A stretch of 64,000 bases of DNA from Chitinophagaceae bacterium (GTDB lineage Bacteria > Bacteroidota > Bacteroidia > Chitinophagales > Chitinophagaceae). A program made the translations under genes and the position numbers. The stretch is taken from contig JAHBTL010000011.1 in NCBI GenBank assembly GCA_019638615.1, positions 62,001-126,000 on the forward strand, written 5' to 3'. The notes beneath the pieces were generated by a model. The model worked only from the letters and a program-made list of their open reading frames with translations. It was not told where the DNA came from and searched no databases. How positions within the stretch are numbered: position 1 is the stretch's first letter; every line of letters starts with the position of its first letter. Of the stretch, positions 1 to 64,000 are shown in pieces.

Positions 1-1317
1 CAAGCCAGGAACAGACTGCTGTTCAGGGATATTAACGACAAATGGGTTCAGATCGCCGCTTTATCTGCCCCACCCGCGCAGGCAGCTTCCTTATTAAATG
101 TTGTGCTCGAAAAATTCCAGGCTGATCATCGCGGGTATGCCTCATTGGTAGAGCGGTTAACTGCCATGATCGGTGCAGGCGCTGATGCCAAAAACATACA
201 GCACCTTATTCAACAAGCCGTTGCTCATCAACCGGAAAAGCACTCCTGGCAGGCGCCGGTGCTGGAAGGGTTGGCGCAGGGAATAAAGAACAGCAAATCA
301 GCAGTTGCGGTTGCAGAAAGCGATCAGAAGATGCTGATTAAAGCGTTTTTTGAAAGCGCTTCTGAAGCGCTCCGGCGTGCTGCTTTATCATTATTGAAAA
401 CTACCGGCATATCAAACGGATCATTGAAGGCCGATGCCATCAGGAAAGCTGTTGCAATGGTATCCGATACCAGCTTACCGGATAAGCAAAGAGCCGATGC
501 CATCAATTTTATAGCGCTTGGCGATCCTGCTCCTTATATTGACCGCTTAAAAAAATTGCTGGTTCCACAGGAAAAATTAATGGTCCAGGTAGCAGCTTTA
601 CAAACGCTGAGCCTGGTTCCTTCAAACGGAGTATGTGAATACCTGGTGCAGCAATGGCCTGCGCTGACCAATGATGTAAGGGAAGAAGCCGTCGGCGTAT
701 TCCTTACCAACCCGGAGCGGATGAAGCTTTTGATAGATGCACTTGAAGCAGGTAAAATACCTGGCAGCAGCGTAAGCTTTACCAGGAGTGTGCGGCTGAT
801 GCAGGTGAACGATGACAGCCTGCGTAAGCGGGCACGAACCTTTTTCACAAAAAACCAGCAACAGGCAAAAGAGATCAATAAAGCCTACCAGGTGTCGCTG
901 GAGATGAAAGGCGACCCGGAAAAAGGCAAACAGGTATATTTACAAAACTGTGTTATTTGTCACCAGGTAAGAGGAAAATTCGGAGTGTCAACCTTTGGTC
1001 CTGATCTCGGAACGATCCACAACTGGAAAAAAGAAGACATCATGGCGAATGTGATTGATCCCGGCTTATCCATATCCGCCGGTTATGAGCTTTGGGAAGC
1101 AGAGCTCAACAACGGGGAATTTGTGCAGGGGATCATCGCCAGCGAAACGCCCACAGCCATTACACTTAAAAACAATGGAAAACCGGATATAACGATCAAC
1201 CGACAGGAGATAAAGTCATTGAAGTCGCTCAATATTTCGGCCATGCCTTCAGGCCTGGAACAAAATATTGATAAGCAGGCGATGACGGACCTGCTGGCTT
1301 TTTTGCGGCAGAATTGA
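1..1317 (+). CDS. c-type cytochrome with HEAT-like repeats, Pirellula/Verrucomicrobium-type heme-binding family (5' end outside window)
   Basis: The frame is open from base 1, so this is the C-terminal 438 codons of a longer gene. The first 270 or so codons are alternating helices of HEAT-repeat character. A class I cytochrome c domain follows, with a CVICH heme attachment site at 949-963 and a probable axial methionine in AMPSGL (codon at 1243). This layout matches the putative heme-binding family (TIGR02603 type), where the missing N-terminal part is often a beta-propeller dehydrogenase domain. The inferred role is periplasmic electron transfer from a sugar or alcohol dehydrogenase. It lies upstream of a ceramidase-like gene on the same strand, but the 336-bp gap with a hairpin repeat argues for separate transcription. 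The substrate is unknown. Confidence 0.8.
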   Translation, partial: QARNRLLFRDINDKWVQIAALSAPPAQAASLLNVVLEKFQADHRGYASLVERLTAMIGAGADAKNIQHLIQQAVAHQPEKHSWQAPVLEGLAQGIKNSKSAVAVAESDQKMLIKAFFESASEALRRAALSLLKTTGISNGSLKADAIRKAVAMVSDTSLPDKQRADAINFIALGDPAPYIDRLKKLLVPQEKLMVQVAALQTLSLVPSNGVCEYLVQQWPALTNDVREEAVGVFLTNPERMKLLIDALEAGKIPGSSVSFTRSVRLMQVNDDSLRKRARTFFTKNQQQAKEINKAYQVSLEMKGDPEKGKQVYLQNCVICHQVRGKFGVSTFGPDLGTIHNWKKEDIMANVIDPGLSISAGYELWEAELNNGEFVQGIIASETPTAITLKNNGKPDITINRQEIKSLKSLNISAMPSGLEQNIDKQAMTDLLAFLRQN

Positions 1318-1653
1318 TGGGGGGATTTGAGATTTTAAATTTGGGATGTGGAGCGTGCAGGATGAGTGATATGACGTTGAATTTGTAGTATGTATTTACC
1401 AGAAGCCAACTTTCATCGTCATTTCGATCCCGCCATTAGGTTGTATTTAGTTAAATGTATGTTACGGCGGGAGAGAAATCTGTTGGGTAATGTGCAAATG
1501 TTGAGCATTAGTACAAAAGCCAGGCAGATTTCTCCTTCGCGAAAGAGTGATTTAATTATAATGCTCGGGTCGGCTCAGTCGAAATGACGGGGTACTCATC
1601 ATCATTTGAAATACGATCAACTATATACATATTCTATTAAACTATTTAATTGT
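1318..1653. other. intergenic region with an inverted-repeat element, no gene
   Basis: The gap between the cytochrome and the ceramidase-like gene holds a short word-repeat tract just after the stop (about 1322-1345) and an interspersed palindromic repeat at 1417-1589. A 65-codon open frame inside it is mostly made of repeat arms and has no family features, so no gene is called. No convincing promoter or terminator was seen. Confidence 0.6.
1417..1589. repeat. Interspersed palindromic repeat with nested arms
   Basis: The outer arms CGTCATTTCGA (1417-1427) and TCGAAATGACG (1579-1589) are exact reverse complements. Inner arms GAGAAATCTG (1473-1482) and CAGATTTCTC (1525-1534) nest inside them. 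The unit resembles the common Bacteroidota intergenic hairpin that begins and ends with GTCATTTCGA-type sequence. It may fold in RNA or act as a REP-like element. Confidence 0.65.
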
Positions 1654-3027
1654 ATGAAAACTATCTCATTCATTCGCAATAATGTTTTAAGGAATAAAAA
1701 GCTGTTGGTAATAGTCTTTTCCTGTTCAGCTATTTGCGGTAACACATCCGCCCAGCAGTTCAGGGCGGCAGTGGTAAAAAAAGATATTACCCCGTCAGAC
1801 GCACAATGGCTTGCGGGGTTCAGCCCCCGTAAATCCACCGGTATCCATGACCGCATCTACCACCGGATCATCGCTCTTGATGACGGTAAATCACAATTCT
1901 TTTTGATTTCATCAGACCTTGTAAATATCCCTATGCCTGTATATAACCGGACAGTTGCATTGCTTCAGCGCAAATACAACATCAGCCCGCTGAATATATG
2001 GTGGTCGGCAACGCATAATCATTCTGCACCGGTAGTGGGTCCTCAATTCAAAGGAATTCCTTATGCTTCCATGGCCGGCCGAAGAAAATTGAGTGAACAG
2101 CATGAAATAGATACGGTGTATACTGCTATGCTGGAACAGAAATTGATCGAAGGCGTTGTAGAAGCCCGCAGTAAGCTTGCTCCTGCACGCCTTGGTGCAG
2201 GCTGGGGCTTTTCGCAGGCGAACATCAACCGGCGCGCTATAGACGAAAATGGAAAAGCCAGTCTTGGACTGAACCCCGATGGGCCGGTTGACCGGAGAAT
2301 AGGGCTGTTGCGGATTGACAAAGAAGACGGAACTCCGCTTGCCCTGATCGCAAACTATGCCATGCATGGAACCGTATTGGGCATGCATGGATCAGACCTG
2401 ACGACTGCCAGTTTGGTGATCAGCGGGGATGCGCCGGGCGTTGTTGCGGAATATGTTGAGCAAAAGATCGGAGCGCCCATGTTGTACGTTAACGGAGCCG
2501 CCGGTAACCTGGCGCCGATTTACAGTGTTTATTCCGATCCTAAATCCGGCCACCTGGATCAGTTCCGCGTGCTGCTGGGCGACAGGATACTGGAAGCCTC
2601 TAAAAAGATCACTCCTGCTGCAGGAGCTGTAAAGCTGAGCGTGGGTGCGCTTACGGTAGAAACGCCCAGGAGACCGGGACTGGAATGGTCGCCGGATCTT
2701 GGCAGGTATACAAAAACTACAAAGGCAGGCGTTAATATGATCCGGCTCCCGGTTCATTTTTTAAAGATCAACGAAGAAATCGCCATCTGGAGCGCACCTG
2801 TTGAGCTGTTTTGTGAAGTGTCTAATGAAGTACGTGACCGCTCCCCCTTCCCTTATACTTTTTATTTCGGCTATACCAATGGCTCGCTCAATTATTTACC
2901 TACCGAAGCGGCATGGAAGGAGGGGGGGTATGAACCATCTGTTTCACCTTTTACGCCTGCTGCGGCAAAGGAGCTTACCGAATCAGTTACAGGTTATTTG
3001 CTGGGAGAATTTCGCGGCGTACATTAA
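1654..3027 (+). CDS. Exported neutral/alkaline ceramidase N-terminal-domain protein
   Basis: The protein has 457 residues from the ATG at 1654, which opens a clear signal peptide ending near NTSAQQF. A TTG 48 bases upstream in the same frame is less likely because it would put an odd extension before the signal. The mature part starts with the family's AAVVKKDITP strand and carries the zinc-ligand type motif ATHNHSAPVVG near residue 122. A further histidine lies in NYAMHGTVLG. This matches the N-terminal catalytic domain of neutral/alkaline non-lysosomal ceramidases, but it lacks the C-terminal immunoglobulin-like domain and is shorter than full ceramidases. Such short versions occur beside sugar-utilisation genes and may hydrolyse other amides or esters. 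It converges on the minus-strand SusCD operon. Confidence 0.8.
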   Translation: MKTISFIRNNVLRNKKLLVIVFSCSAICGNTSAQQFRAAVVKKDITPSDAQWLAGFSPRKSTGIHDRIYHRIIALDDGKSQFFLISSDLVNIPMPVYNRTVALLQRKYNISPLNIWWSATHNHSAPVVGPQFKGIPYASMAGRRKLSEQHEIDTVYTAMLEQKLIEGVVEARSKLAPARLGAGWGFSQANINRRAIDENGKASLGLNPDGPVDRRIGLLRIDKEDGTPLALIANYAMHGTVLGMHGSDLTTASLVISGDAPGVVAEYVEQKIGAPMLYVNGAAGNLAPIYSVYSDPKSGHLDQFRVLLGDRILEASKKITPAAGAVKLSVGALTVETPRRPGLEWSPDLGRYTKTTKAGVNMIRLPVHFLKINEEIAIWSAPVELFCEVSNEVRDRSPFPYTFYFGYTNGSLNYLPTEAAWKEGGYEPSVSPFTPAAAKELTESVTGYLLGEFRGVH

Positions 3028-3155
3028 GCCTTGTATTTACAGGATATAAACTTTTTGACCAGTATATCATTCAGTTTTGGTGTATTCCATTACGTTGCAT
3101 GTTCATCCTCCCGGTTTGTATATAATGCCTTTTCCTGTTTTGCGGTAAGCACAGT

Positions 3156-5294
3156 TCACTCCGCACTAAGAAAGGCTGGCTCAGCCGATAATCGGATATG
3201 GCGAGTGAATGAAACGTGCTTGACGGAATCGTAAAATTCCAGGTACAGCAGTGCATCATTCTTTAAATGCTGATCCATTTTAGCCAGGTAACTTGCATCA
3301 ATGATATTTCCTTTTCCATCACGCAGTAAGCTCTCCTCGAAAGATAAAGGATCTCCGTTGTATTTCAATGTGCTCAACTGCCAACGAGCTTGTTGAGAAA
3401 GTTGGGTTAACGCAAACCACTCACGTGCGATACGAATGCGCAACTGCCTTCCATTGTCTGGCTTGCCAGGCTCAAACAAGCTGGAAGGATCTAGCGCTAC
3501 AACAGATGCCCGGGCATATTGCGCAGCAGTTTGTTCAGACCACCACTGCCATTGGTGTTCCAGCTCAGCTATGCGCCGACGCACTTCGGGAGAACCACCC
3601 AGCATGCGTGTTTTACCATATGTAAGCTTATCTCTGCGCACTGCAACAACCCTTTTTTTCTCAAGCGCCTCAAGCCATCCTTCCCAGCTCGGCTCCTTTC
3701 CAAGGAACACGGTTCGGAAGCCGGTCAGAAATGGCCGCCACCACCATGCTTCCGAATGAGCGTCCTGAAGGGCTACAAAGGGAATATCGTGCTGGTATCT
3801 TGCGGTGAAGGGTACCGCCGAGGCGAGATTTGGTGCGTGAAAATGAAACGTGCTGATCATATCATAGCCTCCGTGCTGTATAGATTCATCCAGGAGAATG
3901 CGTGAAAATTCTTCATTGTCGCATATCTGCCAGGCCAGCCTCCCGTTCTGCTTGTGCAGAGGCATTACGTTCTCTTCAAAAAACTCCTGCCAGCGACCTG
4001 TTTTCCTGGGCCAGTTTTGCAGAGGTTTACCGGATGGAGCAATTGTATCGCTCATGTGCGTATAGCTTCCGATACCGGGAATATTGATCACAGCGTCATA
4101 ATCTTCGTTGGATTGAAAAAAAGTAACCGGTACCTTTTGCTGTTGGGCGAGGGCCTGGGTATGGCTGACCCATGCAGGATCGGCATTTTTTGCTCCCCAA
4201 AGGTGGATGCCCAATGATTTGGCGATTGCGACTGTTTCGAGCGGAGAGCCATAGCCCGGAGCCTCGATTTGAATGGTGAAAGCTTTCAGATCAGCGGGAA
4301 GTGGATTGCCTTTTGGTCGTTGACTCCGCTGAGCTGGCACAGGGCTTACTCCTAACAGCCGAAAACATTTCAGAGCCTGGAAGGTAGCCATTGCCGTTGA
4401 ATACGCACCCGGGCGATCTGCAAATCCTCCATCGTTATTCCAAAGAGTCTGGAGCCATCGCCGGCAGGCATTTGCTCGCGCCGGTTTTTCATTTAGGAGG
4501 TTGAGTGCTTCGAGGCCTGCAACAGTGTAGCTGACATCGCTGATGTCTCCAAGGTCGGGTTGCGGGCACCAGCCGAATCCGCCATCGGCCCGCTGGCATT
4601 TTTTAATCCAGCGCACAACAGATGCATCTGCTTTCAAACCCAGCGCACTTTCTACCTCCAGTCCGAAAAGGGTGTTTACCAGGTGACCTTCACTCCCATC
4701 CGAAGCAGGCGTATTATTGAAAGTCCCATTTACACGGCGGCGGGCGGCAAAATAGGCGCCGAACGATGCTTTAAGGTCATCAACCGGTAATTTCATCAGC
4801 TCCCTGCAAAGAATAGGCTGCGCTTCCTGGCGAAGGATCGGGTTGCCACCTCTCTCATACCCGATGACGTAGCCTGACACCGTTTTCCATTTCATCACCG
4901 TTTCTCTGAAATCATCAACTGCATAGCCCAGCCAAAGCAGCGCCTGGATCTGTTGAAAAAAATATTCTTTTATCTCTGCATGATGCCTGGCCGTTTCAGG
5001 CTTGTCGCCATAAAAAGGATGATGCTGTCTTATAAACTCCGCTACATTTTTAGAATTTGGAACTTCCCTGTCAATCATCCGGTATGCGCCAACGACTGCG
5101 TAGGTCACCGGCAGAAAAGAGTCCGGCTGCTCCGCGTACCCGTAGCCACCATCGCTTTTGGCAAGCGACTCCAGGTAGCTGGTCACGAGATCGCGGAATT
5201 CTTCACTGTTTTTTCCCGCAATACCCCGCTCTTCACCAATTGCCAGCAAAGCGACGGAAAGTGTGCTGCGGGTCAGGAACATTCTTCGATTCAT
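3156..5294 (-). CDS. Prenyltransferase-like alpha/alpha toroid fused to a PHP-like C-terminal domain
   Basis: The protein has 712 residues. It begins with a twin-arginine-like export signal (NRRMFL at residues 2-7 before a hydrophobic stretch). Residues 30-315 form a terpenoid cyclase/prenyltransferase-type alpha toroid with repeat signatures DGGYGYAEQ (48-56), DGGFGWCPQ (237-245) and DGGFAD (288-293). Residues 335-600 are different: FHFHAPN (483-489) and VALQDAHSEAWWW (507-519) look like metal-binding elements of a PHP/amidohydrolase-like fold. This assignment is from motifs alone and is tentative. It starts 10 bp after the susD stop and is the last gene of the sigma-fecR-susC-susD operon, so it probably acts outside the cytoplasm on the imported ligand. 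No exact function is proposed. Confidence 0.65.
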   Translation of the reverse strand: MNRRMFLTRSTLSVALLAIGEERGIAGKNSEEFRDLVTSYLESLAKSDGGYGYAEQPDSFLPVTYAVVGAYRMIDREVPNSKNVAEFIRQHHPFYGDKPETARHHAEIKEYFFQQIQALLWLGYAVDDFRETVMKWKTVSGYVIGYERGGNPILRQEAQPILCRELMKLPVDDLKASFGAYFAARRRVNGTFNNTPASDGSEGHLVNTLFGLEVESALGLKADASVVRWIKKCQRADGGFGWCPQPDLGDISDVSYTVAGLEALNLLNEKPARANACRRWLQTLWNNDGGFADRPGAYSTAMATFQALKCFRLLGVSPVPAQRSQRPKGNPLPADLKAFTIQIEAPGYGSPLETVAIAKSLGIHLWGAKNADPAWVSHTQALAQQQKVPVTFFQSNEDYDAVINIPGIGSYTHMSDTIAPSGKPLQNWPRKTGRWQEFFEENVMPLHKQNGRLAWQICDNEEFSRILLDESIQHGGYDMISTFHFHAPNLASAVPFTARYQHDIPFVALQDAHSEAWWWRPFLTGFRTVFLGKEPSWEGWLEALEKKRVVAVRRDKLTYGKTRMLGGSPEVRRRIAELEHQWQWWSEQTAAQYARASVVALDPSSLFEPGKPDNGRQLRIRIAREWFALTQLSQQARWQLSTLKYNGDPLSFEESLLRDGKGNIIDASYLAKMDQHLKNDALLYLEFYDSVKHVSFTRHIRLSAEPAFLSAE

Positions 5295-5304
5295 AGTGTG
5301 GGTA

Positions 5305-6990
5305 TTACCATCCGGGATTTTGATTGCCTGCGACCAGCGTATTGGTATTCAGTTCAGCGTCAGGAACGGGAAACAGCAGGAACTTTGCATTCCATGCCGG
5401 GTAGATAGAGGCCTGGGTGGTTCGACCTCCGCCCCAGTTATTGGCAGCTGTGTTGAACACTGGTGCTCCCTGTGGAATAGTTTTGATAAATTCATCGAAG
5501 ATATATTCCATCATCGTGCGACTATTATCTATATAGCGCATCCGTACCAAATCAAACCATCTGTGCCCTTCCGCTACAAGCTCCAAACCCCGTTCGTCAA
5601 ATATCTTTAGCCTGAATTGTTCTTTGCTGAGCCCTGGAGTGAGATCGGCCGGTGTAGCCCTCACAGTACCATCCGCCAGCCTGGCCCGCTCTCTCAGCTT
5701 ATTAAAAGCCGCGTAGGCTTCCGCGGTAGGTCCGTTCAGTTCGTTTTCCGCTTCCGCTTTGATCAGGTACACTTCGGCCAGGCGAAGATAGAAAAAGTCA
5801 TTTTCGCAATTGAATGTTCCCAGTCCTTTGGGGTCGCGATATTTGTTGATATAGGGTTGATCTTCAGGAGTCTCATCTGTGCCGGGAAGTATTCTTACAT
5901 CCGGGAAGGCAATCCTGTATTTTCCATTCACCCCGTTTTCCACCCACCTTGTCAGAAAAGAAAATTCGCCGCGAAAATCACCTGTATACTCTCCTGTGCG
6001 ATATTTCTCACAAAACCAGGGCTGCACCTTGAAGCTGCCCTCACCTGTGCGGTTTACAGATACCTTGCCGGTTGTGTTATAGAATGTATTTGGCATTGCC
6101 AGCGAAGCATAGCCTGAGCCACCGGCTCCCGCACCAACGGCTGCGTCACGGCTTTCCCTGATCGAAAAGATCACCTCGCGATATGCTGCGTTCTCTTTGT
6201 CTACATCCCAAAGGTCGGCATAGTTATTTAACAGGCTGTATTCTCCCGACAGAATAACGCTGTTTGCCCAGGAGGAGGCCAGCTCATAGTGTTCTGCTGC
6301 ACCATTTTGATTGGTGAGGTCGAGGTAATTGCCGTAGGTAAGATGTGCCAGGGCCAGCAATCCCTGGGCAGCGCCTTTTGTGGCGTGACCGCTTTCGGTA
6401 GCCGGCATCTGGCTTGCCGGCAGGCACGCTTGGGCAGCATTCTCCAGGTCGGCAAAGATGAGTGTATAGGTTTCCGATACAGAGCTGCGGGCCATCTCGA
6501 ACTGGCCTTTGCCTCCCGACGTTCCCTGAGTCCTGACAGGAATCCCGCCAAAAAATCTTACCATGTCGAGATACATCCATCCTCGCAAAAAATGCAGCTC
6601 TCCCAGGATCCGGTTCCGGTAAGCCTCGTCCATTTGCACATTCGGTATTGATTCCATCAGTGTATTCGCACTATTGATTACCTGGTAATATCCTCTCCAA
6701 AGATTGTTCAGTTCTGCCGTGGCCGATGTGTAAAATTTCTGAGAAAATGCCGCACGGGTATCGCCGTAAGCGCTAAGGTCATCGGCTGCATAAAGATAGG
6801 GGTAGATACCTCCGATTCTGAACATGTTGTTACTGGCGATGGTACCATAGATACCGTTCACCAGGAATTGAACATCGTTCTGACTCCGGAGAAAGGTTTC
6901 TGAAGTTGGCGTATCAAGGATCTTTTCATTGAGATCACAGCTAAATAGCAGAGATGAAAGAAATGTTATAATTACAAGCTTCTGTTTCAT
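5305..6990 (-). CDS. SusD/RagB-family outer membrane substrate-binding lipoprotein
   Basis: The protein has 561 residues from the ATG at 6990, which opens a lipoprotein signal with lipobox LLFSC and lipidated Cys18. An earlier in-frame start at 7038 would overlap susC and spoil the signal. Family features are the N-terminal CDLNEKILDTP segment, TPR-type helices (ELHFLRGWMYLDMVRFFGGIPV) and the C-terminal ERGLELVAEGHRWFDLVR motif with the usual WNAKFLLFPVPDAEL end. SusD proteins form the lid over the partner SusC barrel and capture glycans at the cell surface. It lies 25 bp after the susC stop and 10 bp before the toroid/PHP gene, in one operon. Confidence 0.95.
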   Translation of the reverse strand: MKQKLVIITFLSSLLFSCDLNEKILDTPTSETFLRSQNDVQFLVNGIYGTIASNNMFRIGGIYPYLYAADDLSAYGDTRAAFSQKFYTSATAELNNLWRGYYQVINSANTLMESIPNVQMDEAYRNRILGELHFLRGWMYLDMVRFFGGIPVRTQGTSGGKGQFEMARSSVSETYTLIFADLENAAQACLPASQMPATESGHATKGAAQGLLALAHLTYGNYLDLTNQNGAAEHYELASSWANSVILSGEYSLLNNYADLWDVDKENAAYREVIFSIRESRDAAVGAGAGGSGYASLAMPNTFYNTTGKVSVNRTGEGSFKVQPWFCEKYRTGEYTGDFRGEFSFLTRWVENGVNGKYRIAFPDVRILPGTDETPEDQPYINKYRDPKGLGTFNCENDFFYLRLAEVYLIKAEAENELNGPTAEAYAAFNKLRERARLADGTVRATPADLTPGLSKEQFRLKIFDERGLELVAEGHRWFDLVRMRYIDNSRTMMEYIFDEFIKTIPQGAPVFNTAANNWGGGRTTQASIYPAWNAKFLLFPVPDAELNTNTLVAGNQNPGW

Positions 6991-7015
6991 TTTTAAAAGT
7001 TTATTCTGTGCGCGA

Positions 7016-10000
7016 TCAAAAACCGGCGGTGAGGCCAACCGAATAGGTTCTCATTTGAGGGATGCTGCCGTAGTCTACATTGGGTGTAAGGGCATTTGTA
7101 CCCTTGCTGTTGATTTCAGGATCATACCCCTTGTAGCCTGAAAGGGTGATCAGGTTTGTACCCGCTGCAAATATTTTAAGGGTGTGGAGAAAGCGTGAGC
7201 CGGCAAGCGGTATCGCGTATCCTATCACAACATTTTTAAGCCGGGCGAAAGAGCCATCTTCAACAATAAAATCACTAAATCTTCCCTGGAACAAAAGCCC
7301 TGTTTTAGTAGCTTTGGGATAAGTATCACTGGTACCCTCTCCGGTCCATCGGTTAGCAAAGGCTTCTTTTCTTACGTTGGATGGAGAACTGGTATTCAGT
7401 GCATCGGTCGCCAGGCGATTGAGGTTGATCATATCCTGGCCTATCGCACCCTGGAACAAAACCGACAGGGTTAGTCCTTTCCATGAGAAATTATTGGATA
7501 ATCCGAAAATAAAATCCGGGAAAGGATTGCCGATGATGGTGCGGTCATCGGGCGTAATAATTCCATCGGGTTTGCCCTGGGGACCGCTGATATCGGCATA
7601 TTTAAAATCACCCGGTGTTGGTCGCGCCGGATCAGAAGGTCCGGCAGCAATTTCGTCTGTATTTTGATAAATGCCAACAATGCGATAGCCATAGAATGCG
7701 CCAATCTGGCTCCCGGGAAGTGCGACATGTAATGGCTGGTTAAGCCCGCTTGCAAAGAAGGTCGGACCCAGTGTTCTTGACAATGCGCCAAGGCTCAGTA
7801 CCTTGTTTTTATTAACGGAAAGATTTCCTGATATTTCCCATCGCAGTTTACCAACTGAAGGCCGCGCACCTATCTCTATCTCAAAACCTTTATTTTCCAC
7901 CTTGCCAATATTGGTTGCATAGCTGCTGAACCCGGTAGAGGGAGGTATCTGGATATTCAAAAGCAGGTCTGCAGTCACTTTCCGGTAGTAGTCTACAGAC
8001 AGAAAAAACTTATTGGCAAGAAAAGCGATATCTGCTCCCATATCGAACTGGCTTGTTATGTCCCAGGTTAGCGCATCATTGGCCATACTGCTTTGAGTAA
8101 ATCCTGTAACAATACTCTGACCCACAACCGCTGATATGGTCGCCAACCGGGCTCTTGTGGACCCCACCGCGATGGATTGATTGCCCGACAAGCCATAGCT
8201 TGCTCTTAGCTTAAGTTCCGACAGAACGTTTGAACCCGAAAGAAATTTTTCATTCTTAATATTCCATCCAACCGCAACGGAAGGAAAGAATTTCCATTTT
8301 TTGCCTTCAGCCAGCCTGGTTGACCCGTCTGTTCTTCCCGTGAACGTCACCAGGTAACGGCTGTCAAAACTGTAGTTGACCCTGGCCAGCCAGGATGCAA
8401 GGGCCCAGTTCTGCGTGCTGGAACTGGGCTTTTGAGCTGCATTACCATTCTGAAGACTGTAATAAGACAACTGATCGTTTGGGAAAGAACGAACAGTTAC
8501 CCCCATGCCTGTGGCATTCCAGGACTGCCAGGTATACCCGCCAACAGCATTTATCCTATGCTTTTCAGCTATTGTTTTATCATAATTAAGCGTGTACTCC
8601 GCGAGATAATTAAATAATGAGGTTTCGCCCTGGTATGCCTGTCCGCCTGCTCCATTTCCCTGGAAAGTTCCCCTGGGAGCATAAGTTTGCCGGGTGTTGC
8701 GCCGGTCATTAACTCCGGCATTGATCCGGAAGCGAAGGCCCGGTAGCAGGGTATATTCTCCAAAGATATTGGTAAGTACATTTTGTTCCCTGGTAACATC
8801 CTTTTGGAGGTCAATCAATGTTGCCGGGTTACCGATCATAGCCAGATCAGGACTTTCCTCTTCCGTATAGGGTTGATCGATCGGGCGTGAGAGTTGCGCC
8901 CCCAGTACGACAGATCCCGAAATATTACCGTTGGAGCTCGATTGAGGTACTGCATGCAGCGTGCTTCTTGAAGCGCTGAAATTCAATCCAAATTTCAAAC
9001 GATCGTTAAATTGCCTGTCGAGGTTGGCCCGGATAGTGCCTCTGTCAAATGCAGCACCTTTAATAATGCCCTCCTGGTTTAAATAGTTTCCTGAAATGGC
9101 ATATCTCAACTTCTCTGTTCCACCTGAAATATTTAGCTGGTGGTTTTGTGTTGCAGCCGTTCTGTATACCAGGTTCTGCCAGTTATAGTTAACGGTGCTG
9201 AATTTCTCAATGTCTTCGTTGGTATATACCGGCGACAAGCCGGCGTTTGCCGAACCCTCATTGATATAGTTCATATAGTCGCGGGCTTCTAACATCTCAA
9301 TCTGCTTTGTAGCTGCCGAGCGGTCGAACCTGAAACTGTATTCCAATTGCTCTTTTCCGGATACGCCACGTTTTGTGGTGATCAAAACAACACCGTTGGC
9401 ACCCCGGGAGCCATAGATCGCAGTTGCTGAAGCATCTTTTAAAATTTCTATGGATTCTATATCGCTTGGATTAATGTTCGAAAGCGCATTACCGCCTGGT
9501 GCATCAGAAAAAGTATCGCTGAAGCCTATGCTGGGGGTACTGTTCCCGGATTCTACCGGGTATCCATCTATTACGATCAACGGGCCGTTAGTACCGAGCA
9601 GGGAGTTTGCGCCACGAATCAAAAAAGAGATACCTCCGCCCGGTGCTCCGGTATTCTGGGTTACCTGCACTCCGGACACCCGCCCCTGCACCATCTGTTC
9701 TACCGATGTTATCGGTAATTGATTAACTTCTTTTAATTTGAGTGTAGCCACTGAACCGGTAAGATCTCTTTTACGCAGCTTGCCATAGCCAACTACCACC
9801 TCGTCCAAAATGCTGCTTATCTTGGTAAGCTTTACGAGAAGGGATACATCATCGCCTGGCTTAAAAGTATACCCTGATAATGTTTGAGGATCGTAACCAA
9901 TATAAGTTACAGTAAAAGAATAAGGCACTCCCTGCTTAAGGGAGTTGAAAGTAAAAACTCCTATCCGGTCGGTTTGTACAGTAACCGAATCAGAAGAATT

Positions 10001-10171
10001 TAATTGTCTTGCAACTACTGTAGCCCTATATAAAGGATGATTATCTTCGTCTTTTACCTGGCCTTTTACAACAGGAGATTGCTGAGCATAGAGCCTGAGT
10101 GCTATTCCTGATAAGATCAGGCACATAGCAAGCCTTGAAAAAGCAGTTAGTATACGCAATTTGCGTTTCAT
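7016..10171 (-). CDS. SusC/RagA-family TonB-dependent outer membrane transporter, no STN domain
   Basis: The protein has 1051 residues from the ATG at 10171, chosen because it opens a signal peptide ending RLYAQQ. The order is a carboxypeptidase-regulatory-like beta sandwich (about 33-112), a TonB-box region with EVVVGYG, the plug domain with LIVIDGYPVESGN and the family's ASATAIYGSRGANGVVLITTKRG, then a long 22-strand barrel ending in an aromatic-rich strand (SVGLTAGF). It imports glycans or other large ligands with the SusD partner 25 bp downstream. There is no N-terminal STN signalling domain, although an ECF sigma/FecR pair lies immediately upstream. The 136-bp gap to fecR holds a possible operator (GGTAACGTTGATA near 10266). 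Confidence 0.95.
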   Translation of the reverse strand: MKRKLRILTAFSRLAMCLILSGIALRLYAQQSPVVKGQVKDEDNHPLYRATVVARQLNSSDSVTVQTDRIGVFTFNSLKQGVPYSFTVTYIGYDPQTLSGYTFKPGDDVSLLVKLTKISSILDEVVVGYGKLRKRDLTGSVATLKLKEVNQLPITSVEQMVQGRVSGVQVTQNTGAPGGGISFLIRGANSLLGTNGPLIVIDGYPVESGNSTPSIGFSDTFSDAPGGNALSNINPSDIESIEILKDASATAIYGSRGANGVVLITTKRGVSGKEQLEYSFRFDRSAATKQIEMLEARDYMNYINEGSANAGLSPVYTNEDIEKFSTVNYNWQNLVYRTAATQNHQLNISGGTEKLRYAISGNYLNQEGIIKGAAFDRGTIRANLDRQFNDRLKFGLNFSASRSTLHAVPQSSSNGNISGSVVLGAQLSRPIDQPYTEEESPDLAMIGNPATLIDLQKDVTREQNVLTNIFGEYTLLPGLRFRINAGVNDRRNTRQTYAPRGTFQGNGAGGQAYQGETSLFNYLAEYTLNYDKTIAEKHRINAVGGYTWQSWNATGMGVTVRSFPNDQLSYYSLQNGNAAQKPSSSTQNWALASWLARVNYSFDSRYLVTFTGRTDGSTRLAEGKKWKFFPSVAVGWNIKNEKFLSGSNVLSELKLRASYGLSGNQSIAVGSTRARLATISAVVGQSIVTGFTQSSMANDALTWDITSQFDMGADIAFLANKFFLSVDYYRKVTADLLLNIQIPPSTGFSSYATNIGKVENKGFEIEIGARPSVGKLRWEISGNLSVNKNKVLSLGALSRTLGPTFFASGLNQPLHVALPGSQIGAFYGYRIVGIYQNTDEIAAGPSDPARPTPGDFKYADISGPQGKPDGIITPDDRTIIGNPFPDFIFGLSNNFSWKGLTLSVLFQGAIGQDMINLNRLATDALNTSSPSNVRKEAFANRWTGEGTSDTYPKATKTGLLFQGRFSDFIVEDGSFARLKNVVIGYAIPLAGSRFLHTLKIFAAGTNLITLSGYKGYDPEINSKGTNALTPNVDYGSIPQMRTYSVGLTAGF

Positions 10172-10307
10172 ATAACAAGTGTTATGAAGTAAAAAAATAG
10201 ATACGTTAGCAAACAATACGTTTCAAATTTGCTACTCCCCTAAAAGAATGTTAAAAATATTTTTATGGTAACGTTGATAGCCGCAGGAGGAAGAGAAAGG
10301 AGGTACT

Positions 10308-11357
10308 TTATTTGTAGATACGAAATACACCGTTAGACTGTTTGCTCAGTTGCAGTTTATTTAGCAAAGCAATAGATTTCAGGACATCTTCCAGGGCATC
10401 CGTCTTATCTATCTTACCAATAAAACTAAGGTTCTGTATATCAGCTTTGTCATAAATGATCTTTTGATCATAGATCTTTTGTAGCTGATCTAATACATCA
10501 GAAAGGGATTGATTGCTAAACATAAAAGTACCAGATGCTACATTTCCTTTACCTGTGGTTATCGTTTCCTGTGGCTCAGCAGGCAGGTAATCGGGGGCGG
10601 AAATAATGGAAGAAACCTCAGCCTTTCCTGTACTTTTATTATAGACCAGCAACCTGCCTGAAGTAAGGTAAATATCCTTAAATTCTGTCATTTCCTTTAC
10701 CGAACTGCGCACAACCACCTTGCCTTCATACAAGGCAACAAACAGATCGGCTTTATCATCAAAAGCCGTAACCTTAAAACGGGTGCCTAAAACTGTTGTC
10801 GCCAATGCATCGCTGAACACTGTGAATGGCATATTTATATTTGGGGTTATGCTGAAATAGGCTTCTCCCCGAAGGTTTACTTCGCGTTTTGCTCCTGTAA
10901 ATGCATCCGGATAGCTTAACGTGCTATTAGGCATCAGCTCTACAAATGAGCTATCAGGCAGGTAAAAAGTTTTCGCCATGTTGCTATTATTGCTAATGCT
11001 CCTGGTGAGAGCATCCGCTACCCGGATATCGTTACCTGGTTTAGCGCCGGTTTGTTGTTTTTGAAGAAAATAAAACAAAGTACCTACAGCCAGGATCAGG
11101 GTGGCTGCTACGATCCATTTGCGGGCATATAAAGGGATGATATGTGCCTTCTGCCTTTTTTCCAGGATACTTTTCCATAAAGCCTGTGCATCCGGGGCAG
11201 CAGCAGCGCTATCACCAGGGAAGGACTGCCATTCCGTTTCGTTCATATACTCAAATAATGCTTCCGGATGCTTTTCAAAATATTGCAGCACTTCCTGGTG
11301 CTCTTCGTGTGAGCATTTCCTCAGAAAAAAACGTTCTATGGTGGCATGGTCTATCAA
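10308..11357 (-). CDS. FecR-family anti-sigma factor
   Basis: The protein has 349 residues. The N-terminal cytoplasmic part (1-78) should bind the sigma factor. One transmembrane helix (residues 81-98) follows, then a periplasmic FecR domain (about 120-230, with TVFSDALATTVLGTRFKVTAF) and a C-terminal secretin/TonB-like domain of the DUF4974 type (about 275-349, with SLSDVLDQLQKIYDQKIIYD). Such proteins hold the ECF sigma factor inactive until signalled from an outer membrane transporter. It starts 9 bp after the sigma gene stop. It is longer at the cytoplasmic side than minimal anti-sigmas but normal for Bacteroidota. Confidence 0.93.
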   Translation of the reverse strand: MIDHATIERFFLRKCSHEEHQEVLQYFEKHPEALFEYMNETEWQSFPGDSAAAAPDAQALWKSILEKRQKAHIIPLYARKWIVAATLILAVGTLFYFLQKQQTGAKPGNDIRVADALTRSISNNSNMAKTFYLPDSSFVELMPNSTLSYPDAFTGAKREVNLRGEAYFSITPNINMPFTVFSDALATTVLGTRFKVTAFDDKADLFVALYEGKVVVRSSVKEMTEFKDIYLTSGRLLVYNKSTGKAEVSSIISAPDYLPAEPQETITTGKGNVASGTFMFSNQSLSDVLDQLQKIYDQKIIYDKADIQNLSFIGKIDKTDALEDVLKSIALLNKLQLSKQSNGVFRIYK

Positions 11358-11366
11358 CTCAAAAAC

Positions 11367-11987
11367 TTAACAATTATACAATATAAAGAATACGTTTCGA
11401 AACATATCCTGCCCTAAAACCGTAAAAATATTTTCATAACATAGTACAAAGGCTCCTCCCCAAAAAAGCAGCGGCAACATCATCCTTTTCAGATGCTTTA
11501 TGGCTAGCACCATATGGTTTTCTACTGTTTTTGGTGAAATAGATAATTGTTTTGCAATTTGCTTGTAGGATAATCCTTCAAAGCGGCTGAGCTCAAACAC
11601 TTTTCGCCGGGCCGGAGGCATAGATTCCAGTGCGTAAAAAAGCTTTTTACTGACATCGGCTGCGTCAAGATGATGATATACATGGTTATTATGCTCCTGC
11701 TCACCAGAAATATTATGCATTACCTGTTGCAGATTATGTTGTTTGCGTAGCAGATCAATAAGCGTGGTGCTGGCTATGCGAAATAATTGTGTAGAAATGC
11801 TATGTTCCAGGCTTAGCTTATCGCGGTAATCCCAAAGCTTGATAAAAGTAAGCTGAACAGTTTCCTCCGACAGCCAGGCCGACCGGGTTTTGGAAAAGAT
11901 ATAAAAATACAACTTACGGTAATACTCATCAAATACCGCTTTATATGCTGCATCGTTGCCTGCTCGTATCGCTTTAACAATATCCAA
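11367..11987 (-). CDS. ECF RNA polymerase sigma factor (Bacteroidota sigma-70 family)
   Basis: The protein has 206 residues, apparently from a TTG codon at 11987; no in-frame ATG lies between it and an upstream stop. Region 2 (about 8-85) includes FDEYYRKLYFYI and EETVQLTFIKLW. Region 4 (about 125-175) carries the helix-turn-helix LSYKQIAKQLSISPKTVENHM. After region 4 there is an unusual hydrophobic tail (MMLPLLFWGGAFVLCYENIF), common in this subfamily. It should direct transcription of the downstream susC operon when released by the FecR protein encoded 9 bp downstream. Confidence 0.93.
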   Translation of the reverse strand: MDIVKAIRAGNDAAYKAVFDEYYRKLYFYIFSKTRSAWLSEETVQLTFIKLWDYRDKLSLEHSISTQLFRIASTTLIDLLRKQHNLQQVMHNISGEQEHNNHVYHHLDAADVSKKLFYALESMPPARRKVFELSRFEGLSYKQIAKQLSISPKTVENHMVLAIKHLKRMMLPLLFWGGAFVLCYENIFTVLGQDMFRNVFFILYNC

Positions 11988-12189
11988 TGTTACTAAACTA
12001 CTAACTAATTATAAAACACGTGAAAGTCCTAATGTTGATGTCTTGCAAAGAAAACCATTTTGTCGAAAAGAAATGCCGCAAAGACAGGGTTAAGATGTTT
12101 AAAAAAGCGGACTTCTGCTTTAATGCAATCTTCTAGCTGAGCTGCTTCAGATCGCTGATAAAAGCATCGTTTTTGAAACTATACATATT

Positions 12190-13218
12190 TTATCTCTGAT
12201 AGATGTTTAGTACCTCCTTCATTTTTACCGGTACACCACCACGTTGTTTGCTTATATCTGCCGCCTGCATGAAGGCATATATTTCAAGTGTTTCTTTTGG
12301 GGGTACGGGAGGAATGCCGGTGTTGAAAAACTCAATAATTTTTTCAAGCAATCCTTCATATCCCTGGAAAGTACCGACTGGTGCGATGCCTTTTTCGCCA
12401 AACGCGGTTCCGCCATAGTCGTCGGCGCCTGTTCGTATACCCCTGAAACTTCCTATACGCCCATCTGCCCATATGCCTGTAACCAGGTCAGTGCCTGCGG
12501 TATAGGTTCTTGTAACTGTTGTGCATCCTGTGCCCAGCAGCGTATATAATGGCTCAACGCCGTGAATGCCGTACCAGCATAAGTCAACATGTTTGTCTTG
12601 CAGGGGAGCGGGACTATAGGTATCGGCACCGGTGATCCTGCCTATTTTTTCCCCTGATGCAAGCTGCGCTATCTGCTTTGTATACCTCAGTGTTGAAGAT
12701 GAAAAAAGCGGTACCTTATATTTTTCTGCTGCTTTATAAATGGCAACTACGTCTTTAAAATTGGCAGCAATGGGTTTGTCTATGAACATGGTTTTGCCGG
12801 CTTTGATCACCTGCATCGCCTGCTCTACTCTCGGTTTCCCATCATTGGTTTCTAATAAGATGAAATCTGTTTTTTGCAAAAGCGCGTCAATCGAGTCAAC
12901 GATCTCCACATTGTGTTTTTTTGCTTCTTCAATATAAGAGGGAATTCGCTCATAGCTCGATTGTATATCCCTGCTGCCATAAGGATATGCCGCCGCAATC
13001 GTATACCCGTTTGCCGCTGCAAATGGATGGGCGCCGTTTAGTTGTTGCATAATATTAGTGCTGTGCGAAGTATCTAAACCAATGATGCCAATGCGTTTAT
13101 TGTTTTGCCTGAATGGCATTGACTGTGCTGATAAAACAGAGGGGAAAGTTATGCTTACACCCAACCCTGCAAGCGAAGCTTTCTTTATAAAGTTTCTCCG
13201 GGAGTCATTATTTTTCAT
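12190..13218 (-). CDS. Gfo/Idh/MocA-family oxidoreductase with Tat signal
   Basis: The protein has 342 residues. The start gives a near-ideal twin-arginine signal (SRRNFIKK at residues 6-13 before GLGVSITFPSVLSAQ), so export by the Tat system with a pre-bound cofactor is likely. The Rossmann fold begins IGIIGLDTSHSTN, a variant of the usual GxGxxG nucleotide loop, and the family's catalytic lysine lies in FIDKPIAANF. These enzymes oxidise or reduce sugars and cyclitols with NAD(P), and some work by a cofactor-recycling glycoside cleavage mechanism. It is divergent from the beta-helix protein gene; the shared 199-bp promoter region contains a perfect palindrome. Confidence 0.9.
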   Translation of the reverse strand: MKNNDSRRNFIKKASLAGLGVSITFPSVLSAQSMPFRQNNKRIGIIGLDTSHSTNIMQQLNGAHPFAAANGYTIAAAYPYGSRDIQSSYERIPSYIEEAKKHNVEIVDSIDALLQKTDFILLETNDGKPRVEQAMQVIKAGKTMFIDKPIAANFKDVVAIYKAAEKYKVPLFSSSTLRYTKQIAQLASGEKIGRITGADTYSPAPLQDKHVDLCWYGIHGVEPLYTLLGTGCTTVTRTYTAGTDLVTGIWADGRIGSFRGIRTGADDYGGTAFGEKGIAPVGTFQGYEGLLEKIIEFFNTGIPPVPPKETLEIYAFMQAADISKQRGGVPVKMKEVLNIYQR

Positions 13219-13317
13219 GAATGAATAACGGTTGAATAAAAAATGGTAACGTACCCAAAACTACAATTAAAATTGAATGTTTATTTTGTGAAATAACCGC
13301 TTACGCATAAATTTGGT

Positions 13318-13343
13318 AAAAAACGGGTACGTACCCGTTTTTT
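13318..13343. promoter_or_regulatory. 26-bp perfect palindrome, probable operator
   Basis: The core ACGGGTACGTACCCGT is flanked by A runs on the left and T runs on the right, giving perfect dyad symmetry over 26 bp. It lies in the divergent gap between the oxidoreductase and the beta-helix gene, 75 bp before the latter. The central CG and the position suggest a dimeric repressor site, for example LacI-type. A simple bidirectional terminator is less likely because both genes read away from it. Related imperfect copies are at 13244-13257 and near 10266. Confidence 0.5.
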
Positions 13344-13417
13344 GCAGGACACGAAGCTCTTCTGTAAGGAATTACACTTTTGCGTCTTTGCCTTAAATCT
13401 CTAAAATACATAAGCTT

Positions 13418-15490
13418 GTGTATCATTGTATCAAAGCTGCCTGTACTGTTTCATTATGCTGCATCAGTCTTTTGCTGTCGGCGCAGACCATAACATTGTA
13501 TGTTTCAAAAAATGGAAATGATAATGCGGGGGGCACAAGTGCGAAGACTGCTTTCGCTACCATTCAGCGGGCGAAGAATGCTGTGCGGGAATATATGGGC
13601 CGGCATTCACCTGATACCATAAAAGTGCTGATTGCTTCCGGCGAGTATGAATTGCAGGAGCCGCTTGTTTTTGAACCTGCTGATGGCGGAAAGGAAAGTA
13701 CCGGCATTGTCTACAGCGCTTTGCCCGGAAAGAAAGTTGTTATCTGCGGCGGAAAGAAAATTACAGGATGGAGAAAATTTAAAAAAGATATATGGGTTGC
13801 TGACCTGGCAAATATCGATCAACAGAACAGGGATTTCAAGGATCTTTTCATGAATGGTGAAAGAAGGCAAAAATCGAGGTTGCCCCGGGATGGCTATTAC
13901 AGGGTGAAAGGAGTCCCTGACGGAAGCACGCCTTATAATAAGCACAGCAAACGTTTTGAATATCATGCAAATGATATACGGCCCGACTGGAAGAACCTGC
14001 AGGATGTTGAAGTGGTGGTATATCATTTCTGGACGGACACACATTTATCGATTGAGTCGGTAGATGATAAGGATCGTATTGTATCGTTCAAATATCCCTC
14101 CGGCAAGGCCTTTACAGACGATTTTAATACAGAAGGCGCCCGCTATATCGTAGAAAATGTGTGGGAAGGCTTACGAAGCCCCGGCCAATGGTATGCCGAC
14201 AGGAAAAACGGGAAACTATATTATATCCCTTTTCCCGGTGAAAATATGCAGGAGGTTGAAGCTGTAGTTCCTGTGGCAAAATCTTTCCTCGAATGCAAAG
14301 GCGATGCTTTGTCAGGAAATTACGTAAGCAATATTAGTTTTGAACGCCTCCATTTTCAATATGCCAACAGTCCCCTGCCGGAGGGAAGCGTTAATAACGC
14401 GCAAGGCGCTTTGGATCTGCCCGCTGCCATTACATTGAAGGGGGTGAAAAATTGCTCTTTTAATCATTGCACTGTCAGCAATTTGAGCGGTTATGCTTTT
14501 GATGTGCAGGATGGCTGCATCCATAATACTTTTCATCATAACATCATTTCCCATATTTCAGGAGGAGGTTTCAAAATAAACGGGGGCACATTCAGAGATC
14601 ATCCTTTGCTTCATACGCACGATAATATTATTGCTGATAACGAGATTTCTCATTATGGCGTTCATTACCCATCGGCGGTAGGCATATTGCTGCGGCATGC
14701 CTATAATACCACCATTGAGCATAACAGCATACACGATGGCTTTTATACCGGTGTTTCAGTTGGATGGGAGTGGGGATACCAGCCCAGCATAAGCAGGAAC
14801 AATACGATAGCGTTCAATCACATTTATAATATCGGTAAAGGGCTGTTATCGGATATGGGCGCTGTTTATACATTGGGCATTTCGCCCGGCACGGTTATCC
14901 GTAATAACCTTATACACGATGTGGATGCGCATAGCTATGGCGGCTGGGGCATTTATAACGATGAAGGCTCATCACATATCCTGGTAGAGAATAATATAGT
15001 GTACAATACAAAATTCGCAGCGTATAATATTCATTATGCCAAAGAGATAGTAGTGCGTAATAACATTTTTGCTTTAGGCAAATTGCAGCAGTTAAACAGA
15101 ACAAGGATTGAGCCGCACCAGAGCGTTTTTTTTCAAAACAATATCATTTACTGGAAAGAAGGGGTATTGTTAGACGGGAACTGGGATACACTCGGCTACC
15201 GTTACTATGTAAACCCTAATCTGCCTGAGAAGGGTACTCAGGAAATGACGGCCACTTTTACGATGGATTATAACCTGTTTTACAACCCGGGCTTGCCCGC
15301 AGATAGCATTGTTTTTTACAGGCACTCATGGCAAGACTGGCAAAAAAAGGGGAATGATAATCATTCCGTTTATGCGGATCCGTTATTTACAGACCCTGTT
15401 CATAATAATTTTTCTTTACAACCCAATTCGCCGGTATTTTCGCTTGGGTTTAAGCCCATTGATATGAAAGGAGTTGGTCCACGAAATTAG
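13418..15490 (+). CDS. Exported right-handed parallel beta-helix protein, GH141-like
   Basis: The protein has 690 residues from a GTG at 13418, which opens a signal peptide (CCISLLLSAQ). The mature N-terminus TLYVSKNGNDNAGGTSAKTAFATIQ is typical of pectate-lyase-like beta-helix enzymes that start by defining low-complexity tandem rungs. Residues 330-600 show repeated rung motifs (DNIIADNEISHYG, NTTIEHNSIHDGF, GTVIRNNLIHDV, HILVENNIVYNT). An early region with GEYELQEPLVFEP and GGKKITGW is shared with the GH141 family, in which alpha-L-fucosidase and xylanase activities are known. The precise activity here is inferred only. The stop is 7 bp before the dehydrogenase start, so the two are co-transcribed. 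Confidence 0.8.
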   Translation: MYHCIKAACTVSLCCISLLLSAQTITLYVSKNGNDNAGGTSAKTAFATIQRAKNAVREYMGRHSPDTIKVLIASGEYELQEPLVFEPADGGKESTGIVYSALPGKKVVICGGKKITGWRKFKKDIWVADLANIDQQNRDFKDLFMNGERRQKSRLPRDGYYRVKGVPDGSTPYNKHSKRFEYHANDIRPDWKNLQDVEVVVYHFWTDTHLSIESVDDKDRIVSFKYPSGKAFTDDFNTEGARYIVENVWEGLRSPGQWYADRKNGKLYYIPFPGENMQEVEAVVPVAKSFLECKGDALSGNYVSNISFERLHFQYANSPLPEGSVNNAQGALDLPAAITLKGVKNCSFNHCTVSNLSGYAFDVQDGCIHNTFHHNIISHISGGGFKINGGTFRDHPLLHTHDNIIADNEISHYGVHYPSAVGILLRHAYNTTIEHNSIHDGFYTGVSVGWEWGYQPSISRNNTIAFNHIYNIGKGLLSDMGAVYTLGISPGTVIRNNLIHDVDAHSYGGWGIYNDEGSSHILVENNIVYNTKFAAYNIHYAKEIVVRNNIFALGKLQQLNRTRIEPHQSVFFQNNIIYWKEGVLLDGNWDTLGYRYYVNPNLPEKGTQEMTATFTMDYNLFYNPGLPADSIVFYRHSWQDWQKKGNDNHSVYADPLFTDPVHNNFSLQPNSPVFSLGFKPIDMKGVGPRN

Positions 15491-15497
15491 TTATACG

Positions 15498-17237
15498 ATG
15501 AGAAACCTCTTGATTTCTTTTAAAAGTATTGCGGCTGTATGTATAGCGTTGCTGATAGGTGCGCTATATGCATGCAATGCGCCGTCGGGAAACAGTGCCG
15601 ATGATAAAGCAGGTAGCGTCGATACCGCATTGATCGCAAAAGGAAAAATCTCTTTTGAGAAAAATTGTGTTACCTGTCACAACTTCCGGCAGGATGGAAT
15701 AGGACCCCAATTGAGCGGTATCACAGGCAAAGTATCTGCAAAATGGCTTCATGCATTCATTAAAGATCCGGCGGAGATGATTGCTTCCGGTGATCAGTAT
15801 GCCGTTCAATTGCATCAGAAATATAAAGCCATGATGCCTCCGTTCACCGCAATGGAAGACGGAGAAATAGATGCCATTATTGCTTTCCTGGCTACTGAAA
15901 AATCAACGGCTGTATCAGCAGGCTCAGACAGCGCTGTAATTAAAGATCCTTTCCCCGAAAAAATACCGCTTTCAGGTATTGAGATCGGTCTTCAATCTTT
16001 TGTTCAGGTACCTGCATCTGCGCCCGCTGCGCCAAAGGCAAGGATAACCAAGCTTACCTTTCAGCCGGGTACAAATGATCTGTTTGTTGTAGACCTGCGC
16101 GGTATATTATATAAGATCGTAAATAATAAGCCGGAGGTTTACATGGATATGGCAAAGCTGAAGCCTCATTTTATGCGGGAGCCCGGATTGGGTGTAGGAT
16201 TCGGAAGCTTTGCCTTTCATCCGGAGTTTCAGAAAAACGGATTGCTGTATACCATACATACAGAAACCGCTGGTGCTGCGATTGCAGATTTCAGGTATCA
16301 CGACTCTATAAAAATTGCTTCGCAAGGGGTGCTGACGGAATGGAAAGTAACTGATCCAAAAGCCAATGCTTTTTCAGGAACCGGGCGGGAATTATTGCGG
16401 GTGAATATGGTGAGCGATATTCATGGCGTGCAGGAGGCGACGTTTAACCCATATGCAAAACCCCATGATCCTGATTATGGGTTGCTGTATGTTGGCATTG
16501 GTGATGGGGGAAGTGTGGAGCACGGGTTCCCGATGTTTCCACATAATACCAGGAATATCTGGGGAACGGTAATCCGTATTGACCCACGGGGAAACAACAG
16601 CAAGAACGGGCAATATGGCATTCCTGCTGACAATCCTTTTGTGCATGCCGCTGATACAGCGACGCTCAGGGAAATATACAGTTACGGGTTCAGGAACCCC
16701 CACAGGATCACCTGGACCAGGGATAGAAAAATGCTTGTGTTTAATATCGGGCAGCATGATATTGAATCGATATACGATGTAAAACCTGGAAATGACAATG
16801 GATGGCCGTTGCGCGAGGGAAACTTTTTGATTAACCCGTATAGTGATATCAATAAGATATATGCGCTTCCCGCTGATGACAGCGCCGATCATATTACATA
16901 CCCGGTTGCGGCCTACGATCACGATGAAGGAAAAGCCATATCGGGCGGCTATGAATATACCGGGTCCATTCCATTGCTGAAAGGAAAAATTATTTTTGGC
17001 GATATAGCCAAAGGCAGGATATTTTACATTGAAGGGAAGTCCATCAAACAGGGAGCGTTGGCCTCTATACAGGAACTGAGCTTAACAGTCAATGGTAAAC
17101 CTCAAACCCTGGCAAAAGCATGTGGAAATGAAAGGGTAGAGGTAAGATTAGGAGAGAATGCAAAAGGAGAACTGTATGTGCTTACCAAAGCGGATGGTAA
17201 AATTTATAAAATAACGAATGCAAAAAAGCTGAAATAA
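15498..17237 (+). CDS. Cytochrome c-fused glucose/sorbosone dehydrogenase-like lipoprotein
   Basis: The protein has 579 residues from the ATG at 15498, which opens a lipoprotein signal with Cys26 (GALYAC). A cytochrome c domain occupies residues 45-135, with heme site CVTCH (57-61) and a methionine ligand in AMMPPF. Residues 165-575 form a six-bladed quinoprotein propeller of the glucose/sorbosone dehydrogenase type, with GLGVGFGSFAFHPEF, GLLYVGIGDGG and YGFRNPHRITW. It should oxidise a sugar in the periplasm using PQQ and pass electrons to its own heme. The PQQ dependence follows from the family and is not proven here. It lies 7 bp downstream of the beta-helix gene. Confidence 0.88.
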   Translation: MRNLLISFKSIAAVCIALLIGALYACNAPSGNSADDKAGSVDTALIAKGKISFEKNCVTCHNFRQDGIGPQLSGITGKVSAKWLHAFIKDPAEMIASGDQYAVQLHQKYKAMMPPFTAMEDGEIDAIIAFLATEKSTAVSAGSDSAVIKDPFPEKIPLSGIEIGLQSFVQVPASAPAAPKARITKLTFQPGTNDLFVVDLRGILYKIVNNKPEVYMDMAKLKPHFMREPGLGVGFGSFAFHPEFQKNGLLYTIHTETAGAAIADFRYHDSIKIASQGVLTEWKVTDPKANAFSGTGRELLRVNMVSDIHGVQEATFNPYAKPHDPDYGLLYVGIGDGGSVEHGFPMFPHNTRNIWGTVIRIDPRGNNSKNGQYGIPADNPFVHAADTATLREIYSYGFRNPHRITWTRDRKMLVFNIGQHDIESIYDVKPGNDNGWPLREGNFLINPYSDINKIYALPADDSADHITYPVAAYDHDEGKAISGGYEYTGSIPLLKGKIIFGDIAKGRIFYIEGKSIKQGALASIQELSLTVNGKPQTLAKACGNERVEVRLGENAKGELYVLTKADGKIYKITNAKKLK

Positions 17238-17263
17238 ATAAACAGGCTGAATGCGTGCAAAAC

Positions 17264-17755
17264 GGTGGGGCTGACCAAAAAGGTCGTCATTGCGATCCGC
17301 CGCGGCGGAGAAGCAATCCCAAATACTTGATCCGTTATCGTTCAATGGGATTGCTTTCCCGACACAGTCGGGATTCCTCCCTGCCAATGACATATCATCC
17401 AGTTTGCTATTTATCAACTGGTTATGAACTTCAATTTGTTGTTCCACAAACCCGGTTTTCCTTTCAACTACAATCCCTCCGCTTTTTTCTGTTACTTTTT
17501 TGCGGAAAAAAGTAACCCAAAAGCCGCCGGGAAATGATTACCGCAATTTCCCGGAACGCTCTGATGAAGCTTTAGTACTACTGTGAATTCAGCAACAGAG
17601 CCCTGATACGTTTGCTGATAACTTAGCCGACTTAGGATACTTACAAATCAGAAAGCTGTGACAAACAAATGCAACTTGTCACGGCGCAATGATGGAGGCG
17701 CCGCCTAATTAGTAACTCGCAATGACGTTCAGTGACCTTTTGGTCAGCCCCACCC
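17264..17755. mobile_element. MITE-like element with terminal inverted repeats (copy A)
   Basis: The gap between the dehydrogenase and the esterase is filled by a non-coding element. The left end GGGGCTGACCAAAAAGGTC (17267-17285) matches the right end GACCTTTTGGTCAGCCCC (17734-17751) as inverted repeats with one base missing; three more flanking bases also pair. Inside is an 85-bp arm at 17307-17391 and a roughly 330-bp body. The body recurs with only about three substitutions at 58.3-58.7 kb, while the arm recurs there inverted. It carries no ORF of its own, so movement would need a transposase in trans. Confidence 0.7.
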
Positions 17756-17871
17756 TCCAATCAAATTCTTTCGCAAGTGATAACCAGGCCGGTATTGTTT
17801 TGCCATCTTCCTCTCTCTGTTTTTTTACATTTTTATCGGTACATTTAATTTTTTAGCCTTAATTATTTGTT

Positions 17872-19845
17872 ATGCCATTCAGAATTTTTCTTTTTTTTAC
17901 ATGCCTGCTTTTTACTTTTCCTGCTCATGCAGATGTTCGCCTGCCTGCGATTTTTGATTCACACATGGTTCTTCAGCGACATCAACCTGTTCCTGTATGG
18001 GGCTGGGCGGATGCCGGTGAAAAAGTAACCGTTGAGCTGACTGGTAGTGGAATTACCGGCAGGATCAAAACAACAAAAGCGGGTAAAGACGGCAAGTGGA
18101 TGCTTCGGCTGGATGCGGAAAAAGAAGGAGGCCCTTATAAATTGGTAGTAAAAGGAAAAAGAAATATCATCACCCTGGACGATGTACTGATCGGTGAAGT
18201 GTGGATTTGTTCCGGACAATCCAATATGCAATGGCCTGTCCGGCTATCTGATAGTGCGGAAAAAGAAATAGCTGCGGCCAATTACCCGATGATCCGCCAC
18301 TTTGAAGTGCCGCGCAAGATCAGTTTAACTCCCGAAGAGGATTTGCCGGGAGGAGAATGGAAGATAACAACACCTGAAAATGTGGGCCAGTTTACCGCCG
18401 TGGGTTATTTTTTCGGAAGGGCCTTACATCAGCAATTGGGTATTCCTGTGGGATTGATCCATAGCGCATGGGGTGGTACTATGGTGGAAACCTGGGTCAG
18501 TAAAGAAGCCATGAAAAGCTTCAGCGAGTTTTCGGAGGTGGTGGATGCGATGCCTGCCTCCATGGAAGAGCTGGGCGCCAAACGTAAGGCAAAGCTTGAC
18601 GATGCCATTCATGAGCTGCAGGGAGGGCTCCCAACGCCCGCCGAGTCGCGATCCTGGTCAGCCGCTTCTTTCGATGACGGTAACTGGAAAACAATTGAAC
18701 TTCCCCGGAATTTCGATCGTGGGAACCTCGGGGCTCTGGATGGTGTGATATGGTTTCGCCGCGAGTTTGATCTGCCCGATTCCCTGGCAGGGCAAAGACT
18801 GGTACTTTCGCTCGGCAGCATTGATGATATGGATGATACCTATGTAAATGGAGTGAAGATAGGCGGCACTTCTGCCAAAACTTCAACGGGTCGTACCTAT
18901 ATACTTGAGCCTTCTCAATTGCGTGCGGGAAAAAATACTATAGCCATACGCGTTGAAGACCTGGGTGGCCAGGGCGGTTTTACCGGTGGGCCGGAGGATA
19001 TGAAGATCAGTAGGAATGCCTATGAGCAATCGCTTGCCGGAATCTGGAAGTTCAGGATAGCCGCTTCTGTGGATAATAACCAGTTTACCGGCCCCAACGA
19101 TGCGGGCACTTTATTGTATAATACCATGATCGCTCCACTGATCCCCTACGCTATGCAGGGCGCCATCTGGTACCAGGGAGAATCCAATGCAGGGCGTGCT
19201 TATCAGTACAGGAAATCCTTTCCATTGATGATCAAAGACTGGCGTGACCGCTGGAAAGAGACCTTTCCTTTCCTGTTTGTACAGTTAGCCAGCTTTAATG
19301 CTGCCGGCGGCAACAGCACCAAAGGAAGCAGTTGGGCCGAGCTCCGGGAAGCGCAGGATCTAACCCTGCAGGCCTCACCCAAAACAGGCATGGCTGTTAT
19401 ACACGATATTGGTAATCCCGGGAATATTCATCCTTCTAATAAGCAGGATGTAGGAAAAAGACTGGCGCTCCATGCATTAAAAATGGTATATGGGCAGGAT
19501 GTGATCGCCCAGGGGCCGCGCTATGCGTCCATGCAAAAAGAAGGCAACAAAATAACGCTCAGTTTCAGTAATACCGGGACCGGGTTGGTAGCCAATAATA
19601 AATATGGATATCTCAATGGGTTTGAAATAGCGGGTGCCAATAAAGTATTTCATTGGGCAAAAGCAGAGATCAGGGATGGAAAAATAATTGTTTGGAGTGA
19701 TGCGGTGAAGGATCCTGTTGCAGTGCATTATGGCTGGGCTGATGACAATATGGAGGCGAACCTGTTCAATAAAGAAGGATTGCCTGCTGCACCTTTCCGT
19801 ACAGATGACTGGAAGGGTATTACGGAAGAAGCAAGGTTTAAATAG
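17872..19845 (+). CDS. Sialate O-acetylesterase-family carbohydrate esterase
   Basis: The protein has 657 residues with a signal peptide (FTFPAHA). The SGNH hydrolase signature is ICSGQSNMQWP with probable nucleophile Ser117. A YQGESNAGRA block and a C-terminal HDIGNPGNIHPSNK block supply the oxyanion asparagine and the Asp/His pair. Residues 260-370 are an inserted jelly roll like the GH2 sugar-binding domain (IWFRREFDLPDSLAGQRL). The family removes acetyl groups from sialic acids or from plant glycans. With the neighbouring beta-helix and six-hairpin enzymes, deacetylation of a plant-type or host glycan is the likeliest job. It reads with the next two genes, 167 bp and 44 bp apart. Confidence 0.9.
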   Translation: MPFRIFLFFTCLLFTFPAHADVRLPAIFDSHMVLQRHQPVPVWGWADAGEKVTVELTGSGITGRIKTTKAGKDGKWMLRLDAEKEGGPYKLVVKGKRNIITLDDVLIGEVWICSGQSNMQWPVRLSDSAEKEIAAANYPMIRHFEVPRKISLTPEEDLPGGEWKITTPENVGQFTAVGYFFGRALHQQLGIPVGLIHSAWGGTMVETWVSKEAMKSFSEFSEVVDAMPASMEELGAKRKAKLDDAIHELQGGLPTPAESRSWSAASFDDGNWKTIELPRNFDRGNLGALDGVIWFRREFDLPDSLAGQRLVLSLGSIDDMDDTYVNGVKIGGTSAKTSTGRTYILEPSQLRAGKNTIAIRVEDLGGQGGFTGGPEDMKISRNAYEQSLAGIWKFRIAASVDNNQFTGPNDAGTLLYNTMIAPLIPYAMQGAIWYQGESNAGRAYQYRKSFPLMIKDWRDRWKETFPFLFVQLASFNAAGGNSTKGSSWAELREAQDLTLQASPKTGMAVIHDIGNPGNIHPSNKQDVGKRLALHALKMVYGQDVIAQGPRYASMQKEGNKITLSFSNTGTGLVANNKYGYLNGFEIAGANKVFHWAKAEIRDGKIIVWSDAVKDPVAVHYGWADDNMEANLFNKEGLPAAPFRTDDWKGITEEARFK

Positions 19846-20012
19846 CGTGACCAATGCCGCAGAAGTTTTTATAAAACGCTAAATAGAGATATGAGGGAGA
19901 CGCTGCAGGAACTGTTGATATGCGATAACCGGCGGACTTCTCAATCGTCCCGGCTATCCACGATAAGATTTTCATTTTGCCATTGAATGCCTTTCTGATT
20001 AAAACAAACGCG

Positions 20013-22712
20013 ATGCTCAGGTCTTTTCGTTTTTCATTGTTGCTGCTGATTTTGATTGGCGTACAACACAGTTTCGCTCAAAGCAATGCTATGACCGTGG
20101 ATATAGAATGGAACCAGCCTGTTTTAAAGGGGAGCATTGCGGTAACACACGGGGCTATCAAAGAACTTCATATCGTGAAGGGAAAAGGAAAAGTGAAAGG
20201 AAATACTTTTGAAATTGCAGCCCACAAGGGGCTAAGAATACGGGTGAAGCTGGAAAACGCTCATCTTGATCCGGGCCCGGAACCCACGGTGGTTTCAATA
20301 AAAACCGCCGAAAATCCCTTTTCCTTTTTTGCAAGGGATGTAAACAAGAATTATCCTGTTTATATACCAGGGTATAAGGTAGTGGTTTTACCGGGAGCCG
20401 ATAACAGAAGCTATAGAGATGTTGAACTGGAAATCCTGCTACGGAAAACAGAAACAAAAGTTCAACACATTAATAACGAAAAAGAAACCTCTTTTGAATC
20501 GGCTGCTAAGCTTACCCGTAATATGAGTGCTCCCATCTGGCTGGGCGTCAGCAGGGATATGCGGGTATTTGAGCTGACTGAAAATATGCCGGATGCCCCG
20601 CTTGGGGAGGCGAATATCATTTCTCCCAAATTGTCATCTTCTCCCCTTCAGTTGGGGGCTGTTAAAAATGGGAATGTAAATTATCTCTATATATTAGGCC
20701 GGGGTGTTGGAGTACGCAATCAGGTGCATCGGCGTTTGGAGGAGGGCGTGCTGCCGATTTTCCATTCAACCCTGGAGGATGACGACATGCAGTATAACTC
20801 AACCGCCTTTGTGACGTTGGAAAAATCTCCTATCCGGAACCAAAAGGGAACGGATTTCCTGGTGGCTGACCAGCACAGCGCAGGTCATATGTTCACCGAA
20901 AAACAACTGGAACAGTTAAAAACCAGGACACCGGCGGCACTTAACACAACAGAAGAAACCGTATTGATTTTCAGATCTACCATTATCAACAAAGGTTCCG
21001 TACCGCGCTATGCCTGGTTTAAAATCCCGCGTCCCGGCACTGCATGGTGGATGAAATCGAAATATACTTTTGACGGTAAAAATGGCTTTTCTGTATACGA
21101 TTCAGGTAGGGTGTTTTGTGTTTCCAGGTTGAACGGTAAACCATTGCCCAATGAAGAGATGGCGCTTTTACTGCTGCCGGATGAAAAAGCGGTGATCGAA
21201 TTTTTTCTGCCACATAGTCCTGTTTCCCATGACCGGGCTGCAGCGCTGGCCGCTTTGAACTATGACCAGAAATTTCAGGAAACAAAAAGCTTTTGGCTGG
21301 AAAAGCTGCAGCGCGCTGCACGGATCGAAGTCCCTGAGAAAAGGATCAATGAAATGATACAGGCCGGCTTATTACATCTCGACCTGATCACTTTTGGCAA
21401 TGAGCCTGATGGTACACTGGCGCCTAATATTGGTGTGTATTCGCCCATCGGCACAGAGAGCTCCCCTATTATTCAATTTTACGCATCCATTGGAAAGTTG
21501 GACCTGGCAAAGCGTTGTCTTAATTACTTTTTGGATAAGCAACATGACGATGGGTTTATACAAAACTTTGGCGGCTACATGGTAGAAACCGGTGCAGCGT
21601 TGTGGACAATGGGCGAGTATTTCAGGTATACAAGGGATGTGGATTGGGTGCGGTCGATAAAAGATAAGCTGATTAAATCCTGTAACTACTTAATTGAATG
21701 GCGCAATAAAAATAAAAAGCCCGAGCTCAGAGGAAGAGGATATGGTATGATTGATGGAAAGGTTGCCGATCCCGAAGATCATTTTCATCAGTTTATGTTA
21801 AACGGTTATGCATGCCTGGGGCTTAGCCGTGTTGCCGAGATTTTGAAAGATGCAGACGCAGCAGAAGCTAAGCGATTACGGGTTGAAGCAGATGCGTGGA
21901 AAGAGGATATCCGGCAATCTTTCTTTACTGCAATGGCGATATCACCGGTGGTTCCTTTGGGTGATGGCACATGGTGTCCTACGGTGCCGCCATGGACGGA
22001 AGCGGAAGGGCTGAGGGCCTTTTATCAGAAGAAGGAAATTTTCTGGTCGCACGGAACGTTCACAGCGCCAGACGCTTTGCTGGGGCCCCTGTACCTGGTT
22101 TTCTGCGAAGTGCTGGATCCTGCTGAACCTGCATCCGGAAACCTGCTCAGCTATTACAGCGAACTCTTTTACCTGGGCAATACGGCTTTCAGTCAGCCTT
22201 ATTATAGCCGACATAACTGGCTGCAGGCGCGATTGGGGATGGTGAAGCCTTTTCTGAATACCTATTATCATACAGTATCCGCACATGCAGACAGGGAAAC
22301 CTACACTTTTTGGGAACACATGTTTAGGGCCAGTCCGCACAAAACCCATGAGGAAGCCTGGTTTTTGATGGAAACCCGCTGGATGCTCTATATGGAGCAT
22401 GGAGATACCCTGAGCTTGTTCAGAACCATTCCCAGAAAATGGCTCGAAGACGGGAAGGCTATTTCGCTGAATGGCGTACGCAGTTATTTTGGAAAGCTGA
22501 ATGTGGAAGCCACTTCGCATATAACTAAGGGGCTTATAGAAGCAACTGTCAGCGGGGAGTTCAGTACCAAACCACGCACGGTAACGGTTCGGCTGCCTCA
22601 TCCCGAAGGAAAAGCACCGGTGAAAGTGACAGGAGGGATGTACGATAAAAACACCGAAGCAATTATAGTGAACGAGTTTACAGGCGAGGCAAAAATAATG
22701 GTACAGTTCTAA
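20013..22712 (+). CDS. Exported six-hairpin glycosidase-like protein
   Basis: The protein has 899 residues from the ATG at 20013, which opens a signal peptide (LILIGVQHSFAQ). A TTG 36 bases upstream is in frame but less likely. The first 400 residues look like beta-sandwich domains. Residues 430-780 form an alpha/alpha toroid, with LLHLDLITFGNEPDGTL, GGYMVETGAALWTMGEYF and YFRYTRDVDWVRSIKDKL resembling catalytic-domain helices of GH78, GH95 and relatives. Acidic residues in that region could be catalytic, but no family-specific motif allows a firm GH number. A short beta domain closes the protein. It sits between the esterase and an SDR gene and probably cleaves the deacetylated glycan. Confidence 0.7.
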   Translation: MLRSFRFSLLLLILIGVQHSFAQSNAMTVDIEWNQPVLKGSIAVTHGAIKELHIVKGKGKVKGNTFEIAAHKGLRIRVKLENAHLDPGPEPTVVSIKTAENPFSFFARDVNKNYPVYIPGYKVVVLPGADNRSYRDVELEILLRKTETKVQHINNEKETSFESAAKLTRNMSAPIWLGVSRDMRVFELTENMPDAPLGEANIISPKLSSSPLQLGAVKNGNVNYLYILGRGVGVRNQVHRRLEEGVLPIFHSTLEDDDMQYNSTAFVTLEKSPIRNQKGTDFLVADQHSAGHMFTEKQLEQLKTRTPAALNTTEETVLIFRSTIINKGSVPRYAWFKIPRPGTAWWMKSKYTFDGKNGFSVYDSGRVFCVSRLNGKPLPNEEMALLLLPDEKAVIEFFLPHSPVSHDRAAALAALNYDQKFQETKSFWLEKLQRAARIEVPEKRINEMIQAGLLHLDLITFGNEPDGTLAPNIGVYSPIGTESSPIIQFYASIGKLDLAKRCLNYFLDKQHDDGFIQNFGGYMVETGAALWTMGEYFRYTRDVDWVRSIKDKLIKSCNYLIEWRNKNKKPELRGRGYGMIDGKVADPEDHFHQFMLNGYACLGLSRVAEILKDADAAEAKRLRVEADAWKEDIRQSFFTAMAISPVVPLGDGTWCPTVPPWTEAEGLRAFYQKKEIFWSHGTFTAPDALLGPLYLVFCEVLDPAEPASGNLLSYYSELFYLGNTAFSQPYYSRHNWLQARLGMVKPFLNTYYHTVSAHADRETYTFWEHMFRASPHKTHEEAWFLMETRWMLYMEHGDTLSLFRTIPRKWLEDGKAISLNGVRSYFGKLNVEATSHITKGLIEATVSGEFSTKPRTVTVRLPHPEGKAPVKVTGGMYDKNTEAIIVNEFTGEAKIMVQF

Positions 22713-22756
22713 TGAGTTGCTCTTGATCATACCGGCAGAAAAAATAAACATATACT

Positions 22757-23512
22757 ATGACAGGAAAATTTTACAACCAGGTCGCTGTTATTTCAGGAGG
22801 AGCGGATGGTTTAGGCAAAGCCATCGCCAGGCGGTTAGGCGCCGAAGGGGCAAAATTGGCGATATACGATAACAATGCGGATAAGCTCAGGTCAGCCGTT
22901 GCTGAACTGCAGGAAGCCGGTTACGAAGCCAGGGGCTTTGCTGTAGACATATCCCGGGAACAGGATATTACCCATGCATTTAAAGAGGCAGAAAGTCATT
23001 TCGGGCGCATTGATATCATGGTAAATTCCGCAGGAATCGTAGGGCCGACCAATACTTCTGTTCTTGACTATTTCGTGGATGATTTCGACAAAATATACAG
23101 GGTAAACCTGCGCGGCGCTTTCCTGATGTCGAAATATGCTTTGCAAGCGATGACAAAGCGTGACTATGGCAGGGTGTTGCTGATAGCTTCTATCGCAGGA
23201 AAAGAAGGGAATCCTTTTATGGCAGGCTATTCGGCAACAAAAGCAGGCGTGATAGGATTGGTAAAGGGGTTGGGAAAAGAGTTTGCCACCAAAGGCATTA
23301 CCGTTAATGGGCTGGCGCCCGCTGTTATTAAAACGGCAATGAATGAAGATACGGCCCCTGAGCAACTGGCCTATATGACCGCCAAAATCCCAATGGGACG
23401 TTTGGGTACCGTAGAAGAAGTAGCGGCCATGGCAGCGTTTATTGTATCGCCTGAAAATAGCTTTTCAACAGGATTTATTTACGATATATCTGGCGGGCGG
23501 GCCACTTACTGA
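22757..23512 (+). CDS. SDR-family NAD(P)-dependent oxidoreductase
   Basis: The protein has 251 residues, the normal length for classical short-chain dehydrogenases. The cofactor loop is ISGGADGLGKA in place of TGxxxGxG, followed by an acidic Asp in AIYDNN that favours NAD. The structural motif is VNSAGIV, a variant of NNAG, and the active site is YSATKAG with the preceding serine in LIASIAG. It has no signal peptide, so it acts in the cytoplasm on a small sugar or alcohol. It ends the plus-strand catabolic run, 44 bp behind the six-hairpin enzyme gene. Confidence 0.92.
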   Translation: MTGKFYNQVAVISGGADGLGKAIARRLGAEGAKLAIYDNNADKLRSAVAELQEAGYEARGFAVDISREQDITHAFKEAESHFGRIDIMVNSAGIVGPTNTSVLDYFVDDFDKIYRVNLRGAFLMSKYALQAMTKRDYGRVLLIASIAGKEGNPFMAGYSATKAGVIGLVKGLGKEFATKGITVNGLAPAVIKTAMNEDTAPEQLAYMTAKIPMGRLGTVEEVAAMAAFIVSPENSFSTGFIYDISGGRATY

Positions 23513-23764
23513 TGGAAAAGGGATCATGGAAAATCGTTATTATGCCTGGCGGTTCGTCCGACACAAGCCACAGATTCGCAGATTTAATCAGCGCATCTGC
23601 GGCTAAAAAGCCCAGGTATATCCCATGTTTTGCAGGCTTGCCTGCCCGGTTAATTTGAAGTCCATTGAATTCGTATGGCAGAGTGGGTCCGGTATCACAA
23701 CGCTGCCTGTGCATAAGAAACTACTTTTATATTTATAATTGTATCGATCCTGTCACGAAAACAT

Positions 23765-26700
23765 TTAATCTCCACCTGTAGCTTCTTTCTTCAGCTTTAA
23801 AGCATTTTTAAATTCATCGGTCGATACTTCCCGTGTATTGTATTGCTGCATGTATGCTTTGTGCTTTTCGAAGGGGTAAGAGACATTGCCTTTATAAGGA
23901 TAGGAAGGCATGCTGTGAAAAGGCAATGGTTCTACGGTTTGCCCATGCGCTGTATTCAAATCACCGTCTTTTACCCATCCTTCGCTGTAAATCAAAAAAT
24001 CCCGCTTCCATCCTTTGGGTAATACAGGCAGATTGCCTGCATCGAACTCAATGCTGACCTCATCTCCCGAATTGCAGATGATGTATTCATCATCTCCCTC
24101 CAGCAATAAGGGCAATACATCTCCATAGCGGGTATAGTATCCCGTAAGGTCCCGCCATTTTTGACCGGCGCCTGTTTGATAATAATCAAACCAGTGAGGA
24201 CCAAAAGGCCCGCCCTTTCGATAGGATGCGGAATATCCCCTGAAGGACAGCGCTGCTTTTACCATTGCCAGGTCATGCATTTGTACCGGGGCTTTCGACA
24301 ATCCATTTGAATAAAATATCTCATCCCAGTATAGCTGCATATTGGTTCGTATCCTTATTTTCCTGTTATCAGGCGTAAGGAATTTACCCGAAAGATCAAC
24401 GATCACCATTTTGTCTTTTCCCATAGGAAAGCCTATGTTGGGTATTACGGTTTGCCATTCTCCTTTTTTATTGATTACCTGCAGCGCGGGCGGAGTCACT
24501 TTATATTGTGCTGATTGGGTAAGCGAAGCATTGATGCTGGCATCTGTAGGAAAGATCCATCCCCTTAGAAACAGGAAAAGCGCATCGCTGGTCGCCCTGT
24601 CGCCCAGATCCAGTATTAAATCATGATCTTCGGTCAATCCCTGGTATTTACCCAACTCAAAATTAGCTATATACTGAAAGTCGTAAGCCGTAATTTTAGA
24701 GAGCAGATCATTGCCGTTGTGATCAGTAGCGGAAAGCGGATAGTGTTTAGCAGCTACACTGTACACCTGTTTTCCGGGGAAGGGTGGAGCAACGAAACGT
24801 TCATCGGCAAACACATCCACGGAATCAGGATGATCTACCGCGACGAGCCCTGCCTTATCAAAGTAAACCGCTTCCCAGAGCTCCTCTGTTATTTTAATGG
24901 AATAGTGATTGTCTTTTGGTTGCAGCTTTTCTCCCGGTATAAGCAGGTATTCTTTAGAAGGATCGGAGAAGGCATAGGTGGTATCTCTGCCATTTACAGT
25001 AAGCGGCATGCCCAGAGCGCTGCGCCACATCATGTCTTTCAGGAACTCATATTCTTTACCATTCCACACAAATAAAAACGGGCAGGAGCCTTTCAACATC
25101 TGCTCTTCTATTATCCGTTCTTTTGCTGAAGGATCTTTGATCACCTGGGGAGTACCGTTGGGCCAAATAATCCGGACAGCATCAACAGCATTGCGTGCAC
25201 CCAGTCCGAAATTTGTAATCCCTCTTTTAATTGTTCTGAGTTGATACAAATCTCCGGCTTTGAGCTCCACCTGCGCTCCGATCCCCAACCGGTTGTTTTT
25301 ATTGTTACCGTAAGAAAGCCCGGTTAGCTGCACCTGCATATAATGATTTAAATTACCGCCGTCATTTCTTAGCAGCTTTACACCACCGGGCGTAGCTAAA
25401 AAAACATCGTCATCGCCGTCAAGATTAAAATCGGCGATGGAAATGCGGGTAGCCTGCAGGGGCGTTGCTGGCAATAGATGAGACACATTGCTGAAACCCT
25501 TTGTACTGTCGTTGTGAAATAATTGTATGCCGCGGGATGAAGCGTTGTTTGCAATACCGGTTACTATTAAATCCAGGTGTCCGTCGTTGTCAAAGTCTGT
25601 AAAGGCGGCATCCATTATTTTGGTATTCCGCACGGTTTCATTCAATATTTTACTGGCAGGATCAGCGACAAACCTGGCTCCATCCACGTTTTTGAGCAAC
25701 AGGCTTTGCGATGCTCCTGCGATAAACAGGTCAGGCATGCCGTCATTATTGTAATCTGCCGAAACAACAACGCTTCCTTTCAGCTTTTCATTTTTAAGTC
25801 CGGCCAGACCAGTAACATCCTTAAAAGCAGCATGCCGGTTATTATTTAACAGGCGCGTGCCGGCGGCATCGCTGATGGTGATTATATCCAGGTCGCCATC
25901 CACATCATAATCAGCAAAATCCATAGCATTGGTGCCGCCGGGTATGGCAAGCCCCATTGCATTCGCCTGTTCTGTAAAACTGCCGTTGCCATTGTTGCGA
26001 AAAAACCTGTTTACTCCTTTCGTTGCCGTATACAGATCAATGTCGCCGTCCTGGTCGAAATCGGCAAACAACATTCTCTCTGTATGAGCTGTATTATTCA
26101 GACCAATATTTTGCCTTACAGGAATGAATGCTCCTCCCGCACGGTTTTTAAACAGTAAGATACCCTGTGTGGTAGCGATGAAAAGATCGGGGTATCCATC
26201 ATTGTCGTAGTCAATAAAAGCGGCGTCCAGGTCGCGGTAAGCATGGTCAATGGTGCCGCCTTCTGTTCTTGCCTCCTGGAAATTGCCGATACTGCTTACC
26301 AGCAGGTAACATTTTTGCTTCCCTGCTATGATGCTGCTGCTGTACAAATACATTTCCCCGGACTCTGAATAGTCGGTTACCGCTACAACGGCGTTGCCCG
26401 ATGTATTTTGATTTTTGTTGTCCAGCCCGATCGCGTCTGTAGCATCTGTGAACCGGGTATTGCTGACGGTAGCCCGCCGCGCATTTGCTTTCTTATTCTG
26501 AACCTGGCCCGATGCAAAATCAGCATACCCGGAAGATAATTTAGGGCCTTCCAAAACCGACAGGGCTTCAATATAGGCGCCCGTTACCCGCAATAGATCG
26601 TGAAACCTGTTTATATGCACAAGCGCCCGGGAGAACTGATTGCTACGAAGTGCCTGTATAGCCTGGTTATAAAAGCTGTTGATCGCCGGTGAAAAATCGG

Positions 26701-27334
26701 TGGCGATTTTTTTTATTTCCTGCAGGTAATAAATGGCGGAATCTGCCTTATTGTTCCGGGTAAGTATTGCTGCCAGGTCTGCGCGTATTACCACGTTGGC
26801 GGGAGCAAGGGAAAGGGCTTTCAGCAAATAATTTTTTTGCCCCGGTGCATATAGATTGGCCAAAGCATAGCAGGCAAAAATGTTTTTTCTATTGTTTTGG
26901 ATGATCGTATTCAGCTCGTTGACCGCATTCTGCTTTTCTCCTTTCCCGGCATATATTTTAGCCAGCACCGCTCGCATCTCATCGTTGCCTGGCTTCAGCT
27001 TTACTCCTGCCCGGGCAATGTTTTCCGCCTTGCCGTAGTTCTTTTCCGTTAAATACAATATGGCCAGGTCCCTGTAATTTAAAATTTCATCCGGCGATAT
27101 TTTAATCGCTTTTACAAACGCGGCTTCCGCTTCGTTGACCTGGTTCTTTTGCAAATACTGGTAGGCAAGTACCCTGAGAGATACCCGGTTGTCCTGCGAC
27201 ATCATGATATAGGGTACCAGAACAAGCATGGCAATACCCATCAGCTTTTGTCTCCGCAAATCGTATAGCGTTACACGGAGCACTAAAAAAATCAACCTGA
27301 CTGTTTTATCCATCAGCAGCTTCAGTTTTAGCAT
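23765..27334 (-). CDS. Giant TPR/FG-GAP/ASPIC-UnbV protein, paralogue 1
   Basis: The protein has 1189 residues. The first 46 residues contain a basic stretch and a hydrophobic segment (MGIAMLVLVPYIMMSQ); translation may really begin at a later Met (residue 8 or 32), giving a normal signal. TPR helices (about 50-220) are followed by an FG-GAP propeller (about 290-680) with six calcium-type loops such as DYDNDGYPD, DFDQDGDID and DFNLDGDDD. The ASPIC/UnbV segment is at about 665-740 (NNRLGIGAQVEL, AVRIIWPNG). The last 444 residues are a separate module starting GSCPFLFVWNGKEYEF and nearly identical to that of the neighbour gene 61 bp upstream. Surface or periplasmic location is inferred; the function is unknown. 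Confidence 0.85.
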   Translation of the reverse strand: MLKLKLLMDKTVRLIFLVLRVTLYDLRRQKLMGIAMLVLVPYIMMSQDNRVSLRVLAYQYLQKNQVNEAEAAFVKAIKISPDEILNYRDLAILYLTEKNYGKAENIARAGVKLKPGNDEMRAVLAKIYAGKGEKQNAVNELNTIIQNNRKNIFACYALANLYAPGQKNYLLKALSLAPANVVIRADLAAILTRNNKADSAIYYLQEIKKIATDFSPAINSFYNQAIQALRSNQFSRALVHINRFHDLLRVTGAYIEALSVLEGPKLSSGYADFASGQVQNKKANARRATVSNTRFTDATDAIGLDNKNQNTSGNAVVAVTDYSESGEMYLYSSSIIAGKQKCYLLVSSIGNFQEARTEGGTIDHAYRDLDAAFIDYDNDGYPDLFIATTQGILLFKNRAGGAFIPVRQNIGLNNTAHTERMLFADFDQDGDIDLYTATKGVNRFFRNNGNGSFTEQANAMGLAIPGGTNAMDFADYDVDGDLDIITISDAAGTRLLNNNRHAAFKDVTGLAGLKNEKLKGSVVVSADYNNDGMPDLFIAGASQSLLLKNVDGARFVADPASKILNETVRNTKIMDAAFTDFDNDGHLDLIVTGIANNASSRGIQLFHNDSTKGFSNVSHLLPATPLQATRISIADFNLDGDDDVFLATPGGVKLLRNDGGNLNHYMQVQLTGLSYGNNKNNRLGIGAQVELKAGDLYQLRTIKRGITNFGLGARNAVDAVRIIWPNGTPQVIKDPSAKERIIEEQMLKGSCPFLFVWNGKEYEFLKDMMWRSALGMPLTVNGRDTTYAFSDPSKEYLLIPGEKLQPKDNHYSIKITEELWEAVYFDKAGLVAVDHPDSVDVFADERFVAPPFPGKQVYSVAAKHYPLSATDHNGNDLLSKITAYDFQYIANFELGKYQGLTEDHDLILDLGDRATSDALFLFLRGWIFPTDASINASLTQSAQYKVTPPALQVINKKGEWQTVIPNIGFPMGKDKMVIVDLSGKFLTPDNRKIRIRTNMQLYWDEIFYSNGLSKAPVQMHDLAMVKAALSFRGYSASYRKGGPFGPHWFDYYQTGAGQKWRDLTGYYTRYGDVLPLLLEGDDEYIICNSGDEVSIEFDAGNLPVLPKGWKRDFLIYSEGWVKDGDLNTAHGQTVEPLPFHSMPSYPYKGNVSYPFEKHKAYMQQYNTREVSTDEFKNALKLKKEATGGD

Positions 27335-27395
27335 ACCCTGCAGGCAAAAATAAAACCATTTGAAAGGAGGTCAGCCGGATCGCCACGAAAACATT

Positions 27396-30300
27396 TTAAT
27401 CTCCACCTGTAGCTTCTTTCTTCAGCTTTAAAGCATTTTTAAATTCATCGGTCGATACTTCCCTGGTATTGTATTGCTGCATGTATGTTTTGTGCTTTTC
27501 GAAGGGATAAGATACATTGCCTTTGTAGGGATAGGAAGGCATGCTGTGGAATGGGAGAGGTCCCACTGTTTGTCCATGCGCCGTATTCAAATCTCCATCC
27601 TTTACCCATCCTTCGCTGTAAATTAAAAAATCCCGCTTCCATCCTTTGGGTAGCACAGGCAGGCTGCCTGCATCGAACTCAATGCTGACCTCATCTCCCG
27701 AATTGCAGATGATGTATTCATCATCTCCTTCCAGTAATAAAGGCAATACATCTCCATAGCGGGTATAGTATCCCGTAAGATCCCTCCATTTTTGCCCGCC
27801 GGCTGTTTGATAATAATCAAACCAGTGAGGACCAAAAGGCCCGCCCTTTCGATAGGATGCGGAATATCCCCTGAACGACAGCGCTGCTTTTACCATTGGC
27901 AGGTCCTGCATTTGTACAGGGGCTTTCGATAACCTGTTTGAATAGAATATCTCGTCCCAGTATAGCTGCATATTGGTTCGTATCCTTATTTTCCTGTTAT
28001 CAGGCGTAAGGAATTTACCCGAAAGATCAACGATCACCATTTTGTCTTTTCCCATCGGGAAGCCGATATTGGGTATTACGGTTTGCCATTCTCCTTTTTT
28101 ATTGATCACCTGCAGGCTGGGTGGAGCCACTTTATATTCTGGTGATTGAGTAAGAGAAGCATTGATGCTGGCATCTGTAGGAAAGATCCATCCCCGCAGG
28201 AACAGGAAAAGCGCATCATGGTTTGCTTTGTCACCTAAATCCAGTACCAGGTCATGCGCTTCGGTCAGTCCCTGGAATTTGCCTAATTCAAAATTAGAGA
28301 TATACTGAAAGTCGTAAGCGGTGATTTTTGAAAGCACATCATTGCCGTTGTGATCAGTAGCGGAAAGCGGATAGTGTTTAGCAGCTACACTGTACACCTG
28401 TTTTCCGGGGAAGGGCGGAGCAACGAAACGCTCATCTGCAAACACATCCACGGAATCAGGATGATCTACCGCCACAAGCCCTGCCTTATCAAAGTAAACC
28501 GCTTCCCAGAGCTCCTCTGTTATTTTAATGGAATAGTGATTGTCTTTTGGTTGCAGCTTTTCTCCCGGTATAAGCAGGTATTCTTTAGAGGGATCGGAGA
28601 AGGCATAGGTGGTATCCTTACCGTTTACGGCAAGCGGCATGCCCAGAGCGCTGCGCCACATCATGTCTTTCAGGAACTCATATTCTTTACCATTCCACAC
28701 AAATAAAAACGGGCAGGAGCCTTTTAGCTTTTCTTCTTCGATTAATTTTTGTTTGCGTGAAGGATCGCTGATGAACTGGGGCGCCCCGTTCGGCCAAATG
28801 ATGCGTACGGCTTCCAGCGAATCGCGGCCTCCAACGCCAAAATTGGTCAACGCTCTTTTAATGGTTTTCAATTGATAGAGTTCTCCTGTTTTCAGCTCTA
28901 CCTGGGCTCCAATGCCCAGCCGGTTGTTTTTATTATTGCCGTAAGAAAGCCCGGTTAACTGTACCTGCAGGTAATGGTTTAAATTACCGCCGTCATTTCT
29001 TACCAGTTTTATACCGTCAGGTGCTGTTAAAAAAACATCGTCATCGCCGTCAAGGTTAAAGTCGGCTATGGCTATCTGCAGGCCCTGTGCGGGAGCTTCC
29101 GGCAATAAATGCGACACATTGCTGAAACCTTTTGTACTGTCGTTGTGAAATAATTGTATACCACGAGAAGTCCCGTCAGCGCTCACTCCCGATACCAGGA
29201 TGTCTTCACGACCGTCGTTATCAAAATCAATGAATGCTGTTTTGGATACGGTTACATTTTTAAGAGCGTCTGAAAACACTTCAGAAGCCGGATCGGCAAT
29301 ATATCCATTGTTGCCGGTATTCTTAAGCAGGAAGGAGGGACCGTTTTTTGTTCCTGCAATAAACAGGTCGGGCATGCCGTCATTATTGTAATCGCCAAAA
29401 CTGACAGCGCTTCCTTTGAATAAAGGATTTTTAAGGTGCAGTGAATCTGTAAAGTCAGAAAATTTTGAATACCTGTCATTGTTAAATAATTGAATAGCGC
29501 CATTCGATAATACGACCGCGATATCCAGGTCGCCATCCGAATCCCAATCTCCAAAATCCATGTCTTTTATTCCCGAAGCGGCTGAAAGATTCATTGCTTT
29601 GGCCTGCTCCGTAAAGGTACCATCGCCGTTGTTCCTGAAAAATTTGTTTACACCTGTACAACCGATGTATATATCAAGGTCGCCATCCTGGTCAAAATCG
29701 GCAATCAAAAGCTTATTGCCATCGGTAATATCATTCAGCCCGGTATTCTTTTTTATCCTGGTAAAGTTCCCGTCTCCTTTATTTTTATATATAACGATTC
29801 CTTTCGTGGTTGAAATGATAAGATCCTGGTATCCGTCGTTGTCATAATCGGCAAATACGGCATCTAATTCATCCGCGGTGTGATCCAACCCTGCAGCAGA
29901 CGAAACTTCATTGAATGTTCCGAAATCTCTTTTAAAAAGATAATGTATGGGGGATGATCCGTTTGCAGCAAAACCAGCGTATATATAAGTATTCCCTGTG
30001 CCATCATCATCGGCAAGCGCCAATACCGATTGGGTTGCATGAATGTTTAACGGTATTGTTAACCCCGTTTTTTCAGCAATCTCCGTGAATTGGATATCGT
30101 TCAAGGTAATCACCCGATCCCTGTTGTCTGTTTGTCCAAACCGGCTGTCGTTAAATTCTGATTTAACACCCGGGAATACGGGAGGTTCTATTTCCGCAAA
30201 ATCGTTGGCATACGGCCTGGTGGCTTCCATTAACTGATGGAAACGCCGGATAAAGTATAGCGCGCCCGACGGCTGGTTTTTTTGGAGCAAAGCCATTGCT

Positions 30301-30941
30301 TTCTGATAAACCGTATCTGCTACTAAAGAAAATGCAGGAGCTATTTTTTGTATGCTTTGCAGGTAAAAAAGAGAAGAGTCCGTTTTGTTTTCTGCTGCAT
30401 ACAGCGCTGCCAGGTGTAGCCGGACGGGAATATTGGCGGGACTGATATCTAAAATCTTCAACAAATTGCGACCTTGTCCATTTGCATCCCTGCCCGTTTT
30501 CATCATACTGGAAAGCATGTAAAGAGCAACCAGGTTTTTAGGATCGGCAGATAATACTTCGTTTAATTCCTTTTCAGCATTTTGGGTGTTGTTTTGCTGC
30601 ACATAGGCCTCCGCCAGGATCAGCTTAAGTTCAGTATTGCCCGGGTGTATCTTCAAGCCATCCTGCACCTGCTTTTCAACGGCATTGAAGTCATCTTTTG
30701 CCAGATAAAGAAGCGATAAGTCGATATAGTTTAAAAGATTGTCCTTATCCGTTTTAATCGCCTTTTTAAATGCCACTTCCGCTTCGTCAAATTTACCATC
30801 CCACAAATAAGAAAGTGCGGTCACTCTTGGCGAACTGTTTCCATCCTCCTTATCCGCTTTTGTTTTACAGGCCGTAAAAATCTGCAGTAACACTGCTAAG
30901 GCTATTATATAGTAATTAATACAGATATTTTTCCGGGACAT
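27396..30941 (-). CDS. Giant TPR/FG-GAP/ASPIC-UnbV lipoprotein, paralogue 2
   Basis: The protein has 1181 residues with a lipoprotein signal (LLQIFTAC, Cys25), unlike paralogue 1. The order is the same: TPR array (about 40-225), FG-GAP propeller (about 290-670) with six calcium loops (DYDNDGYQD, DFDQDGDLD, DWDSDGDLD, DYNNDGMPD, DFDNDGRED, DFNLDGDDD), ASPIC/UnbV segment, then the 444-residue C-terminal module. That module differs from paralogue 1 at only about 22 positions, while the TPR part is clearly diverged. The two genes are 61 bp apart and probably one transcript starting here. Homology continues a few bases into the 3' flank, so a tandem duplication is evident. Confidence 0.87.
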   Translation of the reverse strand: MSRKNICINYYIIALAVLLQIFTACKTKADKEDGNSSPRVTALSYLWDGKFDEAEVAFKKAIKTDKDNLLNYIDLSLLYLAKDDFNAVEKQVQDGLKIHPGNTELKLILAEAYVQQNNTQNAEKELNEVLSADPKNLVALYMLSSMMKTGRDANGQGRNLLKILDISPANIPVRLHLAALYAAENKTDSSLFYLQSIQKIAPAFSLVADTVYQKAMALLQKNQPSGALYFIRRFHQLMEATRPYANDFAEIEPPVFPGVKSEFNDSRFGQTDNRDRVITLNDIQFTEIAEKTGLTIPLNIHATQSVLALADDDGTGNTYIYAGFAANGSSPIHYLFKRDFGTFNEVSSAAGLDHTADELDAVFADYDNDGYQDLIISTTKGIVIYKNKGDGNFTRIKKNTGLNDITDGNKLLIADFDQDGDLDIYIGCTGVNKFFRNNGDGTFTEQAKAMNLSAASGIKDMDFGDWDSDGDLDIAVVLSNGAIQLFNNDRYSKFSDFTDSLHLKNPLFKGSAVSFGDYNNDGMPDLFIAGTKNGPSFLLKNTGNNGYIADPASEVFSDALKNVTVSKTAFIDFDNDGREDILVSGVSADGTSRGIQLFHNDSTKGFSNVSHLLPEAPAQGLQIAIADFNLDGDDDVFLTAPDGIKLVRNDGGNLNHYLQVQLTGLSYGNNKNNRLGIGAQVELKTGELYQLKTIKRALTNFGVGGRDSLEAVRIIWPNGAPQFISDPSRKQKLIEEEKLKGSCPFLFVWNGKEYEFLKDMMWRSALGMPLAVNGKDTTYAFSDPSKEYLLIPGEKLQPKDNHYSIKITEELWEAVYFDKAGLVAVDHPDSVDVFADERFVAPPFPGKQVYSVAAKHYPLSATDHNGNDVLSKITAYDFQYISNFELGKFQGLTEAHDLVLDLGDKANHDALFLFLRGWIFPTDASINASLTQSPEYKVAPPSLQVINKKGEWQTVIPNIGFPMGKDKMVIVDLSGKFLTPDNRKIRIRTNMQLYWDEIFYSNRLSKAPVQMQDLPMVKAALSFRGYSASYRKGGPFGPHWFDYYQTAGGQKWRDLTGYYTRYGDVLPLLLEGDDEYIICNSGDEVSIEFDAGSLPVLPKGWKRDFLIYSEGWVKDGDLNTAHGQTVGPLPFHSMPSYPYKGNVSYPFEKHKTYMQQYNTREVSTDEFKNALKLKKEATGGD

Positions 30942-31047
30942 AAGTAAAAAAATGAGTTACTGCTGTTGAAGATAATAATAATCGCTTTGATTATTAACAA
31001 GCGAGGTTTATTGTTTACTTTTATATATTTTACTGCCCTCATTTTTA

Positions 31048-31065
31048 AACTAAAAATTTTTAGTT
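31048..31065. promoter_or_regulatory. 18-bp palindrome abutting a start codon
   Basis: AACTAAAAATTTTTAGTT is a perfect dyad ending exactly one base before the ATG of the UnbV-like gene. It replaces any recognisable ribosome binding site. It could be a repressor site or a leader hairpin that occludes initiation. Confidence 0.4.
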
Positions 31066-32871
31066 ATGAAAATGTCCCAAAAAACTGCTTTAACCATAAC
31101 AGTCATTATTTTCATAGCATTGCTTGCTATTACATTTGTTGCATCACGCAAGAACCCGGGCGCGTTAAACAATGAAACATCCGATATAGCAAAAGAAACA
31201 GCATTACAGCAATACGGGTTTTACCTGCAGCCGGTGAATGAAGAAGCAGGCATAACATTCCGCCATATTTGCCCGGATGTTGATCCGAAAGTAAGTAACA
31301 TAAAAATGCAGATAGCTTCGGTGGGAGCATCCGCTTCGGTGTGCGATTTTGATAACGACGGCTGGAGTGATATATATTTTACCAATAGCGGCAATGGCAG
31401 CATGAACGCTTTGTATCGCAACCTGGGCAATGGAAAATTTGAAGATGTTGCCGCTGAAACAGGAGTGGCGAACGTGAACATCAAAGGAACCGGGGCATCG
31501 ATGGGTGCAGTGTGGGGCGATTACGATAATGACGGTTTTAAAGACCTGCTCTTATACAAATGGGGAAAAGCGGAACTGTTTAAAAACAACGGGGGAAAAC
31601 ATTTTGAACGGATTACAGAAGGGAGCGGGTTGCCTGACTGGGCCAATATTAATTCCGCCATTTGGTTTGATTTTAACAACGATGGATTGCTTGATATTTT
31701 TTTGGGCGGATATTTTAAAGAAATTTTTCACCTCGACAGTCTGAATACAACCAAAATAATGCCCGAAAGCTTTAAATATGCCAATAACGGCGGAAGGAAC
31801 TTTCTTTTGAAAAATATGGGCAACGGCAGGTTCGGGGATGTAACGAAACAATATGGACTTACCACTAACAAATGGACGCTTGCCGCCGCCGCGGCCGATT
31901 TTAACGGAGATAACTTTCCGGAATTATACGTAGCCAATGACTACAGTGTAGACGAATTTTATTTGAATAAAAATGGAGAAACGTTTGAAGAGATTGGCAC
32001 CGAAGCTGGTGTTGGGCACATTCCCAAGAGTGGAATGAACGCTACGTTCGGCGATATAAACAATGATGGGAATATGGGCGTATACACCACCAATATTACC
32101 GAAAAAGGCATCCTCATTCAGGGCAACAATTACTGGCAACCTAAAAACGGAGGCACACAAACTCCTTCATTCGTAAACCTTGCCCAGCTTTCCGGTATTG
32201 AAAATGCTGGCTGGAGCTACGGTGCGCAGTTTGGTGACCTGAACAACGACGGATTTATGGACCTGTATGTTGCGAATGGATTTATCTCCGCCAAAGAAAA
32301 TACTTCTTACTGGTACGATTATTCAAAAGTTACAGGTGGCAACAGCAATATCATAGGCGATGCAAAAAACTGGCCGGATATGGAAGGCAAAAGCCAGTCG
32401 GGCTACAAAGAAGACAAAATATGGTTGAACAACAGCGATGCCATGTTCGAAGATGTATCAGGCAAAGTTTGCCCACCGGTTACTTACGACGGACGTGCCG
32501 TTGCTATGGCAGATCTGTGGAACAGGGGAGTATTGGATATTATTGTAGCCAATCAAAATAATATTCCTACCATTTATAAAAACACTTTGGCAGGTAATCA
32601 CCACTGGGTAGCTTTTGACCTGCAGGGAACCGTATCCAACGCCGATGCGGTAGGCGCCAGGGTGCAGATAGAATGGGAAGGGAAAAAACAGGTGCAGGTT
32701 GTTACAGGCGGAATGGGATTTGCTTCCCAGAACCAGCACAGGTTACATTTTGGATTAGGGGCAGGTAATCAAATAGACCAGGTGACTATTTACTGGCCTT
32801 CCGGCCGTGTTGATAAAATACAAACCCCCACGATTGACAAACTGCACATTATAAAAGAAAGCCAACACTAA
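31066..32871 (+). CDS. CRTAC1-family protein with FG-GAP repeats and ASPIC/UnbV domain
   Basis: The protein has 601 residues. An N-terminal hydrophobic helix (about 7-26) acts as signal anchor. From residue 55 on it is a seven-bladed-type FG-GAP propeller with loops DFDNDGWSD, DYDNDGFKD, DFNNDGLLD, DINNDGNMG and DLNNDGFMD, one of them degenerate (DFNGDNFPE). The C-terminal ASPIC/UnbV segment (about 515-590) includes ADAVGARVQIEW, HRLHFGLGAGNQ and VTIYWPSGRVDKI. UnbV is a conserved companion of enediyne polyketide synthases, and its relatives are widespread in Bacteroidota with unknown function. The next gene starts 5 bp downstream and is UnbU-like, so the two form an operon. It is divergent from the two giant paralogues. 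Confidence 0.88.
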   Translation: MKMSQKTALTITVIIFIALLAITFVASRKNPGALNNETSDIAKETALQQYGFYLQPVNEEAGITFRHICPDVDPKVSNIKMQIASVGASASVCDFDNDGWSDIYFTNSGNGSMNALYRNLGNGKFEDVAAETGVANVNIKGTGASMGAVWGDYDNDGFKDLLLYKWGKAELFKNNGGKHFERITEGSGLPDWANINSAIWFDFNNDGLLDIFLGGYFKEIFHLDSLNTTKIMPESFKYANNGGRNFLLKNMGNGRFGDVTKQYGLTTNKWTLAAAAADFNGDNFPELYVANDYSVDEFYLNKNGETFEEIGTEAGVGHIPKSGMNATFGDINNDGNMGVYTTNITEKGILIQGNNYWQPKNGGTQTPSFVNLAQLSGIENAGWSYGAQFGDLNNDGFMDLYVANGFISAKENTSYWYDYSKVTGGNSNIIGDAKNWPDMEGKSQSGYKEDKIWLNNSDAMFEDVSGKVCPPVTYDGRAVAMADLWNRGVLDIIVANQNNIPTIYKNTLAGNHHWVAFDLQGTVSNADAVGARVQIEWEGKKQVQVVTGGMGFASQNQHRLHFGLGAGNQIDQVTIYWPSGRVDKIQTPTIDKLHIIKESQH

Positions 32872-32876
32872 TACCC

Positions 32877-33722
32877 ATGCAGCAACAGGAATACGGATCC
32901 CCGCGTAATTTTATTTCGGAATGGACCAGGAAAAATTTTCAATACATACCGCCTGCTTTTATCACATTGATATTGTTGACAGGGCAGGTTACGTTTGGTA
33001 TCCTGGATAGTTATGTTAACCTGATCGTTGCCATTGTAACCTCTGTTGTGGGGGAAGTAGTATTGGCGCGGCTGGTATTGGGCACACGTAAAAACCTTGC
33101 CAGCGCCTATATAACCGGCATAAGCGTTGGCATATTGATCCGCTCCAATGTAATATGGCCTTATTTCGTTACCGCATTGCTTTCCATTATGTCTAAATAT
33201 GTACTCCGTTACAAAGGCAGGCATTTATGGAATCCTTCCAACTTTGGAGTGTCGTGGATGCTTGCGCTGAGTACCATGAATGTAGCAGGACTTAGTATGC
33301 AATGGGGGAGCAACCTGGCTGCTATGTCTGTAATATGGATTTTAGGATTGATCATTGTGAACAGGGCTAAACGGTTGCATGTAACGGTAACTTATGTAGC
33401 CAGCTTTGTTATCCTGGCTTATATACGATGCCTTATCACAGGCGATGCTTTTCTTGCAGAGTTATCTCCGTTGACGGGCCCCATGTATCAATTGTTCATC
33501 TTCTTTATGATTACCGACCCCCCGACATCTGTATCTACAAAAAAAGGAAGGATCATCGTGGTGATACTGGTAGCGGTTGTAGAGTTTGTTTTACGGCTTA
33601 ATCATTCCATATATGCGCCGTTTTATGCGCTCTGCATGGTAGGGCCGGTGGCTAAATTTATTGACCTGAAAATGAATTCTCCAAAAGAACAGCTCAAACC
33701 TGCAGGAGCTATGGGAAGTTAA
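32877..33722 (+). CDS. UnbU-like membrane protein related to RnfD/NqrB
   Basis: The protein has 281 residues with about eight or nine transmembrane helices. Two family blocks are visible: RHLWNPSNFGVSW (about 115-127), equivalent to the HxFNPA segment of RnfD/NqrB, and FFMITDPPTSVSTKKGR (209-225), equivalent to their MATDPxTSPT loop. The SGAT-type threonine that carries covalent FMN in NqrB and RnfD is not visible, so flavinylation is doubtful. No other Rnf or Nqr subunit is nearby. Coupling to the UnbV gene 5 bp upstream points to the UnbU group of enediyne-associated membrane proteins. A redox or transport role at the inner membrane is only inferred. Confidence 0.7.
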   Translation: MQQQEYGSPRNFISEWTRKNFQYIPPAFITLILLTGQVTFGILDSYVNLIVAIVTSVVGEVVLARLVLGTRKNLASAYITGISVGILIRSNVIWPYFVTALLSIMSKYVLRYKGRHLWNPSNFGVSWMLALSTMNVAGLSMQWGSNLAAMSVIWILGLIIVNRAKRLHVTVTYVASFVILAYIRCLITGDAFLAELSPLTGPMYQLFIFFMITDPPTSVSTKKGRIIVVILVAVVEFVLRLNHSIYAPFYALCMVGPVAKFIDLKMNSPKEQLKPAGAMGS

Positions 33723-33791
33723 GCGTATTGCATCATTGCATAAACGACTATTAGTCTCCATCACCTCTACCGAATAAATGAATCATTGGGC

Positions 33792-33811
33792 GACCTTTTT
33801 GGTCAGTCCCC
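33792..33811. repeat. Solo terminal inverted repeat of the 17-kb/57-kb element family
   Basis: GACCTTTTTGGTCAGTCCCC differs by one base from the right end of the copy at 58684-58702 and also contains the short palindrome GACC-T5-GGTC. No partner end is seen nearby, so it is probably a remnant. Confidence 0.55.
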
Positions 33812-33825
33812 AAAAGCAAGCTGTT

Positions 33826-33897
33826 ACCATGCCTCGTAGAGGTTACTCATTTATAAAAATCATAACAATAAGGCCTTATGCACCGTAGGTGCTACCC
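33826..33897. repeat. Composite hairpin repeat, left copy
   Basis: Two short hairpins, CCTCGTAGAGG (33832-33842) and GCACCGTAGGTGC (33880-33892), are followed by TACCC. The same pair with the same spacing (48-49 bp) and orientation recurs at 36659-36731, on the other side of the TonB-dependent receptor gene. Confidence 0.6.
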
Positions 33898-34026
33898 TTC
33901 CCAAGCGCATTTACCTTCGGTGAGAAATACATCTCCTTTCCTGCTCAGTCCCTGATCCGCGTTTTTTACCTAATTTTATCCTTTTTGCATAGGTGTGTCA
34001 TCTTTAAACTATTCATTTTGAACAGG

Positions 34027-36483
34027 ATGTTATTAAAGGGATTGTTCCCGGTTAAGAGTTGGCTTTTTGTAAGAACGGGCTTTTTGTATTGTATGATGCA
34101 GCTTATGCATTTGAATGGTGCAGCCCAGCAGCAAAATGTATTAAAGGTCTCGGGAAAAGTGATCGAGTCGCAGGCGGCTACTGCATTAGGATATGCTACA
34201 GTGCAGCTCTTCAAACCGGGAGATTCTGTAGCGGTTGCTTCTGCTATAACGCTGGAAGAAGGCAATTTTATGCTGGAAGCTCCTGCCGGCACTTATTATG
34301 CGATCGTCGCATTTGTAGGATATGAAACGTATAGGTCGCCCGTATTTAAATTAAACAGGGAAAATGCACTCTTTGACCTGGGTACGATCAAACTTGTTTC
34401 TTTGACCAAAACGCTGGAAGAGATCGTTGTGCAGGGTGAAAAGAGCTCCATGCAACTGGCGCTTGATAAAAAAATATTCAACGTAGGAAAAGACCTTGCC
34501 AATGCCGGTGGCACTGCGGTGGATATATTAAGCAATATCCCTTCCGTTGCGGTGGATGTGGAAGGGAATGTCAGCTTACGCGGAAGCAACAGTGTAAGGA
34601 TCCTGATTGACGGAAAGCCATCGGGGCTTGTAAGTCTGCGTGGCGGTAGCGGGCTGCAACAATTACAGGGCAGTATGATAGAACGCGTGGAGATCATCAC
34701 CAATCCCTCCGCCCGTTACGAAGCGGAAGGCATGGGAGGCATCATCAATATTGTATTAAAAAAAGAAAGGAAAGAAGGCTTTAACGGATCGTTTGATGTA
34801 GTGGCGGGGTATCCTGAAAATTTTGGTGTGGCAGCCAATGTGAACTACAGGAAAAAAGATTTTAATTTCTTCGTGAATTATTCTACTTCTTACAGAAATG
34901 CTCCGGGAAAAAATAATTTGTACCAGGAGTTTTACCGCAACGACAGTACATTCATCAGCACCAAGGAAATGGAACACCGGTTGAAAGGCATGTATAATAC
35001 GGCGAGAGCAGGATTGGATTACTTTTTCGATGAGAAGAATATACTGACTGCTGCCTATACTTACCGGATGAGCAAAGGCAAAAGATTTTCAGATATTGTA
35101 TACCACGATTTTTTGAACGACATCAAAAATCTTACAGGGATTACCCGCCGCACACAGGATGAAACGGAAACAGAACCCAATTCGGAGTATGCATTGAGCT
35201 TTAAGCGGAATTTCAAACGGCAGGGGCATGAGCTTACAGCGGATGTGAGATTTTTGGATAATTGGGAGAACTCGGATCAGTATTTCGGGCAGGATGAATA
35301 CAATCCAGACGGAACCCATACCGTTGTTCCTTACCTGCTGCAGCGCGCTGTTAATTACGAAACAGAAAAGCAATACCTTATACAAATTGATTATGTTCAA
35401 CCTTTCCGTGAGAACGGGAAATTTGAAGCAGGGTTGCGCAGCAGCTTCCGGGATATGACGAATAATTACACGGTTACGCAGCGCGATGAAGACGACAGTT
35501 GGTTTGAACTGACAGGATTGACCAATAACTTTATATACAACGAGAATATACATGCGGTTTACGCTATATTGAGTAATAAGATCAAAAAATTTACTTACCA
35601 GGCAGGTTTGCGCGGGGAAATTACGGATGTAACCACCACGCTTAAGCAAACCAACGAAGTAAACCCGAGGAGGTATACCAACCTGTTTCCCAGTGTGCAT
35701 GTAACATACGACCTGCCCGAAGGACATGCCATACAGTTGAGTTACAGCAAAAGAGTACGTCGCCCGCAATACAACGATCTCAGTCCTTTTATGACCTACA
35801 GCGATAACCGGAATTACTGGAGCGGCAATCCCGATCTGAACCCGGAATTTACCGACGCTTTTGAAATAGGCCATATCAAATACTTTGACAAAGCCTCTGT
35901 AAGCTCGTCCTTATACTACCGCTATACAAAAGGGAAAATAATGTCTGTAAGAAGGGTGGATGAAGAAGGCAATTCAGTAACCGTACCCGAAAACCTGGCC
36001 ACTGAAAATTCATTTGGTGCGGAATTAACAGGTTCGTATTCTCCCCGCCCCTGGTGGAAGATGGATGGCAGTTTTAACTTCTTCCGCGCCATCACCGACG
36101 GCAGTAATTTAAGCGATGAATTAGAAAGCGATACCTACAGTTGGCTGGTACGCCTGTTGTCGAGAACCACTGTTTGGAAAAATACCGATATACAATTACG
36201 CGGTAACTACGAAGCGCCCCAGCAAACACCACAGGGCAGGCGCAAGTCTTTGGCAACGCTTGATCTGTCTGTCAGTAAAGACATCCTTAAAAATAAAGCG
36301 ACCATTACCCTGAACGTGCTGGATGTTTTTAATTCGCGTAAATACCGTTCTATTACGGAGGGCGCTAATTTTTACGCTTCGGGAACCTCGCAGGGAAGAC
36401 TGCGGCAGGCCAATCTTACTTTCAATTACCGGTTAAGGCAGGCAAAGAAAAAAGTGAAAGAAGGGTTGGATGCTGAATCGTGA
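34027..36483 (+). CDS. TonB-dependent outer membrane receptor with carboxypeptidase-like N-domain
   Basis: The protein has 818 residues from the ATG at 34027, chosen because it begins the signal segment ending MHLNGAAQQQ; the frame is open 138 bases further upstream without signal character. A carboxypeptidase-regulatory-like domain (about 30-115) ends TLEEIVVQGEKSS, the TonB-box region. The plug has GTAVDILSNIPSV, SVRILIDGKPSG and YEAEGMGGIINIVLKK. The rest is an outer membrane barrel of the OMP_b-brl_3 type, ending LTFNYRLRQAKKK plus a charged tail. It is not a SusC and has no SusD partner, so the ligand may be a metal chelate, peptide or small molecule. It is flanked by direct copies of a hairpin repeat. 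Confidence 0.9.
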   Translation: MLLKGLFPVKSWLFVRTGFLYCMMQLMHLNGAAQQQNVLKVSGKVIESQAATALGYATVQLFKPGDSVAVASAITLEEGNFMLEAPAGTYYAIVAFVGYETYRSPVFKLNRENALFDLGTIKLVSLTKTLEEIVVQGEKSSMQLALDKKIFNVGKDLANAGGTAVDILSNIPSVAVDVEGNVSLRGSNSVRILIDGKPSGLVSLRGGSGLQQLQGSMIERVEIITNPSARYEAEGMGGIINIVLKKERKEGFNGSFDVVAGYPENFGVAANVNYRKKDFNFFVNYSTSYRNAPGKNNLYQEFYRNDSTFISTKEMEHRLKGMYNTARAGLDYFFDEKNILTAAYTYRMSKGKRFSDIVYHDFLNDIKNLTGITRRTQDETETEPNSEYALSFKRNFKRQGHELTADVRFLDNWENSDQYFGQDEYNPDGTHTVVPYLLQRAVNYETEKQYLIQIDYVQPFRENGKFEAGLRSSFRDMTNNYTVTQRDEDDSWFELTGLTNNFIYNENIHAVYAILSNKIKKFTYQAGLRGEITDVTTTLKQTNEVNPRRYTNLFPSVHVTYDLPEGHAIQLSYSKRVRRPQYNDLSPFMTYSDNRNYWSGNPDLNPEFTDAFEIGHIKYFDKASVSSSLYYRYTKGKIMSVRRVDEEGNSVTVPENLATENSFGAELTGSYSPRPWWKMDGSFNFFRAITDGSNLSDELESDTYSWLVRLLSRTTVWKNTDIQLRGNYEAPQQTPQGRRKSLATLDLSVSKDILKNKATITLNVLDVFNSRKYRSITEGANFYASGTSQGRLRQANLTFNYRLRQAKKKVKEGLDAES

Positions 36484-36658
36484 TACGGGAGGCTTTGAAA
36501 GGGTATTTTACTTCCGGTGAAAAACTGATTTTGCAGGTGTCTGGCAGATGTTCTCTAAGCCAGATAAAAAGGGCTGCACCTACGGCGCAGAAGGCAAGTG
36601 AGATCTACTAATGGTTACAAACGGATTGTCCGCTGAGGAGGACAAGAAGAAGCTTGTT

Positions 36659-36731
36659 GTTATGCCTCATAGAGGCTACCCGTTGGTAGAGAGTAATTAC
36701 GATAAGGGTTTATGCACCATAGGTGCTACCC
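36659..36731. repeat. Composite hairpin repeat, right copy
   Basis: CCTCATAGAGG (36665-36675) and GCACCATAGGTGC (36714-36726) repeat the left copy at 33826-33897 with single-base changes in the loops, same order and orientation. Together the copies bracket the TonB-dependent receptor gene. Confidence 0.6.
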
Positions 36732-36913
36732 TTTTCATGCAAAAGTGGGTTGTTGCTATGGCGCACAAAATATTGTATGAAGGAAATAAATCAATCTGTG
36801 TGTAGTAGCGCAATAAGTTTCGCAGGTTTTAAAATGTAGACCTGTCTGCTGAAGGTGGATGCGTTTGTCCCCATACCCCTATTTTTATTTAACGCCGGCT
36901 GCTATTAAAATTG

Positions 36914-36922
36914 TAACTTTTG
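36914..36922 (+). promoter_or_regulatory. Bacteroidota-type -7 box (TAACTTTTG)
   Basis: The sequence TAACTTTTGC resembles the Bacteroidota consensus TAnnTTTG with one extra base. It lies 15 bp before the TTG at 36937 and is the main reason for placing the thioredoxin-protein start there. No good TTTG -33 box was found. Confidence 0.4.
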
Positions 36923-36936
36923 CAAAATATTCAGTC

Positions 36937-38073
36937 TTGAAAAAGCCGGTTTTTCTTTTACATCTGGTGGTTTTTATCGCTGTTGCACTGAACTATTGTT
37001 TTGCAAATACGGGGAGAGAAGACCATCCCACACTGCCGATTGGCGCACAGGCTCCCGATTTCAGCCTGAAGGGAGTAGATGATAAAACCTATACCCTGGC
37101 TTCGTTCAGCGATAAAAAAATACTGGTTGTTGTATTTACCTGCAATCACTGCCCTACCGCGCAGGCGTATGAAGACCGGATCATTCAAATGACAAACGAT
37201 TATGCATCCAAAGGGGTGGGCGTGGTAGCTATATCGCCCAACGATCCCAATTCTATTACATTGAGCGAGCTGGATTATACAGATTTGAGCGATTCGTTTG
37301 AAGAAATGAAAATAAGGGCAAAAGAAAAGCGCTTCAATTTTCCTTATCTGTATGATGGCGACCACGAAGTAGCGGCAAGGGCTTACGGCCCTGTTGCCAC
37401 GCCCCATGTCTTTATATTCGATAACGAACGCAAGCTGCGCTACCAGGGACGTATAGACGATGTGGAAGATCCCACGAAAACACCCCGGAACTTCGATGCC
37501 CGCAATGCCATAGAGGCATTGTTGAATAATAAAATGGTAAGCCCGGAAACGACAAAAGTATTCGGCTGTTCTGTAAAATGGGTAGAAAAAAGCGAATGGA
37601 TTGTAAAAGCAAAAGAACAATGGGCAAAAGAGCCGGTTCAGTTGGAGCCGATTGACGAAAAAGGGGTGAGAGCGCTTTTGAAGAACGACTCAAAAAAATT
37701 ACGGCTGATCAATGTATGGGCTACCTGGTGTGGCCCCTGTGTAAGTGAGTTCCCCGATTTTATTACCATATACCGTATGTATCGCAAACGCGATTTTGAA
37801 TTCATTAGCATCAGCGCCGATTCGCCGGGTAAGAAAGAAAAAGCGCTGGAATTTTTAAAAGAGCAGCAAGCCTCTAATAAAAATTATATTTTCAGCGAGG
37901 ACGATAAATACAAGCTGATAGAAGCGGTGGATCCCGAATGGCGGGGTGCGTTACCCTACACCATACTGGTAGAGCCGGGTGGCAAAATTGTATATGCCAG
38001 GCAGGGAACCATTGACCCGCGCCTCATGAAAAAAACGATCGTGGAGAACAGGCTGCTGGGAAGGTATTATTAA
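36937..38073 (+). CDS. Exported double thioredoxin-fold protein (AhpC/TSA-like plus TlpA-like)
   Basis: The protein has 378 residues if it starts at the TTG at 36937, which gives a standard signal peptide (KKPVFLLHLVVFIAVALNYCFA). An ATG at 36859 in the same frame would add 26 residues and lie upstream of a promoter-like box. Domain 1 (about 35-190) is a peroxiredoxin/redoxin-like fold with FTCNHCPTAQAYEDR, holding one CxxC. Domain 2 (about 225-375) is TlpA-like with WATWCGPCVSEFPD. A cis-proline is visible in each (TPHVF, LPYTI). It probably reduces or isomerises thiols of exported proteins or mediates cytochrome maturation. It is alone on its strand, convergent with mutL. Confidence 0.85.
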   Translation: MKKPVFLLHLVVFIAVALNYCFANTGREDHPTLPIGAQAPDFSLKGVDDKTYTLASFSDKKILVVVFTCNHCPTAQAYEDRIIQMTNDYASKGVGVVAISPNDPNSITLSELDYTDLSDSFEEMKIRAKEKRFNFPYLYDGDHEVAARAYGPVATPHVFIFDNERKLRYQGRIDDVEDPTKTPRNFDARNAIEALLNNKMVSPETTKVFGCSVKWVEKSEWIVKAKEQWAKEPVQLEPIDEKGVRALLKNDSKKLRLINVWATWCGPCVSEFPDFITIYRMYRKRDFEFISISADSPGKKEKALEFLKEQQASNKNYIFSEDDKYKLIEAVDPEWRGALPYTILVEPGGKIVYARQGTIDPRLMKKTIVENRLLGRYY

Positions 38074-38189
38074 GGGTTGCAGGTTACAAGTTGCAGGTTG
38101 CAAGGTTTATTGTTTGTAGTTTTCAGTTTCGTGTTTGGGACTGTAAACCATAAACATCAAACCATAAACCATTTCAAATCTGAAATTTT
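38074..38189. repeat. Degenerate word-repeat tract
   Basis: The gap between the convergent thioredoxin and mutL genes is made of loosely repeated words: GTTGCAGGTTACAAGTTGCAGG and then AAACCATAAACATCAAACC-type units. The same vocabulary recurs at 40130-40255, 43266-43384 and 49880-50200. No terminator hairpin is evident. Confidence 0.5.
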
Positions 38190-40076
38190 CTACCCTTTTC
38201 CAAACATCTTCTCCAGGTAATCTGCCTTGAACGAAATGTATGTGGGATTGCCTGACGGTGTAATATTGCTCTGGCTGCACGCGAACAGGTCGTCTGCCAG
38301 GGTTTTCATTTCCTTTTGGGTGAGTATTTTCCCCGGCTTTACGGCATGCTGCCATGCCAGGCTCCGCACCAGCTTTTCACGCCTCGAAAATTTTACATCG
38401 CTGTTAAAATGCTTGAACTGTTCCAGCATTTGCTCTATGGCTGTTTTTTCATTTCCGCTGTCAACATCGGCGGGAGTGCCCTGTATAGCAAATGTATCTT
38501 TACCAAACAGTTCTATCTCATAACCCAGTTGCTTTAAATCGGGCAGCAGTTCCTGCAACAAAACCGCATCGGGCGTAGAAAGCGGTACAGTAAGCGGGAA
38601 AAGGCTTCGCTGCGATGCGATGGGCTTTCCCTTGGCAGCAGTGATATATCTTTCGTACAGAACCCTTTCGTGGGCAGACTGCTGATGAATAAGTATAAAA
38701 CCGTTGTTGGTGGACACAACGATGTATGTATTCAGCAACTGCAATAAAGGCGCATCTTCCAGCAATTGAAGCTTTGCTTCCGCGGAACGCGCAATACCGC
38801 CGGAAACAGGCGCCTCATATTCAAGCCTGCCGGAACTTTCTTCCTGGTGCGCGGACAATAAGCTTTTGAAGGCATGCTCTTTCGGCTCGGGGTAAAAATC
38901 TTTCCAGTGCTTTAATTCACTTTTGCTTTCAATAAAATGCGCCTGGTTTTTTTGTGTAAAACTGCTATACAAACCCGAAGCCGAAGCATTGGCCTTTTTT
39001 TCTTCCGTAAAGGGGTTTTCCACCGCATCTAATTTTTGTATAGAGGGATCCAGGTCAAAGTTCAGCGTGGGGGTAATGCTGAATTGCGCCAGCGCATGCT
39101 TTACGGCAGCCTGCACAAAAGCATAAATGATCTTTTCATCCTCAAATTTTATTTCCTGCTTGGTAGGATGAACATTGATGTCTATTTGCGCCGGATCAAG
39201 GTCTATGAACAGCACATACATCGGGAAGCTGTCGCCCGGGATCATTTCCTGGTAAGCGCTCATCACAGCGTGGTTAAGATATGCGCTGCGTATAAAACGG
39301 TTGTTTACAAAAAAGTATTGATCGCCGCGTGTTTTCTTGGCCGTTTCAGGCTTGCCTGCAAAACCGTATATATTCAGGTAATCGGTTTTTTCCTGTACGG
39401 TTACCAGCTTAGACATATAATGATTACCCAGCAGGTGTACAATGCGCTGCTTCAGCGTTCCTCTTTCCAAATGAAACACTTCCTGCCCGTTTGCCGTAAG
39501 CGAAAAAAATATTTCGGGAAATGCCATTGCCACCCTGATGAACTCGTCTACGATATGCCGCATTTCAACCGGGTTGCTCTTTAAAAAATTGCGGCGGGCA
39601 GGCACATTGAAAAAAACATTCTTCATGGCAATGCTGGTCCCCACCTGGAAGGCAACCGGCTCCTGTGTCTTCACCAGGCTGTTTTCAATTTCAATATAAG
39701 TTCCCGTTTCGTCTGTTGCCCTGCGGGTCTTCAGCTCTACCTGCGCCACCGCGGCAATGGAAGCCAGCGCCTCCCCGCGGAATCCCATGGTACGTATCCT
39801 GAACAGATCCTCAATGTGATTGATCTTGGAAGTAGCGTGCCGCTCAAAAGCCATTCTCGCGTCTGTTTCACTCATACCGCTGCCATTGTCAATTACCTGT
39901 ACCAGCGATTTGCCTGCGTCTGCCACGATCAGCTTTATTTCGGTAGCCCCCGCATCTACCGCGTTTTCAAGCAGCTCTTTCACCGCGCTGGCAGGTCGCT
40001 GTATCACTTCCCCTGCCGCAATCTGGTTGGCTATGTTATCGGGCAATAGCTGGATCTTATCTCTCAATTCCATCAT
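38190..40076 (-). CDS. mutL: DNA mismatch repair protein MutL
   Basis: The protein has 628 residues. The N-terminal GHKL ATPase is textbook: NQIAAGEVIQRPASAVKELLENAVDAG (start of that block near residue 17, catalytic Glu37), DNGSGM (63-68) and GFRGEAL (98-104). The transducer domain follows to about 330, then a poorly conserved linker and the dimerisation domain (about 440-628). The C-terminal endonuclease motif DQHAx2Ex4E is replaced by HQQSAHERVLYE, and the zinc-site end is CSQSNITPSGNP, so the nicking activity known in many MutL proteins may be weak or absent. Start could be Met1 or Met2. It has its own promoter region of 246 bp shared with the divergent GH3 gene. Confidence 0.95.
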   Translation of the reverse strand: MMELRDKIQLLPDNIANQIAAGEVIQRPASAVKELLENAVDAGATEIKLIVADAGKSLVQVIDNGSGMSETDARMAFERHATSKINHIEDLFRIRTMGFRGEALASIAAVAQVELKTRRATDETGTYIEIENSLVKTQEPVAFQVGTSIAMKNVFFNVPARRNFLKSNPVEMRHIVDEFIRVAMAFPEIFFSLTANGQEVFHLERGTLKQRIVHLLGNHYMSKLVTVQEKTDYLNIYGFAGKPETAKKTRGDQYFFVNNRFIRSAYLNHAVMSAYQEMIPGDSFPMYVLFIDLDPAQIDINVHPTKQEIKFEDEKIIYAFVQAAVKHALAQFSITPTLNFDLDPSIQKLDAVENPFTEEKKANASASGLYSSFTQKNQAHFIESKSELKHWKDFYPEPKEHAFKSLLSAHQEESSGRLEYEAPVSGGIARSAEAKLQLLEDAPLLQLLNTYIVVSTNNGFILIHQQSAHERVLYERYITAAKGKPIASQRSLFPLTVPLSTPDAVLLQELLPDLKQLGYEIELFGKDTFAIQGTPADVDSGNEKTAIEQMLEQFKHFNSDVKFSRREKLVRSLAWQHAVKPGKILTQKEMKTLADDLFACSQSNITPSGNPTYISFKADYLEKMFGKG

Positions 40077-40129
40077 GTTGGGGCAAAAATAGTTGATTTA
40101 TAAGACATCGCTATGGGCTGTCGGCTGTG

Positions 40130-40255
40130 GGCGATGAGCTTTCAGCCATCAGCAGTCAGCTTTCAGGTAAATAAACCCGAAACTTATAACCTGCAACAAA
40201 TCCGTAACCTCAAACCATAAACAATAAACCTGAAACCTCAAGCCCTCTTCTAACT
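40130..40255. repeat. Degenerate word-repeat tract
   Basis: The intergenic stretch contains units such as CAGCCATCAGCAGTCAGC and AAACCATAAACAATAAACC, of the same style as at 38.1, 43.3 and 50 kb. It covers half of the mutL/GH3 divergent gap, leaving the 60 bp next to the GH3 gene for a promoter (TAATTCTG at 40311-40318 resembles a -7 box). Confidence 0.5.
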
Positions 40256-40322
40256 TTCATTTGCTTTCACCGCCGAATGATAATAAATTCGCCGGATCAT
40301 CTGCAAAGATTAATTCTGCGTC

Positions 40323-43265
40323 ATGAAGTATTTTGTTTTTCTTTTTTGCTGTATTTCGGCTTCTGCCGGCGCTTTTGCACAGCGTTCAAGTCAACTGACC
40401 GCCCAGCAATGGGTCGACAGCGTATTTGCTACATTGAGCGACAATGAAAAAATAGCGCAGTTGATGGTAGTCCGGATGTCATCTGTGAACCCGACTACCA
40501 GGAAAGTAACTTTTTACGAAGCCGAAGTGCTGGATGTGATCAATAAATACAATATCGGCGGTATATGTCTTTTCCAGGGCGGACCGGTTACGCAGGCCAA
40601 CTATATAAACCAGATACAGGCCGTTGCCAAAACCCCGCTGCTGGTATGTATAGATGGCGAAAACGGACTGGGCATGCGCATGGACAGTGTAACTTCCCTG
40701 CCCAGGCAAATGATGATGGGCGCGGTGCAGGATCCAAAACTCATTTACGACTACGGCAAATGGGTGGGTGAGCAATGCAGGCGGGAAGGCATACAGGTGA
40801 ATTACGCGCCTGTAGTTGATATTAATAACAACCCGGCTAACCCCGTGATCAACGACCGTTCTTTCGGTGAAAATAAATACCGCGTGGCGGAATTGGGTAT
40901 ACAATATATGAAGGGTATGCAAGACGCAGGGGTAATGGCCTGTGCCAAGCATTTTCCGGGGCATGGGGATGTGTCGGTAGATTCCCATTATGATCTTCCC
41001 GTGATCAACAAAAGCCGCGAACAGCTCGACTCCCTGGAGCTGTACCCTTTCCGTGAAATTTTTAAAGCGGGCGTAGGCAGCGTTATGATCGCGCATCTTT
41101 TCATTCCCGCTGTTGATAACACGGCTAACCGCGCTACTTCCATCTCTAAAAACAATGTTACAGGATTGCTGCGCAATGAGCTTGGGTACAACGGGCTCAG
41201 CTTTACCGACGCGCTGGAAATGCAGGGTGTGAAAAAATTTTTCCCGGATGGGAAAGCATCCGCAGAATCGCTGATCGCTGGCAATGATATGCTTTGCCTG
41301 CCCGGGGATATTCCCGGCAGCATAGAAGAAATAAAAAAGGCCATACGCAAAAAAGAGCTTAGCTGGGAACAGGTAAATGCCAGCGTAAAAAAAGTGTTGC
41401 TGGCTAAATACAATTACGGGTTAAGCAACTGGCAGCCGGTGGACACAAAAAATCTTACTGAAAACCTGAACGCGAAAAGCGATGCCATCCGGAAAGTCAT
41501 TGCGGAAAACGCGATTACCGGTCTGCGCAATGACGATAACATTCTTCCGCTTATACCCGGACAGCTCAATAAATCCACAGGCAAAGCACAGAAAATAGCT
41601 TACCTGGGCATTGGTATCAAAAGCGATAATACGTTCGCGAGACAGATGCGGAGCAATTACAACGCAGATGCCTTTTATTTCAGCTATAAGGAAGATGCAG
41701 GGCGCATTGCCAGCCTGGCAGCCACGCTCCAAACCAGGTACGATGCCGTGGTCATAGGCCTGCACGCTTACAACCGCTTCCCCGCCAATAACTTCGGGAT
41801 CAGCTCAGCGGCAATACAATTGCTGCAGCAGGTGCAGGCGTTACCTGCGGCTGTTACTTTTGTATTTGGTAATCCCTATGCCATTAAAAATTTTTGCGAC
41901 GCCAAAAACATAATTGCCTGCTACGAAGACGATGCGGTTACACAACAGGCAGCGGCAGATGTATTAAAAGGCGTTCTTGCCACGAGAGGGAAGCTGCCTG
42001 TTACCGTTTGCGATGCTTTTCCTTCCGGAACCGGTATACAAACAGCAACTGCCGCCGCTTCGCCCTATTACGCCCCGGCAGATGTAATGGCTGAAAAGTT
42101 TAAAGCGGTAGATTCCATTGCCGCCAGCGCCATCCGGCAACATGCTGCACCCGGAATGACGGTAATGGCTGTAAAAGACGGCAGGATCGCCTTCTACAAA
42201 TCGTATGGTTACTATACTTACGACAGCACGGAAAAGGTGAACATCGAGACCTTGTACGATATGGCCTCTGTTACTAAGATATGCGCTACTACTTTATCGG
42301 TCATGCGATTGTACGACCAGGGCAAAATTGATTTGAACAAAACCCTGGGAGATTACCTGCCCTGGGTAAAGGGCACCAACAAGCAGAAATTAAAAATAGA
42401 AGATATCCTGCTGCACCAGGCCGGGCTGAAAGCCTTTATTCCCTTTTACAAAGAAACCATTGACACCACCACCGGTATTCCATTGCCCGGGTTTTATGAG
42501 CACACTTCCACCACTGCATACGATATACGTGTGGCTGATACCATGTACATGCGCACTGCCTGGCGAGACACGATTTACAAAAGGATATTACAGAGTAATG
42601 TCGGTCCACACAACAAATACATTTACAGCGACAATGATTTTATTTTTCTCGGGAAAATTGTTGAAGCCGTTTCAGGCATGCCGCTGGACGAATACATACA
42701 AAAGGAGATTTACCGCAAGCTGGGACTGACCAACGCAGGTTTTTCACCGTTGAAACGTTTTCCGCTCAACCGCATAGCGCCTACTGAAAATGAAAAAATA
42801 TTCCGGAGACAGTTGATCCGCGGCGATGTGCATGACCCGGGAGCAGCGATGTTTGGCGGCGTAGCGGGGCATGCGGGGCTGTTCAGCAATGCCTACGACC
42901 TGTCGGTTATGATGCAGATGATGCTGGATGGCGGAAGATACAATGGCTACTATTTCTTTTCTCCCGAAACAATTAAAACGTTTACGGTTAAACGAAGTAA
43001 GATCAGCCGGCGTGCGCTCGGTTTCGACCGCCCCGAAGAAGACAATGTCACCAGCAAGGATCCGTATCCATGCAAAAGCGCTTCGCAGCTAACGTTCGGA
43101 CATACAGGATTTACGGGCACCTGTGTTTGGGTAGATCCCAAATACAATCTTACCTATATCTTCCTCAGCAACCGGGTCAACCCTGATGGCAACAGTCCCA
43201 TATTGTCGAGATTAAGCGTGAGGGGCAATATACAGGATGCTATTTATAAGGCGCTGATCAGGTAG
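40323..43265 (+). CDS. GH3 beta-N-acetylglucosaminidase-like domain fused to class C beta-lactamase-like domain
   Basis: The protein has 980 residues with a signal peptide (SASAGAFAQ). Residues 25-370 are a GH3 catalytic barrel of the NagZ type with KHFPGHGDVSVDSHYD (209-224), whose Asp-His pair is the acid/base dyad, and a nucleophile Asp in LSFTDALEMQG. Residues 380-590 are the GH3 C-terminal alpha/beta domain. Residues 600-980 are a serine beta-lactamase/penicillin-binding fold with ASVTK (active Ser near 648), YSDND (near 766) and HTGFTG (near 926). Both halves keep their catalytic residues. The combination suggests processing of peptidoglycan fragments at the periplasmic or surface side. 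Such fusions are common in Bacteroidota but little characterised. Confidence 0.9.
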   Translation: MKYFVFLFCCISASAGAFAQRSSQLTAQQWVDSVFATLSDNEKIAQLMVVRMSSVNPTTRKVTFYEAEVLDVINKYNIGGICLFQGGPVTQANYINQIQAVAKTPLLVCIDGENGLGMRMDSVTSLPRQMMMGAVQDPKLIYDYGKWVGEQCRREGIQVNYAPVVDINNNPANPVINDRSFGENKYRVAELGIQYMKGMQDAGVMACAKHFPGHGDVSVDSHYDLPVINKSREQLDSLELYPFREIFKAGVGSVMIAHLFIPAVDNTANRATSISKNNVTGLLRNELGYNGLSFTDALEMQGVKKFFPDGKASAESLIAGNDMLCLPGDIPGSIEEIKKAIRKKELSWEQVNASVKKVLLAKYNYGLSNWQPVDTKNLTENLNAKSDAIRKVIAENAITGLRNDDNILPLIPGQLNKSTGKAQKIAYLGIGIKSDNTFARQMRSNYNADAFYFSYKEDAGRIASLAATLQTRYDAVVIGLHAYNRFPANNFGISSAAIQLLQQVQALPAAVTFVFGNPYAIKNFCDAKNIIACYEDDAVTQQAAADVLKGVLATRGKLPVTVCDAFPSGTGIQTATAAASPYYAPADVMAEKFKAVDSIAASAIRQHAAPGMTVMAVKDGRIAFYKSYGYYTYDSTEKVNIETLYDMASVTKICATTLSVMRLYDQGKIDLNKTLGDYLPWVKGTNKQKLKIEDILLHQAGLKAFIPFYKETIDTTTGIPLPGFYEHTSTTAYDIRVADTMYMRTAWRDTIYKRILQSNVGPHNKYIYSDNDFIFLGKIVEAVSGMPLDEYIQKEIYRKLGLTNAGFSPLKRFPLNRIAPTENEKIFRRQLIRGDVHDPGAAMFGGVAGHAGLFSNAYDLSVMMQMMLDGGRYNGYYFFSPETIKTFTVKRSKISRRALGFDRPEEDNVTSKDPYPCKSASQLTFGHTGFTGTCVWVDPKYNLTYIFLSNRVNPDGNSPILSRLSVRGNIQDAIYKALIR

Positions 43266-43384
43266 GAAGATTTGAAATTTGAGATTGGAGATTTGAGATG
43301 TTTGTTGTTTGGGGTTCTCTTCCCATTGTCCATTCTCCACTGTCAACTATCCATTGCTGATGGCTCCTAGCTGACAGCTCCTAG
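43266..43384. repeat. Degenerate word-repeat tract
   Basis: The convergent gap between the GH3 fusion and gldG consists of AGATTTGAAATTTGAGATTGG-like, TCCATTCTCCACTG-like and AGCTGACAGCTCCTAGC-like units. No gene and no clear terminator were seen. Confidence 0.5.
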
Positions 43385-45088
43385 CTATTGATATCTCTTT
43401 CTCATAACCGCTATATAAATTACCGCGAACAAAATAACCAGTGCAACAGGCCCTGCGATGGCAATCATTTGCCAGAACGACCTGTTTTCCTCTGTTTTCT
43501 TTTTATCCAGCAGGCGCAGGGTATAGTCTTTTCCCCTAGTTTTAAGGATGTCAGGATTTCCTACCAGGTATTCAAGACAGTTCAAAAAGAATTCCTTATT
43601 GGCATATCTGTAATGGGTAAACGGATTTTCACCCATCTCCAAAGGACCCTGGCTTTGTGATACTTCATTGGTTACAATATCCGCATCGGATACCACGATC
43701 ATTTTATTGCTGCCTTCTGTGGAAGCCCGGAAGGGTTTTTTATGAATATTCGCCAGGCTGTCTTTTAGTGCCAGTGAAATGCGGTTGGCAAACAGGGAAC
43801 TGAATTGCCCTTCGAGCAGCACGGCTACAGGAATTTTTTCCCTGTTGAACGTTCTTATATCATCTTCTGTTTGTGCGCTGTTTAGCTCCACTTTGGCAGG
43901 CGTACTGGTAATACGCGAATTGCCGGAAGTGGCGAGCAATATTGTTTTTTGTACGCCTGGCGACTGAACCGTATCAAGCGACTGTGGAAACTGTGCCAGT
44001 ACATAATCCAGGTTTTTGGCAATGGGATTGTTATTGGGCGAAGTCAGCAGGGGGAAATAAGTCCAGTCTATCAACTGCAGTTGCGGACGATCTCCGAACG
44101 ACCCCACTGCCATCGGTACCTGGCTGCAGGTAAGATCCTGCACCAGGTCGGGATTAATGCGCACGCCATATTTAAACAGCAGGTCGTCTATATTCAATCC
44201 CATATCAAAAGCGATAAAATTCCCCTGGGTACGTCTCAGGCTGTCAAGGCTTGCATACAGGTTATCTATCAGCCACACCATTTTACCGCCGTTCATTACA
44301 TACTGATCCAGTTTCAGCTTCTGCGCATCGCTGAAGCCGGCTTGCGGTTTTACTACCAGCAGCGCGTCAAAGACATCCGGTATTACAGGCACACTGTCTA
44401 TCGGCAACCAGCCAAATCCATATTCCTGCTTAATAGTGCCCTGTATTAAATCGTATACTGCCAGGTTTTGCGGCTGCCCGTTCCCGGTAAGATATCCGAT
44501 CACAGGTACCGTATCTCTCATGACTTTATCAATGGAGCCGGCCAGCTTGTATTCCAGCAAAGCCTCCGCATTGTTCAACGACTCCAGTCCACCTGTCATA
44601 TCCAGGCCTTTCAGCAGGTTCACGCCCACCACCCTGTCCTGGTATTCAATCACCGCCCCGGGGTAAACCAGACGTTGTTCCTCTCCTTCCCCCCGTTTTA
44701 CCTGCGCCTTTACATTTGTGGGATGAATACCCATCCGTTGCAAAGAATCGATCAATACCATTTTGGAAGAATCATTCATTCCCTCCCCGGGCTTCCTGAA
44801 ATAGTACTGGATATGATTGCCTCCTATTTCTTTAAACTCCTGCAACATATCCCTGGTGTTGCCCGCCAGCTTTTTAAATCCCGCCGGCATATCCCCTTCC
44901 AGGAAAACAGTTACCGTTACCGGTTCCTTTACCGAATGCAGCAGGTTGCGGGTAGCCTGGGAAATAGTATACCTTTTTTCTGCAGTAAGGTCAATGCGGC
45001 TGTGCCATTGGGCAGCCAGCAGGTTAATGATTACCAACCCGGCAAGAACATACAGCCAGCCGTATTTTGAATACAATATTTTTTGCAT
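43385..45088 (-). CDS. gldG: Gliding-motility ABC transporter substrate-binding component GldG
   Basis: The protein has 567 residues. An N-terminal helix (about 10-28) and a C-terminal helix (about 542-563) bracket a large extracytoplasmic part typical of the GldG/ABC-2 auxiliary family, with RIDLTAEKRYTISQATRNLL near the N-terminus and the domain-wide pattern VPVIGYLTGNGQPQNL. In flavobacteria GldA, GldF and GldG form an ABC transporter required for gliding and linked to type 9 secretion. GldF is encoded 4 bp upstream in the same operon; GldA is not in the window. The T9SS cargo gene at 46 kb fits the context. Confidence 0.93.
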   Translation of the reverse strand: MQKILYSKYGWLYVLAGLVIINLLAAQWHSRIDLTAEKRYTISQATRNLLHSVKEPVTVTVFLEGDMPAGFKKLAGNTRDMLQEFKEIGGNHIQYYFRKPGEGMNDSSKMVLIDSLQRMGIHPTNVKAQVKRGEGEEQRLVYPGAVIEYQDRVVGVNLLKGLDMTGGLESLNNAEALLEYKLAGSIDKVMRDTVPVIGYLTGNGQPQNLAVYDLIQGTIKQEYGFGWLPIDSVPVIPDVFDALLVVKPQAGFSDAQKLKLDQYVMNGGKMVWLIDNLYASLDSLRRTQGNFIAFDMGLNIDDLLFKYGVRINPDLVQDLTCSQVPMAVGSFGDRPQLQLIDWTYFPLLTSPNNNPIAKNLDYVLAQFPQSLDTVQSPGVQKTILLATSGNSRITSTPAKVELNSAQTEDDIRTFNREKIPVAVLLEGQFSSLFANRISLALKDSLANIHKKPFRASTEGSNKMIVVSDADIVTNEVSQSQGPLEMGENPFTHYRYANKEFFLNCLEYLVGNPDILKTRGKDYTLRLLDKKKTEENRSFWQMIAIAGPVALVILFAVIYIAVMRKRYQ

Positions 45089-45092
45089 AGCA

Positions 45093-45812
45093 TCAGCGGT
45101 TCAATAGTTTTTTATGCGTAACAAACAGGAAGAAGGCTACCAGGCTCAAAAAATAAACAATATCCCTTGAGTCGAGCGCGCCACGGCTCAGGCTGCGGTA
45201 GTGAAAATCCATACCGATCATTTCAATGATATAATCCGGCCCGCCCTGTAAAGCGCCTGTTTTACTGACAGCGGTAAAACCGCTGTATAATATGAAACAA
45301 ATAAAAGCGCTTATTAAAAATGAAACCACGGCGTTGCCGGTAAAGCTGCTGCAGCATATGCCCACCGCGGTAAACGCAGCAGCCAGGGAAAACAAGCCCA
45401 CATAAGAACCCGCTATCCCTCCTCCATCCATGCCACCGTCGGAAAGACTGTCGATCGTAAAAACATATAGAAGAGTAGGCAGTAATGCCACTGTAACAAT
45501 AATAAGGCTTGCGATGTATTTACCGGTAATAATGTTCCATTTGCTCAACGGGAGGGTGACCAGGATTTCATAAGTACCCGCTTTAAACTCATCGGAAAAA
45601 CTGCGCATGGTAATAGCGGGGATCAACAGCAATAATATCCAGGGAGCCAGCTCAAAAAACTGGTCAAGGGTCGCATAGCCCGCGTCAAAAACATTGGTGT
45701 CAGGAAATACAAACAGGAACAAACCGCTTAGCAACAGGAAAATAACAATGGCAATATAGCCGGTAAGGTTACTAAAAAACTGCCTGAGCTCTTTTTTACA
45801 GATCGCGAACAT
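45093..45812 (-). CDS. gldF: Gliding-motility ABC transporter permease GldF
   Basis: The protein has 239 residues from the ATG at 45812 (MFAICKKELRQFF); an in-frame start at 45860 adds 16 residues that do not match the family. Six hydrophobic helices are visible, including GYIAIVIFLLLSGLFLFVF and the ABC-2 permease block FSDEFKAGTYEILVTLPLS. GldF is the membrane subunit working with GldA and GldG. The stop is 4 bp from the gldG start, so translation is probably coupled. The upstream 196-bp gap separates it from the divergent T9SS cargo gene. Confidence 0.93.
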   Translation of the reverse strand: MFAICKKELRQFFSNLTGYIAIVIFLLLSGLFLFVFPDTNVFDAGYATLDQFFELAPWILLLLIPAITMRSFSDEFKAGTYEILVTLPLSKWNIITGKYIASLIIVTVALLPTLLYVFTIDSLSDGGMDGGGIAGSYVGLFSLAAAFTAVGICCSSFTGNAVVSFLISAFICFILYSGFTAVSKTGALQGGPDYIIEMIGMDFHYRSLSRGALDSRDIVYFLSLVAFFLFVTHKKLLNR

Positions 45813-46008
45813 GTAATAGTTTATTCTGGATGATGGAACGCATGCCCGGTAAAAAATCACCCGGGCCGGCTCAAAAATACAATTGTGTATCGATACCCTT
45901 AAAAATTATTGATGTTACATGTAATTTTTTCTTTAACTTTCTATCGCTAACAACATTTCCGACTCCTGTGAAACGATCATAATTTTTTAATAACACTAAC
46001 AGGAACTC

Positions 46009-48135
46009 ATGAAAAAACACCTTTTAACGCTGCTTATTATTGCACCATTGTTCATTTACCCGCAACAAACTTATACATGGGCTGTATCCTCCGGATCCTG
46101 GTCGGCCGCTTCAAACTGGTTGCCGCAAAGAACTACTCCCGCGGCAGACGATATTCTTGAATTTAATGCCACAGCAACTGTTACAGGTTTGCCGCCATCT
46201 GAAACCGTTGGCAAAATAAGCGTATATAATAACGCAAATGTTACATTTAGTTCGGCTGCCGGCAGTGCCATCAGTATTGGCAATGCTGTTGTGCCGGCTC
46301 CTCATTTCGCCATCGCTGCCGGGGCTGCCGCCAATATTACGGGCGCCAATATTATTTCATTTAATATGGGCGCCGGCTTTTCGGCACAGGTTGATGGCAA
46401 TCTCAGCTTCGGCGGAACAGCCCATCGCTTAACGGCTTTAACTGCCAATGCCATTACATTCTCCGACGGTGCTGTATTTACGGCAGATGCAGGCTTCGAC
46501 GGCAATCCTTTTGGCAATGCCGCTGCCAATGAAAACACGGTGATCTTTCAAAGCGGCGCAACGTATATTCGTAAAGGTGGGGGAAATCCTTTTGGGCTTG
46601 CAGCTCCCAATGCTGTTACCATATTCAGCAGCGGCAGCATTTACCGTCATCAGGTTAATGGTACCGGGCCTTCGCTGGCTGGCAGAACTTATGGCAATGT
46701 ATATATTGAGTCCAATGTAAGCTTTGCAGGCATTGGTTCGGTTAGGGATTGCATCATACAAAATGATTTGAATGTCTTATCCGGATTTTTCTCTTTCAAG
46801 CCTAATTCGCTGGGTTTGCATACCGGCAATTTTAATATTTATGGAGATATTCTTGCTTCCGGGACTTCATATATAGATATAGGAAGCGCTTATATGCCCG
46901 GCGCTGTTCAGCTCCCGGGATCCAGCCAGACTATCGGCGGGGGCGGAGGTTCGGGTCTGATTATGCTGGGCAATCTTACGGTTAGTAATACAAGCACCAC
47001 ATTGCTGAGACCTGTTGCTGTTTCCGGCACGCTTTCACTTCAAAATGGCAAAATGATCACTTCCTCCACCTGCCTGCTTACGCTTACTGCTACGGCTGCT
47101 ATCCAAAGCTGTATGCACGATTATACCCATCTTCCTTATACTGATATCGGCTGTGATCTTTCGTATGTGGAAGGTCCCATACAAAAACAGGGGTTATCAG
47201 GCAATGATTTTGTTTTTCCGGTAGGTGTAAATGGCAAGCTCAGACCCGCCGCTGTAAGAAATGCAACAGGTGATTTTACCGTAGAGTTTATACGCGGCGA
47301 TCCATATATTGACCTGGGAAGTACGATGGGGCCAGGTATTCATCATACCAGCCATCTGGAATATTGGAACATCGACGCATCCGGCACGGCCGGCATTGAG
47401 CTGAGCTTTTTTGATCCCAACAGCGGTGGTGTTACGGATATGAATGCCCTGCGTGTGGTAAGATTTGATGGAATCCAATGGGCAGACCAGGGAGTGGGTG
47501 GTTATTTGGGGTCGCCCGGAGCCAACGGCTCCATAACCAGCTCCCCTGTGCCCGGTTCCGGCAGCTTTACACTTGCCGGGGCATTGGGATACCCCAATAA
47601 CCCGCTGCCGGCTAATCCGGTAATTTTTAATGCCACTGTTCAGGGGGGAAATGTTTTATTGAGCTGGTCGGTTCCCGATGAAACATCATATAAATATTAT
47701 ATATTGGAAAGAGAATCAGCACCCGGCATTTTTGTTCCTGCCAGTCCGCTAGTTTACCCTCAAAATATTGATAATCAAATGTATAATTATATTGACGGCA
47801 ATCCTGTTGAGGGTAAAAATGTATACCGGTTAAAGCTGGTAAAGCAGGATGGAGAGATCGTATACTCCCCGGTATCAACCATATACTTCCGGGATAAGCC
47901 GGTTCTGCATGTTTACCCTAACCCTGCCCGGGAAAAAATATTTATAAAAATTCCGGATTCACGCAGCATTTCCAATTTGGTTATTGTCAATATATCCGGT
48001 TCAGTTGCCAAACGGGTGAATACCCAATACCAAACTACTGTTGAGATAGATGTGCTGAACTTATTACCGGGGACCTATTTTATTAAATTGATGCAATTAT
48101 CATCGCCCGTAATTGTAAAATTTATCAAGTTTTAA
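46009..48135 (+). CDS. Secreted protein with T9SS type A C-terminal sorting domain
   Basis: The protein has 708 residues with a signal peptide (LLIIAPLFIYPQQ). The mature part is low in charge and rich in Ala, Gly, Asn and Thr, with beta-repeat style segments such as GSWSAASNWLPQ and GNVYIESNVSF, as in surface-exposed filamentous or adhesin-like proteins. Residues 545-620 form a fibronectin-like stretch (NVLLSWSVPDET, YNYIDGNPVEGKNVYRLKL). The last 75 residues are the type 9 secretion sorting domain: VYPNPARE, then ISGSVAKRV, LLPGTYFIKL and a basic end. It should be exported through the T9SS and anchored at the cell surface. Ligand unknown. Confidence 0.88.
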   Translation: MKKHLLTLLIIAPLFIYPQQTYTWAVSSGSWSAASNWLPQRTTPAADDILEFNATATVTGLPPSETVGKISVYNNANVTFSSAAGSAISIGNAVVPAPHFAIAAGAAANITGANIISFNMGAGFSAQVDGNLSFGGTAHRLTALTANAITFSDGAVFTADAGFDGNPFGNAAANENTVIFQSGATYIRKGGGNPFGLAAPNAVTIFSSGSIYRHQVNGTGPSLAGRTYGNVYIESNVSFAGIGSVRDCIIQNDLNVLSGFFSFKPNSLGLHTGNFNIYGDILASGTSYIDIGSAYMPGAVQLPGSSQTIGGGGGSGLIMLGNLTVSNTSTTLLRPVAVSGTLSLQNGKMITSSTCLLTLTATAAIQSCMHDYTHLPYTDIGCDLSYVEGPIQKQGLSGNDFVFPVGVNGKLRPAAVRNATGDFTVEFIRGDPYIDLGSTMGPGIHHTSHLEYWNIDASGTAGIELSFFDPNSGGVTDMNALRVVRFDGIQWADQGVGGYLGSPGANGSITSSPVPGSGSFTLAGALGYPNNPLPANPVIFNATVQGGNVLLSWSVPDETSYKYYILERESAPGIFVPASPLVYPQNIDNQMYNYIDGNPVEGKNVYRLKLVKQDGEIVYSPVSTIYFRDKPVLHVYPNPAREKIFIKIPDSRSISNLVIVNISGSVAKRVNTQYQTTVEIDVLNLLPGTYFIKLMQLSSPVIVKFIKF

Positions 48136-48164
48136 TCAATAATAGCCCCAAAACCAACTGCAAG

Positions 48165-48195
48165 GAGGCTGCTGATGTAAGCAGCCTCTTTTTAT
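48165..48195 (+). terminator. Intrinsic terminator of the T9SS cargo gene
   Basis: A perfect 9-bp stem GAGGCTGCT / AGCAGCCTC with a 6-base loop (48174-48179) is followed by TTTTTATT. It lies 30 bp after the stop codon at 48135. Confidence 0.9.
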
Positions 48196-48303
48196 TGTAG
48201 CGGGTTTATATTCATGATTTTTTTGTAATCTGCCGGTTTATACAGCAGGACAATACCGCTGAAAAAATGGAAAAAATTATTATACATTTTTCCTTTTCAA
48301 AAT

Positions 48304-48311
48304 TAAATTTG
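48304..48311 (+). promoter_or_regulatory. Bacteroidota-type -7 box (TAAATTTG)
   Basis: An exact match to TAnnTTTG lies 72 bp before the sigma gene at 48383. No good TTTG box is seen at the usual distance upstream. Confidence 0.4.
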
Positions 48312-48382
48312 CGATAGTTTAAAGAGGAAATAAACCCTTTGATGAACTGGACCTTTAATTTTTTTATTGCTCAAAACTAACA

Positions 48383-49036
48383 TTGTCATTGCCGGGAGAA
48401 AATAACCAGGATGATTTTTTGCTGATGCAGCGGTTGCGACAAAATGATGCCGCGGCATTCATTGAATTGTATAACAGGTATCATGTAAAAATGTATAACT
48501 GGCTGATACGCTTTGTAAAGCTGCCGGACCAGGCTGAGGATATTATCCAGGAAACCTTTTTAAAGATTTGGGAGATACGGCATCGCCTTCAGCCACAGCA
48601 GTCCTTTCCTGCCTACCTGTATCGCATAAGCCGTAATAAGGCCCTTAAGCTGCTGAAAAAAATTTCAAGGGATGAAAAACTGCGCAGCAGGGTATTGCTC
48701 CTGTCTGCTGTTGAGATCAACGACCCCGAGAAAAGCTTTCAATGGCAGCAATACCAGCAGTTGCTGGACAATGCGATCAACCGGTTACCAGCTCAAAGGC
48801 AAAAAGTGTTTAAGCTGTGCCGGCACAACAATAAAACCTACGATGAAGTAGCACAAGAGCTTGGTATTTCAAGGAACACCGTAAAGGAGCACATGATCAA
48901 AGCGTTACAGGATATCAGGCAGCAATTTTGCAGGTATGGAGAGGTTACCCTTATGATGGTGTTTTGCAGTGTCATTACTTTTTATGTGTTTGGAGGTAAC
49001 TTCCTGCATCCATTACCGGGATCAGGGCATTTTTAA
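48383..49036 (+). CDS. ECF RNA polymerase sigma factor
   Basis: The protein has 217 residues if it starts at the TTG at 48383; no in-frame ATG lies near, and the next candidate Met (residue 15) would remove part of region 2. Region 2 includes FIELYNRYHVKMYNWLIRF and AEDIIQETFLKIWEI. Region 4 has RLPAQRQKVFKLCRHNNKTYDEVAQELGIS in consecutive parts, with helix-turn-helix TYDEVAQELGISRNTVKEHM. The hydrophobic C-terminal tail (MVFCSVITFYVFGGNFL) is as in the first sigma factor. It would be expected to pair with the FecR gene at 50241, but a toxin-antitoxin pair and a repeat block lie between them. Its last 62 bases overlap the 3' end of the opposite-strand PIN toxin gene. Confidence 0.9.
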   Translation: MSLPGENNQDDFLLMQRLRQNDAAAFIELYNRYHVKMYNWLIRFVKLPDQAEDIIQETFLKIWEIRHRLQPQQSFPAYLYRISRNKALKLLKKISRDEKLRSRVLLLSAVEINDPEKSFQWQQYQQLLDNAINRLPAQRQKVFKLCRHNNKTYDEVAQELGISRNTVKEHMIKALQDIRQQFCRYGEVTLMMVFCSVITFYVFGGNFLHPLPGSGHF

Positions 49037-49391
49037 AATCTTTTTCATTTCGCGTAATGATCACATCACAGTTTGCAGCGATGGCGCTGAAATACTGCAT
49101 GGCATCTTCAAAGTCTTTAAAACCGGATAGGATTGCCTTCTCAATTACTTCATCATCCATAATTGACATGCTGCAAATCAGTTTGAATTTCCGGATCTTT
49201 TCAAGGGCAACTTTAGCATTTTCATATTTTGAGAGCAGGTAATAAGCATTTGCGATCGAAGTCGGAGAAGTATAGACCTTTATTTTCTTTTTGTCTGCTA
49301 ATGTCAAAATTTTTGCTGCAGGTTCATAAACGTTTTCTCTTTCTCCCAAAAAATCAATAATGATATTTGTGTCTAAAAAAATTCGCTCCAT
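48975..49391 (-). CDS. PIN-domain toxin (VapC-like ribonuclease)
   Basis: The protein has 138 residues. PIN-domain acidic residues are visible: Asp7 in FLDTNIIIDF, Glu95/Asp96 in FKDFEDAMQY, and Asp109 in NCDVIITRNEKDF. Such proteins are Mg-dependent RNases that act as toxins. The antitoxin gene ends one base before this start (TGA-T-ATG), a typical coupling. The 3' end overlaps the convergent sigma gene by 62 bp. Confidence 0.88.
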   Translation of the reverse strand: MERIFLDTNIIIDFLGERENVYEPAAKILTLADKKKIKVYTSPTSIANAYYLLSKYENAKVALEKIRKFKLICSMSIMDDEVIEKAILSGFKDFEDAMQYFSAIAANCDVIITRNEKDFKNALIPVMDAGSYLQTHKK

Positions 49392-49392
49392 A

Positions 49393-49647
49393 TCATTGAT
49401 ACTTTTTGTTTAGAAAGTCAAGATATTCCTGTCTTGCCTTTCTATCATCTATATTTGCAGGAATACTTTTTCCACTTGAAATACTTTTTACAAAAGGTGA
49501 GATTTCAAAGTCATCATTTGGGTCGCGTGTTAACGAATCAAGATAATTTTCAATTAATCTTGATAAGCTCGTTTTTTTATTGGAAGCGTAGCGCTTGGCA
49601 CGTTCAATCACAGTTTCGTTCAGCTTTAATGTCAGTTTATTGTCCAT
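49393..49647 (-). CDS. DUF6364-type antitoxin partner of the PIN toxin
   Basis: The protein has 84 residues from the ATG at 49647, where the ribbon-helix-helix-like domain starts (MDNKLTLKLNETVIERAKRY). A longer frame upstream consists of hairpin-repeat translation and is rejected. The helix KKTSLSRLIENYLDSL is the family's dimer helix; the C-terminal tail should wrap around the toxin. A promoter with both -33 and -7 boxes lies just upstream (49669-49699). The antitoxin precedes the toxin by one base. Confidence 0.87.
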   Translation of the reverse strand: MDNKLTLKLNETVIERAKRYASNKKTSLSRLIENYLDSLTRDPNDDFEISPFVKSISSGKSIPANIDDRKARQEYLDFLNKKYQ

Positions 49648-49668
49648 ATCACATCTGTTTAGTACGGA

Positions 49669-49699
49669 CAAATATATAAAATTTATACGTATAATCAAA
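49669..49699 (-). promoter_or_regulatory. Promoter of the toxin-antitoxin operon
   Basis: On the minus strand TTTG (49699-49696), a 19-base spacer, and TATATTTG (49676-49669) match the Bacteroidota consensus TTTG-N19-TAnnTTTG. The start codon is 21 bp downstream, leaving a very short leader. Confidence 0.65.
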
Positions 49700-49742
49700 A
49701 CAAATTTGTAATTTTCAGGCTTTTCACCCCCCACTTGCCATT

Positions 49743-49854
49743 CAACCCTTTCAGGGTTGTTTCCTCTGTTGCCTTTTATCCCCCAACTTTGTTGGGGGCT
49801 ATTCACATGTAAGCCCTTCGGGCTTGTAGGCACAACCTGAAACCTTAAAAGGTT
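49743..49854. repeat. Chain of four hairpins
   Basis: Four short palindromic hairpins follow each other at 15-25 bp spacing: CAACCCTTTCAGGGTTG (49743-49759), CCCCCAACTTTGTTGGGGG (49780-49798), AAGCCCTTCGGGCTT (49811-49825) and AACCTTAAAAGGTT (49841-49854). They resemble dispersed intergenic hairpin families of Bacteroidota. Confidence 0.65.
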
Positions 49855-49879
49855 TTAGTTTTGGGTTCCAGATTTGAAG

Positions 49880-50200
49880 TTGAATGAACAAATAATAAAC
49901 CATAAACCTGGACCTGCAACCTGTAACTTGCAACCCGAAACCACACAAGGGTATAAGGTGAAAGGCATAAGGAATAGGGCTTTCAGTGATTTTCATTACC
50001 CTTTCTCCATCCTTTTACAACCCGAGACCTCAAACTTCAAACCCGAAACCTGCAACTTGCAACCCGAAACTATAAACATGGAACCTGCAACCCTAACCCG
50101 CAACAGCCATCAAATCTCAGATTTCAAATCCCCCCGCACCTCCAAACTTCAAACTATAAACCCGAAACTTTTTTACTCCCCCACCCACCCTCCAGGCTCT
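49880..50200. repeat. Long degenerate word-repeat tract upstream of fecR
   Basis: About 300 bp made of variations of AACCTGCAACC, AACCCGAAACC, CAAACTTCAAAC and CCATAAACC. A frame crossing it (49874-50290) is repeat-coded and is rejected. The tract sits between the hairpin chain and the FecR start at 50241. Confidence 0.6.
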
Positions 50201-50240
50201 TTCAGGGCTTTAATTATAGTAAACAGGGCAATCCCAACGG

Positions 50241-51467
50241 ATGAAAAAGGACAGTACATATTACCGGGAGCTGATGCTCCGCTACCTTGATAACAGGTGC
50301 ACGCGGGAAGAAGCGGAGGAAATACTCGACTATATCGGCAAAGACGATTCCAACCGCCTGCTGCTTGAACAGCTGCAGGTCTCCTATAAAGCTTCCCTGC
50401 AGGAAGATGGTTTGCCTGAAGCTACCGGGTGGAGCGACCGGGTAAGAGCCGAGCTGCTGAAAAAAGCAGGTGCCGGCACTTCAGTTCCTTTTTATAAAAA
50501 ACGAACCTTCCATGCCGCTGCGGCAGTTATTTTACTATTGCTTTCTGCAAGTATATTTTTTTATGTCAGCAGCGGCCGGCAGGCAGCGCCTCCCGATACG
50601 GCGTCAGAAAGAAAAAATGACACCATCGTGCCGGGGGGAGACAGGGCTACACTGACGCTGGCGGATGGCTCTGTAATTGATTTAAATGAGACGGGGAACG
50701 GGGATGTAGCGCTTCAGGGGAATGTAAAAGTGATAAAAGCAGGAGGAAAAATAAATTATACTGCTTCCGATGCCGGCAGCAGCGCGGTGGTATATAATAC
50801 AATTACCACACCCCGTGGCGGACAATATGCCGTGGTATTGGCCGACGGCAGTAAAATATGGCTGAACGCGGCATCCTCGCTTCGGTTTCCTACATCCTTT
50901 AACGGCGCCGACAGGAGAGTGGAGCTGACAGGTGAAGGGTATTTTGAGATCGCCCGGAGCAAATCACCCGGTGGGAAAAAACAACCGTTTTATGTAACGA
51001 TCAATGCGGCGTCCGGCAACGGGGGCATTGTTGAAGTGCTGGGCACACATTTCAATATAATGGCCTACGATGAAGAAGGAGAGATCAATACCACCCTGCT
51101 GGAAGGAGCTGTAAAACTAAATATGCAGGGACAAAATGTGCAATTGCGGCCCGGGCAGCAGGCGCATGTAACAAAAGCAGGGCAACAAGTAGAAGTATTG
51201 GCGGATGTGGATATTGAAAGCGTGACGGCCTGGAAAAACGGCGAGTTCAGGTTCGACAATACGGATGTAAAAGCCATCATGAGGCAGATAGGGCGCTGGT
51301 ACGATATCAGCATTACGTACGATAAAAATGTTCCTGAAATAGGGCTTTCGGGAAAAATCAAGCGGGAAAACAATATAGAGCAGTTGCTGGAGATACTGGA
51401 AGCCACTCATAAAGTCCGCTTCAGGATAGAAGGGAAAAATGTATTTGTAACGCCTTACAAAAAATGA
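50241..51467 (+). CDS. FecR-family anti-sigma factor
   Basis: The protein has 408 residues. A short N-terminal cytoplasmic anti-sigma region (about 1-90) precedes a transmembrane helix (about 92-110, AAAAVILLLLSASIFFYVS). The FecR domain spans about 180-290 (GGQYAVVLADGSKIWLNAAS, FEVLGTHFNIMAY-like segment) and the C-terminal secretin-like DUF4974-type domain about 325-405 (IMRQIGRWYDISITYD, EQLLEILEATHKVRF). It lies 171 bp before the STN-containing SusC, which should signal to it. Its partner sigma gene is probably the one at 48383, 1.2 kb upstream. Confidence 0.93.
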   Translation: MKKDSTYYRELMLRYLDNRCTREEAEEILDYIGKDDSNRLLLEQLQVSYKASLQEDGLPEATGWSDRVRAELLKKAGAGTSVPFYKKRTFHAAAAVILLLLSASIFFYVSSGRQAAPPDTASERKNDTIVPGGDRATLTLADGSVIDLNETGNGDVALQGNVKVIKAGGKINYTASDAGSSAVVYNTITTPRGGQYAVVLADGSKIWLNAASSLRFPTSFNGADRRVELTGEGYFEIARSKSPGGKKQPFYVTINAASGNGGIVEVLGTHFNIMAYDEEGEINTTLLEGAVKLNMQGQNVQLRPGQQAHVTKAGQQVEVLADVDIESVTAWKNGEFRFDNTDVKAIMRQIGRWYDISITYDKNVPEIGLSGKIKRENNIEQLLEILEATHKVRFRIEGKNVFVTPYKK

Positions 51468-51638
51468 TAAACGCTTTCATTGCTTAACCAAAACTGTAAT
51501 TGACATGAAAAAGAAGTAATGTACCAGGAAGCCTGAAGCAAAACCGGAAATGCGGTCAACATTCCCGGCGATTGATCGGGCTGTTCAAAAAATTCAAACT
51601 GTGAGACTTAAATTTTTTAACCCAAACATTCCAAATTT

Positions 51639-54600
51639 ATGGATTCAAGACCGTTTTACCAAGCGCTCCGATGCTATGGTAAGCCTTTTACTCAAAAGCT
51701 GTTGATTATGAAACTGACTGCAGTTTTAATCCTCGCATTCACGCTTAATCTTAATGCAAAATCTTTTTCACAGAAAGTAAGCATTGCCGAAAAGAACATT
51801 TCCCTGGTAAAAGTATTCAGGCTGATGGAAAAGCAAACCGGCTACGCTTTTTTCTATGAAAAAAAGATAGTACAAAAAGCCGACCCCGTTTCGCTCAACG
51901 TACAAAATATGGAGTTGACCGAGGCATTGAAGATCTGTTTTAAGGAGCAGCCGCTCGTATATGAAATAAAATACAACACCGTTATCGTCAGGGAAAAGGA
52001 AATACAGCCTGCCCCTTCCGTACAAGGTGAGGTTACGCTGCCTCCGCCCCCCATCACCATACAGGGAAACGTAAAAGATGAAGCGGGTAATCCCCTGGCA
52101 GGAGCTTCCATAAAGTTGAAGGGCACGGAGAGAGGTACCACAACGGATGGCAATGGCAACTTTACCCTTCAGCTACCCGATGCAGCGGGAACATTAACGA
52201 TTTCCTATGTGGGACATGAAACGGTTGAGATACCGGTTTCAAAAGAAACTTTCCTGCGTATCGTTTTAAAACCGGCAGTTACAAGCTCGCAGGAGATAGT
52301 GGTGACCGCATTGGGCATTAAACGGGATAAAAAGGCGCTGACTTTCGCCACCGGCGAATTGAAAGGAGAAGATTTTGCCAATTCAAAAGAAACCAACCTC
52401 GGTTCTGCGCTTTCCGCAAAGGTGGCCGGCGTTCAGGTAACGGCTTCCGCGGCCGGCATGTCCGGCGCTTCCCGTGTTATCATACGCGGCAACTCTTCGC
52501 TTTCGGGCAACTCGCAGCCCCTGTATGTAATTGATGGCGTACCTATTGATAACTCAAACAGGAGAAGCCTCGGCTCACAGACTTTTGCCACCGGTGTAGA
52601 TGGCGGGGACGGTATATCCAACATCAATCCTAATGATATTGAATCAGTAACCGTGCTGAAAGGGCCTAATGGCGCCGCGCTTTACGGGCAGTTGGGCGCC
52701 AACGGGGTAGTGATCATTACTACCAAATCGGGCGCGCGTAACCGTAAGACTAATATCAGCTACGACGGTAGCTATTCCTCGGGCAATGCGCTGGTACAGC
52801 CGGATTATCAAAATGTATACGGGCAAGGCTTTAATGGGCAGTTTACATTTTACAGGCAGGCAGATGGCACCGTAGTGCCGTATGATCCTGCTTTAACCGG
52901 AGGTATACCCAAGATGAGTGGCGGCAGGAACCCAACCAGTCGCGGAAGTTGGGGACCCAAAATGAATGGGCAGCTTATAGAAGATATGTGGGGAGATACC
53001 ACAGCCTATTTACCGATAGAAAACCCGTATACCGCGTTTTTTCAACCCGAAAAAATGCTGATGAATACACTGAGCGTTGATGGCGGCGGAGAAAAGACAA
53101 CTTATTATGCCTCTATCTCCAACCTGAACAACGATGGTTTTCAGCCAACCAATACACTTAAAAGAAATTCCGCGACCGTAAAAATTTCAACAGACATCGC
53201 TAAAGGGTTGAACCTGGATGTGAAAGCCAATTATATCCGGCAGGATGTGGTAAACCGGCCGCACCTGGGCGATGACGGGCAGAACCCGGTATATCGTTTC
53301 CTGTATATCCCCAGGAGCCTAAGTATGGATGGGCTCAGGAGGTATGAGTATACCGCCAAAGACATACAAAGAACCCGGGATATCGGGGGCGCAGCGTTCT
53401 TTGTAGGCGGAGAAAAAATATTTGAAAGCAATTCTGTAACATCCAACCCTTTCTGGACGATCAACAACAGTCATAATGAAGACCAGCGCGACCGCCTGAT
53501 CGCTTATGCCAAACTGAGCTACCAACTGGCAAAGGGCATTTCTGTACAGGGCCGCTATGGAACTGATTTTTACTACGAACGCCAGTATGGCTGGGATGCA
53601 GTTGGTACAAGGATACAGCAAACAGGAAGGGTTTTTGAAAACAATGTGTATAATAAAGTCGAAAACGCTGATGTGCTGATCACTGCTTCGCGGGATATAG
53701 GGGAGTTCTCCTATTTTGTGAACCTCGGGGCCAACCATCAGAAAAACCGTTATCGCCTTACCGGTAATACCGGTACCCAGTTAAGCATTCCTAAGTTATA
53801 TGCTATTGGAAAAACGCTTTTGAACACACCCAGTCTGGAGGTTTCCGAATATGATATTAACTCCGTGTATGGCGCTGCCAACTTCGGATACAAGAATATA
53901 TACTTCATTGATGTTACCGCAAGGAATGACTGGTCTTCTACATTGCCTGTTAAGAACAACTCGTTCTTCTACCCCTCGGTTGGGGCAAGCGTAATACTTA
54001 CAGACGCGTTCAATATCAATAGCTCTTTCCTGGATTATGCCAAGATACGCGGCTCCTGGGCGCAGGCAGGCCGGTCCGGCGACCCTTATAATACTGTAGG
54101 TTATTTCGGGTTGAATGCAAATACATTCCAGAACCAGCCGCTTGCCGGTTATACAGATGTAATTACGGATCCTAACCTGAAAAATGAATTGAAAACATCT
54201 TACGAAGTAGGTGCGGAATTAAGGTTTTTGAAAAACAGATTATTGATAGACTTCACTTACTATTATTCAATCACCAGCAACCAGATATTACCGATCACCA
54301 TTGCACAGTCTACAGGATACAGCACCAAGCTCACCAATTCCGGGCGTATCCAGAACAAAGGAGTTGAGCTGCTGATCTCCGGTACGCCTGTTAAGCTCGC
54401 CAATGGATTTAAGTGGGAATCGAGCTTCAATTTTGCGGCTAACCGCAACAAGGTGCTGGAGCTTATAGAAGGGGTTTCGGAATTTACCGTGGGTTCAGAC
54501 AGGAATATCCGCATAACGGCTGTGCCGGGAAAACCATTTGGCGTGCTCAATGCAGCAGACTATGCCTATGCCCGTGACGATAAAGGCAACAAGCTGATTG

Positions 54601-55223
54601 ACGACAATGGGCTACCGGTCGTAAAATCAATCTCTACCCTTGAAATAGGAAATGCAAATCCAAAATGGACAGGCGGCTTTGCCAATAATTTTTCTTACAA
54701 AGGATTTTCGCTCAGCACGCTTATTGATATGCGCCGCGGAGGTATGATCTTCTCTCAGGGAAGGGTGCAGGAAGCGGCTTACGGCACTTCGAAGCGAACA
54801 TTGGAAGGAAGAGAAGGAGGACTGCTGGTGGATGGTGTTAAAGCCAGGCTGGAAAATGGTGTTTGGGTAGCTACAAGTGAAAAGAATACAGTAACAACCA
54901 CAGCCCAGGCTTACTGGAACCGGGTTGCCCCCGACAAGGGATTTGCCGTGGCAGAAGAATTCATCTATGATGCCAGCTATACCGCCATCCGCGAAATACG
55001 CCTGGCTTACCAGTTGCCTGCCAAATGGTTTGCCGGTACCAAAGTGCTTTCAGGAGCATCCATGGCTGTTTACGGAAGAAATCTCGGCTACCTCGAACGT
55101 CATACCGATGGGTTTTCACCGGAAAATGCTTCAGTGAATGTGAATAGCGGAACACTTGGAATGGAAGGACATTCTCTCCCGATGATGAGAACATTTGGCA
55201 TTGATGTGAATGTAAGATTTTAG
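51639..55223 (+). CDS. SusC/RagA-family TonB-dependent transporter with STN signalling domain
   Basis: The protein has 1194 residues from the ATG at 51639. A signal peptide (about 20-45, LTAVLILAFTLNLNAKSFS) is followed by an STN domain (about 50-120, VSIAEKNISLVKVFRLMEKQ), a carboxypeptidase-like sandwich (about 138-220), a TonB-box region (EIVVTALGIKRDKK), and a plug with LYVIDGVPIDNSN and GAALYGQLGANGVVIITTKSG. A 22-strand barrel ends FGIDVNVRF. The STN domain should contact the FecR protein encoded just upstream, coupling substrate uptake to sigma activation. The SusD-like partner begins 54 bp downstream. Confidence 0.95.
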   Translation: MDSRPFYQALRCYGKPFTQKLLIMKLTAVLILAFTLNLNAKSFSQKVSIAEKNISLVKVFRLMEKQTGYAFFYEKKIVQKADPVSLNVQNMELTEALKICFKEQPLVYEIKYNTVIVREKEIQPAPSVQGEVTLPPPPITIQGNVKDEAGNPLAGASIKLKGTERGTTTDGNGNFTLQLPDAAGTLTISYVGHETVEIPVSKETFLRIVLKPAVTSSQEIVVTALGIKRDKKALTFATGELKGEDFANSKETNLGSALSAKVAGVQVTASAAGMSGASRVIIRGNSSLSGNSQPLYVIDGVPIDNSNRRSLGSQTFATGVDGGDGISNINPNDIESVTVLKGPNGAALYGQLGANGVVIITTKSGARNRKTNISYDGSYSSGNALVQPDYQNVYGQGFNGQFTFYRQADGTVVPYDPALTGGIPKMSGGRNPTSRGSWGPKMNGQLIEDMWGDTTAYLPIENPYTAFFQPEKMLMNTLSVDGGGEKTTYYASISNLNNDGFQPTNTLKRNSATVKISTDIAKGLNLDVKANYIRQDVVNRPHLGDDGQNPVYRFLYIPRSLSMDGLRRYEYTAKDIQRTRDIGGAAFFVGGEKIFESNSVTSNPFWTINNSHNEDQRDRLIAYAKLSYQLAKGISVQGRYGTDFYYERQYGWDAVGTRIQQTGRVFENNVYNKVENADVLITASRDIGEFSYFVNLGANHQKNRYRLTGNTGTQLSIPKLYAIGKTLLNTPSLEVSEYDINSVYGAANFGYKNIYFIDVTARNDWSSTLPVKNNSFFYPSVGASVILTDAFNINSSFLDYAKIRGSWAQAGRSGDPYNTVGYFGLNANTFQNQPLAGYTDVITDPNLKNELKTSYEVGAELRFLKNRLLIDFTYYYSITSNQILPITIAQSTGYSTKLTNSGRIQNKGVELLISGTPVKLANGFKWESSFNFAANRNKVLELIEGVSEFTVGSDRNIRITAVPGKPFGVLNAADYAYARDDKGNKLIDDNGLPVVKSISTLEIGNANPKWTGGFANNFSYKGFSLSTLIDMRRGGMIFSQGRVQEAAYGTSKRTLEGREGGLLVDGVKARLENGVWVATSEKNTVTTTAQAYWNRVAPDKGFAVAEEFIYDASYTAIREIRLAYQLPAKWFAGTKVLSGASMAVYGRNLGYLERHTDGFSPENASVNVNSGTLGMEGHSLPMMRTFGIDVNVRF

Positions 55224-55277
55224 AAAGGAATATAACAAAAGGCATTTGCCGATATCTAAAACATAATGTTATTACAT

Positions 55278-56783
55278 ATGAAACTATATAGAAACCTGCG
55301 CGTAAGCGCTGCTATGCTGGGCGCTGTCGCCTTGTTGACCGCCTGTACAAAAGGTTTTGAAGAATTAAATATTTCTCCAACGCAACCTGCTTCAGTTCCA
55401 CCTGAATACATTCTTTCAAATGTGCAGCTGAGCGGGTACCTCACCGAAGGTGCCAACTGGTGGCAGGTAGGATCGTGGGTAGAACAATGGGCCAGCGGAA
55501 ACCTTTCAGCGCCATCTCAATACCTGGAAGACCGCGACATATATGAAACCCGGAACTGGGCTGCTCATTACGGGTATATCCACAACCTGTCGCAGATACG
55601 GAACCGTTTGCTGAAGGGACAGGAAGAAACCGAAGCGGGTAAAACCAAGCTGGCTATTGCAAAGATCAATGAATTGTATATATGGCAACGGATGACTGAT
55701 TTCTGGGGAGATATTCCTTATTCCGAAACCGGGTTACCCGAGTCGGATCTCGTGCTAACGCCGAAATACGATACCCAGCAGGACATCTATAAATCCATGC
55801 TTTCTGAGCTGGACCTGGCGATGAGCCGGCTGAGCGCCTCAGATTTGTCGTATGGCAACGCCGACCTGGTATACAAAGGAAATGTAAATGCCTGGAGGAA
55901 ATTCGGGAATATGTTAAAGTTACGGATGGGCTTCAGGTTGCGCTATGCAGATCCCGCGCTGTCGCGCAAAACAGTGGAAGAAGCGCTTGCCGGGCCTATA
56001 TTTGAAAGCAATGCCGACAACGCAAAAATGCCTACCAATCCGCAGGACGGATTTGCTTTAGGCTATCACCCCGTAATAGGCGGCTATAACGGGAGCAAGG
56101 AACTGAACCAGCTGGCAGCTCCTTTTATTGATATGCTGCTTGCTAAAAATGATCCGAGACTTCCCAAAATTGCAGAGCCTACCGAAAATTCGAAAAAAGC
56201 CGGTAATCCTCTCTACCGCGGACTTGGAGTGGCACTCGGCCAAAACGTGATCATTAACAGGGATGATTATTCATACGGCACCATTTCCATATACAATGAC
56301 AGGAAGTTTACCTTCCCGTATTTATTTATGGCCTATTCCGACCTGTGCTTTTATAAAGCGGAAGCAGCATTGCTGGGCTGGGCAGGACTTACTCCGGGTG
56401 ATGCTGAAACATTTTACCAGGAAGGGATAAGGACTGCTATGAAAGTGGATCCCTATAACATACCTGATGCGGACATTGCTACTTACATCGGCAACGAAGG
56501 AACACTTTCAGGAACCGAAGAAGAGCAACTCGAACAGATCATGGATCAGAAATGGATCAGCCTGTTCATGCGGCATTATGAAGCGTATGCCGAATGGCGG
56601 CGCACCGGCTATCCTACACTGGTTCCCGGACCCAGCCAGGGAGTTACCAATGGTACAATACCACGCAGGGGCGTTTACTCCGGCACTGAGCGTTTCCGCA
56701 ACCCGGATGAGTACAATGCCGCCGCTGCACGCATGTCAAACGGCGACAGCTATTTGAGCAAAGTATGGTGGGATAAAAAATAA
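55278..56783 (+). CDS. SusD/RagB-family nutrient-binding outer membrane lipoprotein (SusD-like 2 type)
   Basis: The protein has 501 residues from the ATG at 55278, which starts the lipoprotein signal with lipobox LLTAC. An ATG 12 bases upstream is in frame but weaker. Features of this subfamily are FEELNISPTQP at the N-terminus, ELYIWQRMTDFWGDIPYSE-like segments and the C-terminal QKWISLFMRHYEAYAEWRRTG motif. It caps the SusC barrel encoded 54 bp upstream and binds the ligand, probably an oligosaccharide or peptide. No enzymes of the degradative locus are linked to it. Confidence 0.94.
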   Translation: MKLYRNLRVSAAMLGAVALLTACTKGFEELNISPTQPASVPPEYILSNVQLSGYLTEGANWWQVGSWVEQWASGNLSAPSQYLEDRDIYETRNWAAHYGYIHNLSQIRNRLLKGQEETEAGKTKLAIAKINELYIWQRMTDFWGDIPYSETGLPESDLVLTPKYDTQQDIYKSMLSELDLAMSRLSASDLSYGNADLVYKGNVNAWRKFGNMLKLRMGFRLRYADPALSRKTVEEALAGPIFESNADNAKMPTNPQDGFALGYHPVIGGYNGSKELNQLAAPFIDMLLAKNDPRLPKIAEPTENSKKAGNPLYRGLGVALGQNVIINRDDYSYGTISIYNDRKFTFPYLFMAYSDLCFYKAEAALLGWAGLTPGDAETFYQEGIRTAMKVDPYNIPDADIATYIGNEGTLSGTEEEQLEQIMDQKWISLFMRHYEAYAEWRRTGYPTLVPGPSQGVTNGTIPRRGVYSGTERFRNPDEYNAAAARMSNGDSYLSKVWWDKK

Positions 56784-57137
56784 AGCCGGACGATTAACAC
56801 CCGCTACAGCGGGGAAATTATATACGGCAGGGGGCTGACCCAAAAGGTCGCTGAACGTCATTGCGAGTAACCGATTAGAGGAACTAAAGCGCTTTGAAGA
56901 TGACATTGAGAGCAGGGTCTTAAAATTGCTAAAAGCGGTAATTTATGGCAGCGTAGCAGTTTGCTCCGTTAGTGATTTGTACCAGACTGCGAGTTTTGCG
57001 TCAAAGAAAAGCATAGCACTTTTTGGTGATGCTTCTTTTAACCAGAAAGAAGTATTCCCGTATGGCAGCCAGCCTTTTAATACCAGCGTTCTTTGAGCCA
57101 TAAATTACCTTGTTGGTGGGCATTAATAAGTAAAATT
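56784..57137. other. Intergenic region: left end of the IS110-carrying element and possible guide RNA region
   Basis: The left terminal repeat lies at 56831-56849, followed by a short stretch shared with the other element ends (to about 56880). The 250 bases up to the transposase start at 57138 are non-coding. In IS110-type elements this position encodes a bridge RNA, but no structure has been checked here. Nothing else is seen in the region. Confidence 0.4.
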
Positions 57138-58702
57138 ATGGAAAAGGTTACGGTATTTGAAACGGTTTATGAACATGCAGCGGGTATTGATATAGGGGCT
57201 GAAAAGATCTTTGTATCGGCAGATGGTAGTGAAGTGGAAAGTTTTGATACGTTTACGTCAGGCTACTACCAATGTATAGAATACCTTCATCAAAAGGGAA
57301 TTACCGTTGTAGCGATGGAAGCTACCGGAGTATATTGGGTAGCCCTATATGCTATGCTTGAAAGCTGCGGATTGCGGGTGTGCCTGGTAAATCCCAAAGA
57401 AACCAAGCAGGTTAAAGGAAGAAAACCGGATGTCAAAGATTGTCAATGGATACGGTAACCGGGATGGTCAGTATTTGTTAAGCCTGTGCAATAAGCGGAT
57501 CAGGGAAAAGAAATCAGATCTGGTGTTAAAGGTCCTGTAAGGCAACTATAATGATACCTGGTTATTTATGCTGGAACAAAATCTGCATATGTGGGAGCTA
57601 CATCATCATCAGCTAATAGTAATAGATAAGCGTTTAGAGCTCCTGTTGCAAAAGATGACCAAAGAAAACAGGCGGCAGAATTAAAAGGCAGCCCCATCCG
57701 TCATCATGCCCCCAAAATAGAAGGACTACACGGAATGCTTATTCAGCTATACGGTGTAAGCATGAGCAGTATTTCGGGTATAAACGATTATACCCTTTTG
57801 AGGCATATAGGAGAAAGCGGAACAGCTATGAGCCGTTTTCCAAACAAAAACCATTTTGCAAGCTGGTGCAGCTTATCGCCCAAAGATCATCAAAGCGGCA
57901 GGGTCAAAAAACGGGTAAAAGGAACAAAAGGTAATAAAGCGGGTCAGATATTTAAAGAGGTAGCTCAGGCACTACTCAATAGTAAGCATATAGCTATCGG
58001 AAGTTTTATGCGCAAGCTAAGAGCAAAGAAAGACTCAGCCATCGCTATTAAAGCAGGCGCCAGGAAACTGGCAATTGCATATTACAATGCACTTACTAAA
58101 GGAATAGATTATGTGGAACAGGGAACAAAAAGATATGAAGAACAAATTAAACAAAGGGAAAAGGCATCTTTATTTAATCTTGCTAAAAAGCACAACTTCG
58201 AACTTGTTGAAAAACAGGCTATAGCTTAAGGTGTCATTGGCAGGGAGGAATCCCGACTGTGTCGGGAAAGCAATCCCATTGAACGATAACGGATCAAGTA
58301 TTTGGGATTGCTTCTCCCCCCGAACGTTCGGGGGCGGCTGCCAATGACATATCATCCGGTTTGCTATTTATCAACTGGTTATGAACTTCAATTTGTTGTT
58401 CCACAAACCCGGTTTTCCTTTCAACTACAATCCCTCCGCTTTTTTCTGTTACTTTTTTGCGGAAAAAAGTAACCCAAAAGCCGCCGGGAAATTATTACCG
58501 CAATTTCCCGGAACGCTCTGATGAAGCTTTAGTACTACTGTGAATTCAGCAACAGAGCCCTGATACGTTTGCTGATAACTTAGCCGACTTAGGATACTTA
58601 CAAATCAGAAAGCTGTGACAAACAAATGCAACTTGTCACGGCGCAATGATGGGGGCGCCGCCTAATTAGTAACTCGCAATGACGACCTTTTTGGTCAGCC
58701 CC
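56831..58702. mobile_element. TIR-bounded element carrying a decayed IS110-type insertion (copy B)
   Basis: The left end GGGGCTGACCCAAAAGGTC (56831-56849) and right end GACCTTTTTGGTCAGCCCC (58684-58702) are inverted repeats of the family seen at 17264-17755. Between them are an IS110-family transposase remnant and a body of about 330 bp (58340-58683) almost identical to copy A. True IS110 elements lack such terminal repeats, so the IS has probably entered an older MITE-like element or been captured by it. Confidence 0.65.
57138..58229 (+). pseudogene. IS110-family transposase, broken by stops and a central deletion
   Basis: The N-terminal part from the ATG at 57138 keeps the DEDD-type catalytic domain (AAGIDIGAEKIFVSADGS, ATGVYWVALYAMLES, KGRKPDVKDCQWIR) but stops at 57458. 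The C-terminal transposase part (57735-58229) keeps LYGVSMSSISGINDYTLLRH-like and FASWCSLSPKDHQSGRVKKR blocks with a run of lysines. Between them, fragments such as GNYNDTWLFMLEQNLHMW are readable in another frame, with several stops. About 100 codons expected in an intact transposase are missing. The gene is therefore not active on its own. The conserved Ser in the second part appears in the GIN(D)YT-to-KDHQSG region, as in the family. Confidence 0.85.
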
Positions 58703-58708
58703 TTTATG
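58230..58708. repeat. Non-coding body of element copy B
   Basis: The gap between the transposase remnant and the outer membrane factor gene is repeat. Bases 58233-58317 are the exact reverse complement of 17307-17391 in copy A. Then come an 18-bp palindrome CCCCCGAACGTTCGGGGG (58317-58334) and a body of about 330 bp in the same orientation as copy A, with about three substitutions, ending in the right TIR. No gene is present. Confidence 0.75.
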
Positions 58709-60142
58709 CTAATTCCATCCTCCCCCCAACGCCCTGTAAATATTGGTTACTGCGTTGAACTGGCGAAGCTTGGTTTCTATCAGTTCCATCTTCGACTCCA
58801 AGGCATCTCTCTGGGACAATAACACCTCCAGGTAATCGGCGCGGGCCGATTTGAAGAGCGCATTGGAAATGCTGATGGTAGCTGTAAGTGTCTCCACCTG
58901 TTTGGCTTTCAGATCATATGCCTGCTGTTGATTTTTAATATCGGAAAGCCCGGTAGACACTTCAATGTATGCATTGAGTACAGAGCGTTCATAATTATAT
59001 ATTGCCTGTATCTGTCTTGCATTGGCATTGTAGTATGCTGCTTTGATAGCGCTTTTATTGATCAGCGGACCGGCAAGATCGCCTGCGAGGGAGAACAACA
59101 ACGATTCGGGAAATTTTACAAGGTAGGAAGGATTGAAAGCCTGGAAACCGAGTCCGGCGGAAATGTTGAAAGAAGGATAAAATTCCGCTTTTGCTATTTT
59201 AACATCCAGCTTTGCCGCCTCAAGATCCAGCGCCGCCTGTTTGATATCGGGCCGGTTTTGCAATAACTGCGAGGGAATACCTGCGGATACCTGCGACGGA
59301 ACAAGGCTTAAAATACCTGTCGTATCCCTGTCGATGTGCTGCGGATAACGGCCCAGCAGGTAATTAATGAAGTTTTCTTTTTCCTGTATCTTTTGCAGGA
59401 TATCAAATTCAAGGCTTTGCGAGCCGAGCACTTCGCCTTCAAATTTTTTAACTGCCAGTTCGGTGGCTGCTGCCGCCTGCTTTTGAATGCGCACAACAGT
59501 AAGAGCGTTTTGCTGCAGTTGTATGGTTTGGCGTACAATCTGCAATTGATTGTCAAGCGCAAGTAATTCGTAATAGGAATTGACTATTTCAGCAATAAGA
59601 CTGGTCACTACAAAATTCCTTCCTTCTGCTGTTGACAGGTAGCGCGTAAAGGCTGCCTGTTTTGCATTGCGTAATTTTCTCCATATATCCGCCTCCCAGG
59701 ATGCCGTAATTCCCAAACGGTAATCAGGCAACCATTCGGGCACCTGTTTCCCGGGAGTAATATCTGTGGAGGCATCCCCTGCACCCTGGCTGGTATAACG
59801 TCCTGTTTTATCAATCCCCGCACCTAATCCTCCTTCTGCAAAAGGCAAAAGTTTTCCATGCCTGGCGCGTATCTCATTCCGGGCTATCTCTATTTCCTGC
59901 AAAGTAATAGCCAGCTCCTGGTTATTTTTCAGCGCTGTATCAATCAGGCTGATAAGGCGGCTGTCTGCAAAAAACGTTCTCCAGCTAATGATACCGCTGT
60001 TTACAGTATCCGTGCTGCCACCAAAATCAGCAGGAGGTGCTTTTGGCTGTGGCGCCTGCACGAGCGAAGGTGTTTTGCAACCTGCATACAGCATGCAGGT
60101 GAAGGCAATGCCCGTGATCAATATATTTTTTACTGATTTCAT
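58709..60142 (-). CDS. RND efflux outer membrane factor (TolC/NodT-family lipoprotein)
   Basis: The protein has 477 residues with a lipoprotein signal (Cys22 in LYAGC). Two outer membrane efflux repeats are recognised, the first with ISWRTFFADSRLISLIDTALKNN and the second beginning near NRPDIKQAALDLEAAKLDVKIAKAEFYPSF. Trimers form the channel that receives drugs from the RND pump. Its ATG overlaps the pump stop codon by one base, so the two are translationally coupled. It is the last gene of the efflux operon. Confidence 0.94.
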   Translation of the reverse strand: MKSVKNILITGIAFTCMLYAGCKTPSLVQAPQPKAPPADFGGSTDTVNSGIISWRTFFADSRLISLIDTALKNNQELAITLQEIEIARNEIRARHGKLLPFAEGGLGAGIDKTGRYTSQGAGDASTDITPGKQVPEWLPDYRLGITASWEADIWRKLRNAKQAAFTRYLSTAEGRNFVVTSLIAEIVNSYYELLALDNQLQIVRQTIQLQQNALTVVRIQKQAAAATELAVKKFEGEVLGSQSLEFDILQKIQEKENFINYLLGRYPQHIDRDTTGILSLVPSQVSAGIPSQLLQNRPDIKQAALDLEAAKLDVKIAKAEFYPSFNISAGLGFQAFNPSYLVKFPESLLFSLAGDLAGPLINKSAIKAAYYNANARQIQAIYNYERSVLNAYIEVSTGLSDIKNQQQAYDLKAKQVETLTATISISNALFKSARADYLEVLLSQRDALESKMELIETKLRQFNAVTNIYRALGGGWN

Positions 60143-63100
60143 TATGCGTTATCTATATCTTCTGTTAATGGATTTTCCTCTTCGCCTTCCACTATAATAT
60201 GTTTCTCGGATATTTTGGCGAAAATGTAATAGATACCTGGTATGATCAGCACACCGAACAGGGTGCCGAATAGCATTCCTCCCGCAGCAGCAGTGCCAAT
60301 GGTTTTATTGCCGAGCGCCCCCGGGCCCGTAGCAAAAATCAATGGTACCAGGCCTGCTATAAAAGCGAACGATGTCATGACGATCGGTCTTAAACGTGCA
60401 GCAGCGCCATCTACCGCCGCCTGCAAAGGCGTTTGCCCGGCACGGTGTCGCTGCACCGCAAATTCCACGATGAGCACCGCGTTTTTTCCGAGTATACCGA
60501 TCAGCATTACCATGGCGATCTGCGCATAAATATTATTTTCCAGCCCCATTACTTTTAACAGGAAGAAGGTTCCGAATATCCCTACAGGCAGGGAAAGCAA
60601 TATCGGTAATGGCAATACAAAGCTTTCGTATTGTGCGGAAAGCACGAGGTAAACGAATGCAAGGGAAATGACAAAAATATACAGGGCTTCATTGCCCCTT
60701 CTTACCTCATCCAAAGAAATACCCGACCATTCAATACCAAAACCCCTCGGCAATTTTTTATCAGCCACTTCCTGAACAGCGGCAATGGCCGTACCGCTGC
60801 TGTAACCGGGAGCCGGCCCGCCGCTGACTTCTGAAGAATTGTACATATTATGCCTTGTTATTTCAGACAGCCCATATGTTTTTTCAATTTTCATGAATGC
60901 GGAATAAGGCACCATTTCACCTTTGTCGTTCTTCACATACAGTTTCAGGATGTCTTCCGGCAGGGCGCGGTATTGCGGCAAGGCCTGCACCATTACTTTA
61001 TACGGACGGTCGTACCTGATAAAGCCTGTTTCATAGTTGCTGCCTATCAGCGTGGAAAGATTATCCATGGCATTTTCGATGGTGATGCTTTTTTGCTGGG
61101 CTTTATCATTATCGATCGAAAGCATATACTGTGGAAAGCTTGCGCTGTAAAAGGTGAAGGCAGACGTTATTTCGGGGCGTTTGCTCAACTCTTTCACGAA
61201 ATCTTTACTTACTGTTTCCATTTTTTTATAGTCGCCGCTTCCCGATTTATCCATTAAACGCAATTCAAAACCACCGGCAGCGCCATAGCCCGGTAAAGCA
61301 GGAGGAGGAAAGAATTCGATGGCAGCTCCTTTAATGTTGGCTGCTTTTTCTTCCAGCTCGTTCATGATGTAATCGAGCGAATGCTTTCTTTCTCCCCAGT
61401 CTTTCAGGTTGATCAGGCAACTGCCCGAATTAGAGCCTGTGCCTTCCGACAGGATCTCATAACCTGCCATGGAAGATACAGACTTAACGTCTTCCATCTT
61501 TTCGGCGACCTTTTGCAATTCAATGGCAACCTGGTTGGTGCGCTCGAGTGTTGAGCCGGGAGGCGTAAGTATAATAGCATAAAATACACCCTGGTCCTCA
61601 TTGGGAATAAAACCTGAAGGAACAGAAACGCTCATCAACCATGTACCTATGCAAAAAGCTATTAGTACAATAAATGTCAATATCCTCCTGTTCGCAATTT
61701 TTCCAACAATATTCCTGTATTTGCCCAGCAGTTGATTGAACCGGTTATTAAACCCGTCTAAAAGCCTGTACAATATGTTTTTTCTTTTAGCGCCGTGAGT
61801 ATTTTTAAGGATAATGGCACACAGGGCAGGCGTAAATGTGAGCGCTACTATACCCGACAATATGATCGATGTAGCCATGGTAACGGAAAACTGCCTGTAA
61901 AACACACCTACCGGTCCGGACATGAATGAAACCGGAACGAACACTGCCGCCATCACGAGTGTAATGGCAATAATAGCGCCTCCTATTTCTTTCATGGCCG
62001 CTTTGGTTGCCGGGAGCGGTTTTAAGTGCTCCTTCTCCATTTTTACATGCACTGCTTCCACTACCACAATGGCATCATCCACCACAATACCTATAGCCAG
62101 CACCAGCGCAAACAATGTGATCATGTTAACCGTAATACCAAGCAGTTGCATAAAAAAGAACGCGCCTACCAGCGAAACAGGAACTGCCAGTGCAGGTATA
62201 AGAGTTGAACGCCAGTCGCCCAGGAAAAGGAATACCACAAAGCTTACGAGAAGAAAGGCTTCTACCAGCGTGTGTACCACTTTTTCTATAGAAGCGTCGA
62301 GAAACTTGGAAACATCATAGCTGATCTCATAATGAATGTTTTTAGGGAATGTGCCCGCCTGTATTTCCTTCATTTTTTTCTTGATGCTTTTGATCACTTC
62401 CCGGGCATTGCTTCCGTAAGACTGCTTTACCACGATGGCTGCAGACGGCTTGCCGTTAAGCGTGGAATACAGGTCATAAAACGTGCTTCCAAATTCAACA
62501 TCGGCCACATCTTTTAAATGGAGCAGCTCTCCGTTGGGCGAAGCCCTGAGCACAATGTTTTCATATTCTTCTTTTGTGCTGTAGCGTCCTGCATATTTTA
62601 ATACATATTCGAATGCCTGCGATTGCTTCCCTGAACTTTCGCCCAACCGGCCGGGAGATGCTTCCAGGCTCTGCTCATCCAGGGCTTTCATTACATCGTC
62701 AGATGAAATTTTATATGCCAGCATCCTGTCGGGCTTCAGCCATATCCTCATTGAGTATTCCCTGTCGCCCAATACATCGGCAAAGCCCACTCCATCCACG
62801 CGTTTCAGCTCAGACAAAATATTCAGATCGGCGAAGTTGTAAAGGAAATTTTGCTCAAGCGCGGGATCATCGCTATACAGGTTGATATACATGAGCATAT
62901 TAGATTCTTCCCGTGTGATCTTTACACCCTCCCTCACCACCAACGGTGGTAATTTGTTGATTACGGACGCAATGCGGTTCTGCACATTTACGGCTGCTAT
63001 ATTGGGATCTGTTCCCAGCTCAAATACCACCTGTATGCTCGCTTCCCCATCATTACCGGCGTCGGCATCCATATACTTCATTCCGGGCACACCATTGATG

Positions 63101-63303
63101 GCGCGTTCCAGGGGAATAACAACCGCTTTTGTCATTAATTCTCCGTTAGCACCCGGGTATTCTGCCGTTACATTCACTTTGGGCGGTGAAATGGAGGGAA
63201 ATTGAGTAACGGGTAATTTAAGCAGTGATAACACACCGAGAAAGACGATGATAAGGGATATGACAATAGAAAGAACAGGTCTTTGTATAAATTTATTGAA
63301 CAT
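60142..63303 (-). CDS. RND multidrug efflux pump, HAE1 type (AcrB-like)
   Basis: The protein has 1053 residues, normal for AcrB-type pumps. It opens MFNKFIQRPVLSIVISLIIVFLG with the first transmembrane helix. The proton-relay aspartates are in AIGIVVDDAIVVVEAV near residue 406, and the two porter halves and twelve helices are complete. The second half shows GILGKNAVLIVEFA and the C-terminal LIPGIYYIFAKISEKH. It should export hydrophobic compounds together with the adaptor and outer membrane factor. The stop overlaps the downstream gene's start by one base; the adaptor ends 29 bp upstream. Confidence 0.96.
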   Translation of the reverse strand: MFNKFIQRPVLSIVISLIIVFLGVLSLLKLPVTQFPSISPPKVNVTAEYPGANGELMTKAVVIPLERAINGVPGMKYMDADAGNDGEASIQVVFELGTDPNIAAVNVQNRIASVINKLPPLVVREGVKITREESNMLMYINLYSDDPALEQNFLYNFADLNILSELKRVDGVGFADVLGDREYSMRIWLKPDRMLAYKISSDDVMKALDEQSLEASPGRLGESSGKQSQAFEYVLKYAGRYSTKEEYENIVLRASPNGELLHLKDVADVEFGSTFYDLYSTLNGKPSAAIVVKQSYGSNAREVIKSIKKKMKEIQAGTFPKNIHYEISYDVSKFLDASIEKVVHTLVEAFLLVSFVVFLFLGDWRSTLIPALAVPVSLVGAFFFMQLLGITVNMITLFALVLAIGIVVDDAIVVVEAVHVKMEKEHLKPLPATKAAMKEIGGAIIAITLVMAAVFVPVSFMSGPVGVFYRQFSVTMATSIILSGIVALTFTPALCAIILKNTHGAKRKNILYRLLDGFNNRFNQLLGKYRNIVGKIANRRILTFIVLIAFCIGTWLMSVSVPSGFIPNEDQGVFYAIILTPPGSTLERTNQVAIELQKVAEKMEDVKSVSSMAGYEILSEGTGSNSGSCLINLKDWGERKHSLDYIMNELEEKAANIKGAAIEFFPPPALPGYGAAGGFELRLMDKSGSGDYKKMETVSKDFVKELSKRPEITSAFTFYSASFPQYMLSIDNDKAQQKSITIENAMDNLSTLIGSNYETGFIRYDRPYKVMVQALPQYRALPEDILKLYVKNDKGEMVPYSAFMKIEKTYGLSEITRHNMYNSSEVSGGPAPGYSSGTAIAAVQEVADKKLPRGFGIEWSGISLDEVRRGNEALYIFVISLAFVYLVLSAQYESFVLPLPILLSLPVGIFGTFFLLKVMGLENNIYAQIAMVMLIGILGKNAVLIVEFAVQRHRAGQTPLQAAVDGAAARLRPIVMTSFAFIAGLVPLIFATGPGALGNKTIGTAAAGGMLFGTLFGVLIIPGIYYIFAKISEKHIIVEGEEENPLTEDIDNA

Positions 63304-63332
63304 GATTTGATGCTTACATGATGAGTACGCTG

Positions 63333-64000
63333 TTACCTGAGCAATTGCAGGTTGGGTAATACATCCCTGGGATCATGGTAGTCGTATTCGATCTTTTGAT
63401 CTTCCTTCACGCTTTGCAAACCTTCCAGCAGTATCCTGTCCTCTTCTCCAATCCCGGAATCAATAACATATATTTCGGGCAACCTGTTTTTAATAGTAAT
63501 ATTCCTTGATCTCACTACATTGTTTTTATCTACCACATACACGTATATTTTATCCTGCATTTCGTAAGTGGCTTTTTGAGGAATGATCAAAACATTTTTT
63601 AACGGAATGGTCATTTGCACCTTACCCGTTTCACCATGCTTCAGCAGCATATCCGGGTTGGGGAATTTTGCCCTGAACGCTATGTTGCCGGTTTCGTTGT
63701 CGAACTGGCCTTCAATGGTTTCTACAATGCCTTTGTACTTATGCATCTGGTTGTTGGCAAGCAGCAGCTCCACATGATGAAGACTGGTGGTATCGCCCTG
63801 TGCTTTATAATCGAGATATTCTTTTTCAGGCACATTGTAATACACAAATACGGACTTATTGTCTGACAATGTGGTTAAAAGTGCCCCTTCATCGATCATG
63901 CTTCCGAGCTTTAAAGGAATCCTGTCAATTACTCCGTCAAACGGCGCTTTGATTTCAGTAAGAGAAAGATGGAGTTTGGCAAGCGCCATGTCTGCTTTTG
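63333..64000 (-). CDS. RND efflux periplasmic adaptor (membrane fusion protein), 5' end outside window
   Basis: The frame is open to the right edge, so the N-terminal part including the signal is missing; an internal ATG at 63989 is not the real start because KAD residues typical of the hairpin precede it. The visible part contains the end of the alpha-hairpin and lipoyl region (LTEIKAPFDGVIDR), the beta-barrel (GNIAFRAKFPNPDMLLKHGETGKVQM) and the membrane-proximal end (IGEEDRILLEGLQSVKEDQKI). It bridges the pump and the outer membrane factor. It is the first gene of the operon seen here. Confidence 0.92.
   Translation of the reverse strand, partial: KADMALAKLHLSLTEIKAPFDGVIDRIPLKLGSMIDEGALLTTLSDNKSVFVYYNVPEKEYLDYKAQGDTTSLHHVELLLANNQMHKYKGIVETIEGQFDNETGNIAFRAKFPNPDMLLKHGETGKVQMTIPLKNVLIIPQKATYEMQDKIYVYVVDKNNVVRSRNITIKNRLPEIYVIDSGIGEEDRILLEGLQSVKEDQKIEYDYHDPRDVLPNLQLLR

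Follow-up and report, generated by a model that had tools for sequence, protein, structure and literature searches.

A CRTAC1-type propeller protein and an UnbU-type membrane protein, encoded in tandem in a Chitinophagaceae bacterium, form a gene pair that recurs in eight NCBI phyla, frequently in the company of a giant protein (here termed F2), and the membrane protein is a relative of RnfD and NqrB that stands apart from both. It is tentatively proposed that the set encodes a widespread and so far undescribed envelope machine, in which a riboflavin protein derived from RnfD and free of covalent FMN would pass electrons or ions across the inner membrane into a propeller complex, and of which enediyne producers would carry a branch. 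The location in the envelope is itself predicted, from hydropathy and N-terminal signals. That the system was undescribed had been part of the original prediction, and no description of the gene set was found in the open-licence literature searched, which is weak evidence of absence; the available portions of four papers (PMC3174227, PMC12758564, PMC3909097, PMC7692728) list the domain, enediyne genes or, next to homologues of hydrazine synthase, a CRTAC1 gene.

The window, by which is meant the whole stretch of 64,000 nucleotides analysed, contains the propeller gene at positions 31066..32871 of the forward strand. Its product of 601 aa has a hydrophobic N-terminal stretch, FG-GAP repeats (FG-GAP_3, 144.4 bits) and, at residues 528-592 (32647..32841, forward strand), a UnbV_ASPIC domain (PF07593) scoring 73.9 bits against a cut-off of 23.4, so that it belongs with the CRTAC1/UnbV_ASPIC proteins. 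The membrane-protein gene (32877..33722, 281 aa) follows on the same strand after a gap of 5 bp, and its product scores 35.8 bits with PF03116 (cut-off 27.7), the best stretch being residues 147-251. Hydropathy and the spread of Lys and Arg fit a protein of ten helices with both termini inside, the 11 local maxima including two, at 206 and 213, that were taken as one helix. Two giant F2 genes adjoin the pair and are read divergently from it across an intergenic region (30942..31065). The nearer copy (27396..30941, reverse strand, 1181 aa) has what by eye is a lipobox-like N-terminus, the second (23765..27334, reverse strand) has 1189 aa, and both combine TPR, FG-GAP and UnbV domains, the UnbV domain of the nearer copy being marginal at 21.2 bits (below the cut-off of 23.4) and at 24.2 bits in the genome search. 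The pair, its spacing, both profile assignments and the adjoining giants are thus as the original prediction had described them. TAnnTTTG, the Bacteroidota promoter element, has no match within the intergenic region, and its count in the window lies below those of all of 100 shuffles.

An obvious question is whether two gene families have come to lie together by chance in one genome, since UnbV-domain genes are numerous in the source genome (nine PF07593 matches in the genome search, in which PF03116 was found in the UnbU-type membrane protein only). Such an explanation is hardly credible and is refuted by the public genomes, from which the best 80 of at least 547 confirmed relatives of the membrane protein were taken: in 75 of these 80 loci, which represent near relatives, a six-frame profile scan placed a CRTAC1-type gene immediately upstream, that is at 400 nt or less. 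The remaining five comprise two with a CRTAC1-type gene about 1 kb upstream (L142, L161), two that end at the locus edge (L112, L121) and one, L139, with none. The 80 loci come from Acidobacteriota (25), Balneolota (12), Planctomycetota (11), Bacteroidota (10), Gemmatimonadota (10), Armatimonadota (6), Pseudomonadota (2) and Latescibacterota (1), eight NCBI phyla in all, with three unplaced, and as many of them are metagenome bins single placements may be wrong. Where both frames were called the commonest gap between them was -4 nt (23 of 49 loci), and in 44 of the 49 it was within 30 nt. Amongst 395 genomes of the phylum the membrane protein found a match in 26, which was strong (E 3.1e-78 or better) in 20, the source genome included; the other six were weak and, where looked at, of other kinds. 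Besides the window there are 19 strong phylum loci, 17 of which have a CRTAC1-type gene, whilst L038 is truncated by a contig end and none is present in L045; the CRT, F2 and UNBU profiles used were built from a set of phylum loci to which the pair itself belongs. The adjacency is therefore not peculiar to this genome, and the description of the pair as widespread is upheld.

The membrane protein groups with the UnbU-type proteins and not with RnfD/NqrB, as had been anticipated. A tree was calculated from a selection of 66 rows (the window protein, 30 of the best 80 public loci, seven of the 19 strong phylum loci besides the window, six Streptomyces enediyne-cassette proteins, a Serratia plasmid protein, the Bacteroidota locus L029, Metabacillus, three DUF2330-type relatives, eight RnfD and eight NqrB, the last two distinguished by length) using columns occupied in 60% or more of the rows, a filter that excludes the FMN-linker columns, and in it a 100/100 branch divides the UnbU-type proteins from RnfD plus NqrB. 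The RnfD/NqrB loci numbered 30, of which 11 had frames that were incomplete from start calling and three with full frames were omitted. All 38 window-type rows form one clade (support 100/99), and the label 'CRTAC1+giant' given to it covers every one of them, including L139, which lacks a CRT neighbour, and rows that lack F2. A second clade (100/100) unites the six Streptomyces proteins with the Serratia protein and L029; the two clades are sisters with weak support (86/71), and the DUF2330-type and redoxin-linked relatives fall outside both. Comparison of profiles gave scores of 193 for the window-type against the eight-row enediyne-type set and 85 against 14 RnfD/NqrB, and 63 for the enediyne-type set against RnfD/NqrB.

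It is very improbable, on these grounds, that the protein serves an RNF or NQR complex as an ordinary RnfD/NqrB subunit. It does exceed the PF03116 cut-off, the window-type profile matches that of RnfD/NqrB with E 2.8e-11, and TIGR01946 is matched with E 1.4e-9, but the TIGR01946 score of 37.8 bits is far under the cut-off of 207.05, the FMN-bearing linker is absent, the 100/100 branch keeps it separate, and the source genome, which has two ApbE, has no match to PF02508 (RnfA/E, NqrD/E) or to FMN_bind (PF04205), both of which match in four of 14 control genomes. Thus the Pfam family, the predicted helix count and the riboflavin/cation-site residues are shared with RnfD/NqrB, whereas the covalent-FMN linker and the partner subunit families of the latter are missing from the window protein and its genome. 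An RnfD-type membrane domain without a covalent-FMN site, together with an extracytoplasmic partner, is also a feature of the Nqr/Rnf-like two-subunit flavinylation systems, as far as the available text of PMC8238504 and PMC11334425 goes. Those systems have a cytosolic NAD-binding domain (PF00175) and an NqrC/RnfG-like partner; in contrast, PF00175 was not found in the 281-aa protein, in which PF03116 is the sole Pfam family, and the genome lacks PF04205.

What the membrane protein has kept can be judged against RnfD of Clostridium tetanomorphum (residues counted on chain 7zc6_D). The available part of PMC9588780 describes a riboflavin flanked by the non-hydrophobic residues Asn124 and Asp248, of which Asp248 may mark the Na+ site of RnfD, and a linker of residues 140-190 in which Thr153 bears FMN; that part names these two residues as flanking the riboflavin and does not mention K112. 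In the window protein, all on the forward strand, K107 (33195..33197) aligns with K112, N119 within HLWNPSNFG (H116-G124, 33222..33248) aligns with Asn124, and D214 within TDPPT (T213-T217, 33513..33527) aligns with Asp248 of the riboflavin/Na+ site. K107, H116, N119 and R184 occur in 66 of 66 rows of an alignment of close relatives (A2) and D214 in 65, the exception being an E, and K107, N119 and D214 are likewise found in 66 of 66 tree rows. R184 (33426..33428) marks the UnbU-type proteins, being present in 50 of 50 such rows and in 0 of 16 RnfD/NqrB rows. The linker with the covalent-FMN threonine, which lies between the two five-helix halves, is absent from the window protein in the alignment, and its position is taken by a short loop on the outer side (residues 134-147, 33276..33317) that joins predicted helices 5 and 6. 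Accordingly the spacing from N to D is 95 in the window protein, 93-101 in the close relatives of A2 and 95-104 in other UnbU-type rows, against 130-160 in the 16 RnfD/NqrB rows. A rough search for the covalent-FMN motif found it in 9 of the 16 RnfD/NqrB rows and in none of the 50 UnbU-type rows, and the absence of the linker is therefore based on alignment and spacing. The enediyne-type membrane proteins have K107, N119, R184 and D214 in 8 of 8 rows, and the FMN linker is missing from them too.

Judged from its sequence, then, the UnbU-type protein is an RnfD/NqrB relative which keeps a putative riboflavin/cation site on the cytoplasmic side and has no outer covalent FMN. Retention of the one site without the other suggests a conduit with a single cofactor, as has been proposed for Nqr/Rnf-like systems in what is available of PMC11334425 and PMC8238504. 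It could instead be supposed that the membrane protein is a structural anchor or assembly factor that merely holds the propeller and F2, its RnfD site being a relic; the propeller gene is indeed a constant neighbour whilst accessory genes vary widely, yet we consider this improbable, as the near-invariance of K107, H116, N119, R184 and D214 across eight NCBI phyla exceeds what an anchor would need.

The giants adjoining the pair prove to be members of a recurring set. A total of 64 public loci had room enough (5.6 kb or more) for F2. It lies upstream of the membrane-protein gene in 46 of them, sharing the strand of that gene in 40 and divergent from it in six; of the other 18, one has F2 elsewhere and 17 gave no F2 match at the threshold applied. 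The divergent arrangement of the window is also that of L088, L089 and L092, which are nearer relatives, the window having two copies of F2 and those loci one. F2 was strong (E below 1e-100) in 41 of the 395 phylum genomes, amongst them 20 of 20 with a strong membrane-protein match, a co-occurrence with a hypergeometric probability of 1.2e-22 when the relatedness of the genomes is ignored. F2 cannot be an obligate part of the pair, as 21 of these 41 genomes have no strong membrane-protein match, and it is not beside the membrane-protein gene in G030 (about 1.1 Mb off), G171 (on another contig) or G368 (about 12 kb off). In the F2-only regions (17 of the 21 genomes and the second place of G030) a CRT match beside F2 was seen only in L201, which is cut at a contig end. 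No F2 frame was called in L185, the gene finder used being poor in high-GC DNA. The rule applied to the N-termini of 48 F2 frames assigned a lipobox-like site to 17, a hydrophobic stretch lacking such a site to 19, and neither feature to 12.

No third constant partner beyond F2 emerged: amongst the matches listed (25 of 75 families) the commonest Pfam family was Alginate_exp, with three occurrences in the 73 of 94 neighbouring proteins scanned. A polyferredoxin-YtkA-'HEGP' group was rejected as a partner, the polyferredoxin and HEGP profiles both being found in just 11 of the 80 loci; YtkA accompanies them in 10 of the 11, and the group lies upstream of F2 in nine and elsewhere in L130 and L160. 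Nor are redox neighbours the rule, redoxin-like frames having been found by phmmer with three queries in four of the 80 loci. In L053, a more distant relative, the membrane-protein gene overlaps a redoxin gene.

For the CRTAC1-type protein the sole PDB match at E<=0.01 was cartilage acidic protein 1 (9etn, E 4.7e-13). CRTAC1 is a secreted protein of animals, and we know of no RnfD-type partner for it. The most conserved propeller positions in 70 rows are largely Asp and Gly, which may be interpreted as the pattern expected of calcium-binding FG-GAP blades, and no Cys was conserved above 95% in these rows. At the N-terminus, 55 of 59 propeller frames have a hydrophobic stretch but no lipobox. 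The propeller family extends beyond the pair, since CRTAC1-type genes exist without an RnfD-like neighbour, for example on a Granulicella plasmid (L170). The divergence of the propeller is matched by that of the membrane protein (Spearman 0.81 across 70 loci, with 0 of 500 permutations as high), which is expected of any two co-inherited genes and is not proof of contact. Taken with gene order and the overlapping frames, it makes a physical complex of the two proteins likely.

A working model of the system can be drawn up on this basis, in which we infer the flavin, the electron flow and its direction, and the substrate. The UnbU-type protein and the propeller would form an inner-membrane complex, usually partnered by F2 on the extracytoplasmic side. 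The propeller, probably made by coupled translation, would be anchored outside and cap the exposed face of the membrane protein, which would carry electrons through the inner membrane via a non-covalent riboflavin, possibly together with a cation, and deliver them to an acceptor or ligand outside the cytoplasm that the propeller and F2 hold. Such a riboflavin-type path for electrons (or cations) capped by a periplasmic propeller is the explanation we lean towards, with somewhat less than even confidence. The redox step would fit the retention of K107, N119 and D214 (66, 66 and 65 of the 66 A2 rows) in a protein with no linker, the redoxin overlap in L053 and the RnfD-related two-subunit system without a covalent-FMN site that is proposed, in the portion available of PMC11334425, to be an outward electron carrier. 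For the conduit as a whole there are the propeller adjacency, the -4 nt gap, the presence of F2 in 20 of 20 genomes and the parallel divergence; against it are the genomes in which F2 occurs alone or apart from the membrane-protein gene, and the solitary CRTAC1-type gene of L170. The redox step is weakened by the propeller, which has no evident redox signatures and no conserved Cys, and by neighbours other than F2 that are not consistently redox proteins, and it may be that Asn124 and Asp248 mark a cation site and not a flavin.

A close and serious rival, favoured by the want of evident redox signatures in the propeller, is a channel or exporter, in which the inverted-repeat fold without FMN would pass a small molecule or cation that is received or gated on the outside by the propeller and F2. 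According to the available part of PMC9588780 RnfD is a Na+-translocating subunit with a topology like that of urea and ammonium transporters, and SusC-type genes are present in 11 of the best 80 of at least 547 loci. Nevertheless, the counterparts of the residues that flank the RnfD riboflavin are amongst the most conserved and there is no consistent transporter neighbour, and we regard a channel as possible, at a somewhat lower probability than the electron conduit.

The same two families occur in the same order, as UnbV-UnbU, on the Streptomyces globisporus C-1027 plasmid SGLP1 (L051), with identities to the window proteins of 25% (propeller) and 30% (membrane protein). The enediyne loci L051, L055, L056, L167 and L168 have DUF1702 genes before the pair and a type I PKS after it, whereas the window has neither and has F2 instead; L169 showed no DUF1702 in the stretch examined. 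The absence of an enediyne cluster that had been noted for the window extends to the genome: no DUF1702 or enediyne PKS lies beside the pair amongst the 28 window ORFs scanned, DUF1702 (PF08012) has no match in the source genome though it matches in the control genome G103, and the C-1027 PKS as query gave seven source-genome matches, only in frames of 319-444 aa. The further suggestion that the enediyne pair is one offshoot of a wider system fits the tree, in which the 100/100 branch leaves the enediyne UnbU together with the window type, in a separate sister clade, but the weak support (86/71) fixes no direction. The cassette has been named E10/E/E5/E4/E3, and stress is laid on enediyne-cluster proteins whose function is unknown, in the part of PMC5181780 available. 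In such clusters the same two proteins might act on a polyketide-derived substrate. E5/E4 are presumably UnbV/UnbU, genes for which no clear role is known to us. If the proposal holds, these unexplained genes of enediyne producers would gain a function and a minimal FMN-free branch would be added beside RnfD/NqrB; the finding of the pair in a genome without an enediyne cluster would permit its study without a toxic product, and a direct test is offered by the residues conserved at the riboflavin site.

Attention is also drawn to the C-terminal domain of F2, of about 450 aa, which lies at 27399..28739 in the nearer copy and at 23768..25111 in the second (both reverse strand), the C-terminal parts of the two copies being 95% identical. 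It has no Pfam match at E<=10, and a resemblance to replication factor C (best PDB E 0.0042, over 74 positions) was judged to be due to chance. The domain is conserved nonetheless, with 49 invariant positions in an alignment of 33 rows (A3).

The two giant proteins encoded divergently from the pair (window 27396-30941 and 23765-27334, both on the minus strand) share 29-54% identity over their first 600 aligned positions, and from about position 800 onward they are 89-100% identical, the DNA of that same region being likewise similar (0.86-1.0). It is possible that gene conversion or a partial duplication has taken place between these two genes (23765-30941). The window's own genome carries six more UnbV giants of a different type (GIANT1, loci L171-L176), and SusC-type genes were found within the 14-16 kb around four of the six, three of these four loci having SusD-type genes too.

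An enediyne-type cassette was found in a Bacteroidota genome (L029, G103:C1:4000000-4019900, at 3421-13204), with the gene order DUF1702, CRTAC1-type, UnbU-type and a PKS of 2010 aa, which ends in a 4HBT_2 thioesterase-like domain and shares 33% identity with the enediyne PKS of the C-1027 cluster of Streptomyces globisporus across an alignment of 1946 positions. On a plasmid of Serratia proteamaculans (L052, NZ_MT039191.1, 1-13729), DUF1702, VCBS/CRTAC1-type and RnfD-like genes lie together in one cluster, the other members of which include ketosynthase, ACP and aminotransferase genes; no type I PKS is annotated within this stretch.

L118 (39-2630) and similar loci encode a conserved trio, made up of a YtkA/FixH-like lipoprotein, an iron-sulphur membrane protein and a "HEGPPFP" protein of 200 aa. 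Among the best 80 of 547 confirmed public relatives of the membrane protein, the iron-sulphur and "HEGPPFP" proteins occurred at 11 loci, at 10 of which YtkA was also present. Other relatives have DUF2330, either fused to the RnfD-like domain (L027) or following it (L050), and a 792-aa protein (L028) was likened to this type by its length and clustering.

The window's own genome encodes two ApbE flavin transferases (C6:137019 and C22:86667), despite which no match to FMN_bind was found anywhere in it. A redoxin/thioredoxin protein with two domains is encoded 3 kb downstream of the pair (window 36859-38073), and when used as a query it had a match in one of the same 80 loci. On a Metabacillus plasmid (L053, 5315-6702) a redoxin gene and an RnfD-like gene overlap by 4 nt.
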